From contig NZ_JALKBE010000001.1 of assembly GCF_023015885.1 (NCBI RefSeq), positions 310,001-374,000 on the forward strand: a stretch of 64,000 bases of DNA, written 5' to 3'. The notes beneath the pieces are model-generated. The model was not told where the DNA came from. It ran no database searches and worked only from the letters and a program-made list of their open reading frames with translations. Made by a program: the position numbers and the translations under genes. Position 1 is the first letter of the stretch, and each line of letters opens with the position of its first letter. Of the stretch, positions 1-64,000 are shown in pieces. The stretch is from Aliiroseovarius sp. S1123 (GTDB taxonomy: Bacteria > Pseudomonadota > Alphaproteobacteria > Rhodobacterales > Rhodobacteraceae).

Positions 1-537
1 TTGCTCGGCATTGGCAAGACCCGCTTCGCCCGCAGCACCCACGAAGGACACGTCCGTCAGGCCCATGAAGCCCAGAACATGGGTCAGATAGGGCGAGGCG
101 AATTCATAGGGCGCACCAACCGGGGTGCCACCCGAAGCGCTGACCACGATCACGCGCTTGCCCTCTAACAGGCCAACCGGGCCGTTTTCAGTATAATGGA
201 AGGTCACGCCAACACGGGCCAGCTGGTCGATCCACGCTTTCAAGGTCGAGGGGACCGAGAAGTTGTAGACCGGCATCGAGATCACGATCAGGTCGGCGGC
301 CTGAACTTCGGCCACGATGTCGTCCGACAGAGCAAGGGCGGCTTTGTCTGCGTCGCTGCGTGCTTCGGGTGGGGTGAAGGTCGCGCGGGTGAAGTCTGCG
401 TCAATATGCGGAATGCCCTCGCCCAGGTTGCGGGTGGTGACGGTGGCGTCCGCGTAACGGGCCACAACGTCATCTGCCAGTTTGCGCGAAAGCGAAGTGT
501 CGGTGCGGGTCGAGCTGTCGATACGAAGGATATGCAT
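1..537 (-). CDS. azoR: FMN-dependent NADH-azoreductase (C-terminus cut by window edge)
   Basis: Flavodoxin-fold NADH:quinone/azo reductase, cytoplasmic, using bound FMN for two-electron reduction of quinones and azo compounds. Reading leftwards from the ATG at 537, the protein begins MHILRIDSSTR, the typical AzoR beta-1 strand and phosphate loop. A MPVYNFSVPSTLKAWID segment follows at about residues 88-104 (FMN isoalloxazine contact region), then VVSASGG near residue 132. About 179 residues are visible of a family length near 200, so only the last few are missing beyond position 1. It is divergent from the LysR gene at 660, a common arrangement in which the LysR protein controls the reductase. 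Substrate preference cannot be read from the sequence. Confidence 0.9.
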   Translation of the reverse strand, partial: MHILRIDSSTRTDTSLSRKLADDVVARYADATVTTRNLGEGIPHIDADFTRATFTPPEARSDADKAALALSDDIVAEVQAADLIVISMPVYNFSVPSTLKAWIDQLARVGVTFHYTENGPVGLLEGKRVIVVSASGGTPVGAPYEFASPYLTHVLGFMGLTDVSFVGAAGEAGLANAEQ

Positions 538-659
538 TGGATGTCTCCGGGGTTGCGTTTCTGTTGAGGGGAATGTGTGATCTTGCATTTCCAAACACAA
601 TCTGAGTAAATCAACACGATGTGTGTGAAAATGCACATATCGAGGCGCAGGAGGCCCGC

Positions 660-1550
660 ATGGACCATTGGGATGAAATCCGCACCGCTTATCACGTCGC
701 ACGCGCTGGTACCGTCAGTGGGGCGGCGGACAGTCTGGGCATTCACCACGCGACAGTGATCCGCCATGTAGATTCGCTTGAGGCGCGCATGGGTGTGAAA
801 TTGTTCCAGCGCCATGCGCGGGGTTATACCCCGACCGAAGCCGGAGCAGATCTGGCGCGCATCGCCTCGATGACCGAGGAGCAGTTTGCGCAATTGGGAA
901 CTCGGTTGAAGGGGCAGGGCGAGGACGTCACGGGTGAGGTTGTTGTCACCGCTCTTGCGTCCTTTTCTCCGCGGCTCACCCCAGTATTGGCAGCGTTCCA
1001 GCACGCGCACCCCAATACGCTGATCCGTCTGCGCACGGGCTTGCGTCTGTTCCGTCTGGAATACGGCGAAGCCCATGTGGCGATCCGCGCAGGCCAAGCC
1101 CCGCAAGAGCCCGATAACGTCGCGCAGCGGTTTCTGCACCTGGACCTCGCGCTCTATGCGTCTGCGAACTATGTCGAGCGTTATGGCTTGCCGACCGAGG
1201 ACACGTTGGATCAGCACAGATTTGTCGGCGGGGATGACATCGGGCGCGCGCCCTTTGCGCGTTGGATGGCGCAGAACATCCCTGACGAGAACATCACCTT
1301 CCGTGTCACAGATGATGTGTCAATGCAGCAGGCGCTGCGATCGGGCGCTGGTGTTGGATTTTCGGTGCGCGGCGAATATCCGGAGCTGATCGAGGTTATG
1401 CCTCCTCAGCCGGAGTGGCGGTCAGATTTCTGGCTGGTGACGCATGTTGACCTTCATCGCACCGCCAAGGTGCAGGCCGTATTGTCTTGGCTAAAAGACG
1501 CGGCGAAAACATGGGCCGACACGGATCCAGCAGTCAGCTTGCCTGACTAA
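660..1550 (+). CDS. LysR-family transcriptional regulator
   Basis: LysR-type activator/repressor of 296 residues. The N-terminal winged helix (about residues 5-62) contains ADSLGIHHATVIRHVDSLE as the recognition helix region. The rest is the periplasmic-binding-like effector domain. I chose the ATG at 660 because a strong AGGAGG lies six bases upstream and the protein then begins at the helix-turn-helix domain; an earlier GTG at 621 would add 13 unconserved residues. The gene is divergent from azoR with 122 bases between the starts, so azoR is its likely target. Its stop overlaps the convergent ArsR gene by four bases. Effector unknown. Confidence 0.88.
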   Translation: MDHWDEIRTAYHVARAGTVSGAADSLGIHHATVIRHVDSLEARMGVKLFQRHARGYTPTEAGADLARIASMTEEQFAQLGTRLKGQGEDVTGEVVVTALASFSPRLTPVLAAFQHAHPNTLIRLRTGLRLFRLEYGEAHVAIRAGQAPQEPDNVAQRFLHLDLALYASANYVERYGLPTEDTLDQHRFVGGDDIGRAPFARWMAQNIPDENITFRVTDDVSMQQALRSGAGVGFSVRGEYPELIEVMPPQPEWRSDFWLVTHVDLHRTAKVQAVLSWLKDAAKTWADTDPAVSLPD

Positions 1551-1879
1551 ACGCTGTCGTCGCGCAGTTCTACTTCCAAAAACCGTTCGAACGCATCCAG
1601 ATTGACCGGCTCGAACTGGCCAAACCCTTGCATCCAGACTGACGCCTCGCGCAGGGCGCTGGGGTCCAGTTTGCACCATTTCACCCGGCCCCGCTTTTCC
1701 TGCGCGATCAAACCCGCACGCGACAGGATGGTCAGGTGTTTCGAGATCGCCGGCAGCGACATCTCGAACGGTTCGGCCACATCGGTGACCGCCATGTCAT
1801 CTTCCAGAAGCATGGTCAGGATGGCGCGGCGTGTCGGGTCGGACAGGGCGGCAAAGACAAGGTCAAGGCGGGTTTCCAT
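1547..1879 (-). CDS. ArsR-family winged-helix regulator
   Basis: Small ArsR/SmtB-type repressor of 110 residues. It starts METRLDLVFAALSDPTRRAI, the classic first two helices, followed by the recognition segment MSLPAISKHLTILSRAGLI. No cysteine metal-binding motif is present (no ELCVCDL-type sequence), so it is probably not a metal sensor. It resembles the SdpR-like branch usually found with SRPBCC or transport genes, but no such partner lies beside it here. An alternative TTG start at 1915 would add 12 residues; the ATG at 1879 matches the family better. An inverted repeat lies just upstream. Confidence 0.85.
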   Translation of the reverse strand: METRLDLVFAALSDPTRRAILTMLLEDDMAVTDVAEPFEMSLPAISKHLTILSRAGLIAQEKRGRVKWCKLDPSALREASVWMQGFGQFEPVNLDAFERFLEVELRDDSV

Positions 1880-1911
1880 GTCTATTGGCCTAGGACGCGT
1901 CAGCGCAATCG

Positions 1912-1927
1912 TCAACCAATCGGTTAA
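1912..1927. promoter_or_regulatory. Inverted repeat upstream of ArsR gene, possible operator
   Basis: TCAACC, four bases, GGTTAA forms a near-perfect inverted repeat (5 of 6 pairs) 33 bases upstream of the ArsR ATG. Position and dyad size fit autorepression by an ArsR dimer. This is inference from position only. Confidence 0.35.
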
Positions 1928-2108
1928 ATAAACGCTTTTGGCCGGAATCTTGTGGTTGGGGGCGCCCTTGGGGTCGTGGAGAATCGAGGTTGAGAATAAA
2001 GTTCAACTATTTCAGCCACTTAAAGTCTTGCGTGTTGGCGCTAAACGTCGTTGACTCATAGCCTCGCACCCCTTAGCACTCCCCCTAACCGTCACCGGAG
2101 GAATTTTC

Positions 2109-2447
2109 GTGCCCGACACCCCCGATACCGAGCGCTTAAAAGAGCTCGAAGCCCGCATCCAAGCGGCGAAAGGGGAAGAGGACGAAAAGAAAACCGGAGA
2201 CGAGGCCTATAACCAGGCATCGTTCGCTTGGCAGATGGTCATAGAGCTTACAGTCGGTCTGGTGATCGGCTTTGGCATCGGATTTGGGCTGGACAGTCTC
2301 TTTGGGACCAAGCCGATATTCATGGTGCTGTTCATATTGTTGGGCTTCGCGGCAGGCATGAAAGTCATGCTGGGAACTGCGGCCCAGATGCAGAAGAAAG
2401 CAGAAGATGCGTCTAAGGCGCAGGCTTCTGACAAGAAAGAGGGATAG
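2109..2447 (+). CDS. atpI: ATP synthase accessory protein AtpI (F0 subunit I)
   Basis: Small membrane protein of 112 residues that heads the F0 operon and is thought to help assemble the c-ring or supply cations. The N-terminus (1-38) is charged and probably coiled. Two membrane segments follow at about 40-61 and 68-88, with a glycine-rich run in the first, then a charged tail. The start is a GTG preceded by GGAGGAATTTTC. The stop is five bases from the atpB GTG, consistent with translational coupling. The 193-base region upstream (1916-2108) must hold the operon promoter, but I see no convincing sigma-70 boxes in it. Confidence 0.9.
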
Positions 2448-2451
2448 GAAC

Positions 2452-3291
2452 GTGGCTGAACAAGGCGCAAAACAGGGTGCAGGCCCGATCATCAAGATTG
2501 CATTCTTTGCCGTTCTGGCGGTGGTTCTGCTGTCGGGCGTGCTGTTCTCGCCTGCACATCCTGGTCTGGCCATCCACCCGATGGATCAGTTCGAAATTAA
2601 GCCGCTGTTCGGTGACGGCAAACTGGGTATGTTCACGGTGACCAACCAGACCCTGTGGATGGTTCTGGCGATTATCGGCGTCGTTCTGATGCTGGTTGTT
2701 GGCTCGAGTGGCCGCGCAATCGTGCCGAACCGCAGCCAGTCGGTTGCCGAAATGGCGTATGGCTTTGTCTACAAGATGGTCGAGGACGTGGCCGGCAAGG
2801 ACGCCGTGAAATACTTCCCCGGCATCATGACCCTGTTCATGTTCATCCTGTTCGCCAACTTCCTTGGTCTGATCCCGACCTCGTTCACCGCCACCAGCCA
2901 CATCGCTGTGACCGCTGTGCTGGCCATGATCGTGTTCGTCTTCGTGACCGTGCTGGGCTTCGTCAAAAACGGCGCAGGCTTCCTGGGTCTGTTCTGGGTG
3001 TCGTCGGCTCCGCTGGCGCTGCGCCCGATCCTGGCCGTTATCGAACTGATCTCGTACTTCGTGCGCCCCGTCAGCCACTCCATTCGTTTGGCTGGTAACG
3101 TGATGGCTGGCCACGCAGTTATCAAAGTATTCGCCGGCTTCGCTGCTGCCCTGGGCATGTTCAGCTTCCTGCCGATCCTGGCCATCTCGGCCGTCTACGC
3201 ACTGGAAGTGCTCGTTGCCTTTATCCAGGCCTACGTGTTCACCATCCTGACCTGCGTATACCTGAAAGACGCTCTGCATCCGTCGCACTAA
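2452..3291 (+). CDS. atpB: ATP synthase F0 subunit a
   Basis: Stator subunit a of the F0 proton channel, inner membrane. It carries [13 protein letters not shown] near the N-terminus. The helix with [14 protein letters not shown] contains the essential arginine (about residue 212) that faces the c-ring carboxylate, and a C-terminal helix reads [14 protein letters not shown] chose the GTG at 2452 (279 residues), which follows an AGGGATAGGA ribosome site; an upstream in-frame ATG at 2407 lies inside atpI and would add an Arg/Lys-rich stretch with no homology. About 30 residues precede the conserved part, somewhat longer than many family members. Confidence 0.93.
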
Positions 3292-3351
3292 GACGGTTGC
3301 AGCCCGCTAACCAATCCTAATTCAAGCATTCCAACGTAAGGAGAAATCACA

Positions 3352-3588
3352 ATGGAAGGCAATATCGCTCAAATGGGTCAATTCATCGGTGCAGGTCTGG
3401 CAGCTATCGGTTCGGGTGCCGCCGCTATCGGTGTTGGCCACGTTGCTGGTAACTTCCTGGCCGGTGCTCTGCGCAACCCGTCGGCTGCTGCCGCTCAGAC
3501 CGCGACCCTGTTCATCGGTATCGCATTTGCAGAAGCCCTGGGCATCTTCTCGTTCCTGGTCGCTCTGCTGCTGATGTTTGCTGTCTAA
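3352..3588 (+). CDS. atpE: ATP synthase F0 subunit c (proteolipid)
   Basis: Proton-carrying c-ring subunit of 78 residues, two transmembrane helices. Helix 1 has the glycine/alanine repeat packing motif (about 14-36). The polar loop carries ARG-ASN-PRO at 41-43, and helix 2 carries the proton-binding glutamate at position 61 in FAEALGIF. A ribosome site AAGGAG lies seven bases upstream. It sits between atpB and atpF' with 60- and 76-base gaps, larger than elsewhere in the operon. These gaps may allow the extra translation or mRNA processing needed for a multi-copy subunit. Confidence 0.95.
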
Positions 3589-3664
3589 GACCTGAACCAT
3601 CCTTACGCCGGGGCGAGGCGTCAGCGTTTCGCCCCAAGTAACTCGGTTCCAGAGGACTTAAGAC

Positions 3665-4204
3665 ATGGCAAGTAACACACAAAGCACAGAAGCAGCACAC
3701 GGTGGCGCAGAAGCCGCTGGCATGCCGCAACTGGACTTCTCGACCTTCGGGAACCAGATTTTCTGGCTCGTGGTGACGCTGGTCGTGATCTACTTTGTTC
3801 TGACCAAGATTGCTCTGCCCCGTATCGAGGCTGTGCTGTCTGAACGTCAGGGCACGATCACAAATGATCTGGCTGCTGCCGAAGAGCTGAAGCAGAAGGC
3901 TGTCGAAGCCGAAGAAGCTTACAACAAAGCCCTGGCTGACGCCCGTGCAGAAGCAAACAAGATTGTTGCTGAAGCCCGCGCTGAAATTCAGGCTGATCTG
4001 GATGCAGCTGCTGCTAAAGCAGATGCCGAGATCTCGGCCAAAGCTGCCGAAAGCGAAGCCGCGATCGCTGAGATCCGCGCCGGAGCCGTCGAAAGCGTCA
4101 AGGCCGTCTCTAAGGATGCCGCTAAGGAAATCCTAAGCTCGATGGGCTATAAGGCGGATGCCAAGTCGGTAACTGCGGCTGTAACCGCACGGATGAAAGG
4201 GTAA
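3665..4204 (+). CDS. atpF': ATP synthase F0 subunit b' (b-prime)
   Basis: First of two b-type peripheral stalk subunits, 179 residues. A short Ala/Gly-rich cytosolic-type N-terminus is followed by one membrane helix at about 32-51. A long Glu/Ala/Lys-rich coiled coil then runs to the C-terminus. Species with both b and b' form a heterodimeric stalk, as in photosynthetic bacteria and many alphaproteobacteria. It ends four bases before atpF. The F1 genes (atpHAGDC) are not in this window; a separate F1 operon is usual for this group. Confidence 0.92.
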
Positions 4205-4208
4205 ACTG

Positions 4209-4769
4209 ATGAAAAAACTCGCAGTTCTCCCCTTCGTTCTGGCTGCAAGCCCGGCATTCGCCGCAGGTGACGCTGGCTGGACCGATCTGTCCAACACCAA
4301 CATGGTTGTCACCCTGGCATTCCTGTTGTTCGTGACCTTCCTTGGTTACATGGGCGTGCACAAAATGTTGGGCGGTCAGCTCGACAAACGTGCCGAGGGC
4401 ATCAAGTCGGAACTCGACGAAGCCCGTGCCCTGCGCGAAGAAGCCCAGACCATTCTGGCGTCTTACGAGCGTAAGCAAAAGGAAGTGGCTGAGCAGGCCG
4501 AGCGCATTGTTGCGCATGCCAAGGAAGAAGCAGCTAACGCTGCGGCTCAGGCTAAAGAAGATCTGAAAGCTTCGATCGCACGCCGTCTGGCTGCTGCTGA
4601 AGACCAGATCGCTTCGGCTGAAGCGGCTGCCGTGAAAGAGGTGCGCGACAGCGCAGTTCAGGTTGCAGTAGGTGCTGCCCGCGACATGATCGCCAAACAG
4701 ATGACCGCAACCGACGGCAACAAGCTGATCGACGAGGCCATCAAGGACGTGGAAGCCAAGCTGCACTAA
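4209..4769 (+). CDS. atpF: ATP synthase F0 subunit b
   Basis: Second b-type stalk subunit, 186 residues, partner of the preceding b'. Residues 1-19 look like a cleavable signal sequence (SPAFA then AGDAG), a feature seen in several alphaproteobacterial b subunits. One membrane helix follows at about 32-50, then a long coiled coil. Last gene of the F0 operon; a strong terminator follows 29 bases after the stop. Confidence 0.92.
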   Translation: MKKLAVLPFVLAASPAFAAGDAGWTDLSNTNMVVTLAFLLFVTFLGYMGVHKMLGGQLDKRAEGIKSELDEARALREEAQTILASYERKQKEVAEQAERIVAHAKEEAANAAAQAKEDLKASIARRLAAAEDQIASAEAAAVKEVRDSAVQVAVGAARDMIAKQMTATDGNKLIDEAIKDVEAKLH

Positions 4770-4797
4770 GCAGACTTGTTCCAACGACTTTCGAGAG

Positions 4798-4822
4798 ACC
4801 CGGCCCTTTGGCCGGGTTTTTC
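4798..4822 (+). terminator. Rho-independent terminator of the atp F0 operon
   Basis: Perfect stem CCCGGCC / GGCCGGG with a CTTT loop (4799-4816), followed directly by five T residues. It is placed 29 bases after atpF. Confidence 0.9.
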
Positions 4823-4836
4823 ATTTGAGGGTGGTA

Positions 4837-5592
4837 TTATCGCTGCATCTCATAGTCCAGCCGCTGCTGTGCGACCTCTTCATTTCGCTCGGTGCGCCGC
4901 AGGTCGGTATAGGCCTGTGCGACAAAGTCCATATGCGCTTCGATTGCGGTGCGTGCCGCCTTGGGATCGCGGGTTTGTAGGGCATCGTTGATGGCGCGGT
5001 GTTGCTCCAGCAGGTCCATCCGCGTGTTGGTGATCTGCACGACGACCTGCCGATTGTACAGAATGCCCTGTTTCAGCAGGTCATACATGGCCCGCATCAT
5101 ATGGACCATCAGCACATTGTGGCTGGCCTCGATGATCGCCATGTGGAAATCGCTGTCCAGATCGGCGCCTTGCCCTTCGGGCGCCTTTTCCATTTTCAGG
5201 AAAATCTCGTTGATGACGGCCAGATCGGTGTCTGACCCGAACTGCGCAGCGCGCTCAGCGGCAAGCCCCTCCATGTCACGGCGGAAGGTGATATAGTCAT
5301 AGACTGCTTCATCATGGCGCGCGAAAAGATTGGTAAGGGCAGGGGGGAAAGAGCTGTCCAGATCGTTCGAGATGAAGATCCCCGCCCCGGCCCGCCGCGC
5401 CAATAGGCCTGATGCCTCAAGTTCTGCCAACGCATCGCGCAAGGACGGGCGCGAAACGCCAAGGCGGTCCGCCAGATCCCGTTCCGAGGGAAGGCGTTCT
5501 CCGGGACGTAGCACGCCACGCAAAATCAGAAGCTCGATTTGTTCGACCACAGATTTTGACAGTTTGCTTGCGGCGATTTTTTGAAAGGGCAT
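4837..5592 (-). CDS. GntR/FadR-subfamily transcriptional regulator
   Basis: Regulator of 251 residues with a GntR winged helix (about 8-75; LPSERDLADRLGVSRPSLRD is the hallmark) and an all-helical FCD ligand domain behind it. FCD domains usually bind a small carboxylate, often with a metal held by Asp/His residues; DSDFHMAII at about residues 147-155 supplies the first such positions. The start at 5592 places MPFQKIAAS ahead of the DNA-binding domain; the open frame extends to 5688 without family similarity. No catabolic genes flank it, so its target is not evident apart from itself. Resembles PdhR/LldR-type regulators but cannot be assigned. Confidence 0.87.
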   Translation of the reverse strand: MPFQKIAASKLSKSVVEQIELLILRGVLRPGERLPSERDLADRLGVSRPSLRDALAELEASGLLARRAGAGIFISNDLDSSFPPALTNLFARHDEAVYDYITFRRDMEGLAAERAAQFGSDTDLAVINEIFLKMEKAPEGQGADLDSDFHMAIIEASHNVLMVHMMRAMYDLLKQGILYNRQVVVQITNTRMDLLEQHRAINDALQTRDPKAARTAIEAHMDFVAQAYTDLRRTERNEEVAQQRLDYEMQR

Positions 5593-5609
5593 GGGCGTCT
5601 CGTATGAAT

Positions 5610-5628
5610 TGGTCAGAATATATGACCA
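5610..5628. promoter_or_regulatory. Palindromic GntR-type operator candidate
   Basis: TGGTCA, seven bases, TGACCA is a perfect inverted repeat 18 bases upstream of the GntR-gene ATG. FadR-subfamily GntR proteins bind TGGT...ACCA dyads, so autoregulation is likely. Confidence 0.6.
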
Positions 5629-5650
5629 CATCCGAGCGTTAGCCTCAAAT

Positions 5651-5680
5651 AAAAAAGTCGGGCACGTGGCCCGACTTTTC
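5651..5680 (-). terminator. Rho-independent terminator for the OmpA-like gene
   Basis: Stem GTCGGGC / GCCCGAC with a five-base loop (5657-5675). On the minus strand it is followed by six T residues (AAAAAA at 5651-5656 on the plus strand). It lies 29 bases after the stop of the gene at 5709. The plus-strand side also ends in TTTT, so it may work both ways. Confidence 0.8.
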
Positions 5681-5708
5681 CGTAGCACTTAAGATACTGG
5701 TACCAAGC

Positions 5709-6374
5709 TTACGTCTGCGTGGGGCGGATGACGATTTCGACCCGACGGTTTTGCTGGCGGCCATAGGCATCCAGGTTCGACGCAATAGGCTGGTCTTCGC
5801 CATAGCCGATGGTTTGGATGCGCCAGCTTGGCACGCCATTTGCTGACAGCACCGATGCCACAGCCGCAGCACGGTTGCGCGACAGCGACAGGTTATAGTC
5901 TGCGCTGCCCACGTTGTCGGTGTGGCCCCGTACCTCGACGACCGAGTTCGGATATTGCATCAGGTTGCGGGACAGGGCGGCCAAGTCACCGCGCAGGCCT
6001 TGGCTGATCTGAGTGCTGTTGGTGGCGAACAGGATGTCCTGTGGCATTGTCACGATCAGCTCGCTGCCGGTGTTGACGATCTTCACGTCGTCATTGTCGA
6101 TGGCCTGACGCAGATCACCTGCCTGCTTGTCCAGCTGTTGACCAATCGCGCCACCAAGAACGCCGCCAATGACAGCGCCGACAGCGGCTTTGCCAAGCTT
6201 GCCATCCCCTTTGCGGGTCGCGCCAAACAGGCCGCCTGCGATTGCGCCAATGGCGGCGCCGTTCTGGGTGCGTGGCCCCATGTTCGATGTTGGGCTTTGC
6301 GTCGGTGATGTACAGGCGCTGGTGGCAAGTCCGGCGATCAGGCCGAACGAGAGAATCATATGTCTTGGTTGCAT
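5709..6374 (-). CDS. OmpA-family outer-membrane lipoprotein (YiaD-like)
   Basis: Lipoprotein of 221 residues. The signal peptide ends with lipobox LATSAC (Cys21). A glycine-zipper region spans about residues 38-78 (GAIAGGLFG, GAVIGGVLGGAIG). The C-terminal OmpA peptidoglycan-binding domain carries GHTDNVGSADYN and the following LSxxRAxxV pattern. The architecture equals E. coli YiaD: anchored in the outer membrane, with the OmpA domain gripping meso-diaminopimelate in peptidoglycan. Start at 6374 chosen because the signal peptide begins there; the open frame continues 74 codons upstream without signal-peptide character. Monocistronic, with its own terminator. Confidence 0.9.
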   Translation of the reverse strand: MQPRHMILSFGLIAGLATSACTSPTQSPTSNMGPRTQNGAAIGAIAGGLFGATRKGDGKLGKAAVGAVIGGVLGGAIGQQLDKQAGDLRQAIDNDDVKIVNTGSELIVTMPQDILFATNSTQISQGLRGDLAALSRNLMQYPNSVVEVRGHTDNVGSADYNLSLSRNRAAAVASVLSANGVPSWRIQTIGYGEDQPIASNLDAYGRQQNRRVEIVIRPTQT

Positions 6375-6486
6375 ACTGCGGTCCTCGATTAGTTTTCTTG
6401 TTCTCCATACAGAAAAGGGCCCTGATATCGAATAACAAGGCCCTGTTATGGGGAAACTCGGCGGAAAACAGACGCTTACCCAGCCG

Positions 6487-7347
6487 CTATCCTGTGCGCT
6501 CTTGCTCCAACTTGGCGCTTTCCCACGCCAAGAGCGCGCGTTTGACCGGAAGCCCCCAGTGATAGCCCCCAAGCGCCCCGGATTTCCGAAGGGCACGGTG
6601 GCAGGGGATCAGCCAGCTGACCGGATTGCGCCCGACTGCAGTGCCCACAGCGCGCACGGCGCGGGGCTGGCCGATCTTATCGGCGATCTGCCCATAGGTG
6701 GTGACATGACCCGAGGGGATCGACAGAAGAGCCTCCCACACCTTGATCTGCAGGGGCGAGCCGATCAGGTGAAGCGGTGTCTTTCCGTCCGCGCCAAGTT
6801 CGGTGTCATAGGCTGCCAGAACCCACGGTCGCAGGAACATAGGGTCTTCGATGAACGTGGCATTCGGCCAGCGTGAAATCAGATCTTCGAAGGTTGCTTC
6901 GACGCCGGTTTCATCTGCAAAGCCGATGCCGCAGATGCCGCGTTCGGTACCCATCACCAGAGACGCCCCAAACGGGCTATCGAACCAGCCCCAATGGATC
7001 GTCAGACCCGCGCCCTTCTTGGCAAACTCGCCAGGACTCATCGCCTCCCACCGTAGGAAAAGATCATGCAGGCGTCCCTGACCCGAAAGGCCCACCGACT
7101 GCGCGGTTTCCAAGGTCGAGAACCGCTCGGCCAGCAATGTTTTGGCATGGCCCAGCGTCAGAAACTGCTGATAGCGCTTGGGCGACACTCCAACCCAGCG
7201 CGAGAACACCCGCTGAAAATGCGCGGGCGACATATCCATCTTCGCGGCCAAGGCGTCCAAAGACAGAGTTTCGCCGCCTGCTGCGTCGATTTCCTCGATC
7301 GCGCGGCGGATCACGTTGTAATGATAGCTGTCTTCAGTCGATGTCAT
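6487..7347 (-). CDS. AraC-type HTH fused to O6-alkylguanine-DNA methyltransferase
   Basis: Protein of 286 residues with an AraC helix-turn-helix domain (about 9-108) followed by the suicide methyltransferase domain. The acceptor cysteine is Cys249 in IPCHR, preceded by the helix-turn-helix VTTYGQIADKIGQPRAVRAVG and the Asn hinge in GRNPVSW. It transfers alkyl groups from O6-alkylguanine to itself. The N-terminal Ada zinc domain with its phosphotriester-acceptor cysteine is absent, so phosphotriester sensing as in E. coli Ada is not possible; how the AraC part is activated is unclear. Divergent from nth (107-base gap), putting two DNA repair genes side by side. Confidence 0.9.
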   Translation of the reverse strand: MTSTEDSYHYNVIRRAIEEIDAAGGETLSLDALAAKMDMSPAHFQRVFSRWVGVSPKRYQQFLTLGHAKTLLAERFSTLETAQSVGLSGQGRLHDLFLRWEAMSPGEFAKKGAGLTIHWGWFDSPFGASLVMGTERGICGIGFADETGVEATFEDLISRWPNATFIEDPMFLRPWVLAAYDTELGADGKTPLHLIGSPLQIKVWEALLSIPSGHVTTYGQIADKIGQPRAVRAVGTAVGRNPVSWLIPCHRALRKSGALGGYHWGLPVKRALLAWESAKLEQERTG

Positions 7348-7463
7348 CTGTGGCCTCTTGCGTCTATGTCACGAGCTTGCCTTTTCTGGATTGGCAAGGC
7401 GACCCGGAAATTGCGCATTGAACGTGGCTCGCGTAAGACGATCTGCGGAAATGGATGGACGCG

Positions 7464-8108
7464 ATGGCAAAACAACTCGGATATCATCAGATCCGCGAGA
7501 TCTTTGAGCGCTTCAAGGAACAGGAAGCCGAGCCCAAGGGCGAGCTGGAGCATGTGAACGTCTTCACGCTGGTCGTGGCGGTGGCGCTGTCGGCACAGGC
7601 AACGGATGCGGGCGTGAACAAGGCCACGCGGGCGTTGTTCAAAGTCGCGGACACGCCGCAGAAGATGCTGGATCTGGGTCTTGAGGGGCTGACCGAACAT
7701 ATCAAGACGATCGGGCTTTTCCGTCAGAAGGCCAAGAACGTGATGAAACTGAGCCAGATCTTGGTGGACGAATATGGCGGCGAGGTACCCAATTCGCGCG
7801 CAGCCCTTCAGTCGCTGCCGGGTGTGGGGCGCAAGACCGCCAATGTCGTTCTGAACATGTGGTGGGGCGTGCCGGCGCAGGCCGTAGACACCCATATATT
7901 CCGCGTTGGCAACCGGACGGGTATCTGCCCGGGTAAGAACGTGGATGTGGTCGAGCGCGCCATCGAAGACAACATCCCCGCCGACTTTCAACACCATGCC
8001 CATCACTGGCTGATCCTGCATGGGCGTTATACCTGCAAGGCCCGCAAACCGATGTGCGGAAACTGCATCATTCGGGACCTCTGTCCCTTCGAGGAAAAGA
8101 ACTTATGA
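7464..8108 (+). CDS. nth: Endonuclease III (DNA glycosylase/AP lyase)
   Basis: Base-excision enzyme for oxidised pyrimidines, 214 residues from the ATG at 7464. (An in-frame ATG three codons earlier, at 7455, is the alternative.) The helix-hairpin-helix LPGVGRKTANVVL supplies the catalytic lysine (about 124), and VDTHIFRVGNR supplies the catalytic aspartate (about 142). The C-terminal 4Fe-4S loop has the exact C-x6-C-x2-C-x5-C spacing (Cys 191, 198, 201, 207). The stop overlaps the start of the downstream kinase gene in an ATGA, so the two are translationally coupled. Confidence 0.95.
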   Translation: MAKQLGYHQIREIFERFKEQEAEPKGELEHVNVFTLVVAVALSAQATDAGVNKATRALFKVADTPQKMLDLGLEGLTEHIKTIGLFRQKAKNVMKLSQILVDEYGGEVPNSRAALQSLPGVGRKTANVVLNMWWGVPAQAVDTHIFRVGNRTGICPGKNVDVVERAIEDNIPADFQHHAHHWLILHGRYTCKARKPMCGNCIIRDLCPFEEKNL

Positions 8109-9097
8109 CGAAAAAGTACAAGGTTGTCGGGATTGGCAACGCGGTTGTGGATGTCATCACCACCGCCGATGACAGCTTTCTGGAACTGATGGGCATTGAA
8201 AAAGGCATCATGCAGTTGGTTGAGAAAGAGCGGGCCGAGGTGCTGTATGCCGCGATGCAGGATCGCAAGCAGGCGGCCGGTGGATCGGTTGCGAACACGA
8301 TCGCCGGGATTGGCAATCTGGGTCTGACGACTGGGTTTGTCGGCCGCGTGCACGAGGATGCCCTTGGGCATTTCTATGCCGACGCGATGGAGATGGACGG
8401 CACCCGCTTTGTGAACCCACCCGTGCCGGGCGGCGAGCTGCCGACCTCGCGCTCGATGATTTTTGTCTCGCCCGATGGCGAACGCTCGATGAACACCTAT
8501 CTGGGCATCTCGGCCGAGCTGGGTCCGGACGACGTGGATCCCAAGGTCGCGGCCGACGCCGAGATCGTGTTTCTGGAAGGCTATCTTTTCGACAAGGACA
8601 AAGGGAAAGACGCGTTCATCGCCATGGCTCGTGCCTGTCGCGCGGGCGGCGGTAAGGCTGGCATCGCGATTTCCGACCCGTTCTGCGTCGAACGTCACCG
8701 CACCGACTTCCTGATTCTGATCGAGCACGAGCTGGACTATGTGATTGGCAACGAGGAAGAGCTGAAAGCACTGTTCCAAACCGATGATCTGGAAGAGGCA
8801 ATGGCGAAAACGGCCGCGATCTGCCCGTTGGTCGCCTGTACACGCTCGGGCGACGGGGTATCGATCCTGGCGGGCGGCGAGCGTGTCGACGTGCCGGTTG
8901 AGCGCATCGTCCCGGTGGACGCCACCGGGGCAGGCGACGGCTTTGCTGCAGGCTTCCTGTACGGTCTGGCCACCGGCGCCGATCTGCGCACCTGTGGCGA
9001 GATGGGCTGTACTGTGGCGGGCGAGGTGATCCGCCATATCGGGCCGCGCGCAGACCGCAATCTGCCAGCGTTGTTCCGCGAAAAAGGGCTGATCTAA
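8105..9097 (+). CDS. PfkB-family carbohydrate/nucleoside kinase (adenosine kinase-like)
   Basis: Ribokinase-fold kinase of 330 residues. The N-terminal KVVGIGNAVVDVI strand is the usual substrate-site start. GGSVANTIAGIGNLG is PfkB signature 1, and DATGAGDGFAAGFLYG is signature 2, with the catalytic base Asp278. The alphaproteobacterial group is usually annotated as adenosine kinase, but the substrate (adenosine, inosine or a sugar) cannot be settled from sequence. Start at 8105 chosen because ATGA overlaps the nth stop; a longer frame from 8054 lies within nth. A strong bidirectional terminator follows. Confidence 0.85.
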   Translation: MTKKYKVVGIGNAVVDVITTADDSFLELMGIEKGIMQLVEKERAEVLYAAMQDRKQAAGGSVANTIAGIGNLGLTTGFVGRVHEDALGHFYADAMEMDGTRFVNPPVPGGELPTSRSMIFVSPDGERSMNTYLGISAELGPDDVDPKVAADAEIVFLEGYLFDKDKGKDAFIAMARACRAGGGKAGIAISDPFCVERHRTDFLILIEHELDYVIGNEEELKALFQTDDLEEAMAKTAAICPLVACTRSGDGVSILAGGERVDVPVERIVPVDATGAGDGFAAGFLYGLATGADLRTCGEMGCTVAGEVIRHIGPRADRNLPALFREKGLI

Positions 9098-9110
9098 GCC
9101 AACAAATGAA

Positions 9111-9140
9111 AAAGCCCGGATCAAGCGATCCGGGCTTTCT
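9111..9140. terminator. Bidirectional rho-independent terminator
   Basis: Twelve-base perfect stem AAAGCCCGGATC / GATCCGGGCTTT with an AAGC loop (9111-9138). T-rich tails lie on both strands. It is shared by the convergent kinase gene and the OsmC gene. Confidence 0.9.
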
Positions 9141-9141
9141 T

Positions 9142-9558
9142 TTATTCGGTGTCCACGACCTCGTAATCATGGGTGACGTTGGCCAAGGCCGCCATTATCG
9201 CCGAGGCCGAACAGTATTTGTCCACCGACAGCGAAATCGCGCGTTCCACCTTGTCTGCGCTGACCCCACGGCCTTTGACGATGAAGTGCAGGTGGATCTT
9301 GGTGAAGACCTTTGGGTCGGTCTCGGCCCGCTCGGCGTCGACTTCAACGTCAACATCTTCAATGCGCTGACGTTGCTTTTGCAGGATCGACACAACATCA
9401 TAGGCAGAACAGCCCGCGGTTCCGATCAAGAGCAGCTCCATCGGGCTGGGACCGGGCGTTCCTGCGCCGTCATGGCCGGTACCCAGAACAATGTTGTGGC
9501 CTGTGCCAGAGGTGCCAATAAAGGTACGGGCCTCGGCCCATTTTACGCGCGCTTTCAT
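9142..9558 (-). CDS. OsmC/Ohr-family protein
   Basis: Protein of 138 residues in the OsmC superfamily of thiol-dependent peroxidase-like proteins. The two family cysteines are present: Cys50 in TAGCSAYDVVS and Cys116 in VDKYCSAS. They are the pair that reduces organic hydroperoxides in OsmC and Ohr. The sequence is closer to the YhfA-like OsmC branch than to Ohr, a group with little tested function, so the substrate is uncertain. The stop lies against the bidirectional terminator. The next gene upstream on the same strand (sulfotransferase, ending at 9586) is 27 bases away and may be cotranscribed. Confidence 0.85.
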   Translation of the reverse strand: MKARVKWAEARTFIGTSGTGHNIVLGTGHDGAGTPGPSPMELLLIGTAGCSAYDVVSILQKQRQRIEDVDVEVDAERAETDPKVFTKIHLHFIVKGRGVSADKVERAISLSVDKYCSASAIMAALANVTHDYEVVDTE

Positions 9559-9585
9559 GTGGTGTCCTTCGCAGTCAGAAGGGGA

Positions 9586-10404
9586 TCAGTCGCCCAGTTT
9601 GGCGTGGACCTCGTCCAGATCAATCTCGCCAATGGGCATTTTGTTCCCAGGATTTTCGAAGTCGTACTTAAACAACTCGAAGTCCTGTTTGAAGATCTCA
9701 TAGACAAGATGCATGGATAGATCGTCAAAATAGTCTTCGACCGGGTGGGCGCGCTTGGGGCCGTGACCCTCGCTTTCGTTGAAACGCGGGATCTGGGCAA
9801 GGTCGACGGCGTGCGGCGTCTCGATCGCGTCCAGCACGGATTGCATCCCGTCGTTAAACTTTTCGGTCCAGAAGATGTTGTCGTAGCGCCCGCCATTGAC
9901 GATGAAGGTCGAGACATGACCCGACATCGCTGACCAATGGATGTCCGGGTCCATCGGTTTGCGCCAGCGGATGGTGTCGCGGGCAAACAGAAGAAAACGG
10001 CGGAAGCTTTGGATCTGGTCAAATTCAAACCCGGTTTCGGGGTCCCCGACCTCGATCCCGTATTTCTGGATCAGAAGTGGCACCAGATTGCCGCGATAGC
10101 GACGACCATTGCGTTGGATGCCACAGATCTTGTCAAAGAAGCTGGACAGGATCCGTGTGTAAGGATTGCGCACACAGGTGAAGGCATAGCTTTGGTGTTC
10201 GCGCACATTGGCTGCGATCTTCGGCTGAGAATAGTCCTGCGCCCACTTGTGCATCCGGTCTTTGCTGTCGTGAATGTCGCCATCAAAAAACTCGCCATGA
10301 TCCGAATAGAACATGATTTGTCCGATGGTCGAACAGGCACATTTGGGAACCACGCGATAGACTACGCTTTCGCTTTCGGTCATCCAGATGCCGGGAAACC
10401 CCAT
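9586..10404 (-). CDS. Sulfotransferase family 2 (glycan sulfotransferase-like)
   Basis: Protein of 272 residues with the PAPS-dependent sulfotransferase signature. VPKCACSTIG (residues 19-28) is the 5'-phosphosulfate loop, and CVRNPYTRILSSF (77-89) is the 3'-phosphate site. The lack of a membrane segment suggests cytoplasmic action. Members of this branch sulfate carbohydrates. The gene is head-to-head with a Branch-type glycosyltransferase gene (149 bases between starts), so both probably act on one cell-surface glycan. Acceptor unknown. Confidence 0.85.
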   Translation of the reverse strand: MGFPGIWMTESESVVYRVVPKCACSTIGQIMFYSDHGEFFDGDIHDSKDRMHKWAQDYSQPKIAANVREHQSYAFTCVRNPYTRILSSFFDKICGIQRNGRRYRGNLVPLLIQKYGIEVGDPETGFEFDQIQSFRRFLLFARDTIRWRKPMDPDIHWSAMSGHVSTFIVNGGRYDNIFWTEKFNDGMQSVLDAIETPHAVDLAQIPRFNESEGHGPKRAHPVEDYFDDLSMHLVYEIFKQDFELFKYDFENPGNKMPIGEIDLDEVHAKLGD

Positions 10405-10553
10405 AAAATACCTCGTCTTCTAATTACTTGGTCTGCGCAGATAGTTTGTTTGTGAACAGATTGCGGAAAAAAGTAAAGAATCTCTGTTTTTCTGATAGAT
10501 GTTCACGCTATTTAAGTCGGGATATCGTCAGTTCTAAAGGTCTATTACGCGAC

Positions 10554-12131
10554 ATGGCCCAAATCGCCTTCATTTTGCTGTGCCACAAAGACCCCGAGGC
10601 TGTCATTTCTCAGGCCCGGCAGCTGACGGCGGCGGGCGACTATATGGCGATCCATTTTGATGCCCGCGCCAACCCGGCGGATTTTCAGCGCATTCAGGAT
10701 GCGTTGAAAGACAATCCCAATGTGACTTTTGCCAAGAAACGCATCAAATGCGGATGGGGGGAATGGTCCTTGGTGCAGGCGTCGTTGAACGCCGTCGAGG
10801 CCGCCTTAGAGACGTTCCCACGCGCCACGCATTTCTACATGCTGTCGGGTGATTGTATGGCGATCAAGTCGGCCGAATACGCGCACGAGCTATTGGATCG
10901 CGACGACGTCGACTATATCGAGAGCTTCGATTTCTTCGAAAGCGACTGGATCAAGACCGGCATGAAGGAAGAGCGGTTGATCTATCGCCACTTCCTGAAC
11001 GAACGCAAACACAAGAAACTGTTTGATACCTCCTTCCAGTTGCAAAAGAAGCTGGGCCTAACGCGCGAAATCCCTGCGGATCTTCAGGTGATGATCGGCA
11101 GCCAATGGTGGTGTCTGCGCCGCCGCACCGTCGAGTGGGTAATGAAATTCTGCCAAGAGCGCAGAGACGTAATGCGGTTCTTCCGCACCACCTGGATCCC
11201 GGACGAGACCTTCTTTCAGACCATCGTGCGTCACTTGGTGCCGGACACTGAAATCCGCACCAGCACGTTGACCTTCCTGATGTTCACCGACTACGGGATG
11301 CCGGTGACGTTCTATAACGACCATTATGACTTGCTGCTGAGCCAGGACTTTCTGTTCGCCCGCAAGATCAGCCCCGAAGCGACCGAGCTAAAGCAGCGTC
11401 TGGGGGACCTTTACGCGGCCAAAGGGATCGAGTTCCAGATCTCGAACGAAGGGCGCAGCCTGTTTCGCTTCCTGACCAACCGGGGGCGCAATGGCGTCCG
11501 TTTCGCACCCCGTTTCTGGGAAGCCGAGGCCAGTTTGGGCCGCGAGCGTGAGCTTCTGATTGTCGTGGCCAAGAAATGGCACGTCGCCAAACGGTTGGTC
11601 CACAAGATCAAAGAAGTCACCGGGATCGAGACGATCGAATACCTGTTCGATGAAGCCAGCTGCCCGATGCCGGATCTGGGTGGCATCCAGACCCAGATGA
11701 GCAAACGTGCGCGCCACCGTCGGGCGCTGATGCGGATGCTGTTCGAGTACTACGACACCGACCGCATGGTCGTGTGTATGGACCCCAAGAATATGGAGAT
11801 GTTCCAAGACTTCTTCGCAGACCGCTGCACCACGCGGCTGCTGGAAATCGAAAGCGTCTTCACGGACGACTATCTGGCCGGGCATGCCATCCGTATCGGG
11901 CTTGCGGGCGAGAATACATCGAAAGCGGCGATGGACCGGCTTTTGCCGACGATCCGCGCGGATGTGACGGGCGAAAGTGACCGGATCCGGGACGCGGGCT
12001 TTCAGAACTACTATCGCATCAGCGAGCTGCGCGAGGCGCCGGAAAATGCGCTCGCCATTTCGCAATTCCTGTCGATCCAGCCCGATGAGGCGCTTCAGAT
12101 CGCACAGACCAATCACCTGTTTGAGGACTGA
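10554..12131 (+). CDS. Branch-type beta-1,6-N-acetylglucosaminyltransferase-like protein
   Basis: Protein of 525 residues. The first ~260 residues resemble the Core-2/I-branching (GT14-like) domain: an N-terminal AFILLCHKDPE strand, then a SGDCMAIKS donor-site segment, and GSQWWCLRRRTVEWV further on. The C-terminal half is a separate conserved domain that I recall as DUF5927, found with this domain in Rhodobacteraceae. Start at 10554 chosen because MAQIAFILL begins the fold; the open frame to 10428 is unconserved. Likely a glycosyltransferase for an extracellular or capsular glycan, working with the divergent sulfotransferase. Donor and acceptor are inferred only. Confidence 0.75.
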   Translation: MAQIAFILLCHKDPEAVISQARQLTAAGDYMAIHFDARANPADFQRIQDALKDNPNVTFAKKRIKCGWGEWSLVQASLNAVEAALETFPRATHFYMLSGDCMAIKSAEYAHELLDRDDVDYIESFDFFESDWIKTGMKEERLIYRHFLNERKHKKLFDTSFQLQKKLGLTREIPADLQVMIGSQWWCLRRRTVEWVMKFCQERRDVMRFFRTTWIPDETFFQTIVRHLVPDTEIRTSTLTFLMFTDYGMPVTFYNDHYDLLLSQDFLFARKISPEATELKQRLGDLYAAKGIEFQISNEGRSLFRFLTNRGRNGVRFAPRFWEAEASLGRERELLIVVAKKWHVAKRLVHKIKEVTGIETIEYLFDEASCPMPDLGGIQTQMSKRARHRRALMRMLFEYYDTDRMVVCMDPKNMEMFQDFFADRCTTRLLEIESVFTDDYLAGHAIRIGLAGENTSKAAMDRLLPTIRADVTGESDRIRDAGFQNYYRISELREAPENALAISQFLSIQPDEALQIAQTNHLFED

Positions 12132-12134
12132 CCA

Positions 12135-12518
12135 ATGCCCTACAGCTATGACGACCAGAACATCTTCGCCAAGATCCTGCGCGGCGAGATCCCGAATGAC
12201 ACCGTGTACGAGGATGAGCACGCGTTGGCGTTCAAGGACATCATGCCAAAAGCGCCGCACCACGTTCTGGTGATTCCCAAGGGCCCGTATGTGACCTACG
12301 ATCATCTGGCCGCCGAAGGTTCGGACGCCGAGATCGTTGGCTTCACCCGCGCTGTGGGCAAGGTCTGCGCACTTCTGGGAGTCGAGCCGGGCAATGCTGG
12401 CGATGGCTACCGGCTGATTTCCAACGCGGGCGAGCATGGCGTACAAGAGGTTCCGCACCTGCACGTTCATATTCTGGCAGGCCGCCCCATCGGGCGCATG
12501 GTATCGCGCGCGGATTGA
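12135..12518 (+). CDS. HIT-family nucleotide hydrolase (HinT-like)
   Basis: Histidine-triad protein of 127 residues. The motif VPHLHVHIL gives His108, His110 and His112, the last being the nucleophile toward nucleoside phosphoramidates and AMP conjugates. An N-terminal NIFAKILRGEIP segment is typical of the HINT branch. It starts three bases after the stop of the glycosyltransferase gene and is probably cotranscribed, though the role is housekeeping. Confidence 0.92.
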   Translation: MPYSYDDQNIFAKILRGEIPNDTVYEDEHALAFKDIMPKAPHHVLVIPKGPYVTYDHLAAEGSDAEIVGFTRAVGKVCALLGVEPGNAGDGYRLISNAGEHGVQEVPHLHVHILAGRPIGRMVSRAD

Positions 12519-12587
12519 CGGTTCGCTCTTGCGGCACCGCCCGCGCGGGGCGTAAATAGATCAACACAAATGACAGAGGTGTCTCAC

Positions 12588-12776
12588 ATGACCCAACCGG
12601 CTCCTGAAACCAAGATTGTTGACAGCTACAAGGTCTCTTGCGACGGCGGCGAGGGCGCGCTGGGCCATCCGCGCGTCTATCTGCAGATCCCGAACGAACA
12701 TGGCTGGGTGGAATGCCCCTATTGCGATTGCAAGTTCGTCCACAAGGATCACGCAGACGACGACAAAGCCGCCTGA
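12588..12776 (+). CDS. Zinc-finger (CHCC) protein, NDUFS6-like
   Basis: Small protein of 62 residues with a CHCC zinc-binding pattern: a cysteine and histidine in [12 protein letters not shown] and then CPYC close to the C-terminus. This is the domain of mitochondrial complex I subunit NDUFS6 and its alphaproteobacterial homologues, which associate with NADH dehydrogenase. Start at 12588 preferred because AGAGGTG lies upstream; an ATG at 12570 has no ribosome site. A GC-rich hairpin with four T residues follows at 12803. Confidence 0.8.
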
Positions 12777-12802
12777 TTTCTGCCGGGCTGCACTTAAATC
12801 CG

Positions 12803-12831
12803 GGCCGCGGGCTGGTGCCTCGCGGCCTTTT
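12803..12831 (+). terminator. Probable rho-independent terminator
   Basis: Stem GGCCGCG / CGCGGCC (12803-12809 and 12821-12827) with an 11-base loop, followed by TTTT, 26 bases after the zinc-finger gene. Confidence 0.6.
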
Positions 12832-12870
12832 GCGTCTTAACTGGTCACACGCGTTTCAGGGGGAATTCCA

Positions 12871-15663
12871 ATGAGCTTTGGCAAGGGTTGTCATCTGCAT
12901 CTGGTCGATGGATCGGCCTTTATCTTTCGGGCCTATCACGCGCTGCCTCCGCTGACGCGCAAATCCGACGGGCTGCCCATCGGGGCGGTGGCCGGGTTCT
13001 GCAACATGTTGTTCAAGTTCATCGAAGACAATGCAGGTGCCGACGCGCCCACCCATGTGGCGGTGATCTTCGACCATTCCGGCAAGACCTTCCGCAGTGA
13101 CATCTACCCCGACTACAAAGCCAACCGTCCCCCAGCGCCTGAAGACCTGCGCCCGCAATTCCCGCTGACCCGCGACGCCACCCGTGCCTTCAACATCGCC
13201 TGTATCGAGGTCGAAGGATTCGAGGCAGACGACATCATCGCGACCCTTGCACGCCAAGCGGACGAGGCGGGCGGCCGCGTCACCATCCTGTCCTCTGACA
13301 AGGACCTGATGCAGCTAGTAGGCGGCGGCGTCGAAATGCTCGACCCGATGAAGAACAAGCGGATCGGCGTCGAAGGCGTGGAAGAGAAATTTGGCGTCGG
13401 CCCCAACCGCGTGGTCGATGTGCAGGCGCTGGCAGGTGATAGCGTCGATAACGTGCCCGGCGCGCCCGGGATTGGCATCAAGACCGCCGCGCTTCTGATC
13501 AACGAATTCGGCGACCTCGACACGCTTCTGGAACGCGCCGAGGAGATCAAACAACCCAAACGCCGGCAGACCCTTATCGAGCAAGCTGACTTAATCCGCA
13601 TCAGCCGCGATCTGGTGAAGCTGGACGACCAGATGGATCTGGACGTGGCGTTTGAGGATCTGGAGCTAAGGGATCCGGAACCCGACACGATCTTGAGTTT
13701 CTTGGCCGAAATGGAGTTCCGGACCCTCACCAACCGCGTCGCGGGCAAGCTGGGGATGGACGCACCCGAGATCGCGCAGCCTGAAGGCGGCGACGCGCCC
13801 GCTGCGCCCGAAATGCCCGCTATCGACCCCGAGAAATACGAGTGGGTCAAAGACATGGACGCGCTGGGTGCATGGATCGACCGCGCCTATGCGCGCGGCT
13901 ATGTGGCGTTCGACACGGAAACCACCGGACTGAACGAAATGTTGGTCGATCTGGTCGGCATCTCGCTGGCGGTTGAGGTTGGCGAGGCTTGCTATATCCC
14001 TCTGACCCACAAAAGCAGCCAGGCGGATGACCTTTTTGGAGGCTCGGAACTGGCCGAGGGGCAATTGCCACTGGATCAGGTCATTGCCGCGCTGAAACCG
14101 ATGCTCGAGGATCCGGCGATCCTGAAGATCGGCCAGAACATGAAATACGACGCCAAAATCTTGGCGCGCTATGGTGTGAATGTGGCCTCCATCGACGATA
14201 CGATGTTGATGTCTTATGCCCAAAATGCTGGCTTGCATGGGCACGGCATGGACAAGCTGTCGGAAGAATACCTCTCGCACAGCCCGATCTCGATCAAGTC
14301 GCTGTTGGGCACGGGAAAATCTGCGATCACCTTCGATCGTGTGCCGATCGAAGATGCAGTGAAATACGCGGCCGAGGATGCGGATATTACGCTGCGCCTC
14401 TGGCAGATCCTGAAGCCCCGCCTGCACAGCAATCACGTCACCCGCGTCTATGAGCGTCTGGAACGCCCGCTTGTGCCGGTGCTGGCGCAGATGGAGATGA
14501 CGGGCATCAAGGTCGACCGCGAGGTACTGTCGCGCATGTCCAACGCCTTTGCCCAGAAGATGGCGGGCTACGAGGCTGAACTGCACGAAATCGCAGGCCG
14601 TGACTTCAACGTGCAATCCCCTGCGCAGGTAGGTGAAATCCTGTTTGGCGAGATGGAGCTGCCCGGCGGCAAGAAAACCAAGACCGGCCAGTGGTCGACG
14701 CCTGCCGACGTGCTTGAAGACCTCGCCGCAGAACACCCCTTCGCCGCGCGGGTTCTGGACTATCGCCAGCTGCAAAAGCTGAAATCGACATATACCGACG
14801 CACTGCAGGATCACCTCCACCCGGAAACGGGCCGCGTGCATACGTCTTACCTGCAGTCCGGGGCGAACACAGGTCGCATGGCGTCCAGTGATCCGAACCT
14901 GCAAAACATCCCCGTGCGCTCGGAAGAAGGGCGCCGCATCCGTGAGGCATTTGTTGCCCCCGAAGGCACCAAGCTGATCAGCCTTGACTACAGCCAGATC
15001 GAACTGCGCATTCTGGCCCATATGGCCGGGATCGACGCGCTGAAACAGGCCTTCCGCGACGGCCACGACATTCACGCCATGACGGCGAGCGAGATGTTCG
15101 ACGTGCCGCTGGACGAGATGACGCCAGACATCCGTCGTCAGGCCAAGGCGATTAACTTCGGTGTGATCTATGGCATCTCGGGCTTCGGTCTGGCGCGCAA
15201 TCTGCGCATCCCGCGGGCCGAGGCACAGGGCTTCATCGACCGCTATTTCGAACGCTTCCCGGGCATTCGCACATACATGGACTCGACGATTGAGTTCGCC
15301 AAGGAACACAAGCGGGTCGAGACCCTGTTTGGCCGCCGCATCCACACGCCCGAGATCGGCGCAAAAGGCCCACAGGCAGGCTTCGCCAAACGCGCCGCGA
15401 TCAACGCACCCATTCAGGGCACCGCCGCCGACATCATCCGTCGCGCCATGATCCGCATGCCGGATGCCATCGCAAAGCTGCCTGCCAAGATGCTTCTGCA
15501 AGTCCACGACGAACTGATCTTCGAAGTCGAGGAAAACGCCGTGGACGAGGTGATCGAGACCGTCCGCCACGTTATGGAAGGTGCGGCAGAACCCGCGATC
15601 AAACTGGACGTGCCGCTGGTGGTGGATGCAGGCGTAGGCATGAACTGGGCCGAGGCGCACTAA
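12871..15663 (+). CDS. polA: DNA polymerase I
   Basis: Full-length Pol I of 930 residues for gap filling and Okazaki-primer removal. The 5'-nuclease domain spans about 1-290 (LVDGSAFIFRAYHA; VEGFEADDIIATLA; LSSDKDLMQL). The proofreading domain spans about 320-510, with DTETTGLN at 348-355 (Asp348 and Glu350 present, so 3'-5' activity looks intact). Polymerase motif A is DYSQIELRI (Asp706), the O-helix is RRQAKAINFGVIYG, and motif C is VHDELIFE (Asp880). Monocistronic, with GGGGGAATTCCA as its ribosome site region. Nothing is missing. Confidence 0.97.
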   Translation: MSFGKGCHLHLVDGSAFIFRAYHALPPLTRKSDGLPIGAVAGFCNMLFKFIEDNAGADAPTHVAVIFDHSGKTFRSDIYPDYKANRPPAPEDLRPQFPLTRDATRAFNIACIEVEGFEADDIIATLARQADEAGGRVTILSSDKDLMQLVGGGVEMLDPMKNKRIGVEGVEEKFGVGPNRVVDVQALAGDSVDNVPGAPGIGIKTAALLINEFGDLDTLLERAEEIKQPKRRQTLIEQADLIRISRDLVKLDDQMDLDVAFEDLELRDPEPDTILSFLAEMEFRTLTNRVAGKLGMDAPEIAQPEGGDAPAAPEMPAIDPEKYEWVKDMDALGAWIDRAYARGYVAFDTETTGLNEMLVDLVGISLAVEVGEACYIPLTHKSSQADDLFGGSELAEGQLPLDQVIAALKPMLEDPAILKIGQNMKYDAKILARYGVNVASIDDTMLMSYAQNAGLHGHGMDKLSEEYLSHSPISIKSLLGTGKSAITFDRVPIEDAVKYAAEDADITLRLWQILKPRLHSNHVTRVYERLERPLVPVLAQMEMTGIKVDREVLSRMSNAFAQKMAGYEAELHEIAGRDFNVQSPAQVGEILFGEMELPGGKKTKTGQWSTPADVLEDLAAEHPFAARVLDYRQLQKLKSTYTDALQDHLHPETGRVHTSYLQSGANTGRMASSDPNLQNIPVRSEEGRRIREAFVAPEGTKLISLDYSQIELRILAHMAGIDALKQAFRDGHDIHAMTASEMFDVPLDEMTPDIRRQAKAINFGVIYGISGFGLARNLRIPRAEAQGFIDRYFERFPGIRTYMDSTIEFAKEHKRVETLFGRRIHTPEIGAKGPQAGFAKRAAINAPIQGTAADIIRRAMIRMPDAIAKLPAKMLLQVHDELIFEVEENAVDEVIETVRHVMEGAAEPAIKLDVPLVVDAGVGMNWAEAH

Positions 15664-15675
15664 GCGCCTTCGGGC

Positions 15676-16074
15676 CTAGTGACCTCCTGCACATTGGCGG
15701 TGATCGCCAAAGGCCGACAGGACCGAGCACTCGTCCTTGCCGTCGCAACTGTCCTTGATCCGCACCAGCTCGGCCTCAAGCCGTTTTAACCCGGCGATCC
15801 GGTCACGCACCTCGTCCAGATGCTCAGCCGCAATCCGGTGGCTTTCCGCGTGGTTGCTGGGCGCGATGGTCAGAAGATGGCGGATCATATCAATCGAAAG
15901 CCCAAGATCCCGGGCGTGCCGGATGAAATGCAGCCGGTCCAACCCCTCTTGCGAAAACCGCCGCTGGTTACCTTCGGTGCGTTCTTCTGCGGCGATCAAT
16001 CCCATCTGCTCGTAATAGCGGATGGTTGGCACCTTCACCCCGGTGCGGGTGGAAATCTGACCGATGGAAAACAT
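15676..16074 (-). CDS. MerR-family metal-responsive regulator (ZntR/CadR-like)
   Basis: Protein of 132 residues: MerR winged helix (1-70, GQISTRTGVKVPTIRYYEQMG), long dimerisation helix, and a cysteine-bearing C-terminus with Cys110, Cys116 and Cys128 plus histidines. This arrangement resembles ZntR/CadR/PbrR sensors of divalent soft metals rather than SoxR. It is divergent from a cation-diffusion-facilitator exporter. Between them lies a textbook MerR promoter with a 19-base spacer, so it very probably activates the exporter on metal binding. Which metal (Zn, Cd, Co or Pb) cannot be told. Confidence 0.9.
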   Translation of the reverse strand: MFSIGQISTRTGVKVPTIRYYEQMGLIAAEERTEGNQRRFSQEGLDRLHFIRHARDLGLSIDMIRHLLTIAPSNHAESHRIAAEHLDEVRDRIAGLKRLEAELVRIKDSCDGKDECSVLSAFGDHRQCAGGH

Positions 16075-16086
16075 GTGCTTTTCCTC

Positions 16087-16117
16087 TTGAACCTCTAGGG
16101 ACTAGAGGGATTATATC
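16087..16117 (+). promoter_or_regulatory. MerR-type promoter/operator for the CDF exporter
   Basis: TTGAAC (-35, 16087-16092) and TATATC (-10, 16112-16117) are separated by 19 bases, the overlong spacer typical of MerR-activated promoters. The dyad CCTCTAG-GGA-CTAGAGG (16092-16108) fills the spacer. Transcription would run right, into the exporter gene at 16158. Confidence 0.88.
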
Positions 16118-16157
16118 CAGTTGTGATAGGAACAACACCCGGAACCGGAGCGCCTTC

Positions 16158-17108
16158 ATGCCCCATGATCACAGCCACTCGCATGGCCATCACCATCATC
16201 ATCACATTGACCCAGAAGCGGGCGACTTGCGCGTCGGGCTGGCCGTTGCGGCAAACGTCCTTTTGACCCTCGCGCAGATTGTCGGCGGGCTGCTGTCCGG
16301 GTCGGTCGCGCTGATCGCGGATGCCATTCACAACCTGTCGGATGCGGCGTCTTTGGCGATTGCGTTCTTTGCCCGCAAGATTGCGCGCCGTCCCACCGAC
16401 GGGACCATGACCTTCGGCTATAAACGGGTCGAGCTGGTGGCCGCACTGATCAATCTGACCACGCTGATCGTGATCGGGATTTATCTGGCCTATGAGGGTG
16501 TTATGCGCTTTTTCAACCCACCCGAGGTGGCCGGGTGGCTGGTCATCATCGTGGCAGGCATCGCGCTGGTCGTGGACGCGGTGACAGCATTGCTGACATG
16601 GCGCATGGCAAAAGACAGTGCCAATATTCGGGCCGCGTTTCTGCACAACGTGGCAGATGCGCTGGGGTCCGTCGCGGTGATTGTTGTGGGCGTTCTGATC
16701 GTGGCATTTGACTGGCATCTGGCAGACCCGATTGCGACGCTGGGCATTGCGGCTTACGTGATCTGGATGGGCCTGTCCGAGCTGAAAGGCGTGGCACATA
16801 TCCTGATGCTGGGCGCACCGCAGGGCATCGATGTGGAAGAAGTTCTTAGCGGGATGGAGACCGTCCCGGGTGTCGAAAACGTACATCACCTTCACCTTTG
16901 GCAAATCAGCGAGGATGTGATCTCGCTCGAGGCGCACGTGGTGGTATCGGGGGGCGGCTGGTCCGACGTCCTTCCGGTGAAAGCTGCCGTGAAGGCGCAC
17001 CTGGTCGATCGTTGGGGGATTGCCCACGTCACGTTGGATATCGAAAACGTCGACGCGACCTGTGACACGCCGCAGCGGATCGGAGGGACCAAGCCGTCGC
17101 TTGGCTAG
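16158..17108 (+). CDS. Cation diffusion facilitator (CDF) metal exporter
   Basis: Inner-membrane divalent-cation/proton antiporter of 316 residues. The N-terminus is strongly His-rich (HDHSHSHGHHHHHH, residues 3-16), a metal-gathering tail. Six membrane helices follow. The transport-site signatures are ALIADAIHNLSDAASL in helix 2 and AFLHNVADALGSVAV in helix 5. The C-terminal cytosolic domain contains VHHLHLWQISED. This is the ZitB/CzcD type, most often zinc. Start at 16158 chosen over upstream frames because it gives the His tail and lies 40 bases after the MerR-type -10 box. Confidence 0.92.
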   Translation: MPHDHSHSHGHHHHHHIDPEAGDLRVGLAVAANVLLTLAQIVGGLLSGSVALIADAIHNLSDAASLAIAFFARKIARRPTDGTMTFGYKRVELVAALINLTTLIVIGIYLAYEGVMRFFNPPEVAGWLVIIVAGIALVVDAVTALLTWRMAKDSANIRAAFLHNVADALGSVAVIVVGVLIVAFDWHLADPIATLGIAAYVIWMGLSELKGVAHILMLGAPQGIDVEEVLSGMETVPGVENVHHLHLWQISEDVISLEAHVVVSGGGWSDVLPVKAAVKAHLVDRWGIAHVTLDIENVDATCDTPQRIGGTKPSLG

Positions 17109-17809
17109 GTGATCAGCTTGGGGTCGAAGCCGCGGTCTTCCATCTGGGCGTAAAGCGCATTCAGGCCCTTGTCGCGCTCTTCGCGGAACCGTTCGCCGGT
17201 GGTGAAGCCTTCGATCCGGTCGACGCGGAACATACGGAAGTCTTCGCGTAACTCGCACCAGCTGACCACCGTCCACCCATTGCGCCACAGCCAAAGGGCC
17301 AAGGGGCGGATGGTGCGGGTGGACTTTGCGCCTGCCTCGTCCGCATAGGTCATGATCAACCTCAACCGCGCATCGATGGCGCTTTCGATTTGGTCGATGA
17401 AATGACGGTCACGATCCGAGGGGCGCAGGGTGGGGCCGGCGTGGATCTCAACGCGCTTGGCTTGTGCTTCCAGCGCTTCCGGCAGCACGGCGCGGATCTT
17501 TACCAAGGCCTCGCGGGCGGCAGTTGCCATTGCGGCCCCACCCATCCGCTCGATCAGGTGGGTGCCTGCGATTACGGCCATGATCTCGTCTCGGGTGAAC
17601 ATGAGCGGCGGCACGTCATAGCCCGCCCGCATCACGTACCCGACGCCCGCTTCGCCTTCGACGGGCACGCCCGAGCCAATAAGGTCAGCGATGTCGCGAT
17701 AGATCGTGCGCTCGCTGACCTCGAGTTTCTCGGCCAAATCCCGCGCCGTGGTCAGCCGACCGCCCCGAAGTAGCTGAACAATCTGGAAAAGGCGGTCGGC
17801 ACGGCGCAT
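17105..17809 (-). CDS. HTH-11/WYL-domain transcriptional regulator (YafY-like)
   Basis: Regulator of 234 residues: winged helix (1-60, LAEKLEVSERTIYRDIADL) and a WYL domain (about 135-215) presumed to sense a ligand, with a C-terminal extension. The stop overlaps the CDF stop by four bases. It starts three bases after the VOC gene stop, forming a two-gene operon VOC-WYL. A perfect dyad upstream of that operon (18229-18252) is a good operator candidate. Confidence 0.87.
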   Translation of the reverse strand: MRRADRLFQIVQLLRGGRLTTARDLAEKLEVSERTIYRDIADLIGSGVPVEGEAGVGYVMRAGYDVPPLMFTRDEIMAVIAGTHLIERMGGAAMATAAREALVKIRAVLPEALEAQAKRVEIHAGPTLRPSDRDRHFIDQIESAIDARLRLIMTYADEAGAKSTRTIRPLALWLWRNGWTVVSWCELREDFRMFRVDRIEGFTTGERFREERDKGLNALYAQMEDRGFDPKLIT

Positions 17810-17812
17810 GGA

Positions 17813-18181
17813 TCAGGCGGCTTTCGGTTCAAACATGCCGATCGCGTTGCCATCGGGGTCCGAAGCATAGACGAAGCGCCCCATGGGCAACGGGATCGGG
17901 TCGCTGGTTACTTTGCCACCCGCGCCCTCGCACCGCGACATCGCGTCTTCCAGCGCATCCGGCACCACCATGTGCACTGTCGGGCCACTGCCATCAACCG
18001 CAGGCTTTCCTGCATAGAGATGCCCGCCACCCGGCGCGTCGGTGCCTCCAAAATCGGCCATCGGCACGGGGCCAGTGGTGTCGATTTTCATCGTCCATTT
18101 GAAGACAGTGCTATAGAAATCCACTGCTTTTTCCAGGTTCGAAACGGGGATCTCGCTCCAGCATACTATCGTGGGTGTCAT
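17813..18181 (-). CDS. VOC-family (glyoxalase/bleomycin-resistance-like) protein
   Basis: Protein of 122 residues with the beta-alpha-beta-beta-beta VOC fold: TIVCWSEIPVSNLEKAVDFY at the N-terminus and DPDGNAIGMFEP at the end. Members are metal-dependent isomerases, dioxygenases or drug-binding proteins; the substrate is not predictable. The ATG at 18181 has AAGGAAAG upstream. First gene of the operon with the WYL regulator. Confidence 0.83.
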   Translation of the reverse strand: MTPTIVCWSEIPVSNLEKAVDFYSTVFKWTMKIDTTGPVPMADFGGTDAPGGGHLYAGKPAVDGSGPTVHMVVPDALEDAMSRCEGAGGKVTSDPIPLPMGRFVYASDPDGNAIGMFEPKAA

Positions 18182-18228
18182 TGGGTCTTTCCTTCCATCA
18201 ATGTTGATGAGGCGGTTGTGACACCCCC

Positions 18229-18252
18229 CTCCTGACAGCATAGTGTCAGGAG
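18229..18252. promoter_or_regulatory. Perfect 9-bp inverted repeat, candidate WYL-regulator operator
   Basis: CTCCTGACA, six bases, TGTCAGGAG lies 48 bases upstream of the VOC start and just after the hyi stop. No T-run follows on either strand, so it is unlikely to be a terminator. A further half-like TGTCAG occurs at 18255-18260. Operator role inferred. Confidence 0.55.
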
Positions 18253-18256
18253 CCTG

Positions 18257-19015
18257 TCAGCCGAACCCCTTTATCCATGACAGCCCGTCTTCGGTACGTC
18301 CGGCGGGGTGATATTCGCCACTAACCCAACCCGCATAGCCTTCGTCATCCAACTGCCTGAACCATGCGGGATAGTCGATCACGCCACCCATGGGCTCGTT
18401 CCTGTCTGGGATGCCGCCCACCTGAATGTGGCGGGTCAGGTGTTTTACCTTCTCCCACGTGGCTTGCATGTCGCCGGTGATTTTATGCGCGTGGTAGGCG
18501 TCGAATTGCAGGTGCAGATTGGGGGCTGCGACCTCGGCCAGAATGTCAGCGGCCAAATCGTAGTCCGACAGGAAATAGCCCGGCATGTCGTCCCGATTGA
18601 TCGGCTCGATGGTTAGGCTTTGCTTTGGTGCGTGGGCTGCGGCCCATGTCAGGTTCTCGACAAAAGCCGCGCGGGCCGCGTCGCCTTCTGCCGCACCCGC
18701 CATGATGTGCAGATGGGTGGCGTTGAAGGCCTGCGCAAAGCGCAGTGCACGCTTGAAGTCATGGCGAAATCGCTCTTGCCCATCCGGCATTGCCGCAAAG
18801 CCGCGCGGTCCACCTGTCCAGTTGGGCGGCGGCGTGTTGATCAGCACCATCTGCAGCCCGTTTGCGATCAGGCGCCGCTGAATGTCCTTCGCCGCGTTAT
18901 CATAGGGGAACAACACCTCGACCGCCTCGAATCCAGCTTCGGCGGCGGCATCGAACCGGTCCAGAAAAGGCCGTTCGGTAAACAACAGGGTCAGGTTGGC
19001 GGCAAAACGGGGCAT
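18257..19015 (-). CDS. hyi: Hydroxypyruvate isomerase family TIM-barrel protein
   Basis: Protein of 252 residues. It begins MPRFAANLTLLFTE and carries FDAAAEAGFEAVEVLFPY, both characteristic of Hyi (hydroxypyruvate to tartronate semialdehyde). Metal-ligand type residues occur in the IEPINRDDMPGYFLSD and LQFDAYH segments. The start at 19015 is supported by homology; the frame extends to 19084 without it. No glyoxylate carboligase or tartronate reductase gene is adjacent, so the pathway link is not shown here; a related sugar isomerase role is possible. Confidence 0.82.
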   Translation of the reverse strand: MPRFAANLTLLFTERPFLDRFDAAAEAGFEAVEVLFPYDNAAKDIQRRLIANGLQMVLINTPPPNWTGGPRGFAAMPDGQERFRHDFKRALRFAQAFNATHLHIMAGAAEGDAARAAFVENLTWAAAHAPKQSLTIEPINRDDMPGYFLSDYDLAADILAEVAAPNLHLQFDAYHAHKITGDMQATWEKVKHLTRHIQVGGIPDRNEPMGGVIDYPAWFRQLDDEGYAGWVSGEYHPAGRTEDGLSWIKGFG

Positions 19016-19122
19016 GGTGGTCTTCAGGTCCTTATCGGCGGGGTTACGCCAAACTTGCCGATGGCTGCCTTTGACGCAAGGCAAAGGTGCTGTAGGATTC
19101 TCGCAATTTAAAGGGGTTTCCC

Positions 19123-19581
19123 ATGCGTGTTGTTCTCGCCCTGTTTGCTTGCATCGCGGTCTCGGCCTGCCAGCCGAACGTCAGTAGTGTGGGTGCGCGC
19201 GGAGGTGCCAGTTTTTGTGACCGCCTGATCGGCTGGGAAACTGTGGATGGGGACACGGATACTCTGCGCGCCGTGACGCGGCCCGAGATCTGCGCGCTTA
19301 GCCAACCGCACGCGCTGTGGTTTCGGTCAAAACAAGTCAGTACCAAGCTGACAGGGCGTGAATTCTGGCTGCTGGTCCCGCCCAACGATCGGCATCTGAA
19401 AGGCAACGCGCTCACTGGATGGGACCTTCAAGTGCGCCCCTATGGTTTCGCGCACGAGTTCTTTCTGGTTCGCAAAGACGGCGCACACCTTCAACCCGCG
19501 ATTGCCCAAAATACCTGTCCGCGCAAGGCGGTCGGACTGGGCGGGGTTGAAGGCGGCAAAAGTTACTGCCTGACGAACTAG
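19123..19581 (+). CDS. Hypothetical lipoprotein
   Basis: Protein of 152 residues not recognised as a known family. The signal peptide ends with lipobox AVSAC (Cys16). The mature part has four further cysteines, suggesting periplasmic disulfides, and no membrane segments. Isolated between hyi and the cho operon. A good ribosome-site-like AAAGGGG lies upstream of the ATG. Confidence 0.7.
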   Translation: MRVVLALFACIAVSACQPNVSSVGARGGASFCDRLIGWETVDGDTDTLRAVTRPEICALSQPHALWFRSKQVSTKLTGREFWLLVPPNDRHLKGNALTGWDLQVRPYGFAHEFFLVRKDGAHLQPAIAQNTCPRKAVGLGGVEGGKSYCLTN

Positions 19582-19593
19582 GCCTATGCGCTG

Positions 19594-20613
19594 TTAGCTG
19601 CGCGGGTCCAGAAGCCGGGCCATGACAGCGTCTGCGGTGATCCGTCCGACAGATTGCCCGGCCTCGGTCACGTTGATCTCGTCTTGACCAGACAGCGCTC
19701 TCATCACCACATCCACGTGATCGGCCACATCGACGGTGACGGATGCGGACGAAGCTCCGTCTTCCATCACATCGCGCGCGGTCAGAACGCCCAGCGGGTT
19801 CATATGCGCAACGAAGTCCGCCACGTATTCGTTCACGGGATTTGTAAAGATGTCGCGTGGGGTGCCGCATTGTACGATACGTCCGCCTTCCATGATCGCG
19901 ATCCGGTCGCCCAGTTTGAACGCTTCGTCCAGATCGTGGCTTACGAAGATGATCGTGCGTTTCAGGCGCTGCTGAAGCTCGATCAGCTCATCCTGCAGGC
20001 GGGCGCGGATCAGTGGGTCGAGGGCCGAGAAGGGCTCGTCCATCAGAAGGATTGGCGCTTGAGTGGCAAACGCGCGGGCCAGACCCACACGTTGCTGCAT
20101 GCCGCCCGACAGCTCGCCCACCTTGCGGTTGGCCCATTCGCTGAGGTTCACTAGTTCAAGCTGCTCGTCCACGCGGGCGTTGTGTTCGGCCTTTGCCATG
20201 CCAGCCAGTTCCAGTCCCAGCCCAACATTTTCGCGCACCGTGCGCCACGGCAGCAGGCCAAATTGCTGGAACACCATCGCCACGTGGTTCTGGCGGATGC
20301 GGCGCAAGGTGCCGGCGTCGGCGTTGGTGACATCTACCAATCCGTTACCGTCGTTTACCCGTACGCAACCGCGCACGACGGGGTTCAACGCATTCACACC
20401 ACGCAGAAGCGTAGATTTTCCGGAACCGGAAAGGCCCATCAGCACAAGGATTTCGCCTTCGGCCACCGAGAGCGAGCAATTGTGCACGCCCAGCACCTGA
20501 CCGGTTTCGGTTTTTACGTCCGAGCGGTCCTTCCCTGCATCCATTCCGGGCAGAGCGCTTTCGGGCTTGTCGCCAAATACGATCGAGACGTTATCAAATT
20601 CTACAGCGGTCAT
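19594..20613 (-). CDS. choV: Choline ABC transporter, ATP-binding protein
   Basis: ATPase subunit of 339 residues of an OpuA/ProU-type quaternary amine importer. Walker A GLSGSGKST is at 60-68, the signature is LSGGMQQRVGLARA, Walker B is ILLMDEPFSALDPL, and the switch histidine is in FVSHDLDEA. The insertion before Walker A (about residues 14-40) is typical of ChoV. A C-terminal CBS-like region (about 275-335) may sense ionic strength. Starts three bases after choW. Substrate assigned as choline from choX and the adjacent bet genes. Confidence 0.9.
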   Translation of the reverse strand: MTAVEFDNVSIVFGDKPESALPGMDAGKDRSDVKTETGQVLGVHNCSLSVAEGEILVLMGLSGSGKSTLLRGVNALNPVVRGCVRVNDGNGLVDVTNADAGTLRRIRQNHVAMVFQQFGLLPWRTVRENVGLGLELAGMAKAEHNARVDEQLELVNLSEWANRKVGELSGGMQQRVGLARAFATQAPILLMDEPFSALDPLIRARLQDELIELQQRLKRTIIFVSHDLDEAFKLGDRIAIMEGGRIVQCGTPRDIFTNPVNEYVADFVAHMNPLGVLTARDVMEDGASSASVTVDVADHVDVVMRALSGQDEINVTEAGQSVGRITADAVMARLLDPRS

Positions 20614-20615
20614 GA

Positions 20616-21452
20616 TCAGGCCTTCCGTTCTACGCGCAGCATGCGGTCAAGGGCGATGGCGACGGCTACGATGACCAAGCCGCTTTCAAAGCCCAGCGAA
20701 GCGTTCACCGTGTTCAGGGCGCGCACCACCGGAACACCAAGGCCATCCGCGCCGACAAGGGCGGCGATGACGACCATCGAGAGCGACAGCATGATGGTCT
20801 GGTTCAGGCCGGTCATGATCTGTGGGAAGGCCGAGGGCAGCTCGATCTTCCACAGGGTTTGCATCCGGGTCGCGCCGAAAGCCTGTCCTGCTTCGGTCAG
20901 GGCCGTTGGCACCTGGCTGACGCCCAGCTGGGTCAGGCGGATCGGGGCGGGGATGACGAAGATGAAGGTGGCTACAAGGCCCGGCACCATGCCGATGCCA
21001 AACAGCACGATCATCGGGATCAGGTAGACGAATGTCGGAATGGTCTGCATCATGTCCAGCACCGGCAGGATCGCTTGGAAGAAACGCGGGCGGTGGGCGG
21101 CGTAGATGCCGATGGGTACGCCGACGCCCATACAGAACAGGACCGAGAAGACGATCAGCGTCAGGCTTTCGGTGGTCTCTTCCCAGTAGCCTTGGTTCAG
21201 CACGTAAAGGAAGCACAGAACGACGATCGCCACGCGGCCCCAGCTGCGTTGGATGTAAAAGGTCAGAGCGCCCAGAAGCGCTACGATCAGCAGGGCAGGC
21301 GGGTATTGCAGCAGCCAAAGGAACCCGTCGATCCCGTTGCTGAGCACGTCATCGACGAAGTCAAAGAAGGGGCCAAATGCATCGGTCAGCCAGTCAAATC
21401 CATTCGAAATGGTTTTGCCGACCGGAATTTTGGAATCTGTCAGCCAGTCCAC
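20616..21452 (-). CDS. choW: Choline ABC transporter, permease
   Basis: Permease of 278 residues with about six to seven membrane helices and the EAA-like loop TLWKIELPSAFPQIMTGLNQT that contacts ChoV. GTG start at 21452. It begins four bases after the stop of the LysE-type gene, so these are tightly coupled. Central to choline import. Confidence 0.9.
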   Translation of the reverse strand: MDWLTDSKIPVGKTISNGFDWLTDAFGPFFDFVDDVLSNGIDGFLWLLQYPPALLIVALLGALTFYIQRSWGRVAIVVLCFLYVLNQGYWEETTESLTLIVFSVLFCMGVGVPIGIYAAHRPRFFQAILPVLDMMQTIPTFVYLIPMIVLFGIGMVPGLVATFIFVIPAPIRLTQLGVSQVPTALTEAGQAFGATRMQTLWKIELPSAFPQIMTGLNQTIMLSLSMVVIAALVGADGLGVPVVRALNTVNASLGFESGLVIVAVAIALDRMLRVERKA

Positions 21453-21455
21453 GTG

Positions 21456-22070
21456 TCAGTGCCTTTCATTTAGGGCCAGGGCAAGGCCAGAGAAGATCAG
21501 GAAACCGCCGACACCCATGTTCAGGGTATGCAGGCGATGCGGGGTCAAAAGGCCTTGAAAGCCTGCGCCAAACCCTGCGTAGAGCGCAACGGCAAGACAC
21601 TCGAGCACCAAGAACAACCCGCCCAGAAGCGCGTATTGCGGGGCGAGCGGTTGGGAGAGATCGGTGAATTGCGGGAAGAATGCTGTGAAAATCGCGATGG
21701 CTTTTGGGTTGCCAATAGCGATCAGGAAATCTCGGCGGATAAGGGTTGCGACCGGCTCGTCCGTTTGGGCAAAGGCACTAGCCTGCGGTTTCGCACGCCA
21801 CATGCGCCATCCGACATAGACCAGATAGGCAGCACCCGCGTATTTCACCGCGTTGAATGCGGACTCCGATGCAGCCAATACGGCCCCCAGACCAATGCCA
21901 ACCAGCAAGATCATTGCCGCGAAGGGCAGCATACGGCCCATGCCCCCTGCAAGTCCCACCAGAAGTCCACGTCGTGCTCCGTTTGAAAACGCCAACACGT
22001 TGTTGGGCCCCGGCGCGATGTTCAGCGCGAAGCAGGCTGGAATGAACAAGGCAAGCGTGGCAAAGGTCAT
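21456..22070 (-). CDS. LysE/RhtB-family exporter embedded in the choline operon
   Basis: Protein of 204 residues with about six hydrophobic segments and the family N-terminus FIPACFALNIAPGPNNVLAFSNG. LysE-type proteins export amino acids or related small amines. It lies between choX and choW in the same direction, with three bases to choW, so it is almost certainly cotranscribed with choW and choV. Start at 22070 chosen at the first membrane segment; the frame extends to 22130 through a terminator-like hairpin. Substrate unknown. An outward carrier within an uptake operon is unexpected. Confidence 0.88.
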   Translation of the reverse strand: MTFATLALFIPACFALNIAPGPNNVLAFSNGARRGLLVGLAGGMGRMLPFAAMILLVGIGLGAVLAASESAFNAVKYAGAAYLVYVGWRMWRAKPQASAFAQTDEPVATLIRRDFLIAIGNPKAIAIFTAFFPQFTDLSQPLAPQYALLGGLFLVLECLAVALYAGFGAGFQGLLTPHRLHTLNMGVGGFLIFSGLALALNERH

Positions 22071-22091
22071 ATCTGGATCTTCAGGATGCAC

Positions 22092-22126
22092 GAAAAGAAA
22101 CGCGCCGAGAGGATCCCCGGCGCGTT
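22092..22126 (-). terminator. Intra-operon terminator/attenuator between choX and the lysE-like gene
   Basis: Perfect 9-base stem AACGCGCCG / CGGCGCGTT (22099-22107 and 22118-22126). On the minus strand it is followed by TTTCTTTTC. It starts 17 bases after the choX stop. Partial readthrough would give more binding protein than permease and ATPase, a common need in such operons. Confidence 0.75.
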
Positions 22127-22142
22127 CCAAATTGTGTTGGGT

Positions 22143-23075
22143 TTACATGCCCAGCGACGCTTTGACAGCGGCAACAGCATCGCCACCGTCTTTGGTGGTC
22201 ACACCGTCCAGCCATGCCATGTAGGCAGCGGGGTTGGCAGCCAGCCATGCTTTGGCGGCGTCGGCGGGATCTTGGCCGTCATTCAGGATGGCGCCCATGA
22301 TCTCGTTCTCCATCGCCAGCGAGAAGCTGAGGTTTTGCAGCAGCTTACCGGTGTTGGCGCACTCAGCCACGTAACCTGCGCGGGTGTTGGTGTCGACCAC
22401 GGCGCCACCCAGATTGGGGCCGAAGAAGTCGTCACCACCGGTCAGATAGGACATCTCGAAGTTGGCGTTCATCGGGTGGGGTTCCCAGCCAAGGAAGACG
22501 ATCGGCTCGCCCTTCTTGTCGGCGCGGGCAACCTGTGCCAGCATACCCTGTTCCGAGCTTTCAGCCACTTCAAAGCCCTCAAGGCCAAAGGCGTTGCCGT
22601 CGATCATCGATTGGATCAGGCGGTTGCCGTCATTGCCCGGCTCGATGCCGTAGATCTTGCCTTCCAGCGCGTCTGCTTGGGCAGCGATGTCGGCGAAATC
22701 CTTGATGCCCAGATCAGCGGCGGCCTTGTTCACGGCCAGCGTGTACTTGGCGCCTTCAAGGTTGGTGCGCACGGTGTCGACAGTGCCCGCCTCGCGGTAA
22801 GGCGCAATGTCGGCTTCCATGGTGGGCATCCAGTTGCCCAGGAACACGTCGATGTCACCTTCGGCCATCGAGGTATAGGTTACCGGCACGGACAGAACCT
22901 TGATGTCGGTCTCATAGCCCAGAGCCTCAAGAACAACGGTGGTTGCTGCGGTGGTGGCGGTGATGTCGGTCCAGCCAACATCCGAGAAAGTTACTTCGTC
23001 GCAATGGCCATCAGCAAAGGCAGACGTGGCAACAGCCGACAGCGCGATGGCGGAAAGAGTGGATTTGAGTTTCAT
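22143..23075 (-). CDS. choX: Choline-binding periplasmic protein
   Basis: Solute-binding protein of 310 residues with a Sec signal peptide (MKLKSTLSAIALSAVATSAFA) and an OpuAC-type fold. GNWMPTMEADIAPYR and VFLGWEPHPMN supply aromatic residues like those forming the cation-pi box around the trimethylammonium group in ChoX. The ATG at 23075 has GGGAGCGAAC upstream. First gene of the choX-lysE-choW-choV unit, divergent from betI with 184 bases between starts. Confidence 0.92.
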   Translation of the reverse strand: MKLKSTLSAIALSAVATSAFADGHCDEVTFSDVGWTDITATTAATTVVLEALGYETDIKVLSVPVTYTSMAEGDIDVFLGNWMPTMEADIAPYREAGTVDTVRTNLEGAKYTLAVNKAAADLGIKDFADIAAQADALEGKIYGIEPGNDGNRLIQSMIDGNAFGLEGFEVAESSEQGMLAQVARADKKGEPIVFLGWEPHPMNANFEMSYLTGGDDFFGPNLGGAVVDTNTRAGYVAECANTGKLLQNLSFSLAMENEIMGAILNDGQDPADAAKAWLAANPAAYMAWLDGVTTKDGGDAVAAVKASLGM

Positions 23076-23202
23076 ATGTTCGCTCCCTGTTTTTGGTGCG
23101 GTTTTGTTGGCCGGGGCCTGCATTTGCAGACCGCTCGGCGTGACCCTAACGCAGGTAGCGCAGGGGTGGAACCGGCTTCATTGATGCAGACGGTGCTTTT
23201 TA

Positions 23203-23222
23203 TTGATTGACGAGTCAATTAA
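23203..23222. promoter_or_regulatory. BetI operator candidate in the cho/bet divergent region
   Basis: TTGATTGA, CGAG, TCAATTAA is an inverted repeat with one mismatch. It lies 37 bases upstream of the betI ATG, between the divergent choX and betI genes. The ATTGA/TCAAT halves resemble published BetI sites as I remember them. It could repress both directions and be relieved by choline. Confidence 0.65.
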
Positions 23223-23259
23223 AAAAAGCAACCCTGCCGTACGCAAATCGGAGAGGCAT

Positions 23260-23841
23260 ATGCCAAAGCTGGGGATGGAACCCATACGGAAAGGCGCACT
23301 GGTGCAGGCCACGATCGACGAGATCGGCCGCGCGGGCAGCCTTGATGTGACCGTGACGCAGATCGCCAAGCGCGCCGGAGTATCCAGCGCCTTGGCGCAT
23401 CACTATTTCGGCGGGAAGGATCAAATCTTTCTGGCCGCGATGCGTCACATCCTGTCGGTTTATGGCGCGCAGGTGCGCGCCGCCGTGTTGGGTGCAAAGA
23501 CCCCACGTGACCGGGTTGAAGCGATCATTCGCGCGAACTTTGAAGCTGGCAACTTCCGTCCCGAAGTGATCAGCGCCTGGCTTAATTTTTATGTGATGTC
23601 TCAAAGCAATGAGGGTGCGCGGCGCTTGTTGCGCGTCTATCAGCACCGGCTGCATTCGAACCTTGTCTACGATCTGCGCCCTTTGGTGGGCGAAGACGCG
23701 CACGAGGTTGCAGACACGCTCGCCTCGATGATTGACGGCCTCTATATCCGCCACGCCCTTCGCGAAGAAACCCCAAGCGGCAAACGCGCCTGTGATCGTG
23801 TTCTGGCCTGCCTTGATATCATTTTGGAGACCTACGCATGA
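23260..23841 (+). CDS. betI: Choline-responsive TetR-family repressor BetI
   Basis: Repressor of 193 residues. It begins MPKLGMEPIRKGALVQATID, nearly the BetI consensus start, followed by a TetR helix-turn-helix (VTQIAKRAGVSSALAHHYFG). The start at 23260 has GGAGAGG upstream and matches BetI length. The stop overlaps the betC start (ATGA). Expected to repress betC, betA and the cho genes until choline or betaine aldehyde is present. Confidence 0.92.
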   Translation: MPKLGMEPIRKGALVQATIDEIGRAGSLDVTVTQIAKRAGVSSALAHHYFGGKDQIFLAAMRHILSVYGAQVRAAVLGAKTPRDRVEAIIRANFEAGNFRPEVISAWLNFYVMSQSNEGARRLLRVYQHRLHSNLVYDLRPLVGEDAHEVADTLASMIDGLYIRHALREETPSGKRACDRVLACLDIILETYA

Positions 23842-25346
23842 CCTCGCCGAATATCCTGATTATTATGGTGGATCAGCTGAACGGGACGCTGTTCCCGGAT
23901 GGGCCAGCGGACTGGCTGCATGCTCCTAATCTGAAAAAACTGGCCGAAAGTTCGGTCCGGTTTAAGAACGCCTATACCGCTAGCCCGCTCTGCGCGCCGG
24001 GCCGGGCCAGCTTCATGTCGGGCCTGCTGCCGCGCCGGACCAAGGTCTATGACAACGCGGCCGAGTTCGCCTCGGACATCCCGACTTATGCGCACCACCT
24101 GCGCCGGGCCGGTTATCAGACCGCGCTGTCGGGCAAGATGCACTTCGTTGGCCCTGACCAGATGCACGGGTTTGAGGAACGCCTGACCACCGATATCTAC
24201 CCCGCCGATTTCGGCTGGACGCCGGATTATCGCAAGCCCGGCGAGCGGATCGACTGGTGGTATCACAATATGGGGTCTGTCACGGGGGCAGGGGTCGCTG
24301 AGATCTCGAACCAGATGGAGTATGATGACGAGGTTGCGTACAACGCCTGCGCCAAGCTTTACGATCTGGCGCGCGGCCACGATGACCGCCCGTGGTGCCT
24401 GACCGTTAGCTTCACCCACCCGCATGATCCTTACGTGGCGCGTCGCAAATATTGGGATCTCTACGAGGATTGCGAACACCTGCTGCCCGAGGTGCCTGCG
24501 AAAGCGTACGAGGATCACGACCCCCATGCGCAGCGGATTTTCGACGCCAATGACTGGCGCAGCTTTGACATCAAAGAAGAAGACATCCGCCGTTCGCGTC
24601 GCGCCTATTTCGCCAATATCTCCTACTTGGACGACAAGGTTGGCGAGATGTTGGACATTCTGGAAAGTACCCGCCAAGAGGCGATCATCATGTTCGTCTC
24701 GGATCATGGCGACATGCTGGGCGAGCGCGGGTTGTGGTTCAAAATGAACTTCTATGAAGGCTCGGCGCGTGTGCCTCTGATGATCTCGGCACCCGGGATG
24801 GAGCCGGGATTGGTCGAAGCACCCGTTTCGACGCTGGATGTTACCCCCACTTTGGCTGATCTGGCCGGGATTTCGCTGGACGAGGTGAAGCCGTGGGTCG
24901 ATGGCGAAAGCCTTGTGGGATTGGCAAATGGCGAAGAACGCACCAGCCCCGTGGCGATGGAATACGCGGCTGAAGCGTCCTATGCACCGCTGGTGTCTCT
25001 GCGCTATGGCAAGTGGAAGTATAACCGCTGCGCGCTGGACCCCGATCAGCTGTTTGATCTGGAGGCTGACCCGCACGAGCTGGTCAATCTGGCCGACGAT
25101 CCGGCCCATGAAGGTACGCTGAATTCGCTGCGGGCGAAGTCGGAAGCGCGCTGGGATCTTGACGCCTATGACAACGAAGTACGCGAAAGCCAAGCCCGCC
25201 GCTGGGTGGTCTATGAGGCGTTGCGCAACGGCGCGTATTTCCCGTGGGATTACCAGCCGCTGCGCAAAGCGTCCGAGCGCTACATGCGCAACCACATGAA
25301 CCTCGACAATGTGGAAGAAAACGCGCGCTTCCCCCGTGGCGAGTAA
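23838..25346 (+). CDS. betC: Choline-O-sulfatase
   Basis: Type I sulfatase of 502 residues that hydrolyses choline-O-sulfate to choline and sulfate in the cytoplasm. The formylglycine-forming motif CAPGR begins at Cys52 (SPLCAPGRASFMSG). Metal ligands occur in IIMVDQLN near the N-terminus and VSDHGDMLGE later. The C-terminal region with YFPWDYQPL is typical of BetC rather than general arylsulfatases. It sits in the betI-betC-betA unit, confirming the substrate. It needs a formylglycine-generating enzyme or equivalent encoded elsewhere. Confidence 0.93.
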   Translation: MTSPNILIIMVDQLNGTLFPDGPADWLHAPNLKKLAESSVRFKNAYTASPLCAPGRASFMSGLLPRRTKVYDNAAEFASDIPTYAHHLRRAGYQTALSGKMHFVGPDQMHGFEERLTTDIYPADFGWTPDYRKPGERIDWWYHNMGSVTGAGVAEISNQMEYDDEVAYNACAKLYDLARGHDDRPWCLTVSFTHPHDPYVARRKYWDLYEDCEHLLPEVPAKAYEDHDPHAQRIFDANDWRSFDIKEEDIRRSRRAYFANISYLDDKVGEMLDILESTRQEAIIMFVSDHGDMLGERGLWFKMNFYEGSARVPLMISAPGMEPGLVEAPVSTLDVTPTLADLAGISLDEVKPWVDGESLVGLANGEERTSPVAMEYAAEASYAPLVSLRYGKWKYNRCALDPDQLFDLEADPHELVNLADDPAHEGTLNSLRAKSEARWDLDAYDNEVRESQARRWVVYEALRNGAYFPWDYQPLRKASERYMRNHMNLDNVEENARFPRGE

Positions 25347-25368
25347 CCTCTGAACTGACGGAAAGACA

Positions 25369-27024
25369 ATGCAAGCAGAATATATCATCGTTGGCGCTGG
25401 CAGCGCGGGATGCGCAATGGCGTATCGGCTGGCGGAAGCAGGTAAGCGGGTTTTGGTGATTGAGCATGGCGGCACCGACGCCGGACCGTTCATCCAGATG
25501 CCGGCCGCGCTGAGCTATCCGATGAACATGAAGACCTATGACTGGGGCTTCCAGACCGAACCCGAGCCGCATTTGGGCAACCGTACGCTGGTCACGCCCC
25601 GCGGAAAAGTTGTCGGTGGATCTAGCTCGATCAACGGGATGGTCTATGTGCGCGGGCATGCGAAAGATTTCGACCATTGGGCCGAGCAGGGCGCCGATGG
25701 CTGGTCCTATGCCGACGTTTTGCCGTACTTCAAGCGGCAGGAAAGCTGGCATGAAAGCGGACATGGCGGCGATGCAGATTGGCGCGGCAAAGATGGCCCG
25801 CTCCACGTGACACGCGGACCGCGCAAGAACCCGTTGTTCCACGCCTTTGTCGAGGCCGGGAAGCAGGCCGGGTATGAAGTCACGGACGACTATAACGGCC
25901 AGAAGCAGGAAGGTTTCGGCCCGATGGAGCAGACCGTCTGGAAAGGACGGCGCTGGTCGGCAGCGAACGCCTATCTCCGCCCGGCGCTGGAACGGGAAAA
26001 CTGCGAGCTGATCCGCGCCTTCGCCCGCAAAGTGGTCATCGAAGATGGTCGTGCAGTCGGCGTCGAAGTCGAGCGTGGCGGCAAGATCGAAGTGATCCGC
26101 GCCGAGGCCGAGGTGATCATCGCGGCCAGCTCGATCAACTCGCCGAAGCTGTTGATGTTGTCGGGGATCGGTCCGGCGGCGCATCTGAAAGAACACGGGA
26201 TCGAGGTTGTCGCCGACCGTGCTGGTGTTGGGCAGAACCTGCAAGACCACCTTGAGGTCTATATGCAGTACGCCTCGAAACAGCCCATCACGCTTTATCG
26301 GTACTGGAACCTAATCTGGAAAGGTATTCTGGGCGCTCAGTGGCTGTTCACCAAGACGGGTCTGGGCGCGTCGAACCAGTTTGAAAGTGCGGCCTTCATC
26401 CGCTCGAAGGCGGGCGTTGAATATCCTGACATCCAGTACCATTTTCTGCCGATCGCCGTGCGCTATGACGGGCAGGCGGCGGCGGAAGGTCATGGGTTCC
26501 AGGCCCATACCGGCCCAATGCGTTCGCCCTCGCGCGGGGAAATCACGCTGAAATCGGCGGACCCGAAAGATGCCCCACGCATCTTCTTCAACTACATGTC
26601 GACCGAGCAGGATTGGGAAGATTTCCGCACCTGTATCCGCCTGACGCGCGAGATCTTCTCGCAACCTGCGTTCGAGCCTTTCGTGAAATTCGAGATCCAG
26701 CCGGGCAACGCGTTGCAAACCGATGACGAGATCGACAGCTTCATCCGCGAACACGCCGAAAGCGCGTATCACCCCTGTGGCACCTGCCGCATGGGACGTG
26801 CTGACGACCCGATGGCGGTTGTCGATCCGGAAATGCGCGTGATCGGCGTCGAGGGCCTGCGGGTTGCTGACAGCTCGACTTTCCCGCGCATCACCAATGG
26901 CAACCTGAACGGGCCGTCGATCATGGTGGGCGAAAAGGCGTCTGACCATATTTTGGGTCGCCGTCTTCCATCGGCGAATGACGAACCGTGGGTCCACCCG
27001 GACTGGCAAAATTCGCAGCGATAA
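25369..27024 (+). CDS. betA: Choline dehydrogenase
   Basis: GMC-family flavoprotein of 551 residues oxidising choline to betaine aldehyde (and possibly on to betaine) at the membrane. An FAD dinucleotide fold [21 protein letters not shown] opens the protein. The GMC signatures [19 protein letters not shown] and [16 protein letters not shown] follow, and the active-site His is in [10 protein letters not shown] (about residue 468). It lies 22 bases after betC. betB (betaine aldehyde dehydrogenase), usually adjacent, is not found downstream. Confidence 0.93.
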
Positions 27025-27106
27025 GCGCGTGATTTGATCCCTGTCAAAGCAGGGGGCGTTTGCTGGACGCAAACTCCCTCTGACTTTACACGAAGGAGAC
27101 ACGCGA

Positions 27107-27346
27107 ATGTCACACACCCCGCATGAACTGAGCGAGGAATTCCCGGAATACGCTGAGAAAATGAGCGAGATGAAGCAGTCGGATGCGCATTTCTCGAAAC
27201 TGGCGGACGAGTACCACGAAGTGAATCGTGCGATTCATCGTGCCGAAACCAATGTCGAGCCGACCGACCAGTTTAACGAAGAAGACATGCGCAAGAAGCG
27301 CGCTGCTCTGAAGGACGAGATCTATCGAATGCTGTCGGCCGCCTAA
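27107..27346 (+). CDS. DUF465/YdcH-family small coiled-coil protein
   Basis: Protein of 79 residues, almost entirely charged helix, with the family pattern HFSKLADEYHEVNRAIHRAE and a KKRAALKDEIYRML end. The function of the family is unknown. A clear ribosome site (GAAGGAG) precedes it, and it has its own terminator 22 bases after the stop. Independent of the bet genes. Confidence 0.85.
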   Translation: MSHTPHELSEEFPEYAEKMSEMKQSDAHFSKLADEYHEVNRAIHRAETNVEPTDQFNEEDMRKKRAALKDEIYRMLSAA

Positions 27347-27367
27347 GCGCCGCTGCACGAGGGACAG

Positions 27368-27392
27368 AAGGCCGGGCAATGCCCGGCCTTTT
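27368..27392 (+). terminator. Rho-independent terminator
   Basis: Ten-base stem AAGGCCGGGC / GCCCGGCCTT with an AAT loop (27368-27390), followed by TTC. Ends the DUF465 gene and touches the stop of the convergent hydrolase gene. Confidence 0.8.
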
Positions 27393-28222
27393 CATTTGCC
27401 GTGGATGGCTTCAAGCCATTTGCGCAGCGGTCGCAATACGTTTTTTCGCCAGATTGATGTGTGTCCGGCATGCGCGCGCGCTGCCAGCACTTTGTTCTTG
27501 GCGGGCGACAGGCGATACAGCGTTTGGCCCATCTGGAACGGCACATGACGGTCTTTTTCCCCATGCATGATGAAGGTCGGCGCTTTGACGCTCTTGATAT
27601 TCTGTTTGGACGGCCACAGGTCGGTTCGACCGGCGATGAAGGGCAGAAGGATAGGGTTCTTGGCTGCCGTCAAATCCACCAAAGACGTATAGGGCGCCTG
27701 CAGGATGATGGCTGTCGGTGGGTTGGCGCGCCCAGGCCCACCCGCGGCAATCGCCACGGCAACACCGGTACCAAGGCTTTCCCCCATCAGGACAATTCGC
27801 CTGCTTCCCGTTAGTTTTGGAATGTCCCGATACAGTTGATCCGCAAGGCTTTGGATTTTCTGGCGACTAGGCTGTCCCTTGCTGCCGCCCATCCCCGGAT
27901 AGGACATCGCGACGACGCCATAGCCTTGGTCCAGAAACCAGCGAAATTTGTGTCCGCGCGCGTGCAGGTTTCCACCCGATCCGGGCATATACATCACCGT
28001 CGGTTTGCCCGCCTTGGATTTAGCGACCCACAGAACCAGCCCCCGATAGGTGACTTCCTTTAGACGCTTATCCACCTGTGCCGGATCGACCCGTTTGGGA
28101 TTGAATTGATAGAACGCCTTGCGCTCGGCCGTAGAGGCAAGGCTCTCGGCGCGGGCTGGGTTCGGTCCTGTGGCGACCAGAAAGGTCAGAGCCAGCAGGA
28201 CCATAAGGAAGAACTTGTTCAT
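27392..28222 (-). CDS. Secreted alpha/beta-hydrolase
   Basis: Protein of 276 residues with a signal peptide (cleavage near PARA-ES, about residue 25) and an alpha/beta-hydrolase core. MYMPGSGGNLHARG forms the oxyanion side, GESLGTG carries the nucleophile serine, and MHGEKDRHVP plus HAGHTSIW give the likely Asp and His. Resembles the BEM46/YfhR group of membrane-associated hydrolases. The start overlaps the upstream PccR-like regulator stop by four bases, so the two are coupled, though no functional link is evident. Confidence 0.82.
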   Translation of the reverse strand: MNKFFLMVLLALTFLVATGPNPARAESLASTAERKAFYQFNPKRVDPAQVDKRLKEVTYRGLVLWVAKSKAGKPTVMYMPGSGGNLHARGHKFRWFLDQGYGVVAMSYPGMGGSKGQPSRQKIQSLADQLYRDIPKLTGSRRIVLMGESLGTGVAVAIAAGGPGRANPPTAIILQAPYTSLVDLTAAKNPILLPFIAGRTDLWPSKQNIKSVKAPTFIMHGEKDRHVPFQMGQTLYRLSPAKNKVLAARAHAGHTSIWRKNVLRPLRKWLEAIHGK

Positions 28223-29622
28223 CGTGTGATCTCGTACGGAAGTGTTCCGCGCGAATATGGGTCGACTTGCAATTTGCGTTCAAGGGGAGGAACCGAGCGT
28301 TGGTGACACAACTGACGTTCGCAGATCCGACACGAGATGCCGATGGGTTCATAGGCAGCATCGTTCGAGACATCAAAATCATCCGCATAGACCAGCGCGC
28401 CTGCGTGTTTCACCTCGCATCCCAGCCCGATCGCATAGCGGCGCACAGGCGCATCGAAACTGCCGCCTGATTTGGTGACGTTCCGGGCCAAACAGAAGTA
28501 GCGTACCCCGTCCGGGGTCTGCGCCAACTGCCGCAGGAAACGTCCTGGCGTTTCAAAGGCTTGGTGAACATTCCACAGCGGGCAAGCGCCGCCGAAACGG
28601 GCGAATTGCAGCCGCGTGGCCGAGTGGCGCTTGGTTATTGTTCCGGCCTGATCGACGCGCACGAAAAAGAAGGGAATGCCCTTTGATCCGGGGCGCTGCA
28701 ACGTGGACAGTCGGTGAGCGATTTGTTCAATCGACGCACCGAACCGGTCGGCCAGCCGTTCAAGGTCGTGGCGCGTCTCGTGCGCGGCGGCAAGAAACTG
28801 CGCATAAGGCAAAAGGGCCGCGCCCGCGAAGTAGTTCGCAAGCCCCAGCTTGGCGATGGCGCGGGCTTCGTCGGTCTGGAATCGTGCGAAATCCAGCGTG
28901 GCCTCCAGTAGGGCGTCCTGCGTCAGAAGCGCCACCTGCATCAACAGCTGAAACTCCTGCGTGGCGCGCGGCGGGCGGGTCGACAGGGTTAGCTCTCGCC
29001 GTTCGACGTCATAGCTGCGCACCTTGTCCACATCCTGGCGGTTCAAGGTGATGCCGCGGTCGCTTAGTACCGCTTCGGCCATCGCCACCTGACTCAGCCC
29101 GCGTGCCTTGCCGGTTTGTGCAAAGTGTTCGGCTGCGCGGTCCACCGCATCGATATAGTTGTCACAATAGTGAAAGAAGTCGCGCACCTCGTCCCAAGGG
29201 CTGGCTTGGTTCGGGGTGTCGTCCGCGCCAATGTCCTGATCCATCGAGGCCAGACGCTCGTGACCAAGTCGATAGGCGCGATGCAATTCCAGCAGCGCAT
29301 GAGCGAGGGCAGGGGCGTTCGACGCCGCAAGCCGCAGGTCCGCCAGCGGAGGGATGTCCGAGAATACGGGATCCGCGAAAGCCTCGCGCATGTCCGTAAC
29401 CAGACGTTCCGCGTCGCCGGTCGACAGTTCGGCCACATCAAATCCGAATTCCTGCGCCAATGCCAACACCACACCCGTCGAAACGGGGCGGTTGTTGTTT
29501 TCCATCTGGTTGAGGTAAGGAAGGCTTACACCCAATTTCTCGGCAAAGGCTTTTTGGGTCAGGTTTAAGCGGGAACGGATCTCGCGCAGTTTCACACCGG
29601 CATAGAGCTTCTGGGTGGCCAT
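28219..29622 (-). CDS. pccR: XRE-family short-chain fatty acyl-CoA regulator (PccR/ScfR-like)
   Basis: Regulator of 467 residues: Cro/C1 helix-turn-helix (about 8-62, LNLTQKAFAEKLGVSLPYLNQMENN), an IrrE-like middle region without a zinc HExxH motif, and a C-terminal cysteine-bearing ScfR domain (GISCRICERQLCHQ). This is the architecture of PccR of Rhodobacter sphaeroides, which controls propionyl-CoA carboxylase genes. It is divergent from pccB, and the 132 bases between them carry repeated TTTGCA-type sites. Start at 29622 chosen by homology (MATQKLYAGVKLREIR). Expected to sense propionyl-CoA or a related acyl-CoA. Confidence 0.88.
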   Translation of the reverse strand: MATQKLYAGVKLREIRSRLNLTQKAFAEKLGVSLPYLNQMENNNRPVSTGVVLALAQEFGFDVAELSTGDAERLVTDMREAFADPVFSDIPPLADLRLAASNAPALAHALLELHRAYRLGHERLASMDQDIGADDTPNQASPWDEVRDFFHYCDNYIDAVDRAAEHFAQTGKARGLSQVAMAEAVLSDRGITLNRQDVDKVRSYDVERRELTLSTRPPRATQEFQLLMQVALLTQDALLEATLDFARFQTDEARAIAKLGLANYFAGAALLPYAQFLAAAHETRHDLERLADRFGASIEQIAHRLSTLQRPGSKGIPFFFVRVDQAGTITKRHSATRLQFARFGGACPLWNVHQAFETPGRFLRQLAQTPDGVRYFCLARNVTKSGGSFDAPVRRYAIGLGCEVKHAGALVYADDFDVSNDAAYEPIGISCRICERQLCHQRSVPPLERKLQVDPYSRGTLPYEITR

Positions 29623-29644
29623 TGCAGTCTCCTGGCTTCGCACA

Positions 29645-29731
29645 TTTGCAATTTGCACTAGCATACTTGCATTTTATTTGCAAATTCGCCCCTTTTTGCT
29701 TTCCGCAACGGCGCTCTCGGGCTAGTTTGCA
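29645..29731. promoter_or_regulatory. Cluster of TTTGCA-type PccR/ScfR binding-site candidates
   Basis: One perfect palindrome TTTGCAAA occurs at 29677-29684. Related copies are TTTGCAAT (29645), TTTGCACT (29652), TTGCA (29667) and TTTGCAGC (29726). As I recall, PccR recognises paired TTTGCAAA elements. The cluster lies between divergent pccR and pccB, so both autoregulation and pccB control are plausible. Confidence 0.75.
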
Positions 29732-29754
29732 GCGAAATCAAGGAGTGCCGCCAC

Positions 29755-31287
29755 ATGAAAGATATTCTCCAAGAACTTGAGAGCCGCCGCGAGAAAGCCC
29801 GCCTTGGGGGCGGTCAGCGACGGATTGATAGTCAGCACAAGAAAGGCAAGCTAACCGCCCGTGAGCGTGTTGAGCTGCTGTTGGACGAGGACTCGTTTGA
29901 AGAGTTCGACATGTTCAAAACCCACCGCTGCACCGAATTCGGCATGGAAGCCGATAAGCCTGCGGGCGACGGTGTCATCACCGGTTGGGGCACAATCAAT
30001 GGCCGCTTGGTCTATGTATTCTCGCAGGACTTCACTGTCTTTGGTGGCTCGCTGTCGGAAACCCACGCTGAAAAGATCTGCAAGATCATGGACATGGCGA
30101 TGCAAAACGGCGCGCCTGTGATCGGCATCAACGATTCAGGTGGTGCGCGTATTCAGGAAGGTGTTGCCTCGCTTGCCGGTTACGCCGAAGTGTTCCAGCG
30201 CAACATCATGGCTTCGGGCGTGGTGCCGCAGATCTCGGTGATCATGGGCCCGTGCGCCGGTGGTGCCGTGTATTCGCCTGCCATGACCGACTTCATCTTC
30301 ATGGTGAAAGACAGCTCGTACATGTTCGTCACCGGTCCCGACGTTGTGAAAACCGTGACCAACGAAGTTGTCACAGCCGAGGAGCTTGGCGGCGCCTCGA
30401 CTCACACCAAAAAGTCTTCGGTCGCCGATGGCGCGTTCGAGAACGACGTGGAAGCCCTGTCGGAAGTCCGTCGTCTGGTCGACTTCCTGCCGCTGAACAA
30501 CCGCGACAAGGCGCCTGTTCGTCCGTTCTTTGACGATCCGGCCCGCGTGGATGACAGCCTGGACACGCTGATCCCGGACAACCCGAACTCGCCCTATGAC
30601 ATGAAAGAGCTGATCACCAAGCTTGGCGACGAGGGCGATTTCTTCGAGATCCAGGAAGATTACGCCAAGAACATCATCACCGGTTATATCCGTCTGGAAG
30701 GGCAGACCGTGGGTGTTGTGGCCAACCAGCCGATGGTTCTGGCCGGCTGTCTGGACATCGACAGCTCGCGCAAGGCAGCCCGCTTTGTGCGCTTCTGTGA
30801 CGCGTTTGAAATTCCGATCCTGACGCTGGTCGACGTGCCGGGCTTCCTGCCGGGCACCAGCCAGGAATATGGCGGTGTGATCAAGCACGGTGCGAAACTG
30901 CTGTTTGCCTACGGTGAAGCTACGGTGCCGAAAGTCACGCTGATCACGCGTAAAGCCTATGGTGGTGCCTATGACGTTATGGCGTCCAAGCACCTGCGCG
31001 GCGACTTCAACTATGCTTGGCCGACCGCTGAGATTGCGGTTATGGGCGCAAAGGGCGCGACCGAGATCCTGTACCGTTCGGAACTGGATGATGCCGAGAA
31101 GATCGCGCAGCGCACGCAGGATTATGAAGACCGCTTCGCCAACCCGTTCGTGGCCGCCGAGCGTGGCTTCATCGACGAGGTCATCCAGCCGCGCTCGTCG
31201 CGCCGCCGGATCAGCCGCGCCTTCGCATCGCTGCGTGGCAAGAAGCTGCAGAACCCTTGGAAGAAGCACGACAATATCCCGCTGTGA
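29755..31287 (+). CDS. pccB: Propionyl-CoA carboxylase, beta (carboxyltransferase) subunit
   Basis: Carboxyltransferase subunit of 510 residues transferring CO2 from carboxybiotin to propionyl-CoA to give (S)-methylmalonyl-CoA. The crotonase-type domains are complete: [20 protein letters not shown] and [16 protein letters not shown] in the N-half, and [15 protein letters not shown] with [14 protein letters not shown] in the C-half. An AAGGAG ribosome site precedes the ATG. Partner PccA is encoded 1.5 kb downstream. Two unknown genes and a candidate RNA lie between. Confidence 0.95.
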
Positions 31288-31289
31288 TC

Positions 31290-31760
31290 ATGGGTCGCAC
31301 GGCGGGATATACGGGCCCGTGTGGCCTGACCGGGGTGGCGGCTGCCGCTGCCACCCTGGCCCTATCCCTGACCATGTCCACGACACTTGCAGCAGCGCAA
31401 GAAGACTGGTTTGACGGCGTGCCGCTTCAGGTTCCGTCAGGCCAACCCGTCACCCTGCTTGAGGTCAATCAACAGGATGGCAATCACGGGGGATCGGCGA
31501 TACATGTCCGGTTTCTCGCGCCTGAGATTTCCCGCAACACGGGACGTATAGGTTTCTCGCAGGCGGAAGAGGATATGGCCGTGATCTGCCAAGACTATGT
31601 GCTGCCGCACTTGTCCAGGATCACGCAAACCGAGCCAGAGCAGATCGTGATCGTTCTGGCAGATCGTTGGGTCGAGTTCGGCGTCTCGGACATGGACGCG
31701 ACCCAGTTTTTCGAAGCTTTCCGCCCCGAGGATGGGGTGTGTGTTTGGGACGGGTTCTGA
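31290..31760 (+). CDS. Hypothetical secreted protein between pccB and pccA
   Basis: Protein of 156 residues with a hydrophobic signal-like N-terminus (about 12-36, AAAATLALSLTMS then TLAAA) and a mature domain with two cysteines. The family is uncharacterised; I believe similar proteins recur next to pccB in Rhodobacteraceae (possibly DUF6497), which I cannot verify here. The ATG is two bases after the pccB stop and its TGA overlaps the next ATG, so it is cotranscribed with pccB. Confidence 0.7.
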   Translation: MGRTAGYTGPCGLTGVAAAAATLALSLTMSTTLAAAQEDWFDGVPLQVPSGQPVTLLEVNQQDGNHGGSAIHVRFLAPEISRNTGRIGFSQAEEDMAVICQDYVLPHLSRITQTEPEQIVIVLADRWVEFGVSDMDATQFFEAFRPEDGVCVWDGF

Positions 31761-32125
31761 TGGCACTGCCTTACATGTTGAAGCACAAGGGCTTCCCCGG
31801 ACGTCTTACGGGGACCGATTATCAGTTTGTCATTCGTCGTGCCAGCAAGACGGGCGCGACGAAACTGGCCGCACGTGAACGCTATGCGGATCGCAGACCG
31901 GCAGATCGACGTGCTGACACGGGCTTTATGAAAGCTTTGTGGGACCATTTCGGGGATCAACCATTTGAGCGAGGCAACCTGGATGCAGGGCGTCTGTCGT
32001 GGCTGTTCGAACGCGAGGTTCTACCGGCGCAGGATCCCTTTGATCCCGAAGACTATGAAGCCCTGCTTGTGATTGATGAAGCGCGCGCACGGGCCTCGTT
32101 CCCGGATGCGTTTGAGGAACAATAG
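31760..32125 (+). CDS. Hypothetical protein, pccB operon
   Basis: Soluble protein of 121 residues, Arg/Asp-rich, no signal peptide or membrane helix. Not recognised. The ATG overlaps the stop of the preceding gene (TGATG), showing translational coupling. C-terminal part acidic. Probably a lineage-specific passenger of the propionate operon. Confidence 0.65.
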   Translation: MALPYMLKHKGFPGRLTGTDYQFVIRRASKTGATKLAARERYADRRPADRRADTGFMKALWDHFGDQPFERGNLDAGRLSWLFEREVLPAQDPFDPEDYEALLVIDEARARASFPDAFEEQ

Positions 32126-32234
32126 GCATGAATTCGCCCGCATTGAACACTAATTGGCAAAAAACAGCCCAACTGGACATGACCTGTCTGGTCGGGGCTT
32201 GCTTAGGCCATGGTTCATGCCAACATGTAACTCA

Positions 32235-32338
32235 TGCAGAGAGCAAATCCCCGTTCTCTGCAATGGTTTGTCGAAACCATTACCCTTCCCCTTCTTCTAC
32301 CCGGTTCAGCGCGTTTGCGTCTGAACCGGGCCTTTTTT
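32235..32338 (+). ncRNA. Candidate structured small RNA or long 3'-UTR
   Basis: The 334-base gap 32126-32459 has no credible gene but holds three successive perfect hairpins. TGCAGAGA/TCTCTGCA is at 32235-32262. AATGGTTT-GTCG-AAACCATT is at 32262-32281. The terminator stem CCCGGTTCAG/CTGAACCGGG at 32300-32330 is followed by CCTTTTTT. Stacked hairpins ending in a strong terminator fit a trans-acting sRNA or a processed 3' end of the pccB transcript. No convincing promoter was seen, and the 5' end is unknown. Confidence 0.35.
32300..32338 (+). terminator. Rho-independent terminator after the pccB unit
   Basis: Perfect 10-base stem CCCGGTTCAG / CTGAACCGGG with an 11-base loop, then CC and six T residues. 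Confidence 0.88.
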
Positions 32339-32459
32339 CTCTCATAGATAGCTGTTCGCGTGGCGCTGTACGTCGCGGTTCGCGAAAATTTGGCTTGGGT
32401 ACCTCCCGCAAACGGGGCACAATGGCTGCCAGAATAAACTCTGAAAGAGGCAGTCACAC

Positions 32460-32666
32460 ATGCAGTACAGAACGCTTATCGCAGGGGCGCTTGCCTTTGC
32501 CATGCTGGCAGGATGCCAGTGGAACGATCTTGAACGCGCCGGTGCCGGCGCAGCAGCAGGCGCTGTGGTCGCAAGTGCAACCAGTGGCAGTGTTCTCACC
32601 GGAGCCGTCATCGGTGCTGGTGCGGGGGCGCTGTGCGACGACTTGGGCGTCAGTATCTGCAACTGA
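32460..32666 (+). CDS. Small glycine-zipper lipoprotein
   Basis: Protein of 68 residues: signal peptide with lipobox LAGC (Cys19), then a short linker and a Gly/Ala-rich zipper (about 29-57, GAGAAAGAVVASATSG, GAVIGAGAGA). Resembles small 17-kDa-antigen-like or entericidin-like envelope lipoproteins. GAGG ribosome site nine bases upstream and its own terminator, so independently expressed. Confidence 0.75.
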   Translation: MQYRTLIAGALAFAMLAGCQWNDLERAGAGAAAGAVVASATSGSVLTGAVIGAGAGALCDDLGVSICN

Positions 32667-32714
32667 TCTGAAATTCTCCGGCTCCGCACATCGCGGATCC
32701 TCCACTCACGATCG

Positions 32715-32747
32715 GCCTGCCGAGACCTTTGGTTTCGGCAGGCTTTT
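32715..32747 (+). terminator. Rho-independent terminator
   Basis: Stem GCCTGCCGA / TCGGCAGGC (32715-32723 and 32735-32743), 11-base loop, then TTTT. Separates the small lipoprotein gene from pccA. Confidence 0.85.
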
Positions 32748-32760
32748 CTATGTCAATCAG

Positions 32761-32782
32761 CGCGACACTGCGCAGTGTCGCG
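32761..32782. promoter_or_regulatory. Perfect 22-base palindrome upstream of pccA
   Basis: CGCGACACTGC followed at once by its exact reverse complement GCAGTGTCGCG, ending 27 bases before the pccA ATG. Either an operator for an unknown dimeric regulator or a leader hairpin. It does not match the TTTGCAAA sites found before pccB. Confidence 0.55.
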
Positions 32783-32809
32783 CCCTCACATGAATCGAAA
32801 GGACAGGAC

Positions 32810-34858
32810 ATGTTCAACAAGATCCTGATTGCGAACCGAGGCGAGATCGCTTGCCGCGTGATCAAGACTGCCCGCAAAATGGGCATCAAGACGGTGGCGA
32901 TCTATTCAGACGCCGACCGTAACGCGCTTCATGTGAAAATGGCAGACGAAGCCGTTCACATCGGCCCGCCCCCTGCCAACCAGTCTTATATCATCATCGA
33001 CAAGGTGATGCAGGCGATCAAGGATTCCGGCGCTGAGGCGGTTCACCCCGGCTATGGCTTCCTGTCCGAGAACTCGAAGTTTGCTGAGGCACTGGAAGAC
33101 GCAGGTGTTGCATTTGTTGGCCCGCCCAAAGGTGCGATCGTGTCGATGGGTGACAAGATCACCTCGAAGAAGATCGCTCAAGAAGCCAACGTGTCGACCG
33201 TTCCCGGTTACATGGGTCTGATCGAAGACGCGGATGAAGCGGTGAAGATCTCGAACGAGATCGGCTATCCGGTGATGATCAAAGCCTCGGCCGGTGGCGG
33301 TGGTAAAGGGATGCGGATCGCATGGAATGACGAAGAAGCCCGCGAAGGGTTCCAGTCGTCCAAGAACGAAGCGGCCAGCAGCTTTGGTGACGACCGTATC
33401 TTCATCGAGAAGTTCGTGACCCAACCGCGTCACATCGAGATCCAGGTTCTGTGCGACGCGCATGGCAACGGCATCTACCTGAACGAACGCGAATGCTCGA
33501 TCCAGCGCCGTAACCAGAAAGTTGTGGAAGAAGCCCCGTCGCCCTTCCTGGACGAAGCCACCCGTAAAGCCATGGGCGAACAGTCGGTCGCGCTGGCCAA
33601 AGCCGTGGGCTATACCTCGGCCGGTACGGTGGAGTTTATCGTCGATGGCGACAAGAACTTCTACTTCCTGGAAATGAACACCCGCCTGCAGGTGGAACAC
33701 CCCGTGACCGAGCTGATCACCGGTGTTGACCTGGTCGAGCAGATGATCCGCGTTGCAAATGGCGAGCCGCTGTCGATCACGCAGGATGATGTGGGCATCA
33801 ATGGCTGGTCCATTGAAAACCGTGTCTACGCGGAAGATCCCTATCGCAACTTCCTGCCCTCGATCGGTCGTCTGACCCGCTATCGTCCGCCCGCAGAGAT
33901 TGCGGCTGGCCCGATGCAGGCCAACGGCAAATGGGCCGATGAAGCCATCGAAGGGTCGGACTATGCGGTACGTAACGACACCGGCGTCTTTGAAGGCGGC
34001 GAGATCTCGATGTACTACGACCCGATGATCGCCAAGCTGTGTACCTGGGCGCCGACCCGGGACGAAGCGATCGAAGCCATGCGCAACGCGCTGGACGGGT
34101 TCGAGCTGGAAGGCATCGGTCACAACCTGCCCTTCGTGTCTGCTGTGATGGATCACCCTATCTTCATGAAAGGCGAGATGACCACCGCCTTTATCGAAGA
34201 ACAGTACCCTGACGGGTTCGACGGTGTTGAGCTGGGCCATGATGCGCTGAAACGCATCGCTGCCTCGGCGGCTGCCATGTACCGCGTTGCTGAAATCCGC
34301 CGCACCCGTATCTCGGGCCGCATGGACAACCACGAGCGCAAAGTGGGCAAACACTGGGTCGTGACGCTGCAAGGCGAAGAGTTCCCGGTCAAGATCAAGG
34401 CCGACAAGAAAGGCTCGACCGTAAAGTTCGACGACGGCACGAAAATGCGCGTGTCTTCGGACTGGACCCCGGGCGACAGCCTGGCCACGCTGGATGTGGA
34501 CGGATCGCCGCTGGTTCTGAAGGTCGACAAGATCACCTCGGGCTTCCGTATGCGCTCGCGTGGTGCTGACCTGAAGGTGCATGTGCGCACCCCGCGTCAG
34601 GCCGAGCTGGCCCGTTTGATGCCGGAAAAACTGCCGCCGGATACCTCGAAAATGCTGCTCTGCCCGATGCCGGGTCTGGTGGTGAAGGTCGATGTTGAAG
34701 TCGGCCAGGAAGTTCAGGAAGGCCAGGCGCTCTGCACGATCGAAGCCATGAAAATGGAAAACATCCTGCGCGCTGAAAAGAAGGGCATCGTCTCGACGAT
34801 CAACGCGGGCGCTGGCGATAGCCTTGCCGTCGACGAAGTGATCATGGAGTTCGAATAA
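32810..34858 (+). CDS. pccA: Propionyl-CoA carboxylase, alpha (biotin carboxylase/BCCP) subunit
   Basis: Subunit of 682 residues. Biotin carboxylase with ATP-grasp fold occupies about 1-450 (KILIANRGEIACRVI; the glycine loop KASAGGGGKGMRI; EMNTRLQVEHPVTE). A BT linker domain follows, then the C-terminal carrier domain with biotinylated Lys648 in EAMKMEN. Makes carboxybiotin and docks with PccB. Start at 32810 chosen by homology (MFNKILIANRG) and GGACAGGAC upstream. Its stop is one base from the next ATG. Confidence 0.95.
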   Translation: MFNKILIANRGEIACRVIKTARKMGIKTVAIYSDADRNALHVKMADEAVHIGPPPANQSYIIIDKVMQAIKDSGAEAVHPGYGFLSENSKFAEALEDAGVAFVGPPKGAIVSMGDKITSKKIAQEANVSTVPGYMGLIEDADEAVKISNEIGYPVMIKASAGGGGKGMRIAWNDEEAREGFQSSKNEAASSFGDDRIFIEKFVTQPRHIEIQVLCDAHGNGIYLNERECSIQRRNQKVVEEAPSPFLDEATRKAMGEQSVALAKAVGYTSAGTVEFIVDGDKNFYFLEMNTRLQVEHPVTELITGVDLVEQMIRVANGEPLSITQDDVGINGWSIENRVYAEDPYRNFLPSIGRLTRYRPPAEIAAGPMQANGKWADEAIEGSDYAVRNDTGVFEGGEISMYYDPMIAKLCTWAPTRDEAIEAMRNALDGFELEGIGHNLPFVSAVMDHPIFMKGEMTTAFIEEQYPDGFDGVELGHDALKRIAASAAAMYRVAEIRRTRISGRMDNHERKVGKHWVVTLQGEEFPVKIKADKKGSTVKFDDGTKMRVSSDWTPGDSLATLDVDGSPLVLKVDKITSGFRMRSRGADLKVHVRTPRQAELARLMPEKLPPDTSKMLLCPMPGLVVKVDVEVGQEVQEGQALCTIEAMKMENILRAEKKGIVSTINAGAGDSLAVDEVIMEFE

Positions 34859-34859
34859 C

Positions 34860-36410
34860 ATGACAAAGGCCACCACGTTGTCCCGCGCGACGGGGCAGCT
34901 GACTTTGATGTCAGTGCTGATCAGCGTGGTGGCCTTCGCGCTTTATCAGGGTGTGGCCCTGATCCGGGCGGGTGTTTTCGAATACCCGCTCGATGACGTT
35001 TACATCCACCTTGCGGTTGCCGAACAGATCGCTGCAGGTGGCTATGGCGTGAACCCGGGCGAGTTTACCTCGGCCGCGTCCTCGCCGATTTATCCCTTTT
35101 TGCTGACGGCCTTTGCAGGCACCGCTGCGCAAGCATGGCTTCCGCTGTTCTGGAACACCCTTTCGCTTCTGCTGGGTGCGGTGCTGTGGGCGCGGATCGT
35201 ATCGCAAAGCGGCGCATCGCGCGGGTGGATGCTGACTTTTGCCGCCCTTGGCCCCTTGGCGTTCAACTTCGCCGGTGCCGCGATGGTCGGCATGGAGCAC
35301 AGCCTGCACATTCTGGCCAGCCTTGCCGTTCTGCGTGGGCTGCAAATCCAGATGGACGAGGACCGCATCAGTTGGCTGCTTGTCGCCGGAATGGTACTTG
35401 GTCCGATGATCCGTTTTGAGGGTCTGGCGGTGACGGGCGGTGGCGCCCTTGTGCTGCTTCTGATGGGCCGCGCGGCAATGGCAGGTGCCTTGTTCGCAGC
35501 GGCGGCGGCACTTGTCGCGGGCTTCATGTACTTCCTGACCTCGCTGGGATTAGAGCCGCTGCCGAACTCAGTCATGGCGAAGCTGTCTGGCAGTGGGCAT
35601 GACCGGTTTTCGCCCGCGGATCTGCCGGTCAAACTGCTGGTGCAACTATTTTCCAGCAAGGCCGTTGTACTGCTGATCACGGTGCTCTGTGCGCTGTCGC
35701 TGCTCGCGCGGTCCAACGTTGACCACCGCCTGCGCGCCCTGTTGTTCGCGGCCTGCTTCACCGGATTTGGCCATCTGCTTCTGGGCCAATTCGGCTGGTT
35801 CGAGCGCTACGAGCTTTACGCGATGACCTTCGTTCTGGGCCTCATGATGATGGTCGTTCTACGCGACGAGGTACTGCATACGATGCGCCTGCTGCTTCTG
35901 GCGGGCTTTGGCTTTCTGGGGGCGGCCTATGGGCAGTGGCTGTTGTTTAACGGTACCAATGGCCCGAACGCCATCCATTCGCAGCACGGCAACATGAGCC
36001 GCTTCGTGAAAGAGGTTTACCAAAAACCCGTCGCCGTAAATGATCTTGGCTATGTGGTTTGGGCCAACCCCAATCAGGTGCTCGACCTGTGGGGGTTAGC
36101 CTCCTACGCGGCGCTGAAGACCCGTTTGGATGATCCCTATCCCGGTTGGGCTGCCGATCTGGTGGACGCGGCCGGGGTCGAGCTGGCCATCGTCTATGAC
36201 CGCTGGATTGACGAAGGGATTGGGGACGATTGGGTTAAGGTCGGGGTTCTGACATTCACCGGCGGTCCGGCCTTTCTTGGCGGTTATGACGTGAGCTTCT
36301 ATGCGACCACACCCGCTGCGGCGGACGGCATTCGCCAACAGCTGACCGGCTATGCGCCAAAGGTGCAGGGCGACGCAGTACTGCGCGTAATCGACGGGGG
36401 GGCAGGATGA
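34860..36410 (+). CDS. Polytopic membrane protein, GT-C glycosyltransferase-like
   Basis: Membrane protein of 516 residues with about nine to ten hydrophobic helices. After the first helix the segment PLDDVYIHLAVAEQIAAGGY, followed by NPGEFTSAASSPIYPFL, resembles the acidic DDxY loop and NPGE-SSPLW motif of bacterial GT-C enzymes that use lipid-linked sugars. The C-terminal part looks periplasmic. Starts one base after pccA and overlaps the next gene by four bases, so it is part of the pccA-mcm operon although no metabolic link is evident. Function uncertain. Confidence 0.7.
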   Translation: MTKATTLSRATGQLTLMSVLISVVAFALYQGVALIRAGVFEYPLDDVYIHLAVAEQIAAGGYGVNPGEFTSAASSPIYPFLLTAFAGTAAQAWLPLFWNTLSLLLGAVLWARIVSQSGASRGWMLTFAALGPLAFNFAGAAMVGMEHSLHILASLAVLRGLQIQMDEDRISWLLVAGMVLGPMIRFEGLAVTGGGALVLLLMGRAAMAGALFAAAAALVAGFMYFLTSLGLEPLPNSVMAKLSGSGHDRFSPADLPVKLLVQLFSSKAVVLLITVLCALSLLARSNVDHRLRALLFAACFTGFGHLLLGQFGWFERYELYAMTFVLGLMMMVVLRDEVLHTMRLLLLAGFGFLGAAYGQWLLFNGTNGPNAIHSQHGNMSRFVKEVYQKPVAVNDLGYVVWANPNQVLDLWGLASYAALKTRLDDPYPGWAADLVDAAGVELAIVYDRWIDEGIGDDWVKVGVLTFTGGPAFLGGYDVSFYATTPAAADGIRQQLTGYAPKVQGDAVLRVIDGGAG

Positions 36411-36922
36411 GCATGCTGCGCCATATCCCCCTCGCGGCGGCCGCTGGCCTGACGCTTTTGGCGGGGTGCAACCTGCATGGTGAGGCCGATTTGCGCGCGT
36501 CGCTCGGCCAGTATTTCACGCTGGGCGACACGTTGTCTTTTGAAAGCAAGATGACCTGCACCGCGGCTGTATTCCGCGCCGCGCTGAACGATGTGAAGCC
36601 CGAGATGCCGCTGGCCACGACCAGTGCGGATGCACAGGAGTTGTTCCGCGCCACAGGAAAAGCCGCCCTGCGCGCAGACGGGCAGACACCGCATGATCTG
36701 ACCGACGAGATGCTGACGACCGAGGACGGTGCCTTTGGCCGTCAGGCGCTGGCCGCCGCCGCTCTGGTCGGGAAATGCCTGTCGGAAGCAGACAGCCAAG
36801 ACTTCCGCCGTGCCCTGACACGGCCCGGCGCAACCATCGCCTATGACACTGGGGTAGGGGGTGTCATGATCCTCGACCCCGTAGAACGAAAACTCTTTTT
36901 TGCCGCCGGAGATCCCTTGTGA
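36407..36922 (+). CDS. Hypothetical lipoprotein in the pccA-mcm operon
   Basis: Protein of 171 residues with signal peptide and lipobox LLAGC (Cys22). The mature part has two more cysteines and no recognised domain. The ATG overlaps the preceding stop (ATGAGC with TGA), and mcm begins 58 bases after its stop. Cotranscription with pccA, the GT-C-like gene and mcm is likely. Confidence 0.7.
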
Positions 36923-36980
36923 TCCGCGGCCCGGAACCAGCCAGCGCCCACGGGCGCATCAAGACGAAAAGGACGACAAG

Positions 36981-39107
36981 ATGAGCGACATCAAGAACTG
37001 GAAGGAACTGGCCGAGAAGGAGCTGCGCGGCCGCGCTCTGGACGACCTGACGTGGAACACGCTGGAAGGGATTGACGTGAAGCCGCTCTATACGGCGGAA
37101 GACACGGCTGATCTTGACCATATGGGCACGCTGCCCGGCTTTGGCCCGTTTACCCGCGGTGTGAAGGCGACCATGTATGCGGGGCGTCCGTGGACGATCC
37201 GTCAGTATGCGGGCTTCTCGACCGCGGAAGAATCGAACGCCTTCTACCGCCGCAACCTTGCCGCTGGTCAGCAGGGCGTGTCGGTGGCGTTCGACCTTGC
37301 CACGCACCGTGGTTACGACAGCGATCACCCGCGCGTTGTGGGCGATGTCGGCAAAGCTGGTGTGGCCATCGACAGTGTTGAGGACATGAAGATCCTGTTC
37401 GACGGCATTCCGCTGGATAAGGTTTCGGTCTCGATGACCATGAACGGCGCGGTGATCCCGATCCTTGCCAGCTTCATCGTTGCCGGTGAAGAACAAGGCC
37501 ATGACAAAGCGCTGCTGGCGGGCACCATTCAGAACGACATTCTGAAAGAGTTCATGGTGCGCAACACCTATATCTATCCGCCCGAGCCGTCGATGAAGAT
37601 CATCTCGGACATCATCGAGTACACCTCGAACGAGATGCCGAAGTTCAACTCGATCTCGATTTCCGGCTATCACATGCAGGAAGCGGGCGCGAACCTGGTG
37701 CAGGAACTGGCCTATACGCTGGCTGATGGCCGCGAATATGTGCGTGCCGCCATCGAAGCTGGCATGGATGTGGACAAGTTCGCAGGCCGCCTGAGCTTCT
37801 TCTTCGCCATCGGCATGAACTTCTTCATGGAAGCCGCAAAACTGCGCGCCGCGCGGACCCTGTGGCATCGCGTAATGACCGAGTTCGGTGCGAAGTCGGA
37901 ACGTTCGAAAATGCTGCGCACCCACTGCCAGACCTCGGGCGTGTCGCTTCAGGAACAGGATCCCTATAACAACGTGATCCGCACCGCGTACGAAGCCATG
38001 TCGGCAGCGCTTGGTGGCACCCAGTCGCTGCACACCAACGCGCTGGATGAAGCCATCGCGCTGCCCACCGACTTCTCGGCCCGTATCGCGCGCAACACCC
38101 AGATCATCCTGCAGGAAGAAACCGGCGTGACCAATGTGGTCGATCCGCTGGCGGGCTCTTACTATGTGGAAAGCCTGACCGACGAGCTGATCAACAAAGC
38201 GTGGGAGCTGATGGAAGAGGTCGAAAGCATGGGCGGGATGACCAAGGCGGTGGCCTCGGGCATGCCGAAACTGCGGATCGAGGAATCGGCGGCCAAGCGT
38301 CAGGCGATGATCGACAAGGGTGACGAAGTCATCGTCGGCGTGAACAAGCACAAGCTGGAAAAAGAAGACCCGATCGACATTCTTGACGTGGACAACATGG
38401 CCGTACGTGACAGCCAGATCGCCCGCCTTGAAAACATCCGCGCAACCCGCGACGCAGCCGCATGCGAGGCCGCTCTGGCCGAGCTGACCCGCCGTTCCAA
38501 AGAAGGTGGCAACCTTCTGGAGGCCGCCGTCGAAGCCGCCCGTGCACGCGCATCCGTAGGAGAGATCTCGATGGCTATGGAAGAAGAGTTCGGTCGTCAC
38601 CGTGCCGAAGTGAAAACGCTGGCTGGTGTCTATGGCGCGGCCTACGAAGGCGACGAAGGCTTTGCGGCCATTCAGAAATCGGTCGAAGACTTCGCAGACG
38701 CCGAAGGCCGCCGCCCGCGTATGCTGGTTGTGAAGATGGGACAGGACGGTCACGACCGTGGCGCCAAGGTCATCGCGACCGCCTTTGCGGACATCGGCTT
38801 TGACGTGGACGTAGGTCCGCTGTTCCAGACCCCGGACGAAGCCGCGCAGGACGCGATCGACAATGACGTGCACATCGTGGGGATTTCCTCGCAGGCGGCA
38901 GGTCACAAGACGCTGGCCCCGCAGCTGGTGCAGGCTCTGAAAGAGCAGGGCGCCGAGGACATCATCGTGATCTGTGGCGGCGTGATCCCGCAGCAGGACT
39001 ATGACTTCCTGTATGAAAATGGCGTAAAAGCCATCTTCGGCCCGGGCACCAACATTCCCGAGGCCGCTCAGGACATCCTGAAGCTGGTGCGCGACGCCCG
39101 CAGCTAA
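36981..39107 (+). CDS. mcm: Methylmalonyl-CoA mutase (single-chain, B12-dependent)
   Basis: Enzyme of 708 residues rearranging (R)-methylmalonyl-CoA to succinyl-CoA. The N-terminal TIM barrel (about 30-560) includes [18 protein letters not shown] and [19 protein letters not shown]. The C-terminal cobalamin domain has the base-off motif DGHDRG (Asp589, His591, Gly594). The length matches the catalytic large subunit; this type can work alone as a homodimer. Start [10 protein letters not shown] at 36981. Methylmalonyl-CoA epimerase and a G-protein chaperone are not in this window. Confidence 0.96.
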
Positions 39108-39113
39108 CAGGCC

Positions 39114-39140
39114 GCACAAAAGTGGGCACCGGTTTTGTGC
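39114..39140. repeat. AT-rich inverted repeat after mcm
   Basis: GCACAAAA, eleven bases (GTGGGCACCGG), TTTTGTGC directly after the mcm stop. It lacks a T-run. The loop with its flanks resembles an intergenic dispersed sequence of alphaproteobacteria as I recall. A second hairpin, GGCTGGCGG / CCGCCAGCC, lies at 39182-39205. Together they probably stabilise or end the mcm transcript. Confidence 0.45.
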
Positions 39141-39232
39141 TCCTCGGGCCTGTGGCATAAATCAGGCGCAAAAACACTTGCGGCTGGCGGCGTTTCCCGC
39201 CAGCCTCATCCCAGACCATCGAAGGGAATGAA

Positions 39233-39847
39233 ATGGCTCTGGGAGAAGTCGATCATCTTGTGGTGTCCTCCGCGACCCTGTCAGAAGGCGTTGCGTATAT
39301 CGAGGACCTGCTTGGGGTGTCCATGTCGGAGGGAGGAGACCATCCGATCATGGGCACCCACAATTCCCTTCTGTCCCTTGGACCAGCCACCTATCTTGAG
39401 GTGATTGCGGTCAATCCCGACGCTGATGCGCCCGATCATGCGCGGTGGTTCGATCTGGATTACTTCACCGGCCCTGCACGGCTGACCAACTGGGCCTTAC
39501 GCGTCCCGGACCTGCATCAGGCGCTTCAGCGCGCGCCCGAGGGGTCGGGCGACGAGTTGCAATTGTCACGTGGGGATCTGCGTTGGGATATGGCAATTCC
39601 AGCCGATGGGCGCTTGCCGTTTGGTGGCTGCGCGCCGGGGCTTCTCAGCTGGAAAGGTGACATGCCTGCACCGCGATTGCCCGATCTCGGGCTGCGACTG
39701 GCCGCGCTCGAAATCACCCACCCCGAGGCCGAGGCGCTGAGCGTGGCCCTGCATCCTTTGGTCGAAGACACGCGGATCTCGGTCCATTCGGGCCAGCCGG
39801 GGTTAGCTGCCTGGATCGACACGCCTGCCGGGCTTGTCCAGCTATGA
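39233..39847 (+). CDS. VOC/glyoxalase-like protein
   Basis: Protein of 204 residues of the Glyoxalase_3 type: LGEVDHLVVSSATLSEGVAYIEDLLGV opens like other VOC proteins, and THNSLLSLGPATYLEVIAVNP gives the second strand and the acidic ligand. Substrate unknown. The last four bases overlap the GNAT gene start, so the two are coupled. Confidence 0.8.
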   Translation: MALGEVDHLVVSSATLSEGVAYIEDLLGVSMSEGGDHPIMGTHNSLLSLGPATYLEVIAVNPDADAPDHARWFDLDYFTGPARLTNWALRVPDLHQALQRAPEGSGDELQLSRGDLRWDMAIPADGRLPFGGCAPGLLSWKGDMPAPRLPDLGLRLAALEITHPEAEALSVALHPLVEDTRISVHSGQPGLAAWIDTPAGLVQL

Positions 39848-40320
39848 TCATTCGTGCTGCTACCATTGTCGACGCGCATGCGATCCAAGAACTGTGGAAC
39901 CTTGCCATCCGCGAGACGCTGATCACGTTCAACTCGGTCCCGAAAACACTGCTTGATGTCGAGAACGCCATTGAAACCGCCAAGTGCATGCTGGTCGCAG
40001 AAGAAGACGGCGAAATCATCGGCTATGCAAGCTTCAACCAGTTTCGCGCGGGGGTCGGCTATGCCCACACTGCCGAACACTCGATCATGCTGGACCCAAA
40101 GGCGCGCGGGCGCGGGGCGGGGCGGGCTTTGATAGAGCGGATCGAGTCCGAGGCACGCGCCCAAGGGTTTCATTCGATGATTGCCGGGGTTTCGGGTTCG
40201 AATCCGATGGGCGAACCGTTTCACGCGGCGATGGGCTATAAGACCGTCGGGGTCATCCCGCAGGCCGGACGAAAGTTCGATCAATGGCATGATCTTGTGC
40301 TGATGCAGAAAGTCCTGTGA
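39844..40320 (+). CDS. GNAT-family N-acetyltransferase
   Basis: Acetyltransferase of 158 residues. The acetyl-CoA loop is in the HSIMLDPKARGRGAGRALIERIE region, and C-terminal FHAAMGYKTVGVIPQAGRKFDQWHDLVLMQK is typical of the phosphinothricin/methionine-sulfone acetyltransferase branch. Natural substrate probably an amino-acid analogue, not shown. Coupled to the upstream VOC gene. Confidence 0.87.
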   Translation: MIIRAATIVDAHAIQELWNLAIRETLITFNSVPKTLLDVENAIETAKCMLVAEEDGEIIGYASFNQFRAGVGYAHTAEHSIMLDPKARGRGAGRALIERIESEARAQGFHSMIAGVSGSNPMGEPFHAAMGYKTVGVIPQAGRKFDQWHDLVLMQKVL

Positions 40321-40350
40321 CCCGGTCGCGAAAGCCGCTAACACTGCCTT

Positions 40351-41031
40351 ATGTCTATCTGGTCCCGTATCTCCGACGCGCTGTCCGCGCTTGCCAAGGG
40401 CGAAAGCCTGTCAGACGTATTCTCGCATCTGCGCACGCCGCCTGAACGCTCGGCCGGCTTTGCGATTGCGGTGATTGCGCTGGGGGCGAAGATGGCCAAG
40501 GCCGATGGGCAGGTGACGCGGGACGAGGTCTCGGCCTTTCGCGAGGTCTTCACCATCCCGCAATCCGAAGAAAAGAACGCAGCCCGCTTGTTCAATCTGG
40601 CCCGCACGGATGTGGCCGGGTTCGAGCTGTACGCCCAGAAGGTTGCGGCGATGTTTGGCCCCGACGATCCTGCGCTCTGTGATCTGATGGAGGGGCTCTT
40701 TCACATCGCATTGGCGGACGGTGAATATCACCCCGGCGAAAACGCGTATCTGGAAGAGGTCGCACGGATTTTCGGCATGCCCGAGGAACGCTTCTTGGCG
40801 CTGCGCTCGCGCATGGTGCCGGATGAACATCCCGACCCCTATCAGGTGCTTGGCGTGCCCCGGGACGCACCAATGTCAGAGATCCGCAAGGCCTGGCGCA
40901 ACGAGGTGCGCGAAAGCCATCCGGACCGGATGATTGCCCGTGGCGTTCCAGAAGAGGCGATCAAACTGGCCGAGAAGCGCCTGATCGCCGTCAATCGCGC
41001 CTGGGACGAGATCAACTCAGGTCAAGGGTAG
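40351..41031 (+). CDS. DnaJ-like protein with TerB domain (DjlA-like)
   Basis: Protein of 226 residues: a TerB/DjlA-type helical domain (about 38-140, with ADGQVTRDEV and LADGEYHPGE acidic repeats) followed by a C-terminal J domain carrying the HPD motif (ESHPDRM), needed to stimulate DnaK. Unlike E. coli DjlA it has no N-terminal membrane anchor. A co-chaperone role is expected. Confidence 0.87.
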   Translation: MSIWSRISDALSALAKGESLSDVFSHLRTPPERSAGFAIAVIALGAKMAKADGQVTRDEVSAFREVFTIPQSEEKNAARLFNLARTDVAGFELYAQKVAAMFGPDDPALCDLMEGLFHIALADGEYHPGENAYLEEVARIFGMPEERFLALRSRMVPDEHPDPYQVLGVPRDAPMSEIRKAWRNEVRESHPDRMIARGVPEEAIKLAEKRLIAVNRAWDEINSGQG

Positions 41032-41040
41032 GGCGGGTTG

Positions 41041-42066
41041 ATGCGGATCGCGACCTATAATGTTGAATGGTTTGACAACCTGTTCGATGATGAAGGTGTG
41101 CCGATCGCGGACAATGGTTGGTCTGGTCGTCAAGACGTGACCCGCGGCGCACAGTGGAACGCTGTGGGGAAGGTGTTTCAGGCCTTGGATGCCGACGCCG
41201 TGATGATCATCGAGGCGCCGGACCAAAGCCGCAGACGCGATACCGTTCCCGCGCTGGAAACCTTTGCCGAGATATTTGGCCTGCGCGCGCGCAAGGCGAT
41301 GATCGGCTTTGCCAATGACACACAACAGGAAATCGCGCTGCTCTATGATCCCCGCGTGATCAGCGCGCGCCATGACCCGCTGGGGGCCGAGAACGTGGAC
41401 GACGCCTATGCCGCGCCCCGGTTCGACAGTCGGTTCGAGCTGGATCTGGATACCGACGCTACACCTGACAAGGTGGTGTTTTCAAAGCCCCCACTTGAAG
41501 TAGCATTGACCCACCGCGAAAGCGGCAAAGAGCTGCGGCTGATCGGTGTGCACGCCAAGTCGAAAGCCCCGCATGGCGCGCGCGGTGCGGCCGAGGTCAT
41601 GCGCGTTGCCATTGAAAACCGCCGCAAACAGATGGCGCAATGTATCTGGATCCGGCGTCGCGTGGATGAACATCTGGGCGTGGGCGAGTCACTGATTGTG
41701 CTGGGCGATTTCAACGACGGTCCGGGGCTGGACGAATACGAAAAGCTGTTCGGCCGTTCTGGGGTCGAGGTTGTGCTGGGTGAAGGAAAGAATGCCTGCA
41801 TGTATGACCCTCATGCCCGCATGGCTTTGCTGCAACGGACAGGTGCGCGGCCGACCACCTCGCGGTTCTATATTGCCAAAGAGAAACGGTATTTACAGGC
41901 GCTTTTGGACTATATCATGGTGTCTCCTGATCTGTTGGCGATCAAGCCCAACTGGCGGATCTGGCACCCGTTTGATGACTCGCTCTGCTATAAGGATGTG
42001 TCTCTACGCGAGGCGCTGTTGACGGCGTCGGATCACTTCCCGGTGTCGATCGATTTGAGGCTCTGA
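41041..42066 (+). CDS. Endonuclease/exonuclease/phosphatase-fold hydrolase
   Basis: Protein of 341 residues with EEP superfamily motifs in order: IATYNVEWFDNL, IIEAPD (Glu metal ligand), GVHAKSKAPHG, LGDFNDGPG and the final SDHFPVSIDL catalytic His. No signal peptide, so probably cytoplasmic. Substrate may be a nucleic acid, phosphoinositide-like or sugar phosphate; not predictable. ATG at 41041 chosen over a TTG one codon upstream. Confidence 0.85.
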   Translation: MRIATYNVEWFDNLFDDEGVPIADNGWSGRQDVTRGAQWNAVGKVFQALDADAVMIIEAPDQSRRRDTVPALETFAEIFGLRARKAMIGFANDTQQEIALLYDPRVISARHDPLGAENVDDAYAAPRFDSRFELDLDTDATPDKVVFSKPPLEVALTHRESGKELRLIGVHAKSKAPHGARGAAEVMRVAIENRRKQMAQCIWIRRRVDEHLGVGESLIVLGDFNDGPGLDEYEKLFGRSGVEVVLGEGKNACMYDPHARMALLQRTGARPTTSRFYIAKEKRYLQALLDYIMVSPDLLAIKPNWRIWHPFDDSLCYKDVSLREALLTASDHFPVSIDLRL

Positions 42067-42093
42067 CCTTCAATTCTGGATAGGATCGCCTAC

Positions 42094-42426
42094 ATGTGTG
42101 TCATGAAACAGATTGCGACATCCACCGTTCTTGCCGTGTTGCTGGCGACCACACCTGTCTTTGCGCAGGACGACACGCCCCCTGATAATCCCGAGCTTGC
42201 CGAAGGGGCTGAGTTGTTGAATCGGGGCTTTCAACTGCTTCTGGAAGGGCTTGCCAATGAGCTGGAGCCGATGGCGGAAGAGTGGTCCGAGGGCTGGGCG
42301 GATCTGGTCGAGAAATTCGGCGACATACAGGTCTATCACCCGCCCGAAGTGCTGCCCAATGGAGATATCATCATCCGGCGCCGCACGCCACTTGACCCTC
42401 CGGCGCCGGGCGAGACGGATATTTAA
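42094..42426 (+). CDS. Small secreted acidic protein
   Basis: Protein of 110 residues with a signal peptide (cleavage near VFAQ-DD, about residue 25) and an acidic mature part ending in Pro-rich LDPPAPGETD. I recall relatives in Rhodobacteraceae sometimes mislabelled as AAA+ ATPases; no Walker motif is present. AGGA lies eight bases before the ATG at 42094. The stop is 13 bases from the convergent ppx stop. Confidence 0.7.
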   Translation: MCVMKQIATSTVLAVLLATTPVFAQDDTPPDNPELAEGAELLNRGFQLLLEGLANELEPMAEEWSEGWADLVEKFGDIQVYHPPEVLPNGDIIIRRRTPLDPPAPGETDI

Positions 42427-42439
42427 CCCGATAGTTTCT

Positions 42440-43981
42440 CTAGCGCTTCTTCTTCACGATGGGCGTGGCATTCAGCGCCTCGGCCAGTGTCTGGAAGCGC
42501 GCTTCGGCCACCTCGCCGAACAAACCGTCGGCTTCTTTGCGTAGGATCAGCACCAGTTCGCGTTTCTTCGGGAACCAGCGCAGCTCGGCCAAACGCGTCG
42601 GATCCTCGACCGAGAACATGGCCCCGAACCGCATGGCTTTGCCCAGCACCTCGGCCCGGGCCAGCATTTTGTCGGACAGGATGTCAAACAGCGGTGCGAA
42701 ATGTGATCCCTCGCGGCTGTTCTTATAGCGATGCAAAAGCGCAAGCCCCAGAAACACACGTTGTTCGTGGGTCAGACCGCCCAAGTTGGCGCGGGTGGCG
42801 TTGTCGAAGCACACCTCGTGCCGATAGTCCGGGTGCGCGCGCCAACTGACGTCATGCAGAAGGCAGGCGGCGCGGATGACGCGCAGATCTTCGGGTTTTA
42901 GTGACTTGTAGAGCGGCGTCAGGAAGCGAAACAGTGCCTTGCCGAAGCCCGGTTTGCGCGCGTCCTTCTTTTCCGCGTGATAGCAGGCTTCGATCAGAGG
43001 GTCGCGTTTGCGCAGCCGGTCGGGCATCTGCTCGTACAGCAGCCCCTCGCGGATCCCGTACGAGCTGATCGCGATTTCTTTCGGGCGGAAGACATGCATC
43101 AGACGCTTCAGAACTTGCGCCGCGATTGGCACCAGCGCCATACGGGCCGAGGACGTACCGGTGCGTTGGCGCACCTCGTCCAGATCGACCTCGTCAATCC
43201 ACTTCAGGGTCTTGGACAGCGACTTTGGCGTCATTCGATATTCATGCAAAACGGTCAGCGGATAGCCGCGACGTTCCATGTCCAGGCGGGCAATTGCACG
43301 CCACGATCCCCCCACAAGGAACAGGCGTTTGTGGTCTGTGCCCATTTCCTCGGCCAGGTCGTCCACGACGCGGGCAATCTCGGCCTTAAGGCCTCTTTTG
43401 CCACCGGGCACACCTGCCAGTTTCAGCGGGCCAAGTGGAGAGGTGACGCGCTTGCCTACCTCTCCGGCTTGGATATGTGCAAGCTCTAGCGACGACCCAC
43501 CAATATCGCACATCAGCCCTTGGGCGTCTGGCCAGCCAAGAAGGACGCCTTGGGCGGACAGACGGGCTTCTTCCTCGCCATTAATGACGTAAAGCTCTAA
43601 CCCGGTTTCGCGCAGCACCTGAGCGCGGAACTCGGGGCCGTCTTCTGCATCGCGCACCGCAGCCGTGGCCACAGCCGAGAGCGGGCCAAGGTTCATACCA
43701 TCGGCGAGCCGCTGAAAGCGTTTGATCGCGGACAGAGCGCGCGCGCGGCCTTCGGGATGCAGGTGCCCCGTTTCGGCAATGCCGCGGCCCAATCCGCACA
43801 AAATCTTTTCATTGAAGAAATAAGCAGGCGAGCGCGCGGCCCCGTCAAACACCACCAAACGGACCGAGTTCGAGCCTACATCCACCACACCAACGCGGCT
43901 AAGCTTGCGCGCCGAGGGGTCATCAAACAGAGGTCGTCCAAACGGGCCCCAATCTTCCCCGGTATCGCCACGTCCGTCCAT
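42440..43981 (-). CDS. ppx: Exopolyphosphatase (Ppx/GppA family)
   Basis: Enzyme of 513 residues releasing phosphate from polyphosphate ends. The ASKHA N-domain has VGVVDVGSNSVRLVVFDG and SAVATAAVRDAEDG, plus MCDIGGSSLELAHI. A helical HD-like C-terminal part contains CLLHDVSWRAHPDYRHE. Start at 43981 chosen for the GGGGGATT ribosome site; the frame continues to 44035. Follows ppk in the same direction (50 bases), the usual synthesis-breakdown pairing. Confidence 0.9.
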   Translation of the reverse strand: MDGRGDTGEDWGPFGRPLFDDPSARKLSRVGVVDVGSNSVRLVVFDGAARSPAYFFNEKILCGLGRGIAETGHLHPEGRARALSAIKRFQRLADGMNLGPLSAVATAAVRDAEDGPEFRAQVLRETGLELYVINGEEEARLSAQGVLLGWPDAQGLMCDIGGSSLELAHIQAGEVGKRVTSPLGPLKLAGVPGGKRGLKAEIARVVDDLAEEMGTDHKRLFLVGGSWRAIARLDMERRGYPLTVLHEYRMTPKSLSKTLKWIDEVDLDEVRQRTGTSSARMALVPIAAQVLKRLMHVFRPKEIAISSYGIREGLLYEQMPDRLRKRDPLIEACYHAEKKDARKPGFGKALFRFLTPLYKSLKPEDLRVIRAACLLHDVSWRAHPDYRHEVCFDNATRANLGGLTHEQRVFLGLALLHRYKNSREGSHFAPLFDILSDKMLARAEVLGKAMRFGAMFSVEDPTRLAELRWFPKKRELVLILRKEADGLFGEVAEARFQTLAEALNATPIVKKKR

Positions 43982-44031
43982 AGAATCCCCCCGTGTCAGT
44001 GCGTGTACTTTAGCGGCGCGGTCGACATATC

Positions 44032-46230
44032 TCAATCTTGTGAATGCGTTAGTTCGGGCACATCCGATGCCCCGGCGGACCCGCGACCCGACAGTGATGG
44101 GTTTTCCATGAAGAAACGGTGGCAGTTGAACGGGTGCTCGATCGTATCAAGGTCCGCGCGGGTGAACTTGCCGTCCGGTCCCATCACCCAGCTTTGCGCC
44201 ACATCGGCAAGGTTGGCGGCCATGATCTGGCTGACGATCTGGGCCTTCACGGTCGCGTTCTTGATCTCGACCAACGTTTCCACGCGGCGGTTCAGGTTGC
44301 GTCCCATCCAGTCGGCAGAGGACATGTAAACGCGTGCTTTCTTCGACGGAAGACCGTGACCATTCCCGAAGCAAACAATGCGCGAATGTTCAAGGAACCG
44401 GCCCACGATGGACTTCACGCGGATGTTCTCTGACAGTCCTTGGATGCCGGGTCGAAGTCCGCAGATGCCACGCACCACAAGACTGATTTTCACGCCCGCT
44501 TGACTGGCCTCATAAAGCGCGTCGATCACGTCTGGCTCGACCAAAGAGTTCATCTTGGCCCAGATTTGCGCAGGCTTGCCCGCCTTGGCATGTTCGGCCT
44601 CTTCGTTGATCCGTTTGATCAGCGTCGACTTCAGGTCCAGTGGTGAAATCGAGAGGTTTTCGAGGCTTTGCGGTTCGGCATAGCCGGACAGATAGTTAAA
44701 GACCCGCGTGGCGTCGCGCCCAAGTGCGGTGTCGCAGGTAAACAGGCTGAGGTCAGTGTAAATCCGCGCGGTAATCGGGTGGTAGTTCCCGGTGCCATAG
44801 TGCGTATAGGTGACCAGTTCGTCCCCTTCTCGCCGTACTACGGTCGAGATCTTGGCGTGGGTTTTATAGTTGATGAAGCCATAGGTCACGTGTGCGCCTG
44901 CGCGTTCAAGGCGGCGCGACTGGCGGATGTTGGCGGCTTCGTCAAAACGGGCTTTCAGTTCGACCAGCGCGGTGACGGATTTTCCGTCTTCTGCAGCTTC
45001 ACACAGTGCTTTCACGATTGGGCTGTCATGAGAGGTCCGGTACAGCGTTTGCTTGATCGCCACAACGTTGGGATCACGCGCGGCCTGATGCAGGAAGCGC
45101 ACCACCATGTCGAAGGTTTCATAGGGGTGGTGCAGCAGCATGTCCTTCTGCCGGATCGCTGCGAACATATCACCTTCGTGGTCCTGCACCCGTTCGGGCA
45201 CGCGGGGCGTGAAACTTGGCCACAGAAGGTCCGGGCGTTCCTTCAGGACCAGCCCGTTTAGATCGGCCATGCCGATCATGCCGTCGACCTCGACGATCTC
45301 TTTGCTTGAGATGCGCAGCTCGCGTTTGATCATGGACAGAAGAAGAGAAGGCGCGCCCGCGGTGATCTTCAGTCGCACAACTTCGCCCCGGCGGCGGCGC
45401 TTCAGGGCGGTTTCGAACTCGCGGACCAGATCTTCGGCTTCGTCTTCCACCTCAAGATCGCTGTCACGCAGGATGCGGAAAGCGCAGTGGCCTTTTTCCT
45501 CGTATCCGGGGAAAAGCTGACCCAAGTGCTCTAGCAGCAGGTCTTCCAGCGGTAGAAAACGGAACTGGCCGTCGTCTGCGGGCAGGGCGACGAAACGGTC
45601 AATCTGCTGCGGGATCGGCAAAAGTGCTTTCAGTTTTTGCTTGTCCTTGGTGCGTTCCAATTGCAACGCCAGAGAATAGCCTGTGTTCGGGATGAACGGG
45701 AACGGGTGGGCCGGGTCGATGGCCAGGGGCGACAGAACCGGGAAAACCTGTGTCAGGAACACGTGGTCCAGATGGGCAAGGTCCGCGTCGGTCAGATCTT
45801 CGCGCCGGGCGATGATGATGCCTTCGTCGCGCATCTCACCCGCGAGAATTTCAAACACCGCTTGCTGCCGGGCCATCAGCGCGCGGGCGTCATCGTCGAT
45901 CAGCTTCAGCTGCTCGGCGGGGCTGAGGCCGTCAGCGGCCGGGGTCGATACACCTTCGCGGACCAGCTCGCGCAGACCGGCGACGCGCACGGTATAGAAT
46001 TCATCAAGATTGGTTGCCGAGATCGACAGGAATCGCAGCCGTTCTAGCAGCGGAACGCGGGTGTTTTCAGCCTCTTCCAGCACACGCCAGTTGAACCCAA
46101 GCCAGCTGAGCTCGCGGTTGAAGAACCGTTTGGAGTCCGCGAAGTCATCGGCGGGCAGGGCCGTCGCGGGCGGGAAATCTGCCGACAGGAAATCGACAAG
46201 AGGAAGCTGGGGTGCGTTGGACGTATTCAT
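44032..46230 (-). CDS. ppk: Polyphosphate kinase 1
   Basis: Enzyme of 732 residues making polyphosphate from ATP. The N-terminal domain has [20 protein letters not shown]. The core has [17 protein letters not shown], the autophosphorylated-histidine region NYKTHAKIS, and a second conserved histidine in [13 protein letters not shown]. The C-terminus includes [16 protein letters not shown]. Full length. Lies between hda and ppx, all in one direction. Confidence 0.95.
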
Positions 46231-46271
46231 GGCGGCACTCTATCGCTGGAAAGTGTGACGGGAAGGTGACG

Positions 46272-46955
46272 TTATGCCTCGTTTTCCGTGTCTTTGTCCA
46301 GAACACGTGCGGCCAGCGTGCGCGTCAGGGCGCGTCCTTCCGAAAGTGCCGCCTGATCCAAAATCGAGACCAGTCGTGCTGCTTCGGCAAGCGAGCGCTC
46401 CATACGGGGTAGAAGGTAGTCGATCAGGTTGGCGGGCACGGTGATCTGGCGGTCATGGAAAAGTTTGACCAGAACGGCTGACAGAAGCATGTCGTCAGGC
46501 GGATCAAGGCGGGTCAGCGTTGTACCCTCCATCCGGCTGCGCAGATCGGGCAGCGTCAATCCCCAGCGGGATGGGGCCGTGCACGCGGTGACCAGCAGCG
46601 CACCGCCTTCAGCCAGAACCAGATTGTGCAGATGGAAGAGCGCGTTCTCGGCCGTGGCATTTCCGGCGATCTGATCGGCGTTCTCAACTGCGACGGATTG
46701 GCCTGCCAAATCCTCGATCCGAAGGTCAGGTAAAGCGCTTGCCTGAAGAATCTGCGCGCCCGAAAGACCTGCCCACACATGGGTCAGATGCGTTTTCCCG
46801 GTGCCAGATTCACCCGCAAGGACAAGTTTTCGGTTGGGCCAGTTCTGCCAGGTTTCGATCGTGGCCATGGCGTTGGCATTCGACGGCGTAACAAGGAAAT
46901 CATCCAGCCCCTGCGCTGGGTGCGCGGGCAGGTCAAAGGTCAGTTGTTCGGGCAT
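46272..46955 (-). CDS. hdaA: DnaA-related regulatory protein Hda/HdaA
   Basis: DnaA domain III-like AAA+ protein of 227 residues that, with the loaded beta clamp, promotes ATP hydrolysis by DnaA. It begins MPEQLTFDLP, matching the clamp-binding QL.F/L motif at the N-terminus of Hda. Walker A is GESGTGKTHLTH. The Walker B equivalent (SVAVENADQ) has Asn where Asp is usual. No DNA-binding domain IV. The ATG overlaps the stop of the upstream transporter gene by one base. Confidence 0.9.
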   Translation of the reverse strand: MPEQLTFDLPAHPAQGLDDFLVTPSNANAMATIETWQNWPNRKLVLAGESGTGKTHLTHVWAGLSGAQILQASALPDLRIEDLAGQSVAVENADQIAGNATAENALFHLHNLVLAEGGALLVTACTAPSRWGLTLPDLRSRMEGTTLTRLDPPDDMLLSAVLVKLFHDRQITVPANLIDYLLPRMERSLAEAARLVSILDQAALSEGRALTRTLAARVLDKDTENEA

Positions 46956-48043
46956 TAGTCGGCTATGTCCTCGTCCAGCGCGGCTTGCTGTCCAGTAAGA
47001 CCCTGATACAGCCGGCCGGTCTGATACTTCACGATGAAGAAACGGGCAACCACGCCAATTGAGGCCGCAACGGGGACGGCGACCAGCATTCCCACAAAGC
47101 CGAAAAGCGAGCCGAAGACGGACAGGGCGAACATCAGCCAGACCGGATGCAGACCGACCGAGCTGCCCACCAGTTTCGGGGTCAGGATATTGCCCTCAAA
47201 GAACTGGCCCAGCACGAAAATCACGGCAACGGCCCCGAGGCTCCACCATTCGCCCCAGAACTGGAACAGGCCCAGCCCGATCGCCAAAGCCCCGCCCACC
47301 AGAGCGCCGACATAGGGAATGAAGGTGATCAGGCCCGCGATGAAGCCGACCACAAGGCCGAAATTCAGGCCAACCAGCATAAGTGCGACGGCATAGTAGG
47401 TGCCCAGCACGATACAGACCGAGCCTTGCCCGCGAATGAAGCTGGCCAGGGTGCGGTCAATGTCACTGGCAATCTGTCGAATGGCGGGGCGGTGATCCAA
47501 AGGCAGGAAGCTGTCGACCTTCGCGACCATCCGGTCCCAATCGAGCAGCATATAGAAGGCCACAACGGGGGTGACGACCAGAAGGATCACGATGTTGATC
47601 ACGCTCATCGCCGAAGACAGCAATGTGCCCACCAGCTCGCCCCCGCGTTCCTGAATTTTCTGACCCAGGCTTTCCAGCGACTGCCGGATCGTCGATGTCT
47701 CGTCCATCAGCGAGGGGAAGCGTTCGGTCAGGAAGGCCTGCAACTCGCGCAGCAGATCCGGGGCAGAGTTCGCCAGAGCAATGGCCTGCGACACAAGGGT
47801 CGGTATGACCAGAAGGAACCCCAGGATCACGATCAAGACGGCAACAAGCGAAATCACGACAGTGGCCAGCACGCGCGACATCCCTGCCTTTTCCAGCCGG
47901 TCCGCGACGGGATCTAGGAAATAGGCAATCGCCCCGCCCAGAATGAAGGGCATGATCACATCGCCCAGAAACCACAGGGCAAGGGCAAAAATGGCGATGA
48001 CAATCGACCAGTACTTGGCCTGTGTCTGAACGGGAAGCGGCAT
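46955..48043 (-). CDS. AI-2E/PerM-family membrane transporter
   Basis: Membrane protein of 362 residues with about seven to eight helices and the family block GLITFIPYVGALVGGALAIGLGL. Members export small molecules or act as Na+/H+ antiporters; the substrate is unknown. Start at 48043 (MPLPVQTQAKYW) chosen at the conserved part; the frame extends to 48157. First gene of a PerM-hdaA-ppk-ppx run. Confidence 0.88.
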   Translation of the reverse strand: MPLPVQTQAKYWSIVIAIFALALWFLGDVIMPFILGGAIAYFLDPVADRLEKAGMSRVLATVVISLVAVLIVILGFLLVIPTLVSQAIALANSAPDLLRELQAFLTERFPSLMDETSTIRQSLESLGQKIQERGGELVGTLLSSAMSVINIVILLVVTPVVAFYMLLDWDRMVAKVDSFLPLDHRPAIRQIASDIDRTLASFIRGQGSVCIVLGTYYAVALMLVGLNFGLVVGFIAGLITFIPYVGALVGGALAIGLGLFQFWGEWWSLGAVAVIFVLGQFFEGNILTPKLVGSSVGLHPVWLMFALSVFGSLFGFVGMLVAVPVAASIGVVARFFIVKYQTGRLYQGLTGQQAALDEDIAD

Positions 48044-48220
48044 ATGGGCTCCGGTAAATGAACTTTCTTCTATGTCGCCCAAGCCACCGGGGTTTTCAAG
48101 GGGAGGGCGAAATATCGGGGCAGACGCAATCGGCAGGTTTTCGCGCCAAAAATTCAAATCAGCTTGCGTTACGCCAGCGTGTTAGGGTCAATGTGGCTAT
48201 TCGACCCGAAAGGATAATCC

Positions 48221-48412
48221 ATGAAAAAGACTGCATTTGCCGCCATCGCCATGTCCCTGCTGCTGACCGCCTGTGGGGGGCACCAGTATGAGCGGAAAGA
48301 GCCCGGCGTGACCGTATCCGGCACGGCTGGGGTCGGCGTGGTCTATAAGGATGGCGAGGTTAGCCCGCACACGAAAACCACGATCACAATTGGCCTTGGC
48401 GGATCAATCTGA
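48221..48412 (+). CDS. Small lipoprotein
   Basis: Protein of 63 residues with signal peptide and lipobox LLTAC (Cys18), then a short beta-rich tail (VTVSGTAGVGVVYKDG and TTITIGLGGS). Unrecognised, probably an outer-membrane peptide. GGATAATCC precedes the ATG. Stops directly against the convergent FAD oxidoreductase gene. Confidence 0.65.
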   Translation: MKKTAFAAIAMSLLLTACGGHQYERKEPGVTVSGTAGVGVVYKDGEVSPHTKTTITIGLGGSI

Positions 48413-49777
48413 TTAGTGGATCCTTACACCCTGCCGTGTCAGCTCGGCCTGAACGGCGGTGATTTCTACGCGATCCAACGCGACATCTGACTTCACCGAC
48501 AGGGCCGCGGCGACGCCTGCGCCTTGTCCGGCGACGGCACAACAGGCCATGTTGCGCGTGGCCGCGTGGGCGATCTTGTCGCCACCAATGGCGCGGCCTG
48601 TCACCAGAAGCCCCTCGACCCCTTTGGGCAGCATCGCACGGTACGGCACCTGCATATAGCGCCCCGTGGTGGGCAGGATCAGCACGCCATAACCGTCGAT
48701 GAATTCGGGATAGATGCCGATTGTGTCGTTAAACCGACCTTGCGCGCGGACGTCGGTCTCGGTCATGTTATAGACCGCATCGATCTTGCGTGTGTCTCGA
48801 ATGCCGATGGTCATGCCAAAGTTGCGCAACCGCGCCCCTTCGCAGCCCGGCGTATAGGTGCGCAGGGCGTCGATGGCCAGCATCGCCTGTTTGCGCCCCT
48901 CGATCTCGCCCTTGGTCATGCTGTCGGGATCGGTCCCGTCGACCCCGGCCAGATGGACAAGGTTCATATAGGTCATCTCGCCACTGTCATGCACCGCGCC
49001 CCAAGTGCCGCCGATCGTGTTGAGATGCGGCGGGATTAGACCGTCGCGGATTGCGGCTTCAAACGGTTTGCCCAAGAAGGGCGAGAACATGTTGTCCGCT
49101 TTCCCGTCCGTTTCCACCTGCCATTCGCCCGAGGACCAGTCGGCATAGGTCTGCGGATCGGCGCGCACGCCCTCCATGAAACGTTGCTTGTCGACGCCTG
49201 CGATGTGGAACATGACGGATGCCGCCTGCATCTCTTCGACCGGCGTCTTCACGGTCGGCGCACCCATCATCTGTGCGATGTCCGCGTCGCCTGTCGCGTC
49301 GATGACCCGCTTTGCCAGAATAGCCTCGCGGCCGGCTTTGCTTTCGACAATCACGCCGGTGATGGCATTGCCGTCCACAATGGGGGCGACGAAGGTGCGG
49401 TGTAGCATGGGGTGCACGCCTGCCTCTTCGACCAGACGATCTGCCACCAGCTTGAACCCTTCGCTGTCCAGCTCATAGGACAGGGACTGGCTTTCCGGCA
49501 CGGCGGCGCCCATCTCTTTCGCGCGATCTTCGAACTCGCGCCCGATGCCGCCTGCCTCAACAGTCTGTTCGTGTCGGTACCACGCGAAGCCTTCGACCCC
49601 GACGGTCGTGATATTGCCACCGAAACAGCCGAAGCGGTCCAACAGCGTCACCTCGACCCCCGCGCGTGCAGCCGCCAGCGCCGCCGCCAATCCGCCGGGA
49701 CCAGATCCCACCACAAGCACATCGGTGCGGTGAATGATCGGCGTGTGTCGTGCGGGTTCCAAGATGGTGTCGGTCAT
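48413..49777 (-). CDS. FAD-dependent oxidoreductase (FAD_oxidored/GlcF-like group)
   Basis: Flavoprotein of 454 residues. The N-terminal dinucleotide fold VLVVGSGPGGLAAALAAARAG is followed by DRFGCFGGNITTVGVEGFAWYR, typical of the FAD-dependent oxidoreductase group with PF12831-like fold. RVIDATGDADIAQMMG is the second FAD motif, and VTGRAIGGDKIAHAATRNMACC the C-terminal one. Substrate unknown. Start at 49777 chosen by homology and AGGAGCCCCC upstream. Divergent from proS. Confidence 0.85.
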   Translation of the reverse strand: MTDTILEPARHTPIIHRTDVLVVGSGPGGLAAALAAARAGVEVTLLDRFGCFGGNITTVGVEGFAWYRHEQTVEAGGIGREFEDRAKEMGAAVPESQSLSYELDSEGFKLVADRLVEEAGVHPMLHRTFVAPIVDGNAITGVIVESKAGREAILAKRVIDATGDADIAQMMGAPTVKTPVEEMQAASVMFHIAGVDKQRFMEGVRADPQTYADWSSGEWQVETDGKADNMFSPFLGKPFEAAIRDGLIPPHLNTIGGTWGAVHDSGEMTYMNLVHLAGVDGTDPDSMTKGEIEGRKQAMLAIDALRTYTPGCEGARLRNFGMTIGIRDTRKIDAVYNMTETDVRAQGRFNDTIGIYPEFIDGYGVLILPTTGRYMQVPYRAMLPKGVEGLLVTGRAIGGDKIAHAATRNMACCAVAGQGAGVAAALSVKSDVALDRVEITAVQAELTRQGVRIH

Positions 49778-49937
49778 GGGGGCTCCTGTTCGTTGGTTCA
49801 AGGTGGCCGGAGTTGCGTGAAATGCCAAGCCTGACAGCGACCCATCCTGTCGCAATCAACCAAGTCACATTGGGCGATTGCCCCGGCCCGTCCAATGGCG
49901 TAGACCGCTTGGGACGAATGAATGAACAGAGGTCACT

Positions 49938-51290
49938 ATGCGCCTGTCCCGCTATTTCCTGCCCGTGTTGAAAGAAACCCCGTCTGACGCCCAGATCGTC
50001 AGCCACCGTTACATGCTGCGGGCCGGCATGATCAAACAGCAAGCCGCTGGCATCTACACCTGGCTGCCGCTGGGTTTCAAAGTCCTGCGTAAGATCGAAA
50101 ACATCGTGCACGAGGAACAGATCCGCGCGGGTCACATTCCGATGCAGATGGCCACGATCCAGCCCGCGGATCTGTGGCGCGAAAGTGGTCGCTATGACGA
50201 CTACGGCGAAGAGATGCTGCGCATCGAAGACCGTCACGGCCGCGATATGCTGTATGGTCCGACCAACGAAGAGGTTATTACCGACGTCTTCCGCTCGAAC
50301 GTGTCGAGCTATAAGGATCTGCCGCTGACCCTGTACCAAATCCAGTGGAAGTTCCGCGACGAGATCCGCCCGCGTTTCGGCGTGATGCGCGGCCGCGAGT
50401 TCTACATGAAGGACGGCTATAACTTCGACCTGACCAAGGAAGACGCGCTGCACGCCTATAACCGTCATCTTGTCAGCTATCTGCGCACCTATGAACGCAT
50501 GGGTCTGCAAGCCATCCCGATGCGTGCTGATGGTGGCCCGATTGGCGGCGACTATACGCATGAGTTCCTTGTGCTGGCCGAAACCGGCGAGTCGGAAGTG
50601 TTCTATGACAGCGCCGTGACCGACCTGACCTTCGGCGACCGCGCAATCGACTATGATGACGTGGCGCAGTGTCAGGGCGTGCTGGAAGAGTTCACCTCGA
50701 AATATGCGCGCACTGATGAAACGCATGACGAAGCGATCTTCAACGAGATCCCTGAAGAGCGTCGCCGCGTTGCACGTGGCATCGAAGTGGGCCAGATCTT
50801 CTATTTCGGCACCAAGTATTCCGAGGCCATGGGCGCCAAGGTGATCGACAGCGAACAGAAACAGGTGCCGGTCCACATGGGCTCGCACGGGATTGGCGTC
50901 AGCCGTCTGCTGGGTGCGATTATCGAAGCTAGCCATGATGATAACGGCATCATCTGGCCCGAGGGCGTGACCCCCTTCCACTGTGGTATCGTGAACCTGA
51001 AGCAGGGTGACGAAGCTGCGGACGAGGCCTGCGAGGCGCTTTACAAGGCGCTGACCAACGCGGGGCTTGAGCCGCTCTATGACGACCGCAAGGAACGTGC
51101 TGGCGGCAAGTTCGCCACCATGGACCTGATCGGCCTGCCATGGCGCATCACCGTGGGGCCGCGTGGCCTGAAAAACGGTGTGGTCGAAGTAACCAGCCGC
51201 CGCACCGGCGAAAGCGAAGAGATGACACCCGAAGCGGCCATCGCCAAGATCATCGAGATCTACGAGCCGCATCGCGTTTCGGGCCTGTAA
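49938..51290 (+). CDS. proS: Prolyl-tRNA synthetase (short form)
   Basis: Class II synthetase of 450 residues charging tRNA-Pro. Motif 1 region is around [16 protein letters not shown], then [13 protein letters not shown], motif 2 is [26 protein letters not shown], and motif 3 is [14 protein letters not shown]. The C-terminal anticodon-binding domain follows. The ~180-residue INS editing insert of E. coli ProRS is missing, the usual alphaproteobacterial short form. A separate Ala-tRNA-Pro deacylase would be expected elsewhere. AGAGGT ribosome site. Confidence 0.95.
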
Positions 51291-51614
51291 GAGGGCCCTG
51301 CAACACAAAGAAGCCCTCGGATCTCTTGACGCATTCCGTGCTGTAGGAGGCAATTGGTAATAAGCCGCAGAGCTTTGGTTGGCTCCACCGAAAAACGGTG
51401 GAGCCAATTTTGATAGATTGGGCGGAAAAGAACCGTTCGCTGCGATGAGCATCAAAGTCCGCAAAAGCGGGACTATCACGACATTCGCTCCGAGCTTCCA
51501 AATGACTAATCTGTTTGCATGTAGCGTCCGACTTGAAACAAGGCGGGTTTCGAAAATGACAGGTTGTCAAAATCTCATCCAGACAACGCCCGGTTTGCAC
51601 TCCTTTCAGTGAGG
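51291..51614. other. 324-base intergenic region with degenerate repeat-like sequence
   Basis: No credible gene. It contains the proS terminator (51379-51411). A stretch about 51430-51530 then repeats TTCGCTGCGATGAGC- and CATTCGCTCCGAGC-like words around a GTCCGCAAAAGCGGGAC hairpin. I recall such decayed sequence from intergenic regions of marine Rhodobacterales. It marks the junction between housekeeping genes and the accessory block. Confidence 0.4.
51379..51411 (+). terminator. Rho-independent terminator of proS
   Basis: Perfect 12-base stem TTGGCTCCACCG / CGGTGGAGCCAA with loop AAAAA (51379-51407), followed by TTTT. Confidence 0.88.
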
Positions 51615-52799
51615 TCAGGCGACTTCGAACAAAGCTGCGGCCCCCATACCTCCGCCAATGCACATGGACGTAACCACGTACTTTACACCACGGCGCCTAC
51701 CTTCAAGCAAAGCATGCCCGACTTGTCTCGCGCCCGTCATACCATAGGGGTGGCCAATCGAAATGGCACCGCCATTCACGTTGTAGACTTCCGGATCAAT
51801 ACCAAGATGATCGCGGCAATACAGAACCTGGCAGGCGAAGGCTTCGTTAAGCTCCCAAAGGCCGATGTCTTCGATGCGAAGACCTGCATTCTTCAGCAGC
51901 TTTGGAATGGCATAGATCGGGCCGACACCCATCTCTTCCGGTGCGTTTCCTGCAACTGCCATACCGCGATAAATGCCGAGCGGTGTGAGCCCCTGTTGCT
52001 CAGCCAATTTGCCTTCCATGAGAACGCAAGCGGAAGCGCCATCTGAGAGCTGGCTTGCGTTTCCTGCGGTAATCACGCCTCCTTCGACAACCGGGTTCAG
52101 CCCGCCCAGTGCTTCGGTCGTCGTACTCGGTCGATTGCCTTCGTCTTTTGACAAGGTCACCTCTTCCAGGGTTTCCTCTCCGGTTTCGCGGTTCTTGACC
52201 CGCTTTATCGCAGTGATCGGAACGATCTCGTCATCAAAGGCGCCAGCGGCCTGAGCCCGAGCCGTCCGACCTTGGGAAAGTGCAGCGTATTCATCCTGCA
52301 CCTCGCGGCTGATCCCATAGGTCCGCGCCACATTTTCCGCGGTCATCAGCATCGGCATATAGGCATGCTCTGATTGGGCGATAACGTTTGGATCTTTCTC
52401 ATCGCCCGCCCATTTCAGATAAGCATTCTGCAGGGCGGAAATATTTTCCTGCCCGCCCGCCACGGCAACGTTCTGACCATCCACAATGACCTGCTTTGCA
52501 GCTGTCGCAATGGCCATCAACCCGGAGGAACATTGCCTGTCGATCGTCTGTCCTGCCACCGTATTGGGAAGGCCCGCCGCCAGCGCCGATAAACGGGCGA
52601 CATTCATGCCTGCTGTCCCCGCCGTAAGGACCGATCCGATGACGACATCTTCGATCGTACCGGGGTCCACGCCTGCACGTTCAACCGCGTGCTGAATGGC
52701 GTGCCCCATCATGGTAGGGGATTTGATGTTGTTCAGCGCACCTTTGAAGGCAACCCCAATAGGGGTTCGTGCGGTTGAGACGATAACGGCTTCTCTCAT
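51615..52799 (-). CDS. Acetyl-CoA acyltransferase (thiolase)
   Basis: Thiolase of 394 residues. The acyl-acceptor cysteine is Cys90 in DRQCSSGLMA. NGGAISIGHPYGMTGARQ gives the catalytic His, and CIGGGMGAA the second Cys. Degradative FadA-type by operon context: it is the last gene of the unit acyl-CoA synthetase, cupin, FadB, thiolase, overlapping fadB by four bases. It would cleave the 3-ketoacyl-CoA made by FadB. Chain-length specificity unknown. Confidence 0.92.
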   Translation of the reverse strand: MREAVIVSTARTPIGVAFKGALNNIKSPTMMGHAIQHAVERAGVDPGTIEDVVIGSVLTAGTAGMNVARLSALAAGLPNTVAGQTIDRQCSSGLMAIATAAKQVIVDGQNVAVAGGQENISALQNAYLKWAGDEKDPNVIAQSEHAYMPMLMTAENVARTYGISREVQDEYAALSQGRTARAQAAGAFDDEIVPITAIKRVKNRETGEETLEEVTLSKDEGNRPSTTTEALGGLNPVVEGGVITAGNASQLSDGASACVLMEGKLAEQQGLTPLGIYRGMAVAGNAPEEMGVGPIYAIPKLLKNAGLRIEDIGLWELNEAFACQVLYCRDHLGIDPEVYNVNGGAISIGHPYGMTGARQVGHALLEGRRRGVKYVVTSMCIGGGMGAAALFEVA

Positions 52800-54916
52800 G
52801 ATTTTTCCTTTTTGGCATCAAAATACGCGGTAAGTGTCACGCCCGAGGTTGCGAGTTCTTCCAACAAAGGCGCAGGCGTGAACCACATCTCGCCATAGGC
52901 GCCAAGCGACTGCCGATAGTGGTTCATGCGTTCCAGAATCTGGCTCAATCCAATCTCGTCGGCGTAGTGCATCGGGCCGCCGCGCCAGTTTGGAAAGCCA
53001 TAACCATTGACCCAGATCAGGTCGCAATCACCCGGGCGCGTTGCAATGCCCTCTTCAAGGATGAGAAAGCCCTCGTTGATTAAGGGATAGAGGGATCGCT
53101 CAAGGATTTCCTGATCGTCGATGTCCCGGGGCGTCACTCCATGTAAGTTTGCTAACTCGGCGCTGATTTGAACAACCTCGGGATCTTCAACTCGTGTCCG
53201 GCCGTCGTAGACATAGCTTCCTCGCCCGGTTTTCTGGCCCAGTCGGCCCAACTCAAACAGTTTGTCCTGCACAGCCTGGTAAGTCGGGTCATGTGCGATT
53301 TCACTTCGCCGTTCCTGGCGTACGCGTGCGCCCACATCGACCCCGGCCAGATCTGCCATCGCGTGAATGCCCATGGCCATGCCGAAGTTCTCAAGGACGT
53401 CATCCACCTGTTTCGGCGTCGCCCCCTCAAGAAGCAGACGAGAACCTTCGCGGAAGTATGGCTCGAGCATCCGGTTTCCAACAAAGCCGTAGCACACGCC
53501 AACCGTGACAGGGAGCTTTCGGATCTTCTTTGCGACTGTGATTGCTGTTGCAATGACATCCGGAGCGGTCTTGGCGCCGCGCACCACCTCCAGCAAGCGC
53601 ATGACATTGGCCGGGCTGAAGAAATGGAGACCAATCACATCCTCCGGACGGGATGTGACCGCGGCGATTTCATCAAGATCCAACGTCGATGTGTTTGAGG
53701 CCAGTATCGCGCCGGGTTTGGCGTGCTGGCCCAACGCTTCGAAAATCTGGCGTTTGACATTCATGCTTTCAAACGCCGCTTCAATGATCAGGTCGGCCTC
53801 TGCGAGGTCGCCGTAGCTGAGCGTCCCGGTGGCGTTGGATACGATGGCCTCTGCCCGATCGGCACTGAGCCGCCCTTTTTGAGCCGCACGCTGAAAATGC
53901 TCCCGGACCTTTTCCAGCCCCTGTTCGAGCGCGCCTTGCGTGGTTTCAAGAAGCGTGACCGGATATCCCGCCTGCAGAAAGGCGATGGCAATGCCGCGCC
54001 CCATTGTTCCGGCACCGATCACAGCGACCGATGAAATGCTACGTGGTTGGTCAGCACGGGTAACGCCGGGAACCTTGGTGCATTCACGCTCTGCAAAGAA
54101 CAGATGCCGCCCCGCGCGCGATTGAGGTGTGTCGAGCAGTTCAGCGAAACCTGCCTTCTCTTGTGCCAACCCCTCGGCCAGCGGCATTTCGCACGCGGCC
54201 TCGATGGACACCAAACATCGTTCAGGGGCGACAAGGTTTTTGGACGTGTGCGCTATCTGGTCTCGGAAACCCGTCAGATATCCCTTCGGATCAGGGTGTG
54301 TGACGGTCATATCCGCGCAACTGCGTTTCGGATCGCCCTCATGGCTGACACGGGTGGCGAAACCCAAAACATGCGCGCGAAAATCCTGGTTGTTTTCAAG
54401 CAGCGCGTCGACCAGCCCACAAGACAGGGCATATTCGCCTTTCACGGGATCACCCGAGAGGATCATTTGCGTTGCCGCTTCCAGCCCGGAAATCCGGGGT
54501 AGTCGCTGGGTGCCGCCGGCACCAGGCAGCAGCCCCAGTTTGATCTCAGGTAGGCCCATCACGGCATCCGGCGTGGCGACACGGTAATCACAGGCAAGCG
54601 CGATCTCCAGCGCACCACCCATAGCGGGACCTGCTATCGCGGCGATAATGGGTTTTTTGCTGGTTTCAATCGTTACACACAGGTTTGGCAGGTCCGGCTT
54701 GTCCCAAACTGCCCCGGTACGGAACTCGACGATGTCAGCGCCGCCGCAAAAGAGCGGCAGAGCCGAGCATAGAACGATAGCTTTGACCTGTTCATCGGCG
54801 TCCAACTCGTGGATGGCCGAGGAAAGCGCCTGCCGCATCTTCAGGCCAAGAGCGTTCACTGGCGGGGCATTCAGCTCAATGAAAGCGACACCCTCGGTGT
54901 GTTTAATGGAAATCAT
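52796..54916 (-). CDS. Bifunctional enoyl-CoA hydratase / 3-hydroxyacyl-CoA dehydrogenase
   Basis: FadB/MFE-type enzyme of 706 residues. The N-terminal crotonase domain (1-~190) has acid residues Glu104 (GGALEIALACDYR) and Glu124 (GLPEIKLGLLPGAGGTQRLP). The NAD-binding dehydrogenase domain begins at about 295 (VAVIGAGTMGRGIAIAF), with the catalytic His in GLHFFSPANVMRLLE. Start at 54916 (MISIKHTEGVAFIEL) has GAGG upstream; the longer frame overlaps the cupin gene. Eleven bases after the cupin stop. Supplies hydration and oxidation steps. Confidence 0.92.
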   Translation of the reverse strand: MISIKHTEGVAFIELNAPPVNALGLKMRQALSSAIHELDADEQVKAIVLCSALPLFCGGADIVEFRTGAVWDKPDLPNLCVTIETSKKPIIAAIAGPAMGGALEIALACDYRVATPDAVMGLPEIKLGLLPGAGGTQRLPRISGLEAATQMILSGDPVKGEYALSCGLVDALLENNQDFRAHVLGFATRVSHEGDPKRSCADMTVTHPDPKGYLTGFRDQIAHTSKNLVAPERCLVSIEAACEMPLAEGLAQEKAGFAELLDTPQSRAGRHLFFAERECTKVPGVTRADQPRSISSVAVIGAGTMGRGIAIAFLQAGYPVTLLETTQGALEQGLEKVREHFQRAAQKGRLSADRAEAIVSNATGTLSYGDLAEADLIIEAAFESMNVKRQIFEALGQHAKPGAILASNTSTLDLDEIAAVTSRPEDVIGLHFFSPANVMRLLEVVRGAKTAPDVIATAITVAKKIRKLPVTVGVCYGFVGNRMLEPYFREGSRLLLEGATPKQVDDVLENFGMAMGIHAMADLAGVDVGARVRQERRSEIAHDPTYQAVQDKLFELGRLGQKTGRGSYVYDGRTRVEDPEVVQISAELANLHGVTPRDIDDQEILERSLYPLINEGFLILEEGIATRPGDCDLIWVNGYGFPNWRGGPMHYADEIGLSQILERMNHYRQSLGAYGEMWFTPAPLLEELATSGVTLTAYFDAKKEKS

Positions 54917-54927
54917 GTTTGGAAACC

Positions 54928-55614
54928 TCAATTGGACTGCTTGGCAAGATCTTGTTCGATCTCTGCCCAATCGTCGAAGTGGATTACATTGCAGGGTGAA
55001 TTCACGTTCTCGAGCCAGACAAAGACGGAGATGAATGGCTGGTCATAGACCCGGGTGGCGTGGGGATCGCCCGCCGCGTTCCAGATAAGTGATCCAGCCG
55101 GATAATCCTGCCAGTCACGGGTGCCAAACCGCCAACCAGATTTCTCGGACAGGTTCAGGTACAGCTCTGGCGCGTCGTGGTTGTGGTCGCGATACAGCGT
55201 CCTTGGGCCCAGCATGAAAATGCCAAGGTTGAAATCGGGATGGTGATGTCCACATGCGTCTGGCCCAATCAGCAGAGTATGTAGGTTACACTTTGTGTAT
55301 CCCTCGCCCAATTCGGCACCAGGGGGATAGAATTGGGCGTTGTCTTCGCGCCAGATCAGATCATCCTTGGCCGCTTTCAGACAACGTGCGATTTCTTGCA
55401 ATTCGGGGGCGACAATCCCGGCGATGGCGTTCTTCAGAACCTCATCGTGCCGGGTTCCTTGGGGAGGTAAATCAATGAGCCGCTCGTCGGACAGGTCCAT
55501 GGCTGCCAGCTTGTCCAACGTCAGATCAACGCCGCGCGGGGCAGCTCTATGTGCCTGCAGATAGGTGACAATGGAATGAATAAGCGCCTGAATACGACGT
55601 TGCTTGTCTGTCAT
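54928..55614 (-). CDS. DMSP-lyase-like cupin (cupin-DLL superfamily)
   Basis: Protein of 228 residues; the C-terminal half is a cupin barrel. The first cupin motif reads HNHDAPELYLNL, giving His144, His146, Glu150 and Tyr152. Motif 2 contributes His185 (AAGDPHATRVYD). The HxHxAxELYxxL pattern and the H-x3-E-x-Y...H ligand set match those described for the DMSP lyase DddQ (metal-bound His, Glu, Tyr, His). Enzymes of this group eliminate dimethylsulfide from DMSP to give acrylate. The operon partners are beta-oxidation genes, so a different onium or acid substrate is possible. Its start overlaps the acyl-CoA synthetase stop by four bases. Confidence 0.75.
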   Translation of the reverse strand: MTDKQRRIQALIHSIVTYLQAHRAAPRGVDLTLDKLAAMDLSDERLIDLPPQGTRHDEVLKNAIAGIVAPELQEIARCLKAAKDDLIWREDNAQFYPPGAELGEGYTKCNLHTLLIGPDACGHHHPDFNLGIFMLGPRTLYRDHNHDAPELYLNLSEKSGWRFGTRDWQDYPAGSLIWNAAGDPHATRVYDQPFISVFVWLENVNSPCNVIHFDDWAEIEQDLAKQSN

Positions 55615-57236
55615 GATTTTAGGCCCGCGCGAGTTGAAATGTCTTGCCGCACGAGCTTCTTGTCGAGCTTGCCGACGCTGGTTTTAGGAAGGCTGGTGAC
55701 AAAGAATATACCGTCGGGAACTGCCCATTTTGAGATCTCGCCTGCGTCGACGCGCGACTGGATTTCTTCAATGACTCTCAAGCGCACAATATCCGGATCG
55801 GCATCCTTTGCGGCTTGAGCGACCAACACTGGCCGCTCGCCCCACTTCGCGTGCGGCAGCCCGATCGCGGCGACGTCCTCGATGCCACCACAAGACGATG
55901 CTATGTTTTCCAGTGCCAGTGAGGAAATCCACTCGCCGCCGGTCTTGATCACGTCCTTGAGGCGGTCAGTGATCTGCAACGACCCATTCTCGCGGATATA
56001 CCCAACATCCCCGGTATGCAGATACCCACCATCCCAAAGTTCATCTGAGGCTTGCGCGTTGTCCAGATAGCCTTGTGTCAACCAGGGAGCCCGAGCAACA
56101 ACTTCGCCGGTTGTTTCGCCATCATGTGGGACCTCCTGCATATCCGGTGTCACAACGCGAAGGTCGACAAGCGGGCCGGGAAAGCCGGTTTGCGCCTGCA
56201 CCTCTGGATCGTCGCTGGACAAATCGGCCACTGTCAAAAACGGACAGGTTTCGGACATCCCATATGCCGCATGCAAGGATATGCCTGCCGCCGCCGCCCG
56301 GTCCTGTAGAATGCGCGGCAAAGCGGCCCCGCCAATGATGACCTTCCATTGGCTTAGGTCAGTTTGCGGGCAGTTGGGATGGTCGAGCACCATTGACAGA
56401 ACCGTGGGCACGCAATGGGAAAAGGTGACGTTTTCGTCTTCAATCAATCGCAAGATTGTTTCAGGGTCATATCGACCGGGATAGACCTGACGCAGCCCCA
56501 GCATCGTTGCGGCATATGGAAATCCCCAGCCGTGGACGTGAAACAAGGGCGTCAGCGGCATGTAGACGTCGCCGCGATGAAATCCGGCGTTTCCGGGCCA
56601 CGCTCCGAAGCCGGCGATCAGGCCCAACGTGTGAAGGACCAACTGCCGATGTGAATAGCTCACCCCTTTGGGATTGCCGGTTGTCCCAGTCGTATAAAAC
56701 AGGGTTGCGGTTTGGTTTTCATCGAAGTCCGGGAAGTCAAAGCTGCCTGAGGCATCGCCTATCCACTCTTCATATCCTTCACCGTCGCCAATCGGCACAA
56801 TGATGATGTCCCGATCAAAATCCGATTTGATGTCATCAATGAGCGGCATGAAATCGCGGTGCACGATAATCAGGTCCGGCTGCCCATGGTTGATCGTATA
56901 GAGAACCTGGGCAGGAGATAGACGGACGTTGATCGTGAAAAGGGACGCGCCCATCATCGGGATCGCGAAAAAACACTCAAGATAACGGTGCGTATCCCAA
57001 TCCATGACACCGACGCGCATGCCCTCATGTATCCCGCTGGCCTTTAGAGAATTGGCAAGTTGGCGCACGCGTTTGCCCAAGTCCGCGTAACTCAGCCGCA
57101 TTTCGGTGCCGCTGACGATCTCTTGGCTGGCTGACGCAAGCTGGGATCCGGCCAGCAAGTGTTTAATCAGCAATGGATAGCCATATGCATTTGGCGAAGG
57201 TGAAAGTGGTGGCATGAAGGTGGAATCCCATAGCAT
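55611..57236 (-). CDS. Acyl-CoA synthetase (AMP-forming)
   Basis: ANL-superfamily ligase of 541 residues activating a carboxylate with ATP and CoA. AMP-binding motif YTTGTTGNPKGVSYSHRQ, then AAYGMSETCP (A5), YLHTGDVGYI (A7) and DRLKDVIKTGGEWISS (A8). The C-terminal lysine motif KTSVGKLDKK is present. AlkK/medium-chain fatty-acid ligase-like; the short-chain or onium acid specificity cannot be read. Start could be 57236 or the ATG at 57215; neither has a clear ribosome site. First gene of the catabolic unit, divergent from the LysR gene. Confidence 0.88.
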   Translation of the reverse strand: MLWDSTFMPPLSPSPNAYGYPLLIKHLLAGSQLASASQEIVSGTEMRLSYADLGKRVRQLANSLKASGIHEGMRVGVMDWDTHRYLECFFAIPMMGASLFTINVRLSPAQVLYTINHGQPDLIIVHRDFMPLIDDIKSDFDRDIIIVPIGDGEGYEEWIGDASGSFDFPDFDENQTATLFYTTGTTGNPKGVSYSHRQLVLHTLGLIAGFGAWPGNAGFHRGDVYMPLTPLFHVHGWGFPYAATMLGLRQVYPGRYDPETILRLIEDENVTFSHCVPTVLSMVLDHPNCPQTDLSQWKVIIGGAALPRILQDRAAAAGISLHAAYGMSETCPFLTVADLSSDDPEVQAQTGFPGPLVDLRVVTPDMQEVPHDGETTGEVVARAPWLTQGYLDNAQASDELWDGGYLHTGDVGYIRENGSLQITDRLKDVIKTGGEWISSLALENIASSCGGIEDVAAIGLPHAKWGERPVLVAQAAKDADPDIVRLRVIEEIQSRVDAGEISKWAVPDGIFFVTSLPKTSVGKLDKKLVRQDISTRAGLKS

Positions 57237-57277
57237 CTCTATCTGCTAATCTGACATTTCTCACCCAGTCGAAGAAT

Positions 57278-57296
57278 TGAAAGAAATTTCCTTTCA
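57278..57296. promoter_or_regulatory. Inverted repeat between the catabolic operon and its LysR gene
   Basis: TGAAAG, seven bases, CTTTCA, containing the internal palindrome GAAATTTC (57283-57290). It lies in the 216-base divergent region, about 40 bases from the acyl-CoA synthetase start. Candidate LysR binding site by position. Confidence 0.4.
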
Positions 57297-57452
57297 TCAA
57301 GAAATTCTAACCGATCATATCGCACCGCGAATTGCGTTTTACCCCCTGACAGGCTATGAAAAAGAGTATCAAAACCCTGCTGCATTCGCGCCCGTCGCCG
57401 GATAACTCTGCTTGAGGGTAAGCAGAATTGATTTCATCGAGGAGATGCAGCA

Positions 57453-58376
57453 ATGACCACTCACATGCCCACGCTGGTTTCACTGCGCGCTTTTGAGGCA
57501 GTGGCGCGTCACAAGAGTTTCCGAAAGGCTGCAGGAGAGATTTGTGTGACGCACGCGGCGGTCAGCCACCAAGTCAAAGCATTGGAAACATCAATCGGCG
57601 TTAAGCTGCTGGAACGCACAAGCCGTTCGGTCGAACTGACACCGGCTGGCGAGCAGTATTACCCGCCAGTACGCGAACACATTCAGGGAATCATCAAAGC
57701 CACACGGCGCATCCAGACACCTGAGGAACCGGACGTGTTGCTCGTTCAGTCCTACGCAAGTTTCAACACAATGTGGCTCCAACCCAGATTGGCTGAATTT
57801 CTTCAGGATAATCCGGACACACGCGTGCGCATAGTCTCTACCTTTGAAGACGGTGATTATGACATGCACCGGTTCGATGTGGGCGTGTTCAATGCACCAC
57901 CATTTGACAAACGGTTTAACTATAGCCCCTTGTTCGAAACCGATATCTACCCGGTATGTGCTCCAGAGGCCTTGAAAACCGCAAGCGGTGGAGTGCCGCT
58001 GGAAGAGCTAAGAAATTTCCTGCTGTTGAGTGTCCCAAGCACATGGAATGAGCCGGATGACTGGGACTGTTGGTTGGATGCGGCAGGCTTAGATCGCGAA
58101 ACCATGAAATTTGGCTCAATCTTCGATAACTACCCTCTTGTCCGCGAAGCCGTTTTGAACAACCACGGAATGAGCATCTCAAGGGCACCGTTTTGCACGC
58201 GTGATCTTGAAAGGGGGCGCTTGGTCAGACCGTTCGACATTTCGGTGCCAGAGCCAGGCCGCTGGTATCTGGCGACGCAAAAAGAACGTGCACCCAACCC
58301 AAAGCTCGATACGTTTGTGGACTGGCTGTACGAACAGATCGAGGCCGACCCAGCCATGCGGTTCTTCCGGGCCTGA
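57453..58376 (+). CDS. LysR-family regulator (GcvA-like)
   Basis: Regulator of 307 residues. Winged helix 5-65 with HKSFRKAAGEICVTHAAVSHQVKALE is the GcvA/AmpR-type signature; an effector-binding domain follows. Divergent from the acyl-CoA synthetase-cupin-fadB-thiolase unit and convergent to the second betaine-type transporter operon, so it probably controls the former and perhaps the latter. GAGGAG lies upstream of the ATG. Confidence 0.9.
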   Translation: MTTHMPTLVSLRAFEAVARHKSFRKAAGEICVTHAAVSHQVKALETSIGVKLLERTSRSVELTPAGEQYYPPVREHIQGIIKATRRIQTPEEPDVLLVQSYASFNTMWLQPRLAEFLQDNPDTRVRIVSTFEDGDYDMHRFDVGVFNAPPFDKRFNYSPLFETDIYPVCAPEALKTASGGVPLEELRNFLLLSVPSTWNEPDDWDCWLDAAGLDRETMKFGSIFDNYPLVREAVLNNHGMSISRAPFCTRDLERGRLVRPFDISVPEPGRWYLATQKERAPNPKLDTFVDWLYEQIEADPAMRFFRA

Positions 58377-58409
58377 TCTGTTGACTTACAGCTCTGCCGT
58401 CAGCGCGCG

Positions 58410-59468
58410 TCAGGACTGACGCGCACCTGCTTCGGAGGCAACACGAGGGACGAGAGCGCGAACCAGTTCAGTCATATCCAGTGAGCCGACCGTCTCTTCC
58501 CCATCCTTGACGATATAGGCGTGTGACGTATCGCCGCCAGACCGCGCGATCATGCTTTCGAGCGTGTCGTTCACGTCCACTTCGCCATGCGCATCTTTTG
58601 GCACTTTGCCGCCTACAAGCGGGGTCATAATCGAGCGCACCCGCAGAACCCGTGCGCGGTTGATGTCGCTCACGAAGTCTTCGATGTAGGGATCGTTAGG
58701 GTTCAACAGAATATGCTGCGGCTCGCCCTGTTGTACAACAAAACCATCCTTCAAGATCACAAGGTGATCGGCCAGCTTCAGCGCCTCATCAAGATCGTGA
58801 GTGATGAAGATGATGGTCTTGTGCAGCTCTTTTTGCAGCTCGAGAAGCAGGTCCTGCATGTCAGTCCGGATCAGCGGATCAAGGGCCGAGAAAGCCTCGT
58901 CCATCAGCATGATCGGTGTGTTTGCACTCAGTGCCCGAGCAATGCCCACACGCTGTTGCATCCCACCAGACAGCTGCGCCGGATAATGGTTCTCGAACCC
59001 GCTCAGACCCACGCGATCCAGCCATTTCGCGGCTTCCTTATCGCAATCCGCCTCAGGCTCGCCACGCACCGACAAGGGCATGCCTGCATTCTTCAGCACG
59101 GTCTTGTGCGGCAATAACGCGAACTTCTGGAAAACCATCGACATCTTTTCTTGACGGGCATGACGCAGCCCGTCCTCGGACAGTTGCATCACATCTTCGC
59201 CCTGCACGATGATCTCGCCCGCAGTGGGTTCGATCAACCGGTTCAGGTGGCGGATCAGCGTGGATTTACCCGAGCCTGACAGGCCCATGACCACTGTGAT
59301 TTCCCCCGCCTGCATATCGACGTTGATGTTGTTGAGACCCAACACGTGCCCGTGCTGCGCCAGCAATTCTTCTTTGCCCATGCCATCCTGGACATGGTGC
59401 AACACGTCCTTGTCGCGGGCGCCAAAGATTTTATAGAGCCCGGACAGGCGGACCATTGGTTGTGTCAT
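58410..59468 (-). CDS. Glycine betaine/onium ABC importer, ATP-binding protein
   Basis: ProV/OpuAA-type ATPase of 352 residues. Walker A GLSGSGKST, signature LSGGMQQRVGIARA, Walker B MLMDEAFSALDPL (Ala in place of the usual Pro, as in E. coli ProV). A C-terminal CBS-type region (about 275-345) could sense ionic strength. A hairpin GCGCGTCA/TGACGCGC (58405-58424) spans the stop. Last gene of a SBP-permease-ATPase operon, 12 bases after the permease. Confidence 0.9.
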   Translation of the reverse strand: MTQPMVRLSGLYKIFGARDKDVLHHVQDGMGKEELLAQHGHVLGLNNINVDMQAGEITVVMGLSGSGKSTLIRHLNRLIEPTAGEIIVQGEDVMQLSEDGLRHARQEKMSMVFQKFALLPHKTVLKNAGMPLSVRGEPEADCDKEAAKWLDRVGLSGFENHYPAQLSGGMQQRVGIARALSANTPIMLMDEAFSALDPLIRTDMQDLLLELQKELHKTIIFITHDLDEALKLADHLVILKDGFVVQQGEPQHILLNPNDPYIEDFVSDINRARVLRVRSIMTPLVGGKVPKDAHGEVDVNDTLESMIARSGGDTSHAYIVKDGEETVGSLDMTELVRALVPRVASEAGARQS

Positions 59469-59480
59469 TGAACCGGCTCC

Positions 59481-60509
59481 TTAGTGTTTGACTTGGGTCT
59501 TATCGACCCGTGTGAGAGCTGCCTTGGACACGCGGTCAAGGATCACTGCCAGCAGAACAATGCCGATACCCGCAACGATGCCCACACCCAGTTCAAGGTT
59601 TCGGATACCGCGCAACACGTTCACGCCAAGGCCAGGGGCCGAAACAAGAGAGGCGATCACGACCATGGCAAGGCTCATCATGATGGTCTGGTTGATCCCG
59701 GCCATGATGTTCGGCAGCGCCAGCGGCAATTGTACTCGCATCAGTTTCTGGCGGTCATTCATGCCAAAGGCATTGGCCGCTTCGATCACGTCCTGATCTA
59801 CAAGGCGGATGCCAAGGTCGGTCAAACGGATCACCGGCACAATCGCGTAAAGGATGATCGCAATCCCGTACAGTTTGGATTCCGTGACCGAGAACAAGAA
59901 AATCAGAGGGATCAGGTACACGAAAGTCGGCAGGGTCTGCAGCAGGTCGAGTAACGGAACCACGCTTTTTTGCAATCGGTCGGATTTCGACATGGCAATT
60001 CCAATGGGCACACCGAAAAGCACTGATATCGTAGTACATACAAAGATGATCGACAGGGTCTGCATCGCCACATCGTAGTGGTCTACGACGGCCAGCAGCA
60101 TAATCGAGACGGCGACGAAGATCGTCACAGGGCGCGAACGCGACGCGTACCAGGAAATCGCCACCAGAAGCGGGACCATGATGAACCATGGCGTCGCTTC
60201 AAACAGCCAAAGTGCGCCATCCAACATCCAGCTCAGTGGCTGTGTAATCGGGTCCAGAACAGTTTTTAGAGCCGGTTTGGCTGCCAGAAACCCTTCTTCG
60301 ATACCGTTGGTTACATCGCGTGACTGCCATATGCGGTTGCAGCTTTCATGCAGATTATCAAACGAGGGGATTGGAATGAGGGGCCCAGAGGCCTCTTCTC
60401 CTCTTGCTTGCGCCGCAAGATCCGCCAGCGAAAGAGGCGCTTTGTCGTCTGACGTGCCGCACCAGTCGCTCAACCCCAAGGCGCTGAATATCTCGTCGTA
60501 GAAGGCCAT
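59481..60509 (-). CDS. Glycine betaine/onium ABC importer, permease
   Basis: ProW-type permease of 342 residues. The first ~90 residues form a hydrophilic extension as in E. coli ProW. About six to seven membrane helices follow, with the ATPase-contact loop MNDRQKLMRVQLPLALPNIMAGINQT. It is a paralogue of choW in this window, with a longer N-terminus. 67 bases after the binding-protein gene, across a stable hairpin. Confidence 0.9.
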   Translation of the reverse strand: MAFYDEIFSALGLSDWCGTSDDKAPLSLADLAAQARGEEASGPLIPIPSFDNLHESCNRIWQSRDVTNGIEEGFLAAKPALKTVLDPITQPLSWMLDGALWLFEATPWFIMVPLLVAISWYASRSRPVTIFVAVSIMLLAVVDHYDVAMQTLSIIFVCTTISVLFGVPIGIAMSKSDRLQKSVVPLLDLLQTLPTFVYLIPLIFLFSVTESKLYGIAIILYAIVPVIRLTDLGIRLVDQDVIEAANAFGMNDRQKLMRVQLPLALPNIMAGINQTIMMSLAMVVIASLVSAPGLGVNVLRGIRNLELGVGIVAGIGIVLLAVILDRVSKAALTRVDKTQVKH

Positions 60510-60540
60510 TAATTCTACTTCCCCATCCAGGTTAATGCGT

Positions 60541-60566
60541 CAGGGGCATCGCTGAGGATGCCCCTG
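60541..60566 (-). other. Stable intercistronic hairpin after the binding-protein gene
   Basis: CAGGGGCATC / GATGCCCCTG, ten perfect pairs with a six-base loop, 11 bases after the stop at 60577. No T-run follows on the minus strand, so it more likely protects the upstream mRNA and raises binding-protein yield than terminates. Confidence 0.55.
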
Positions 60567-60576
60567 TCCATGCAGT

Positions 60577-61548
60577 TTACTGCAGCAATGCGGAAAGTTT
60601 GTCGCGCGCAGCATCGTTAAGCCACGCCCCCCAGACATCCTTGTAGGTCGTCAGAAAGTGCACAGCACCTTCATCGTAGGAGGCGTTGTTGTCCTCGACC
60701 CATGCCAGCGTTTCGCCCATCTGTGCGTTGGTGAAGGACAGATTTGTCATCAGCTCAGAGATTTCTGCGTTTTCAGCCATGAATTCCTTGGAAAGAACTG
60801 TAACCACTTCACTGCGAGGGAAGGTGCTCATTGCTGGCGTCTCGCATTCCGCTGTGATGTTGCAGGCGTGCTTTTCAGGGTCATGGGGGCCCATATCGAC
60901 CAGGGTCATCGGGTATTTGCCCAGTACCGATGTCGGTGCCCAATAAAAACCGAACCACGGCTCTTTGTTTTCGTAGGCGGCAGCGATCGAAGCCGCAAGG
61001 GTTTCGCCTGATCCATGCACGAAGTTTTCAATGCCTGCATCAATCAACCCGCCTGCCTTCATCAGGTTGGTGCTGACATTCAGACAAGTCCATCCCTCGG
61101 GGCAATTGTGAAAGCGATTTCCGACGAGTTCGGGATTGGCTGCGATGCCTTCAATTGTTGCCAGTTCCGGATGCTCCTCCACAAGGTAGTTCGGAACAAA
61201 GAACCCTTCGACACCGCCATCTGATAGAACTTCGGTCACAGGAATGATTGCACCTGAGTCAACCAGCCCTTGGTAAGCCGGCGCGCCGTTTGTCCAGATT
61301 TCGGTCAGAATATCGGGCTCTCCGGTCTCGGATACGGATGCCAGCGCAGGGTTGCTCGAGAGCGGCATTGCGGTGACGTCGCACCCGTAGCCTTCCTCTA
61401 TCAGGAACTTCGCAACCGCTGTGACGATCTGCGCAGACCCCCAGTCGCCTTGCATGATAGATACTTCACCGCATTCGTCCGCTTGGGCCGCCGAGGCGGT
61501 AATTGCCGCAGCAAATACACACCCGAGCCCCGTTGAAATCTTGAACAT
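60577..61548 (-). CDS. Glycine betaine/carnitine/DMSP-type periplasmic binding protein
   Basis: OpuAC/ProX-type binding protein of 323 residues with a signal peptide (AAAITASAAQA-DE). MQGDWGSAQIVTAVAKFL and FGFYWAPTSVLGKYPM supply Trp and Tyr residues of the kind that cage quaternary ammonium or sulfonium groups. Several cysteines (GYGCDV, NCPEGWTC, KHACNI, AECET) suggest disulfides. ATG at 61548 has AGGAGGAAAG upstream. The ligand may be betaine, carnitine or DMSP. Next to the catabolic cluster, so its ligand is probably that cluster's substrate. Confidence 0.88.
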   Translation of the reverse strand: MFKISTGLGCVFAAAITASAAQADECGEVSIMQGDWGSAQIVTAVAKFLIEEGYGCDVTAMPLSSNPALASVSETGEPDILTEIWTNGAPAYQGLVDSGAIIPVTEVLSDGGVEGFFVPNYLVEEHPELATIEGIAANPELVGNRFHNCPEGWTCLNVSTNLMKAGGLIDAGIENFVHGSGETLAASIAAAYENKEPWFGFYWAPTSVLGKYPMTLVDMGPHDPEKHACNITAECETPAMSTFPRSEVVTVLSKEFMAENAEISELMTNLSFTNAQMGETLAWVEDNNASYDEGAVHFLTTYKDVWGAWLNDAARDKLSALLQ

Positions 61549-62008
61549 TTCTTTCCTCCTTGTCATCGGCGAAACAGGGGCAGAGAAACGCTCCAAACCA
61601 AAATTCGCCTTATTTGTAGAGATGATTTGTACCGATAGGCCCAAGAGTAAAAAACTGAAAAGAATTTTGAATCATGTACAATTGCTTACAGGTAAAATGT
61701 CACAGCTAAGCTCGTGCACAGTGACCTTCGCTCCGACGAATACGTCTTAGATGCAAATCCTTGAGTGGCATATGCAGGTGAGTTTTCGGATCTTTTTTTT
61801 AAGAGACAGAACGAGGTGTCATCACACCCAAGGGTGTCCATTCTGGACTTGTCACTTTCATTCGAGCGAACTGCAGCATTGAGTCAATGTGGGCACCCTA
61901 CGGTCATTCGCGTCTGTTGCGACGAATGTCCGATATGGACCGATAGCTTTTTAGAAACCATGCCAACGAATAATTGCAAGCCCGGAATAGCTGTTTTGCG
62001 ATGGGCCT
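61549..62008. other. 460-base intergenic region
   Basis: No credible gene. The left part must carry the promoter for the binding-protein operon (leftwards) and is AT-rich around 61640-61700. About 61850-61950 resembles the decayed repeat-like sequence also seen after proS (CATTCG..., GAATGTCCG... words). Visibly more AT-rich than the housekeeping part of the window. Confidence 0.4.
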
Positions 62009-64000
62009 TTACGACAGCCGCGTCCAAAGAGGCGTGCCGTATAGAAGCCATGGCTTGTAAAGAACCCGAGAAAGGTTCGGAAGCGAAGGCTGCTCATCTT
62101 CCGACGACACTTTTTGAACTCCCAAGCGAATGGCTGGCGTGTTCTCAATAGGTGCCCGTTTTCGGTGTTTCTCTACGGGAATCCGTATATTTTCACCGGG
62201 AACTGCGATAGAGCTCATGGTCATTTCTACTTCTTCGGTTTCGTCATGCTTGTTCCGAGATGTTACATATTGGCGAAACTCGAAAAAATTATAGTGAACC
62301 CTGAAGATGTTCAGGATCGCGATCAGAACCCTGGGATTGTAGCTGGCACCGTTCTCAAACGAGGGACCTTTTCGAGCCCCGCCGCTGCTTGCGCGATCAG
62401 TCATACTGATGCGTTCGCGAACAGCCTCCATAAAGCTCGAAGCCGGCTGCAATGTCGCCCGGACAACGCGCCTTGTAATGGCCTTGCAAAGATCAGGATC
62501 CTTGATCTGAGAGTCTATGCCCAAAGCTTTGAATTGTTCCCTGTATCGGCGCGACAGGACTGGGAATCCGACAACCTTGTCTGTCTCGCCGCCAAACTGG
62601 ACAGGACTTCGAATCCAGAGATCAGGGAAGGCACGTGTCGCAAAATTTGATATAGGAAACGGCCGAGCATCCCCGGATCGTCCAGGTTTGTAGGCAGGCT
62701 TCAGCCTGGCTTCAGTCCATGCATGCAGCGCTTCATATGGCGCAAGGTTCGGATTGGCATTCCGAAACCTTCTGAGCGATGCGTCGTATCGGTTGAACTT
62801 CGAGGTGATCTGACCCTTGGTTGCCTTCTTGTTGAAGCTCACGACAAGCCATTCAAACAAATCCTCCTTAATGTCTTCCCGGAAGATGTGCGGAACTACC
62901 CGCGCCATTGCCGCTTCTTGTTCACTGACGAGCGTTATCTTTCCGGAGGGCAACATTTCTCTCAGGCATTCGAGATGCGCCGCTTTTGTGTAGGTATCGC
63001 GCGTCATAATGCCCGAAAATGAGTTGCGCGTATCACGCTCTGACGCGGGGAAATTGAAATAGAACCTGCGAAGGAAGCTGAGCGAGAGCCGCCTTTCCTC
63101 AGCTCTGTCGAGCTCGAATTGAAGGCTCGCGTCGGGTGTCCTCTTCGCTCGCTTGAGCTTTTCATGAACCTTCTCACCGAAGAGGCGGAATTCTGACTCG
63201 GCAGCTGCGAAGAGTGCTCCTTCTTCATACCGCCCAGAGGGTCGTTGGAATTCCAAAAGGGGCGCGGTGAACGTTGTTCCATCTGCCTTGGTATAAGTCT
63301 TTCTGATCTTCACTGGCCCTTTGCGACCACCGTAGTGGTCGAGCAGATAATTGGCGGGATCAATGGTAGGATCGAAATCGACATCTATTCGGTAAATGTA
63401 GCCAGAATCGATGTCTGCACTGATCGAACAATTCAACTGTGTCAGGCGGCGGTCAGTGCGCGTCTCCCAGTTCACCGAAAGAACAATATCGTCATGGGCA
63501 ATTTTGTGATGGCGAAATTTCCCGAGGCGTTCGTGGTCCTTACGCCACTTGTCCAACTGGGCCTTTTCATAAGCAAGGAGGACTTCCTCAAGCCAAAATA
63601 TGCGATCGTAGAACCGCGACATGCCAACCTGTCGCCTGCCATCAGGGCTTCTGAAAATTCGGCGCATATCACTCATTCCTGACTCATTGACCAGGTGGTT
63701 CAGGATTTGGATGTTTTCAGTTCTTTCCTTCTGCCGGCGATGCGGTGCTGACACCGTAAACCGGGAGCCTCTTTGGCCTTTGCATGCTTTGCAAACGACA
63801 CGCATTCCGAGGGGCTTTCCACCCTTCCGGCTACCTTTTCTGGGCGTGGTCTTGCCGTTGGCACCATCGAGGGCAAACGCAGTCGGATCTTCAAGATACC
63901 GCTTTCCGCAGCTACCGCATCTTGGTCCATCCAGAACGCCGTTCATCGACCTTAGGCGATTTGTTTCCGCCACGAAGTGAGCATTGGAAAGAACCTTCTG
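62009..64000 (-). CDS. Large zinc-ribbon, insertion-element-like protein (N-terminus beyond window)
   Basis: At least 654 residues from a GTG at 63973. The frame stays open to the right edge, so the true start probably lies outside. Near the N-terminus there is a zinc ribbon with Cys pairs CGSC and CKAC (about 19/22 and 61/64), then a helix-turn-helix-like part. A central region follows with acidic residues (CSISADIDSGYIYRIDVDFD; ITLVSEQEAAMARV; NLAPYEALHAWTEARL) that looks like a degenerate or divergent DDE/RNase H-type core. The C-terminal ~150 residues are basic. InsA-like insertion-element proteins share the ribbon, but the size is far larger than IS1 proteins. Function not established. 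Confidence 0.5.
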   Translation of the reverse strand, partial: QKVLSNAHFVAETNRLRSMNGVLDGPRCGSCGKRYLEDPTAFALDGANGKTTPRKGSRKGGKPLGMRVVCKACKGQRGSRFTVSAPHRRQKERTENIQILNHLVNESGMSDMRRIFRSPDGRRQVGMSRFYDRIFWLEEVLLAYEKAQLDKWRKDHERLGKFRHHKIAHDDIVLSVNWETRTDRRLTQLNCSISADIDSGYIYRIDVDFDPTIDPANYLLDHYGGRKGPVKIRKTYTKADGTTFTAPLLEFQRPSGRYEEGALFAAAESEFRLFGEKVHEKLKRAKRTPDASLQFELDRAEERRLSLSFLRRFYFNFPASERDTRNSFSGIMTRDTYTKAAHLECLREMLPSGKITLVSEQEAAMARVVPHIFREDIKEDLFEWLVVSFNKKATKGQITSKFNRYDASLRRFRNANPNLAPYEALHAWTEARLKPAYKPGRSGDARPFPISNFATRAFPDLWIRSPVQFGGETDKVVGFPVLSRRYREQFKALGIDSQIKDPDLCKAITRRVVRATLQPASSFMEAVRERISMTDRASSGGARKGPSFENGASYNPRVLIAILNIFRVHYNFFEFRQYVTSRNKHDETEEVEMTMSSIAVPGENIRIPVEKHRKRAPIENTPAIRLGVQKVSSEDEQPSLPNLSRVLYKPWLLYGTPLWTRLS

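Follow-up and report, generated by a model that had tools for sequence, protein, structure and literature searches.

A probably horizontally spread gene island combining a DddQ-type cupin, a beta-oxidation module and a DmpX-family importer, with a possible role in the catabolism of an onium carboxylate other than DMSP

The window analysed here, a stretch of 64,000 nucleotides from Aliiroseovarius sp. S1123, contains a cluster of eight genes coding for a thiolase, a fused FadB, a cupin, an acyl-CoA synthetase, a LysR-type regulator and the ProV, ProW and ProX components of an ABC importer (Table 1). All eight frames are open and intact, and a Pfam search agrees with the name of each protein. 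The coordinates given in an earlier note on this DNA are right. The synthetase, cupin, FadB and thiolase genes form one tight operon. They had been described as four overlapping genes, which is true of the synthetase/cupin and FadB/thiolase pairs (4 bp each) but not of cupin and FadB, which lie 11 bp apart (the FadB ATG is at 54916; the Pfam run took FadB from 54919). The true start of the synthetase is probably an inner methionine near 57215, ∼21 bp inside the listed frame, since most aligned relatives lack the ATG upstream and conserve the inner one alone. A 654-aa frame adjoining PROX (62009-63973) has no Pfam match; it may encode a mobile-element protein, which would suit the border of an island.

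Table 1. Genes and promoter elements of the cluster (window coordinates)
Feature	Position	Strand	Evidence
THL, thiolase (acetyl-CoA C-acyltransferase)	51615..52799	-	Pfam Thiolase_N/C; NCBIfam NF005494 543 bits, under 615 cut-off
FADB, fused enoyl-CoA hydratase / 3-hydroxyacyl-CoA dehydrogenase	52796..54916	-	Pfam ECH_1, 3HCDH_N, 3HCDH
CUP, DddQ-type cupin, predicted metal-dependent beta-elimination lyase	54928..55614	-	PF16867 79.9 bits vs cut-off 27
ACS, acyl-CoA synthetase	55611..57236	-	AMP-binding; NF004837 550 bits, over 476 cut-off
42-bp conserved promoter/operator element upstream of ACS	57271..57312	-	Intergenic alignment + position-weight matrix
LYSR, divergent LysR-type regulator, GcvA-like	57453..58376	+	Pfam HTH_1, LysR_substrate; NF008352 246 bits, under 288 cut-off
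PROV, ATPase of onium ABC importer	58410..59468	-	ABC_tran; TIGR01186 330.7 bits, over 326.6 cut-off
PROW, permease of onium ABC importer	59481..60509	-	BPD_transp_1; TIGR03416 244 bits, under 363 cut-off
PROX, DmpX-family substrate-binding protein, Phe at Tyr200 place	60577..61548	-	OpuAC 166 bits vs 21.2; 7yle E 5.5e-116
Second promoter-element copy, upstream of PROX	61649..61690	-	Matrix score 14.4

The neighbourhood survey proposed in the earlier note took the form of a single cupin search across genome contigs, which returned 35 loci. The full synthetase-cupin-FadB-thiolase set is present in 22 of them and cut by a contig end in two others (L050, L066); the grouping of the four genes is not chance, and the survey does not show the rarity of the combination that, according to the earlier note, would have refuted its proposal. 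Complete sets are found in Ruegeria, Aliiroseovarius, Shimia, Leisingera, Roseovarius, Boseongicola and others, as well as in one bin labelled Cocleimonas (L060), which we take to be a gammaproteobacterium; marine isolates bearing the island include Ruegeria atlantica and Leisingera aquimarina. The cupin and the beta-oxidation module are nevertheless separable, since the cupin relatives of the 11 remaining loci stand without the full set (L047, L049, L051, L055, L056, L058, L059, L061, L062, L063 and L064); these include three contigs that stop ∼0.5 kb or less past the cupin (L059, L061, L062) and one locus that keeps a synthetase remnant (L058). In another genome (G270), PROX and a shortened PROW alone remain within the stretch read. 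Of the 394 family genomes drawn, 37 contain a match to the cupin at 1e-10; in six of the 37 the identity is at least 59%. Between the window and its 16 closest loci, which belong to several genera (L032-L046, L065), the individual genes are 89-100% identical in DNA; GC3 is 0.60-0.69 in the eight cluster genes vs 0.73-0.75 in four flanking genes. Given this identity across genera and the low GC3, the cluster is read as a horizontally spread island of recent spread.

Six of the loci without the set come from Rhodobacteraceae single-cell genomes and bins (L047, L049, L055, L061, L051, L056) and have a cupin with neither LysR, operon nor promoter element; in four of the six, the surrounding genes look like housekeeping genes. 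A tRNA was suspected by eye beside the orphan cupin in L047, L049 and L061, but ARAGORN predicted none at these three loci; it detected one tRNA-Lys ∼1.4 kb before the cupin of L055. A more distant cupin relative (L077) lies near a gene of the trimethylamine-methyltransferase family (an MttB relative) and, by eye, near polyamine-type importer-, Rieske oxygenase- and beta-hydroxyaspartate-cycle-like genes.

The operon and the importer share a 42-bp element. The position-weight matrix describing it was trained on the window and 12 relatives, in which the ACS sites are found by construction and the transporter sites are not. The copy upstream of PROX is the second-best site of the 64-kb window, the next scoring -11.6; shuffling the 300-bp PROX upstream region 2000 times never produced a score of 14 or more, and 40 shuffles of the whole window gave 2.8 at best. 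Across the 35 loci, scores above 8 fall solely before the synthetase gene (in L059, before the cupin gene) or before a transporter gene, and 21 of the 22 loci with operon and transporter both visible have the element before each of the two, the exception being L042; the contig of L057 ends short of any transporter. L060 has a single element, before PROX and the synthetase, and in L062 and L063 half of the element matches, before an SBP_bac_5 gene. The same scan of the 35 loci found no element above threshold at the orphan cupin loci or in L066, where synthetase and cupin are present. The data thus support a single unit of importer, cupin and CoA/beta-oxidation module, joined by a common promoter element. 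The position of the element suggests that it is bound by the LysR protein, and the island is probably LysR-controlled. Pattern searches of the own genome for further regulon members recovered the ACS site, the other matches not being clearly above the reversed-pattern control: one search gave four matches, three of them with one mismatch, vs none in the control, and another gave 29 vs 17.

Both sites also occur in five loci with an importer other than ProXWV. The importer of three Leisingera loci (L052-L054) is swapped for an SBP_bac_5 protein and a fatty-acid-hydroxylase-family protein, and two Roseovarius loci (L043, L046) have a transporter protein 28-29% identical to the Leisingera SBP_bac_5 protein. 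At loci lacking ProXWV (L062, L063, L052-L054, L058), SBP_bac_5 and the fatty-acid-hydroxylase-family protein (PF04116, tested in L062) are repeatedly seen close to the cupin, L058 having SBP fragments alone. As a clue to the substrate, the swap was discarded: SBP_bac_5 relatives at E 1e-100 are present in 307 of the 394 genomes, and their presence says little.

No other protein encoded in this genome matches PF16867 at E 0.001, and the cupin is over the cut-off of this family of DMSP lyases (Table 1). A profile of 23 cupin relatives searched against the PDB retrieves DMSP lyases alone below E 1e-5, with the next match at 0.078. The AlphaFold2 model of the cupin (pLDDT 89.7) gives DddQ at all of Foldseek ranks 1-6 (E 1.7e-14 to 1.8e-13; next 3.5e-8), with TM scores (target) of 0.73-0.79 for the six DddQ entries and 17-20% identity in the structural match. 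PMC4437653 lists Tyr120, His123, His125, Glu129, Tyr131 and His163 as essential in DddQ. These six residues are matched by Y141, H144, H146, E150, Y152 and H185 of the window cupin; the 23 aligned cupins share the first five without exception, and H185 is kept in all 22 that reach that site (L066 ends before it). With all six present, the site is plausibly capable of DddQ chemistry. The window cupin thus shares family, fold and essential residues with DddQ (4la2, 4la3, 5cu1, 4b29) and DddW; unlike them, it is only distantly similar in sequence and sits in an operon with a beta-oxidation module.

The binding protein of the importer is 58% identical to RnDmpX (7yle), the DMSP-binding protein of the DmpXWV importer. 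According to PMC10030565, the pocket of RnDmpX is made of W35, T64, W84, E113, W152, A153, Y200 and W202, Tyr200 bonds the sulfonium sulfur of DMSP, and binding of DMSP is lost in both Y200A and Y200F. The corresponding residues are W, S, W, E, W, T, F and W in PROX. The importer therefore belongs to the same family as DmpXWV and keeps the cage of four tryptophans with its glutamate (W35, W84, E113, W152, W202), but differs by Tyr200 to Phe, Thr64 to Ser and Ala153 to Thr and by its link to a catabolic operon. The Tyr200 change is found in the window and in all 18 loci with an SBP gene in the cluster, while the place of Thr64 varies among cluster SBPs (Ser, Thr or Gly) and that of Ala153 is Thr or Val. 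In an SBP survey, 119 of 394 family genomes matched at 1e-30. Among the best 30 SBP loci, which were fetched, the six of cluster type (the window included, and some genomes already in the 18-locus count) all have Phe at place 200 and the 24 others all have Tyr. Tyr is also found in L051, whose SBP is 33% identical and more than 6 kb from the orphan cupin. Since the residue essential for DMSP is replaced by Phe, plain DMSP is an unlikely ligand judging from the pocket sequence. A quaternary ammonium offers the Tyr hydroxyl no lone pair, so the change might indicate a nitrogen compound instead of a sulfur one. The onium-type importer announced by the earlier note is supported.

FadB and the thiolase have the domain content and catalytic motifs of beta-oxidation enzymes. 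The closest solved structure to FadB is 6ium (659 bits), with both active-site regions aligned, and the thiolase contains the catalytic Cys/His motifs DRQCSSG, NEAF, GHP and CIGGG. For the synthetase, the closest solved relative is an acyl-ACP synthetase, 8hsy (548 bits), followed by 6ihk (301 bits) and 6ijb (∼300 bits), which we take to be DmdB. Its identification as a DmdB-type 3-(methylthio)propionyl-CoA ligase was rejected, NF005426 giving 382 bits vs a cut-off of 822. No thioesterase is found by Pfam among the eight cluster proteins. The absence of an acyl-CoA dehydrogenase, which the earlier note saw as fitting an already unsaturated or hydroxylated substrate, is true of the window but not of the system. 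Of 18 four-gene loci whose sequence extends 2.8 kb or more past the thiolase, 11 carry an AraC gene and an acyl-CoA dehydrogenase gene next to it, which weakens the argument. A search of the own genome with the acyl-CoA dehydrogenase of these relatives gave nine matches, the best 33% identical.

Other genes for onium compounds are present in this genome. Contig C14 encodes a carnitine 3-dehydrogenase that scores 734 bits against a cut-off of 592 and contains a thioesterase domain; it lies near a BKACE-family enzyme, and neither of the two has a counterpart among the eight cluster proteins. The canonical carnitine route oxidises an onium 3-hydroxy acid and cleaves next to the keto group; it uses free acids and BKACE, unlike the island with its synthetase, FadB and thiolase, and here it occupies a separate locus. 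Near the carnitine dehydrogenase/BKACE genes, a short frame (L085, 1964-2308) is 57% identical to part of PROV and is apparently a PROV-like remnant. A second BKACE-family match lies on contig C18 (L086, 8576-9346); this gene need not be broken, as the single stop counted in it seems simply to terminate a 256-aa open frame. One other OpuAC protein of the genome is over the cut-off: it lies in the window, resembles ChoX by eye and is the SBP of a choline-type importer at 19594-27024, beside betI-, choline sulfatase- and choline dehydrogenase-like genes (by eye).

Taken together, these data suggest, with a probability of roughly 0.45, that the cluster is an island which has spread horizontally, is probably under LysR control and serves the catabolism of a zwitterionic onium carboxylate distinct from DMSP. 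The importer would bring the onium acid into the cell, the cupin would remove the onium group as DMS or trimethylamine by metal-assisted beta-elimination, and the synthetase, FadB and thiolase would pass the carbon chain to acetyl-CoA. The proposal of the earlier note is therefore partly supported: its observation is right and stronger than stated, since importer, complete DddQ site and CoA/beta-oxidation module make one unit, and its interpretation as an onium-acid route is right in kind in part, but carnitine fits poorly and the lyase or detoxification step that it assigns to the cupin is putative. An order that uses every enzyme can be drawn for C5 onium acids such as gonyol or delta-valerobetaine: a single beta-oxidation turn would release acetyl-CoA and leave DMSP or beta-alanine betaine, a C3 onium acid that would then be cleaved by the cupin to acrylate. 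The attraction of this substrate class, which is unlikely as it stands, is that it fits all parts, because one turn leaves a C3 onium acid with the geometry that a DddQ-type lyase cleaves. It is weakened by the step from CoA ester to free acid, which needs a thioesterase not encoded in the cluster, and by the orphan cupins that exist without the module. Against gonyol stands the observation that four strains tested, which may or may not carry the island, released no DMS from it (PMC7221440). The proposed island as a whole also has to accommodate a cupin only 17-20% identical to DddQ, the lack of an element in L066, a synthetase whose nearest solved relative is an acyl-ACP synthetase rather than an onium-acid ligase, and the Leisingera importer swap to SBP_bac_5 and a fatty-acid-hydroxylase-family protein, which does not follow from the model.

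Other arrangements of the same parts can be considered. The cupin could act first, on a beta-onium acid of C4 or more, to give an alpha,beta-unsaturated acid that the synthetase, hydratase/dehydrogenase and thiolase would convert into acetyl-CoA units, a dehydrogenase being unneeded. This scheme is unlikely, but it has points in its favour: the enzyme set suits an enoate exactly, the cupin gene shares 4 bp with the synthetase gene, and no acyl-CoA dehydrogenase is part of the window's four-gene core. However, 11 of 18 relatives have one beside the operon, and to our knowledge there is no abundant natural beta-onium acid of this length, which counts against the scheme. It is quite improbable that the operon serves the catabolism of short- or medium-chain acyl compounds, with a cupin that is not a lyase but has another or accessory role, since the cupin keeps all six DddQ-essential residues and the promoter element is common to operon and DmpX-family importer; the acyl-ACP synthetase-like synthetase, the ordinary type of FadB and thiolase and the AraC and acyl-CoA dehydrogenase genes added in many relatives would nevertheless suit such a module.

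The two remaining readings concern known onium compounds. In ordinary DMSP cleavage, which is more doubtful again despite a DddQ-type cupin and a DmpX-family importer, the cupin would produce DMS and acrylate, synthetase and FadB would handle acrylate and the thiolase would be incidental; a C3 acid, however, is no ordinary thiolase substrate, and the Tyr200 to Phe change of the window and all 18 cluster SBPs is the one that abolished DMSP binding in RnDmpX (PMC10030565). The route from carnitine, crotonobetaine or gamma-butyrobetaine to betainyl-CoA and acetyl-CoA, the main idea of the earlier note, has a chemistry that suits synthetase, FadB and thiolase, and the SBP pocket change would suit a quaternary ammonium devoid of the sulfur lone pair, as can be derived from PMC10030565. 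Yet it leaves no step for the cupin, and carnitine is disfavoured as the main substrate because carnitine 3-dehydrogenase and BKACE stand together elsewhere in the same genome; this route is the least probable of all.

The preferred reading, a catabolic island for an onium carboxylate other than DMSP, can be compared with DMS-releasing systems that involve CoA. DddX resembles it by its CoA chemistry and DMS release, and DddD cleaves DMSP in a CoA-dependent manner with release of DMS; unlike both, the island has a cupin beside a separate synthetase and thiolase. Among the open-licence PMC papers listed by literature searches, none has a title or abstract beginning that deals with this gene cluster. 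It would be a bold claim, and an improbable one, slightly more so than the C5 substrate class itself, that the cluster represents the first genes for the breakdown of onium acids two carbons longer than DMSP (gonyol, delta-valerobetaine), with a new clade of DddQ-type cupins releasing DMS or trimethylamine and a DmpX relative without DMSP specificity.

The island offers a natural experiment: among the members examined, the tyrosine essential for DMSP is changed solely in the DmpX-family copies tied to this operon, and the question of the substrate is therefore directly testable. Gonyol and similar zwitterions occur widely in phytoplankton, and marine bacteria consume them through routes called unidentified (PMC7221440). 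If the island does handle such zwitterions, its genes would mark a source or sink of DMS or methylamines that has been overlooked.
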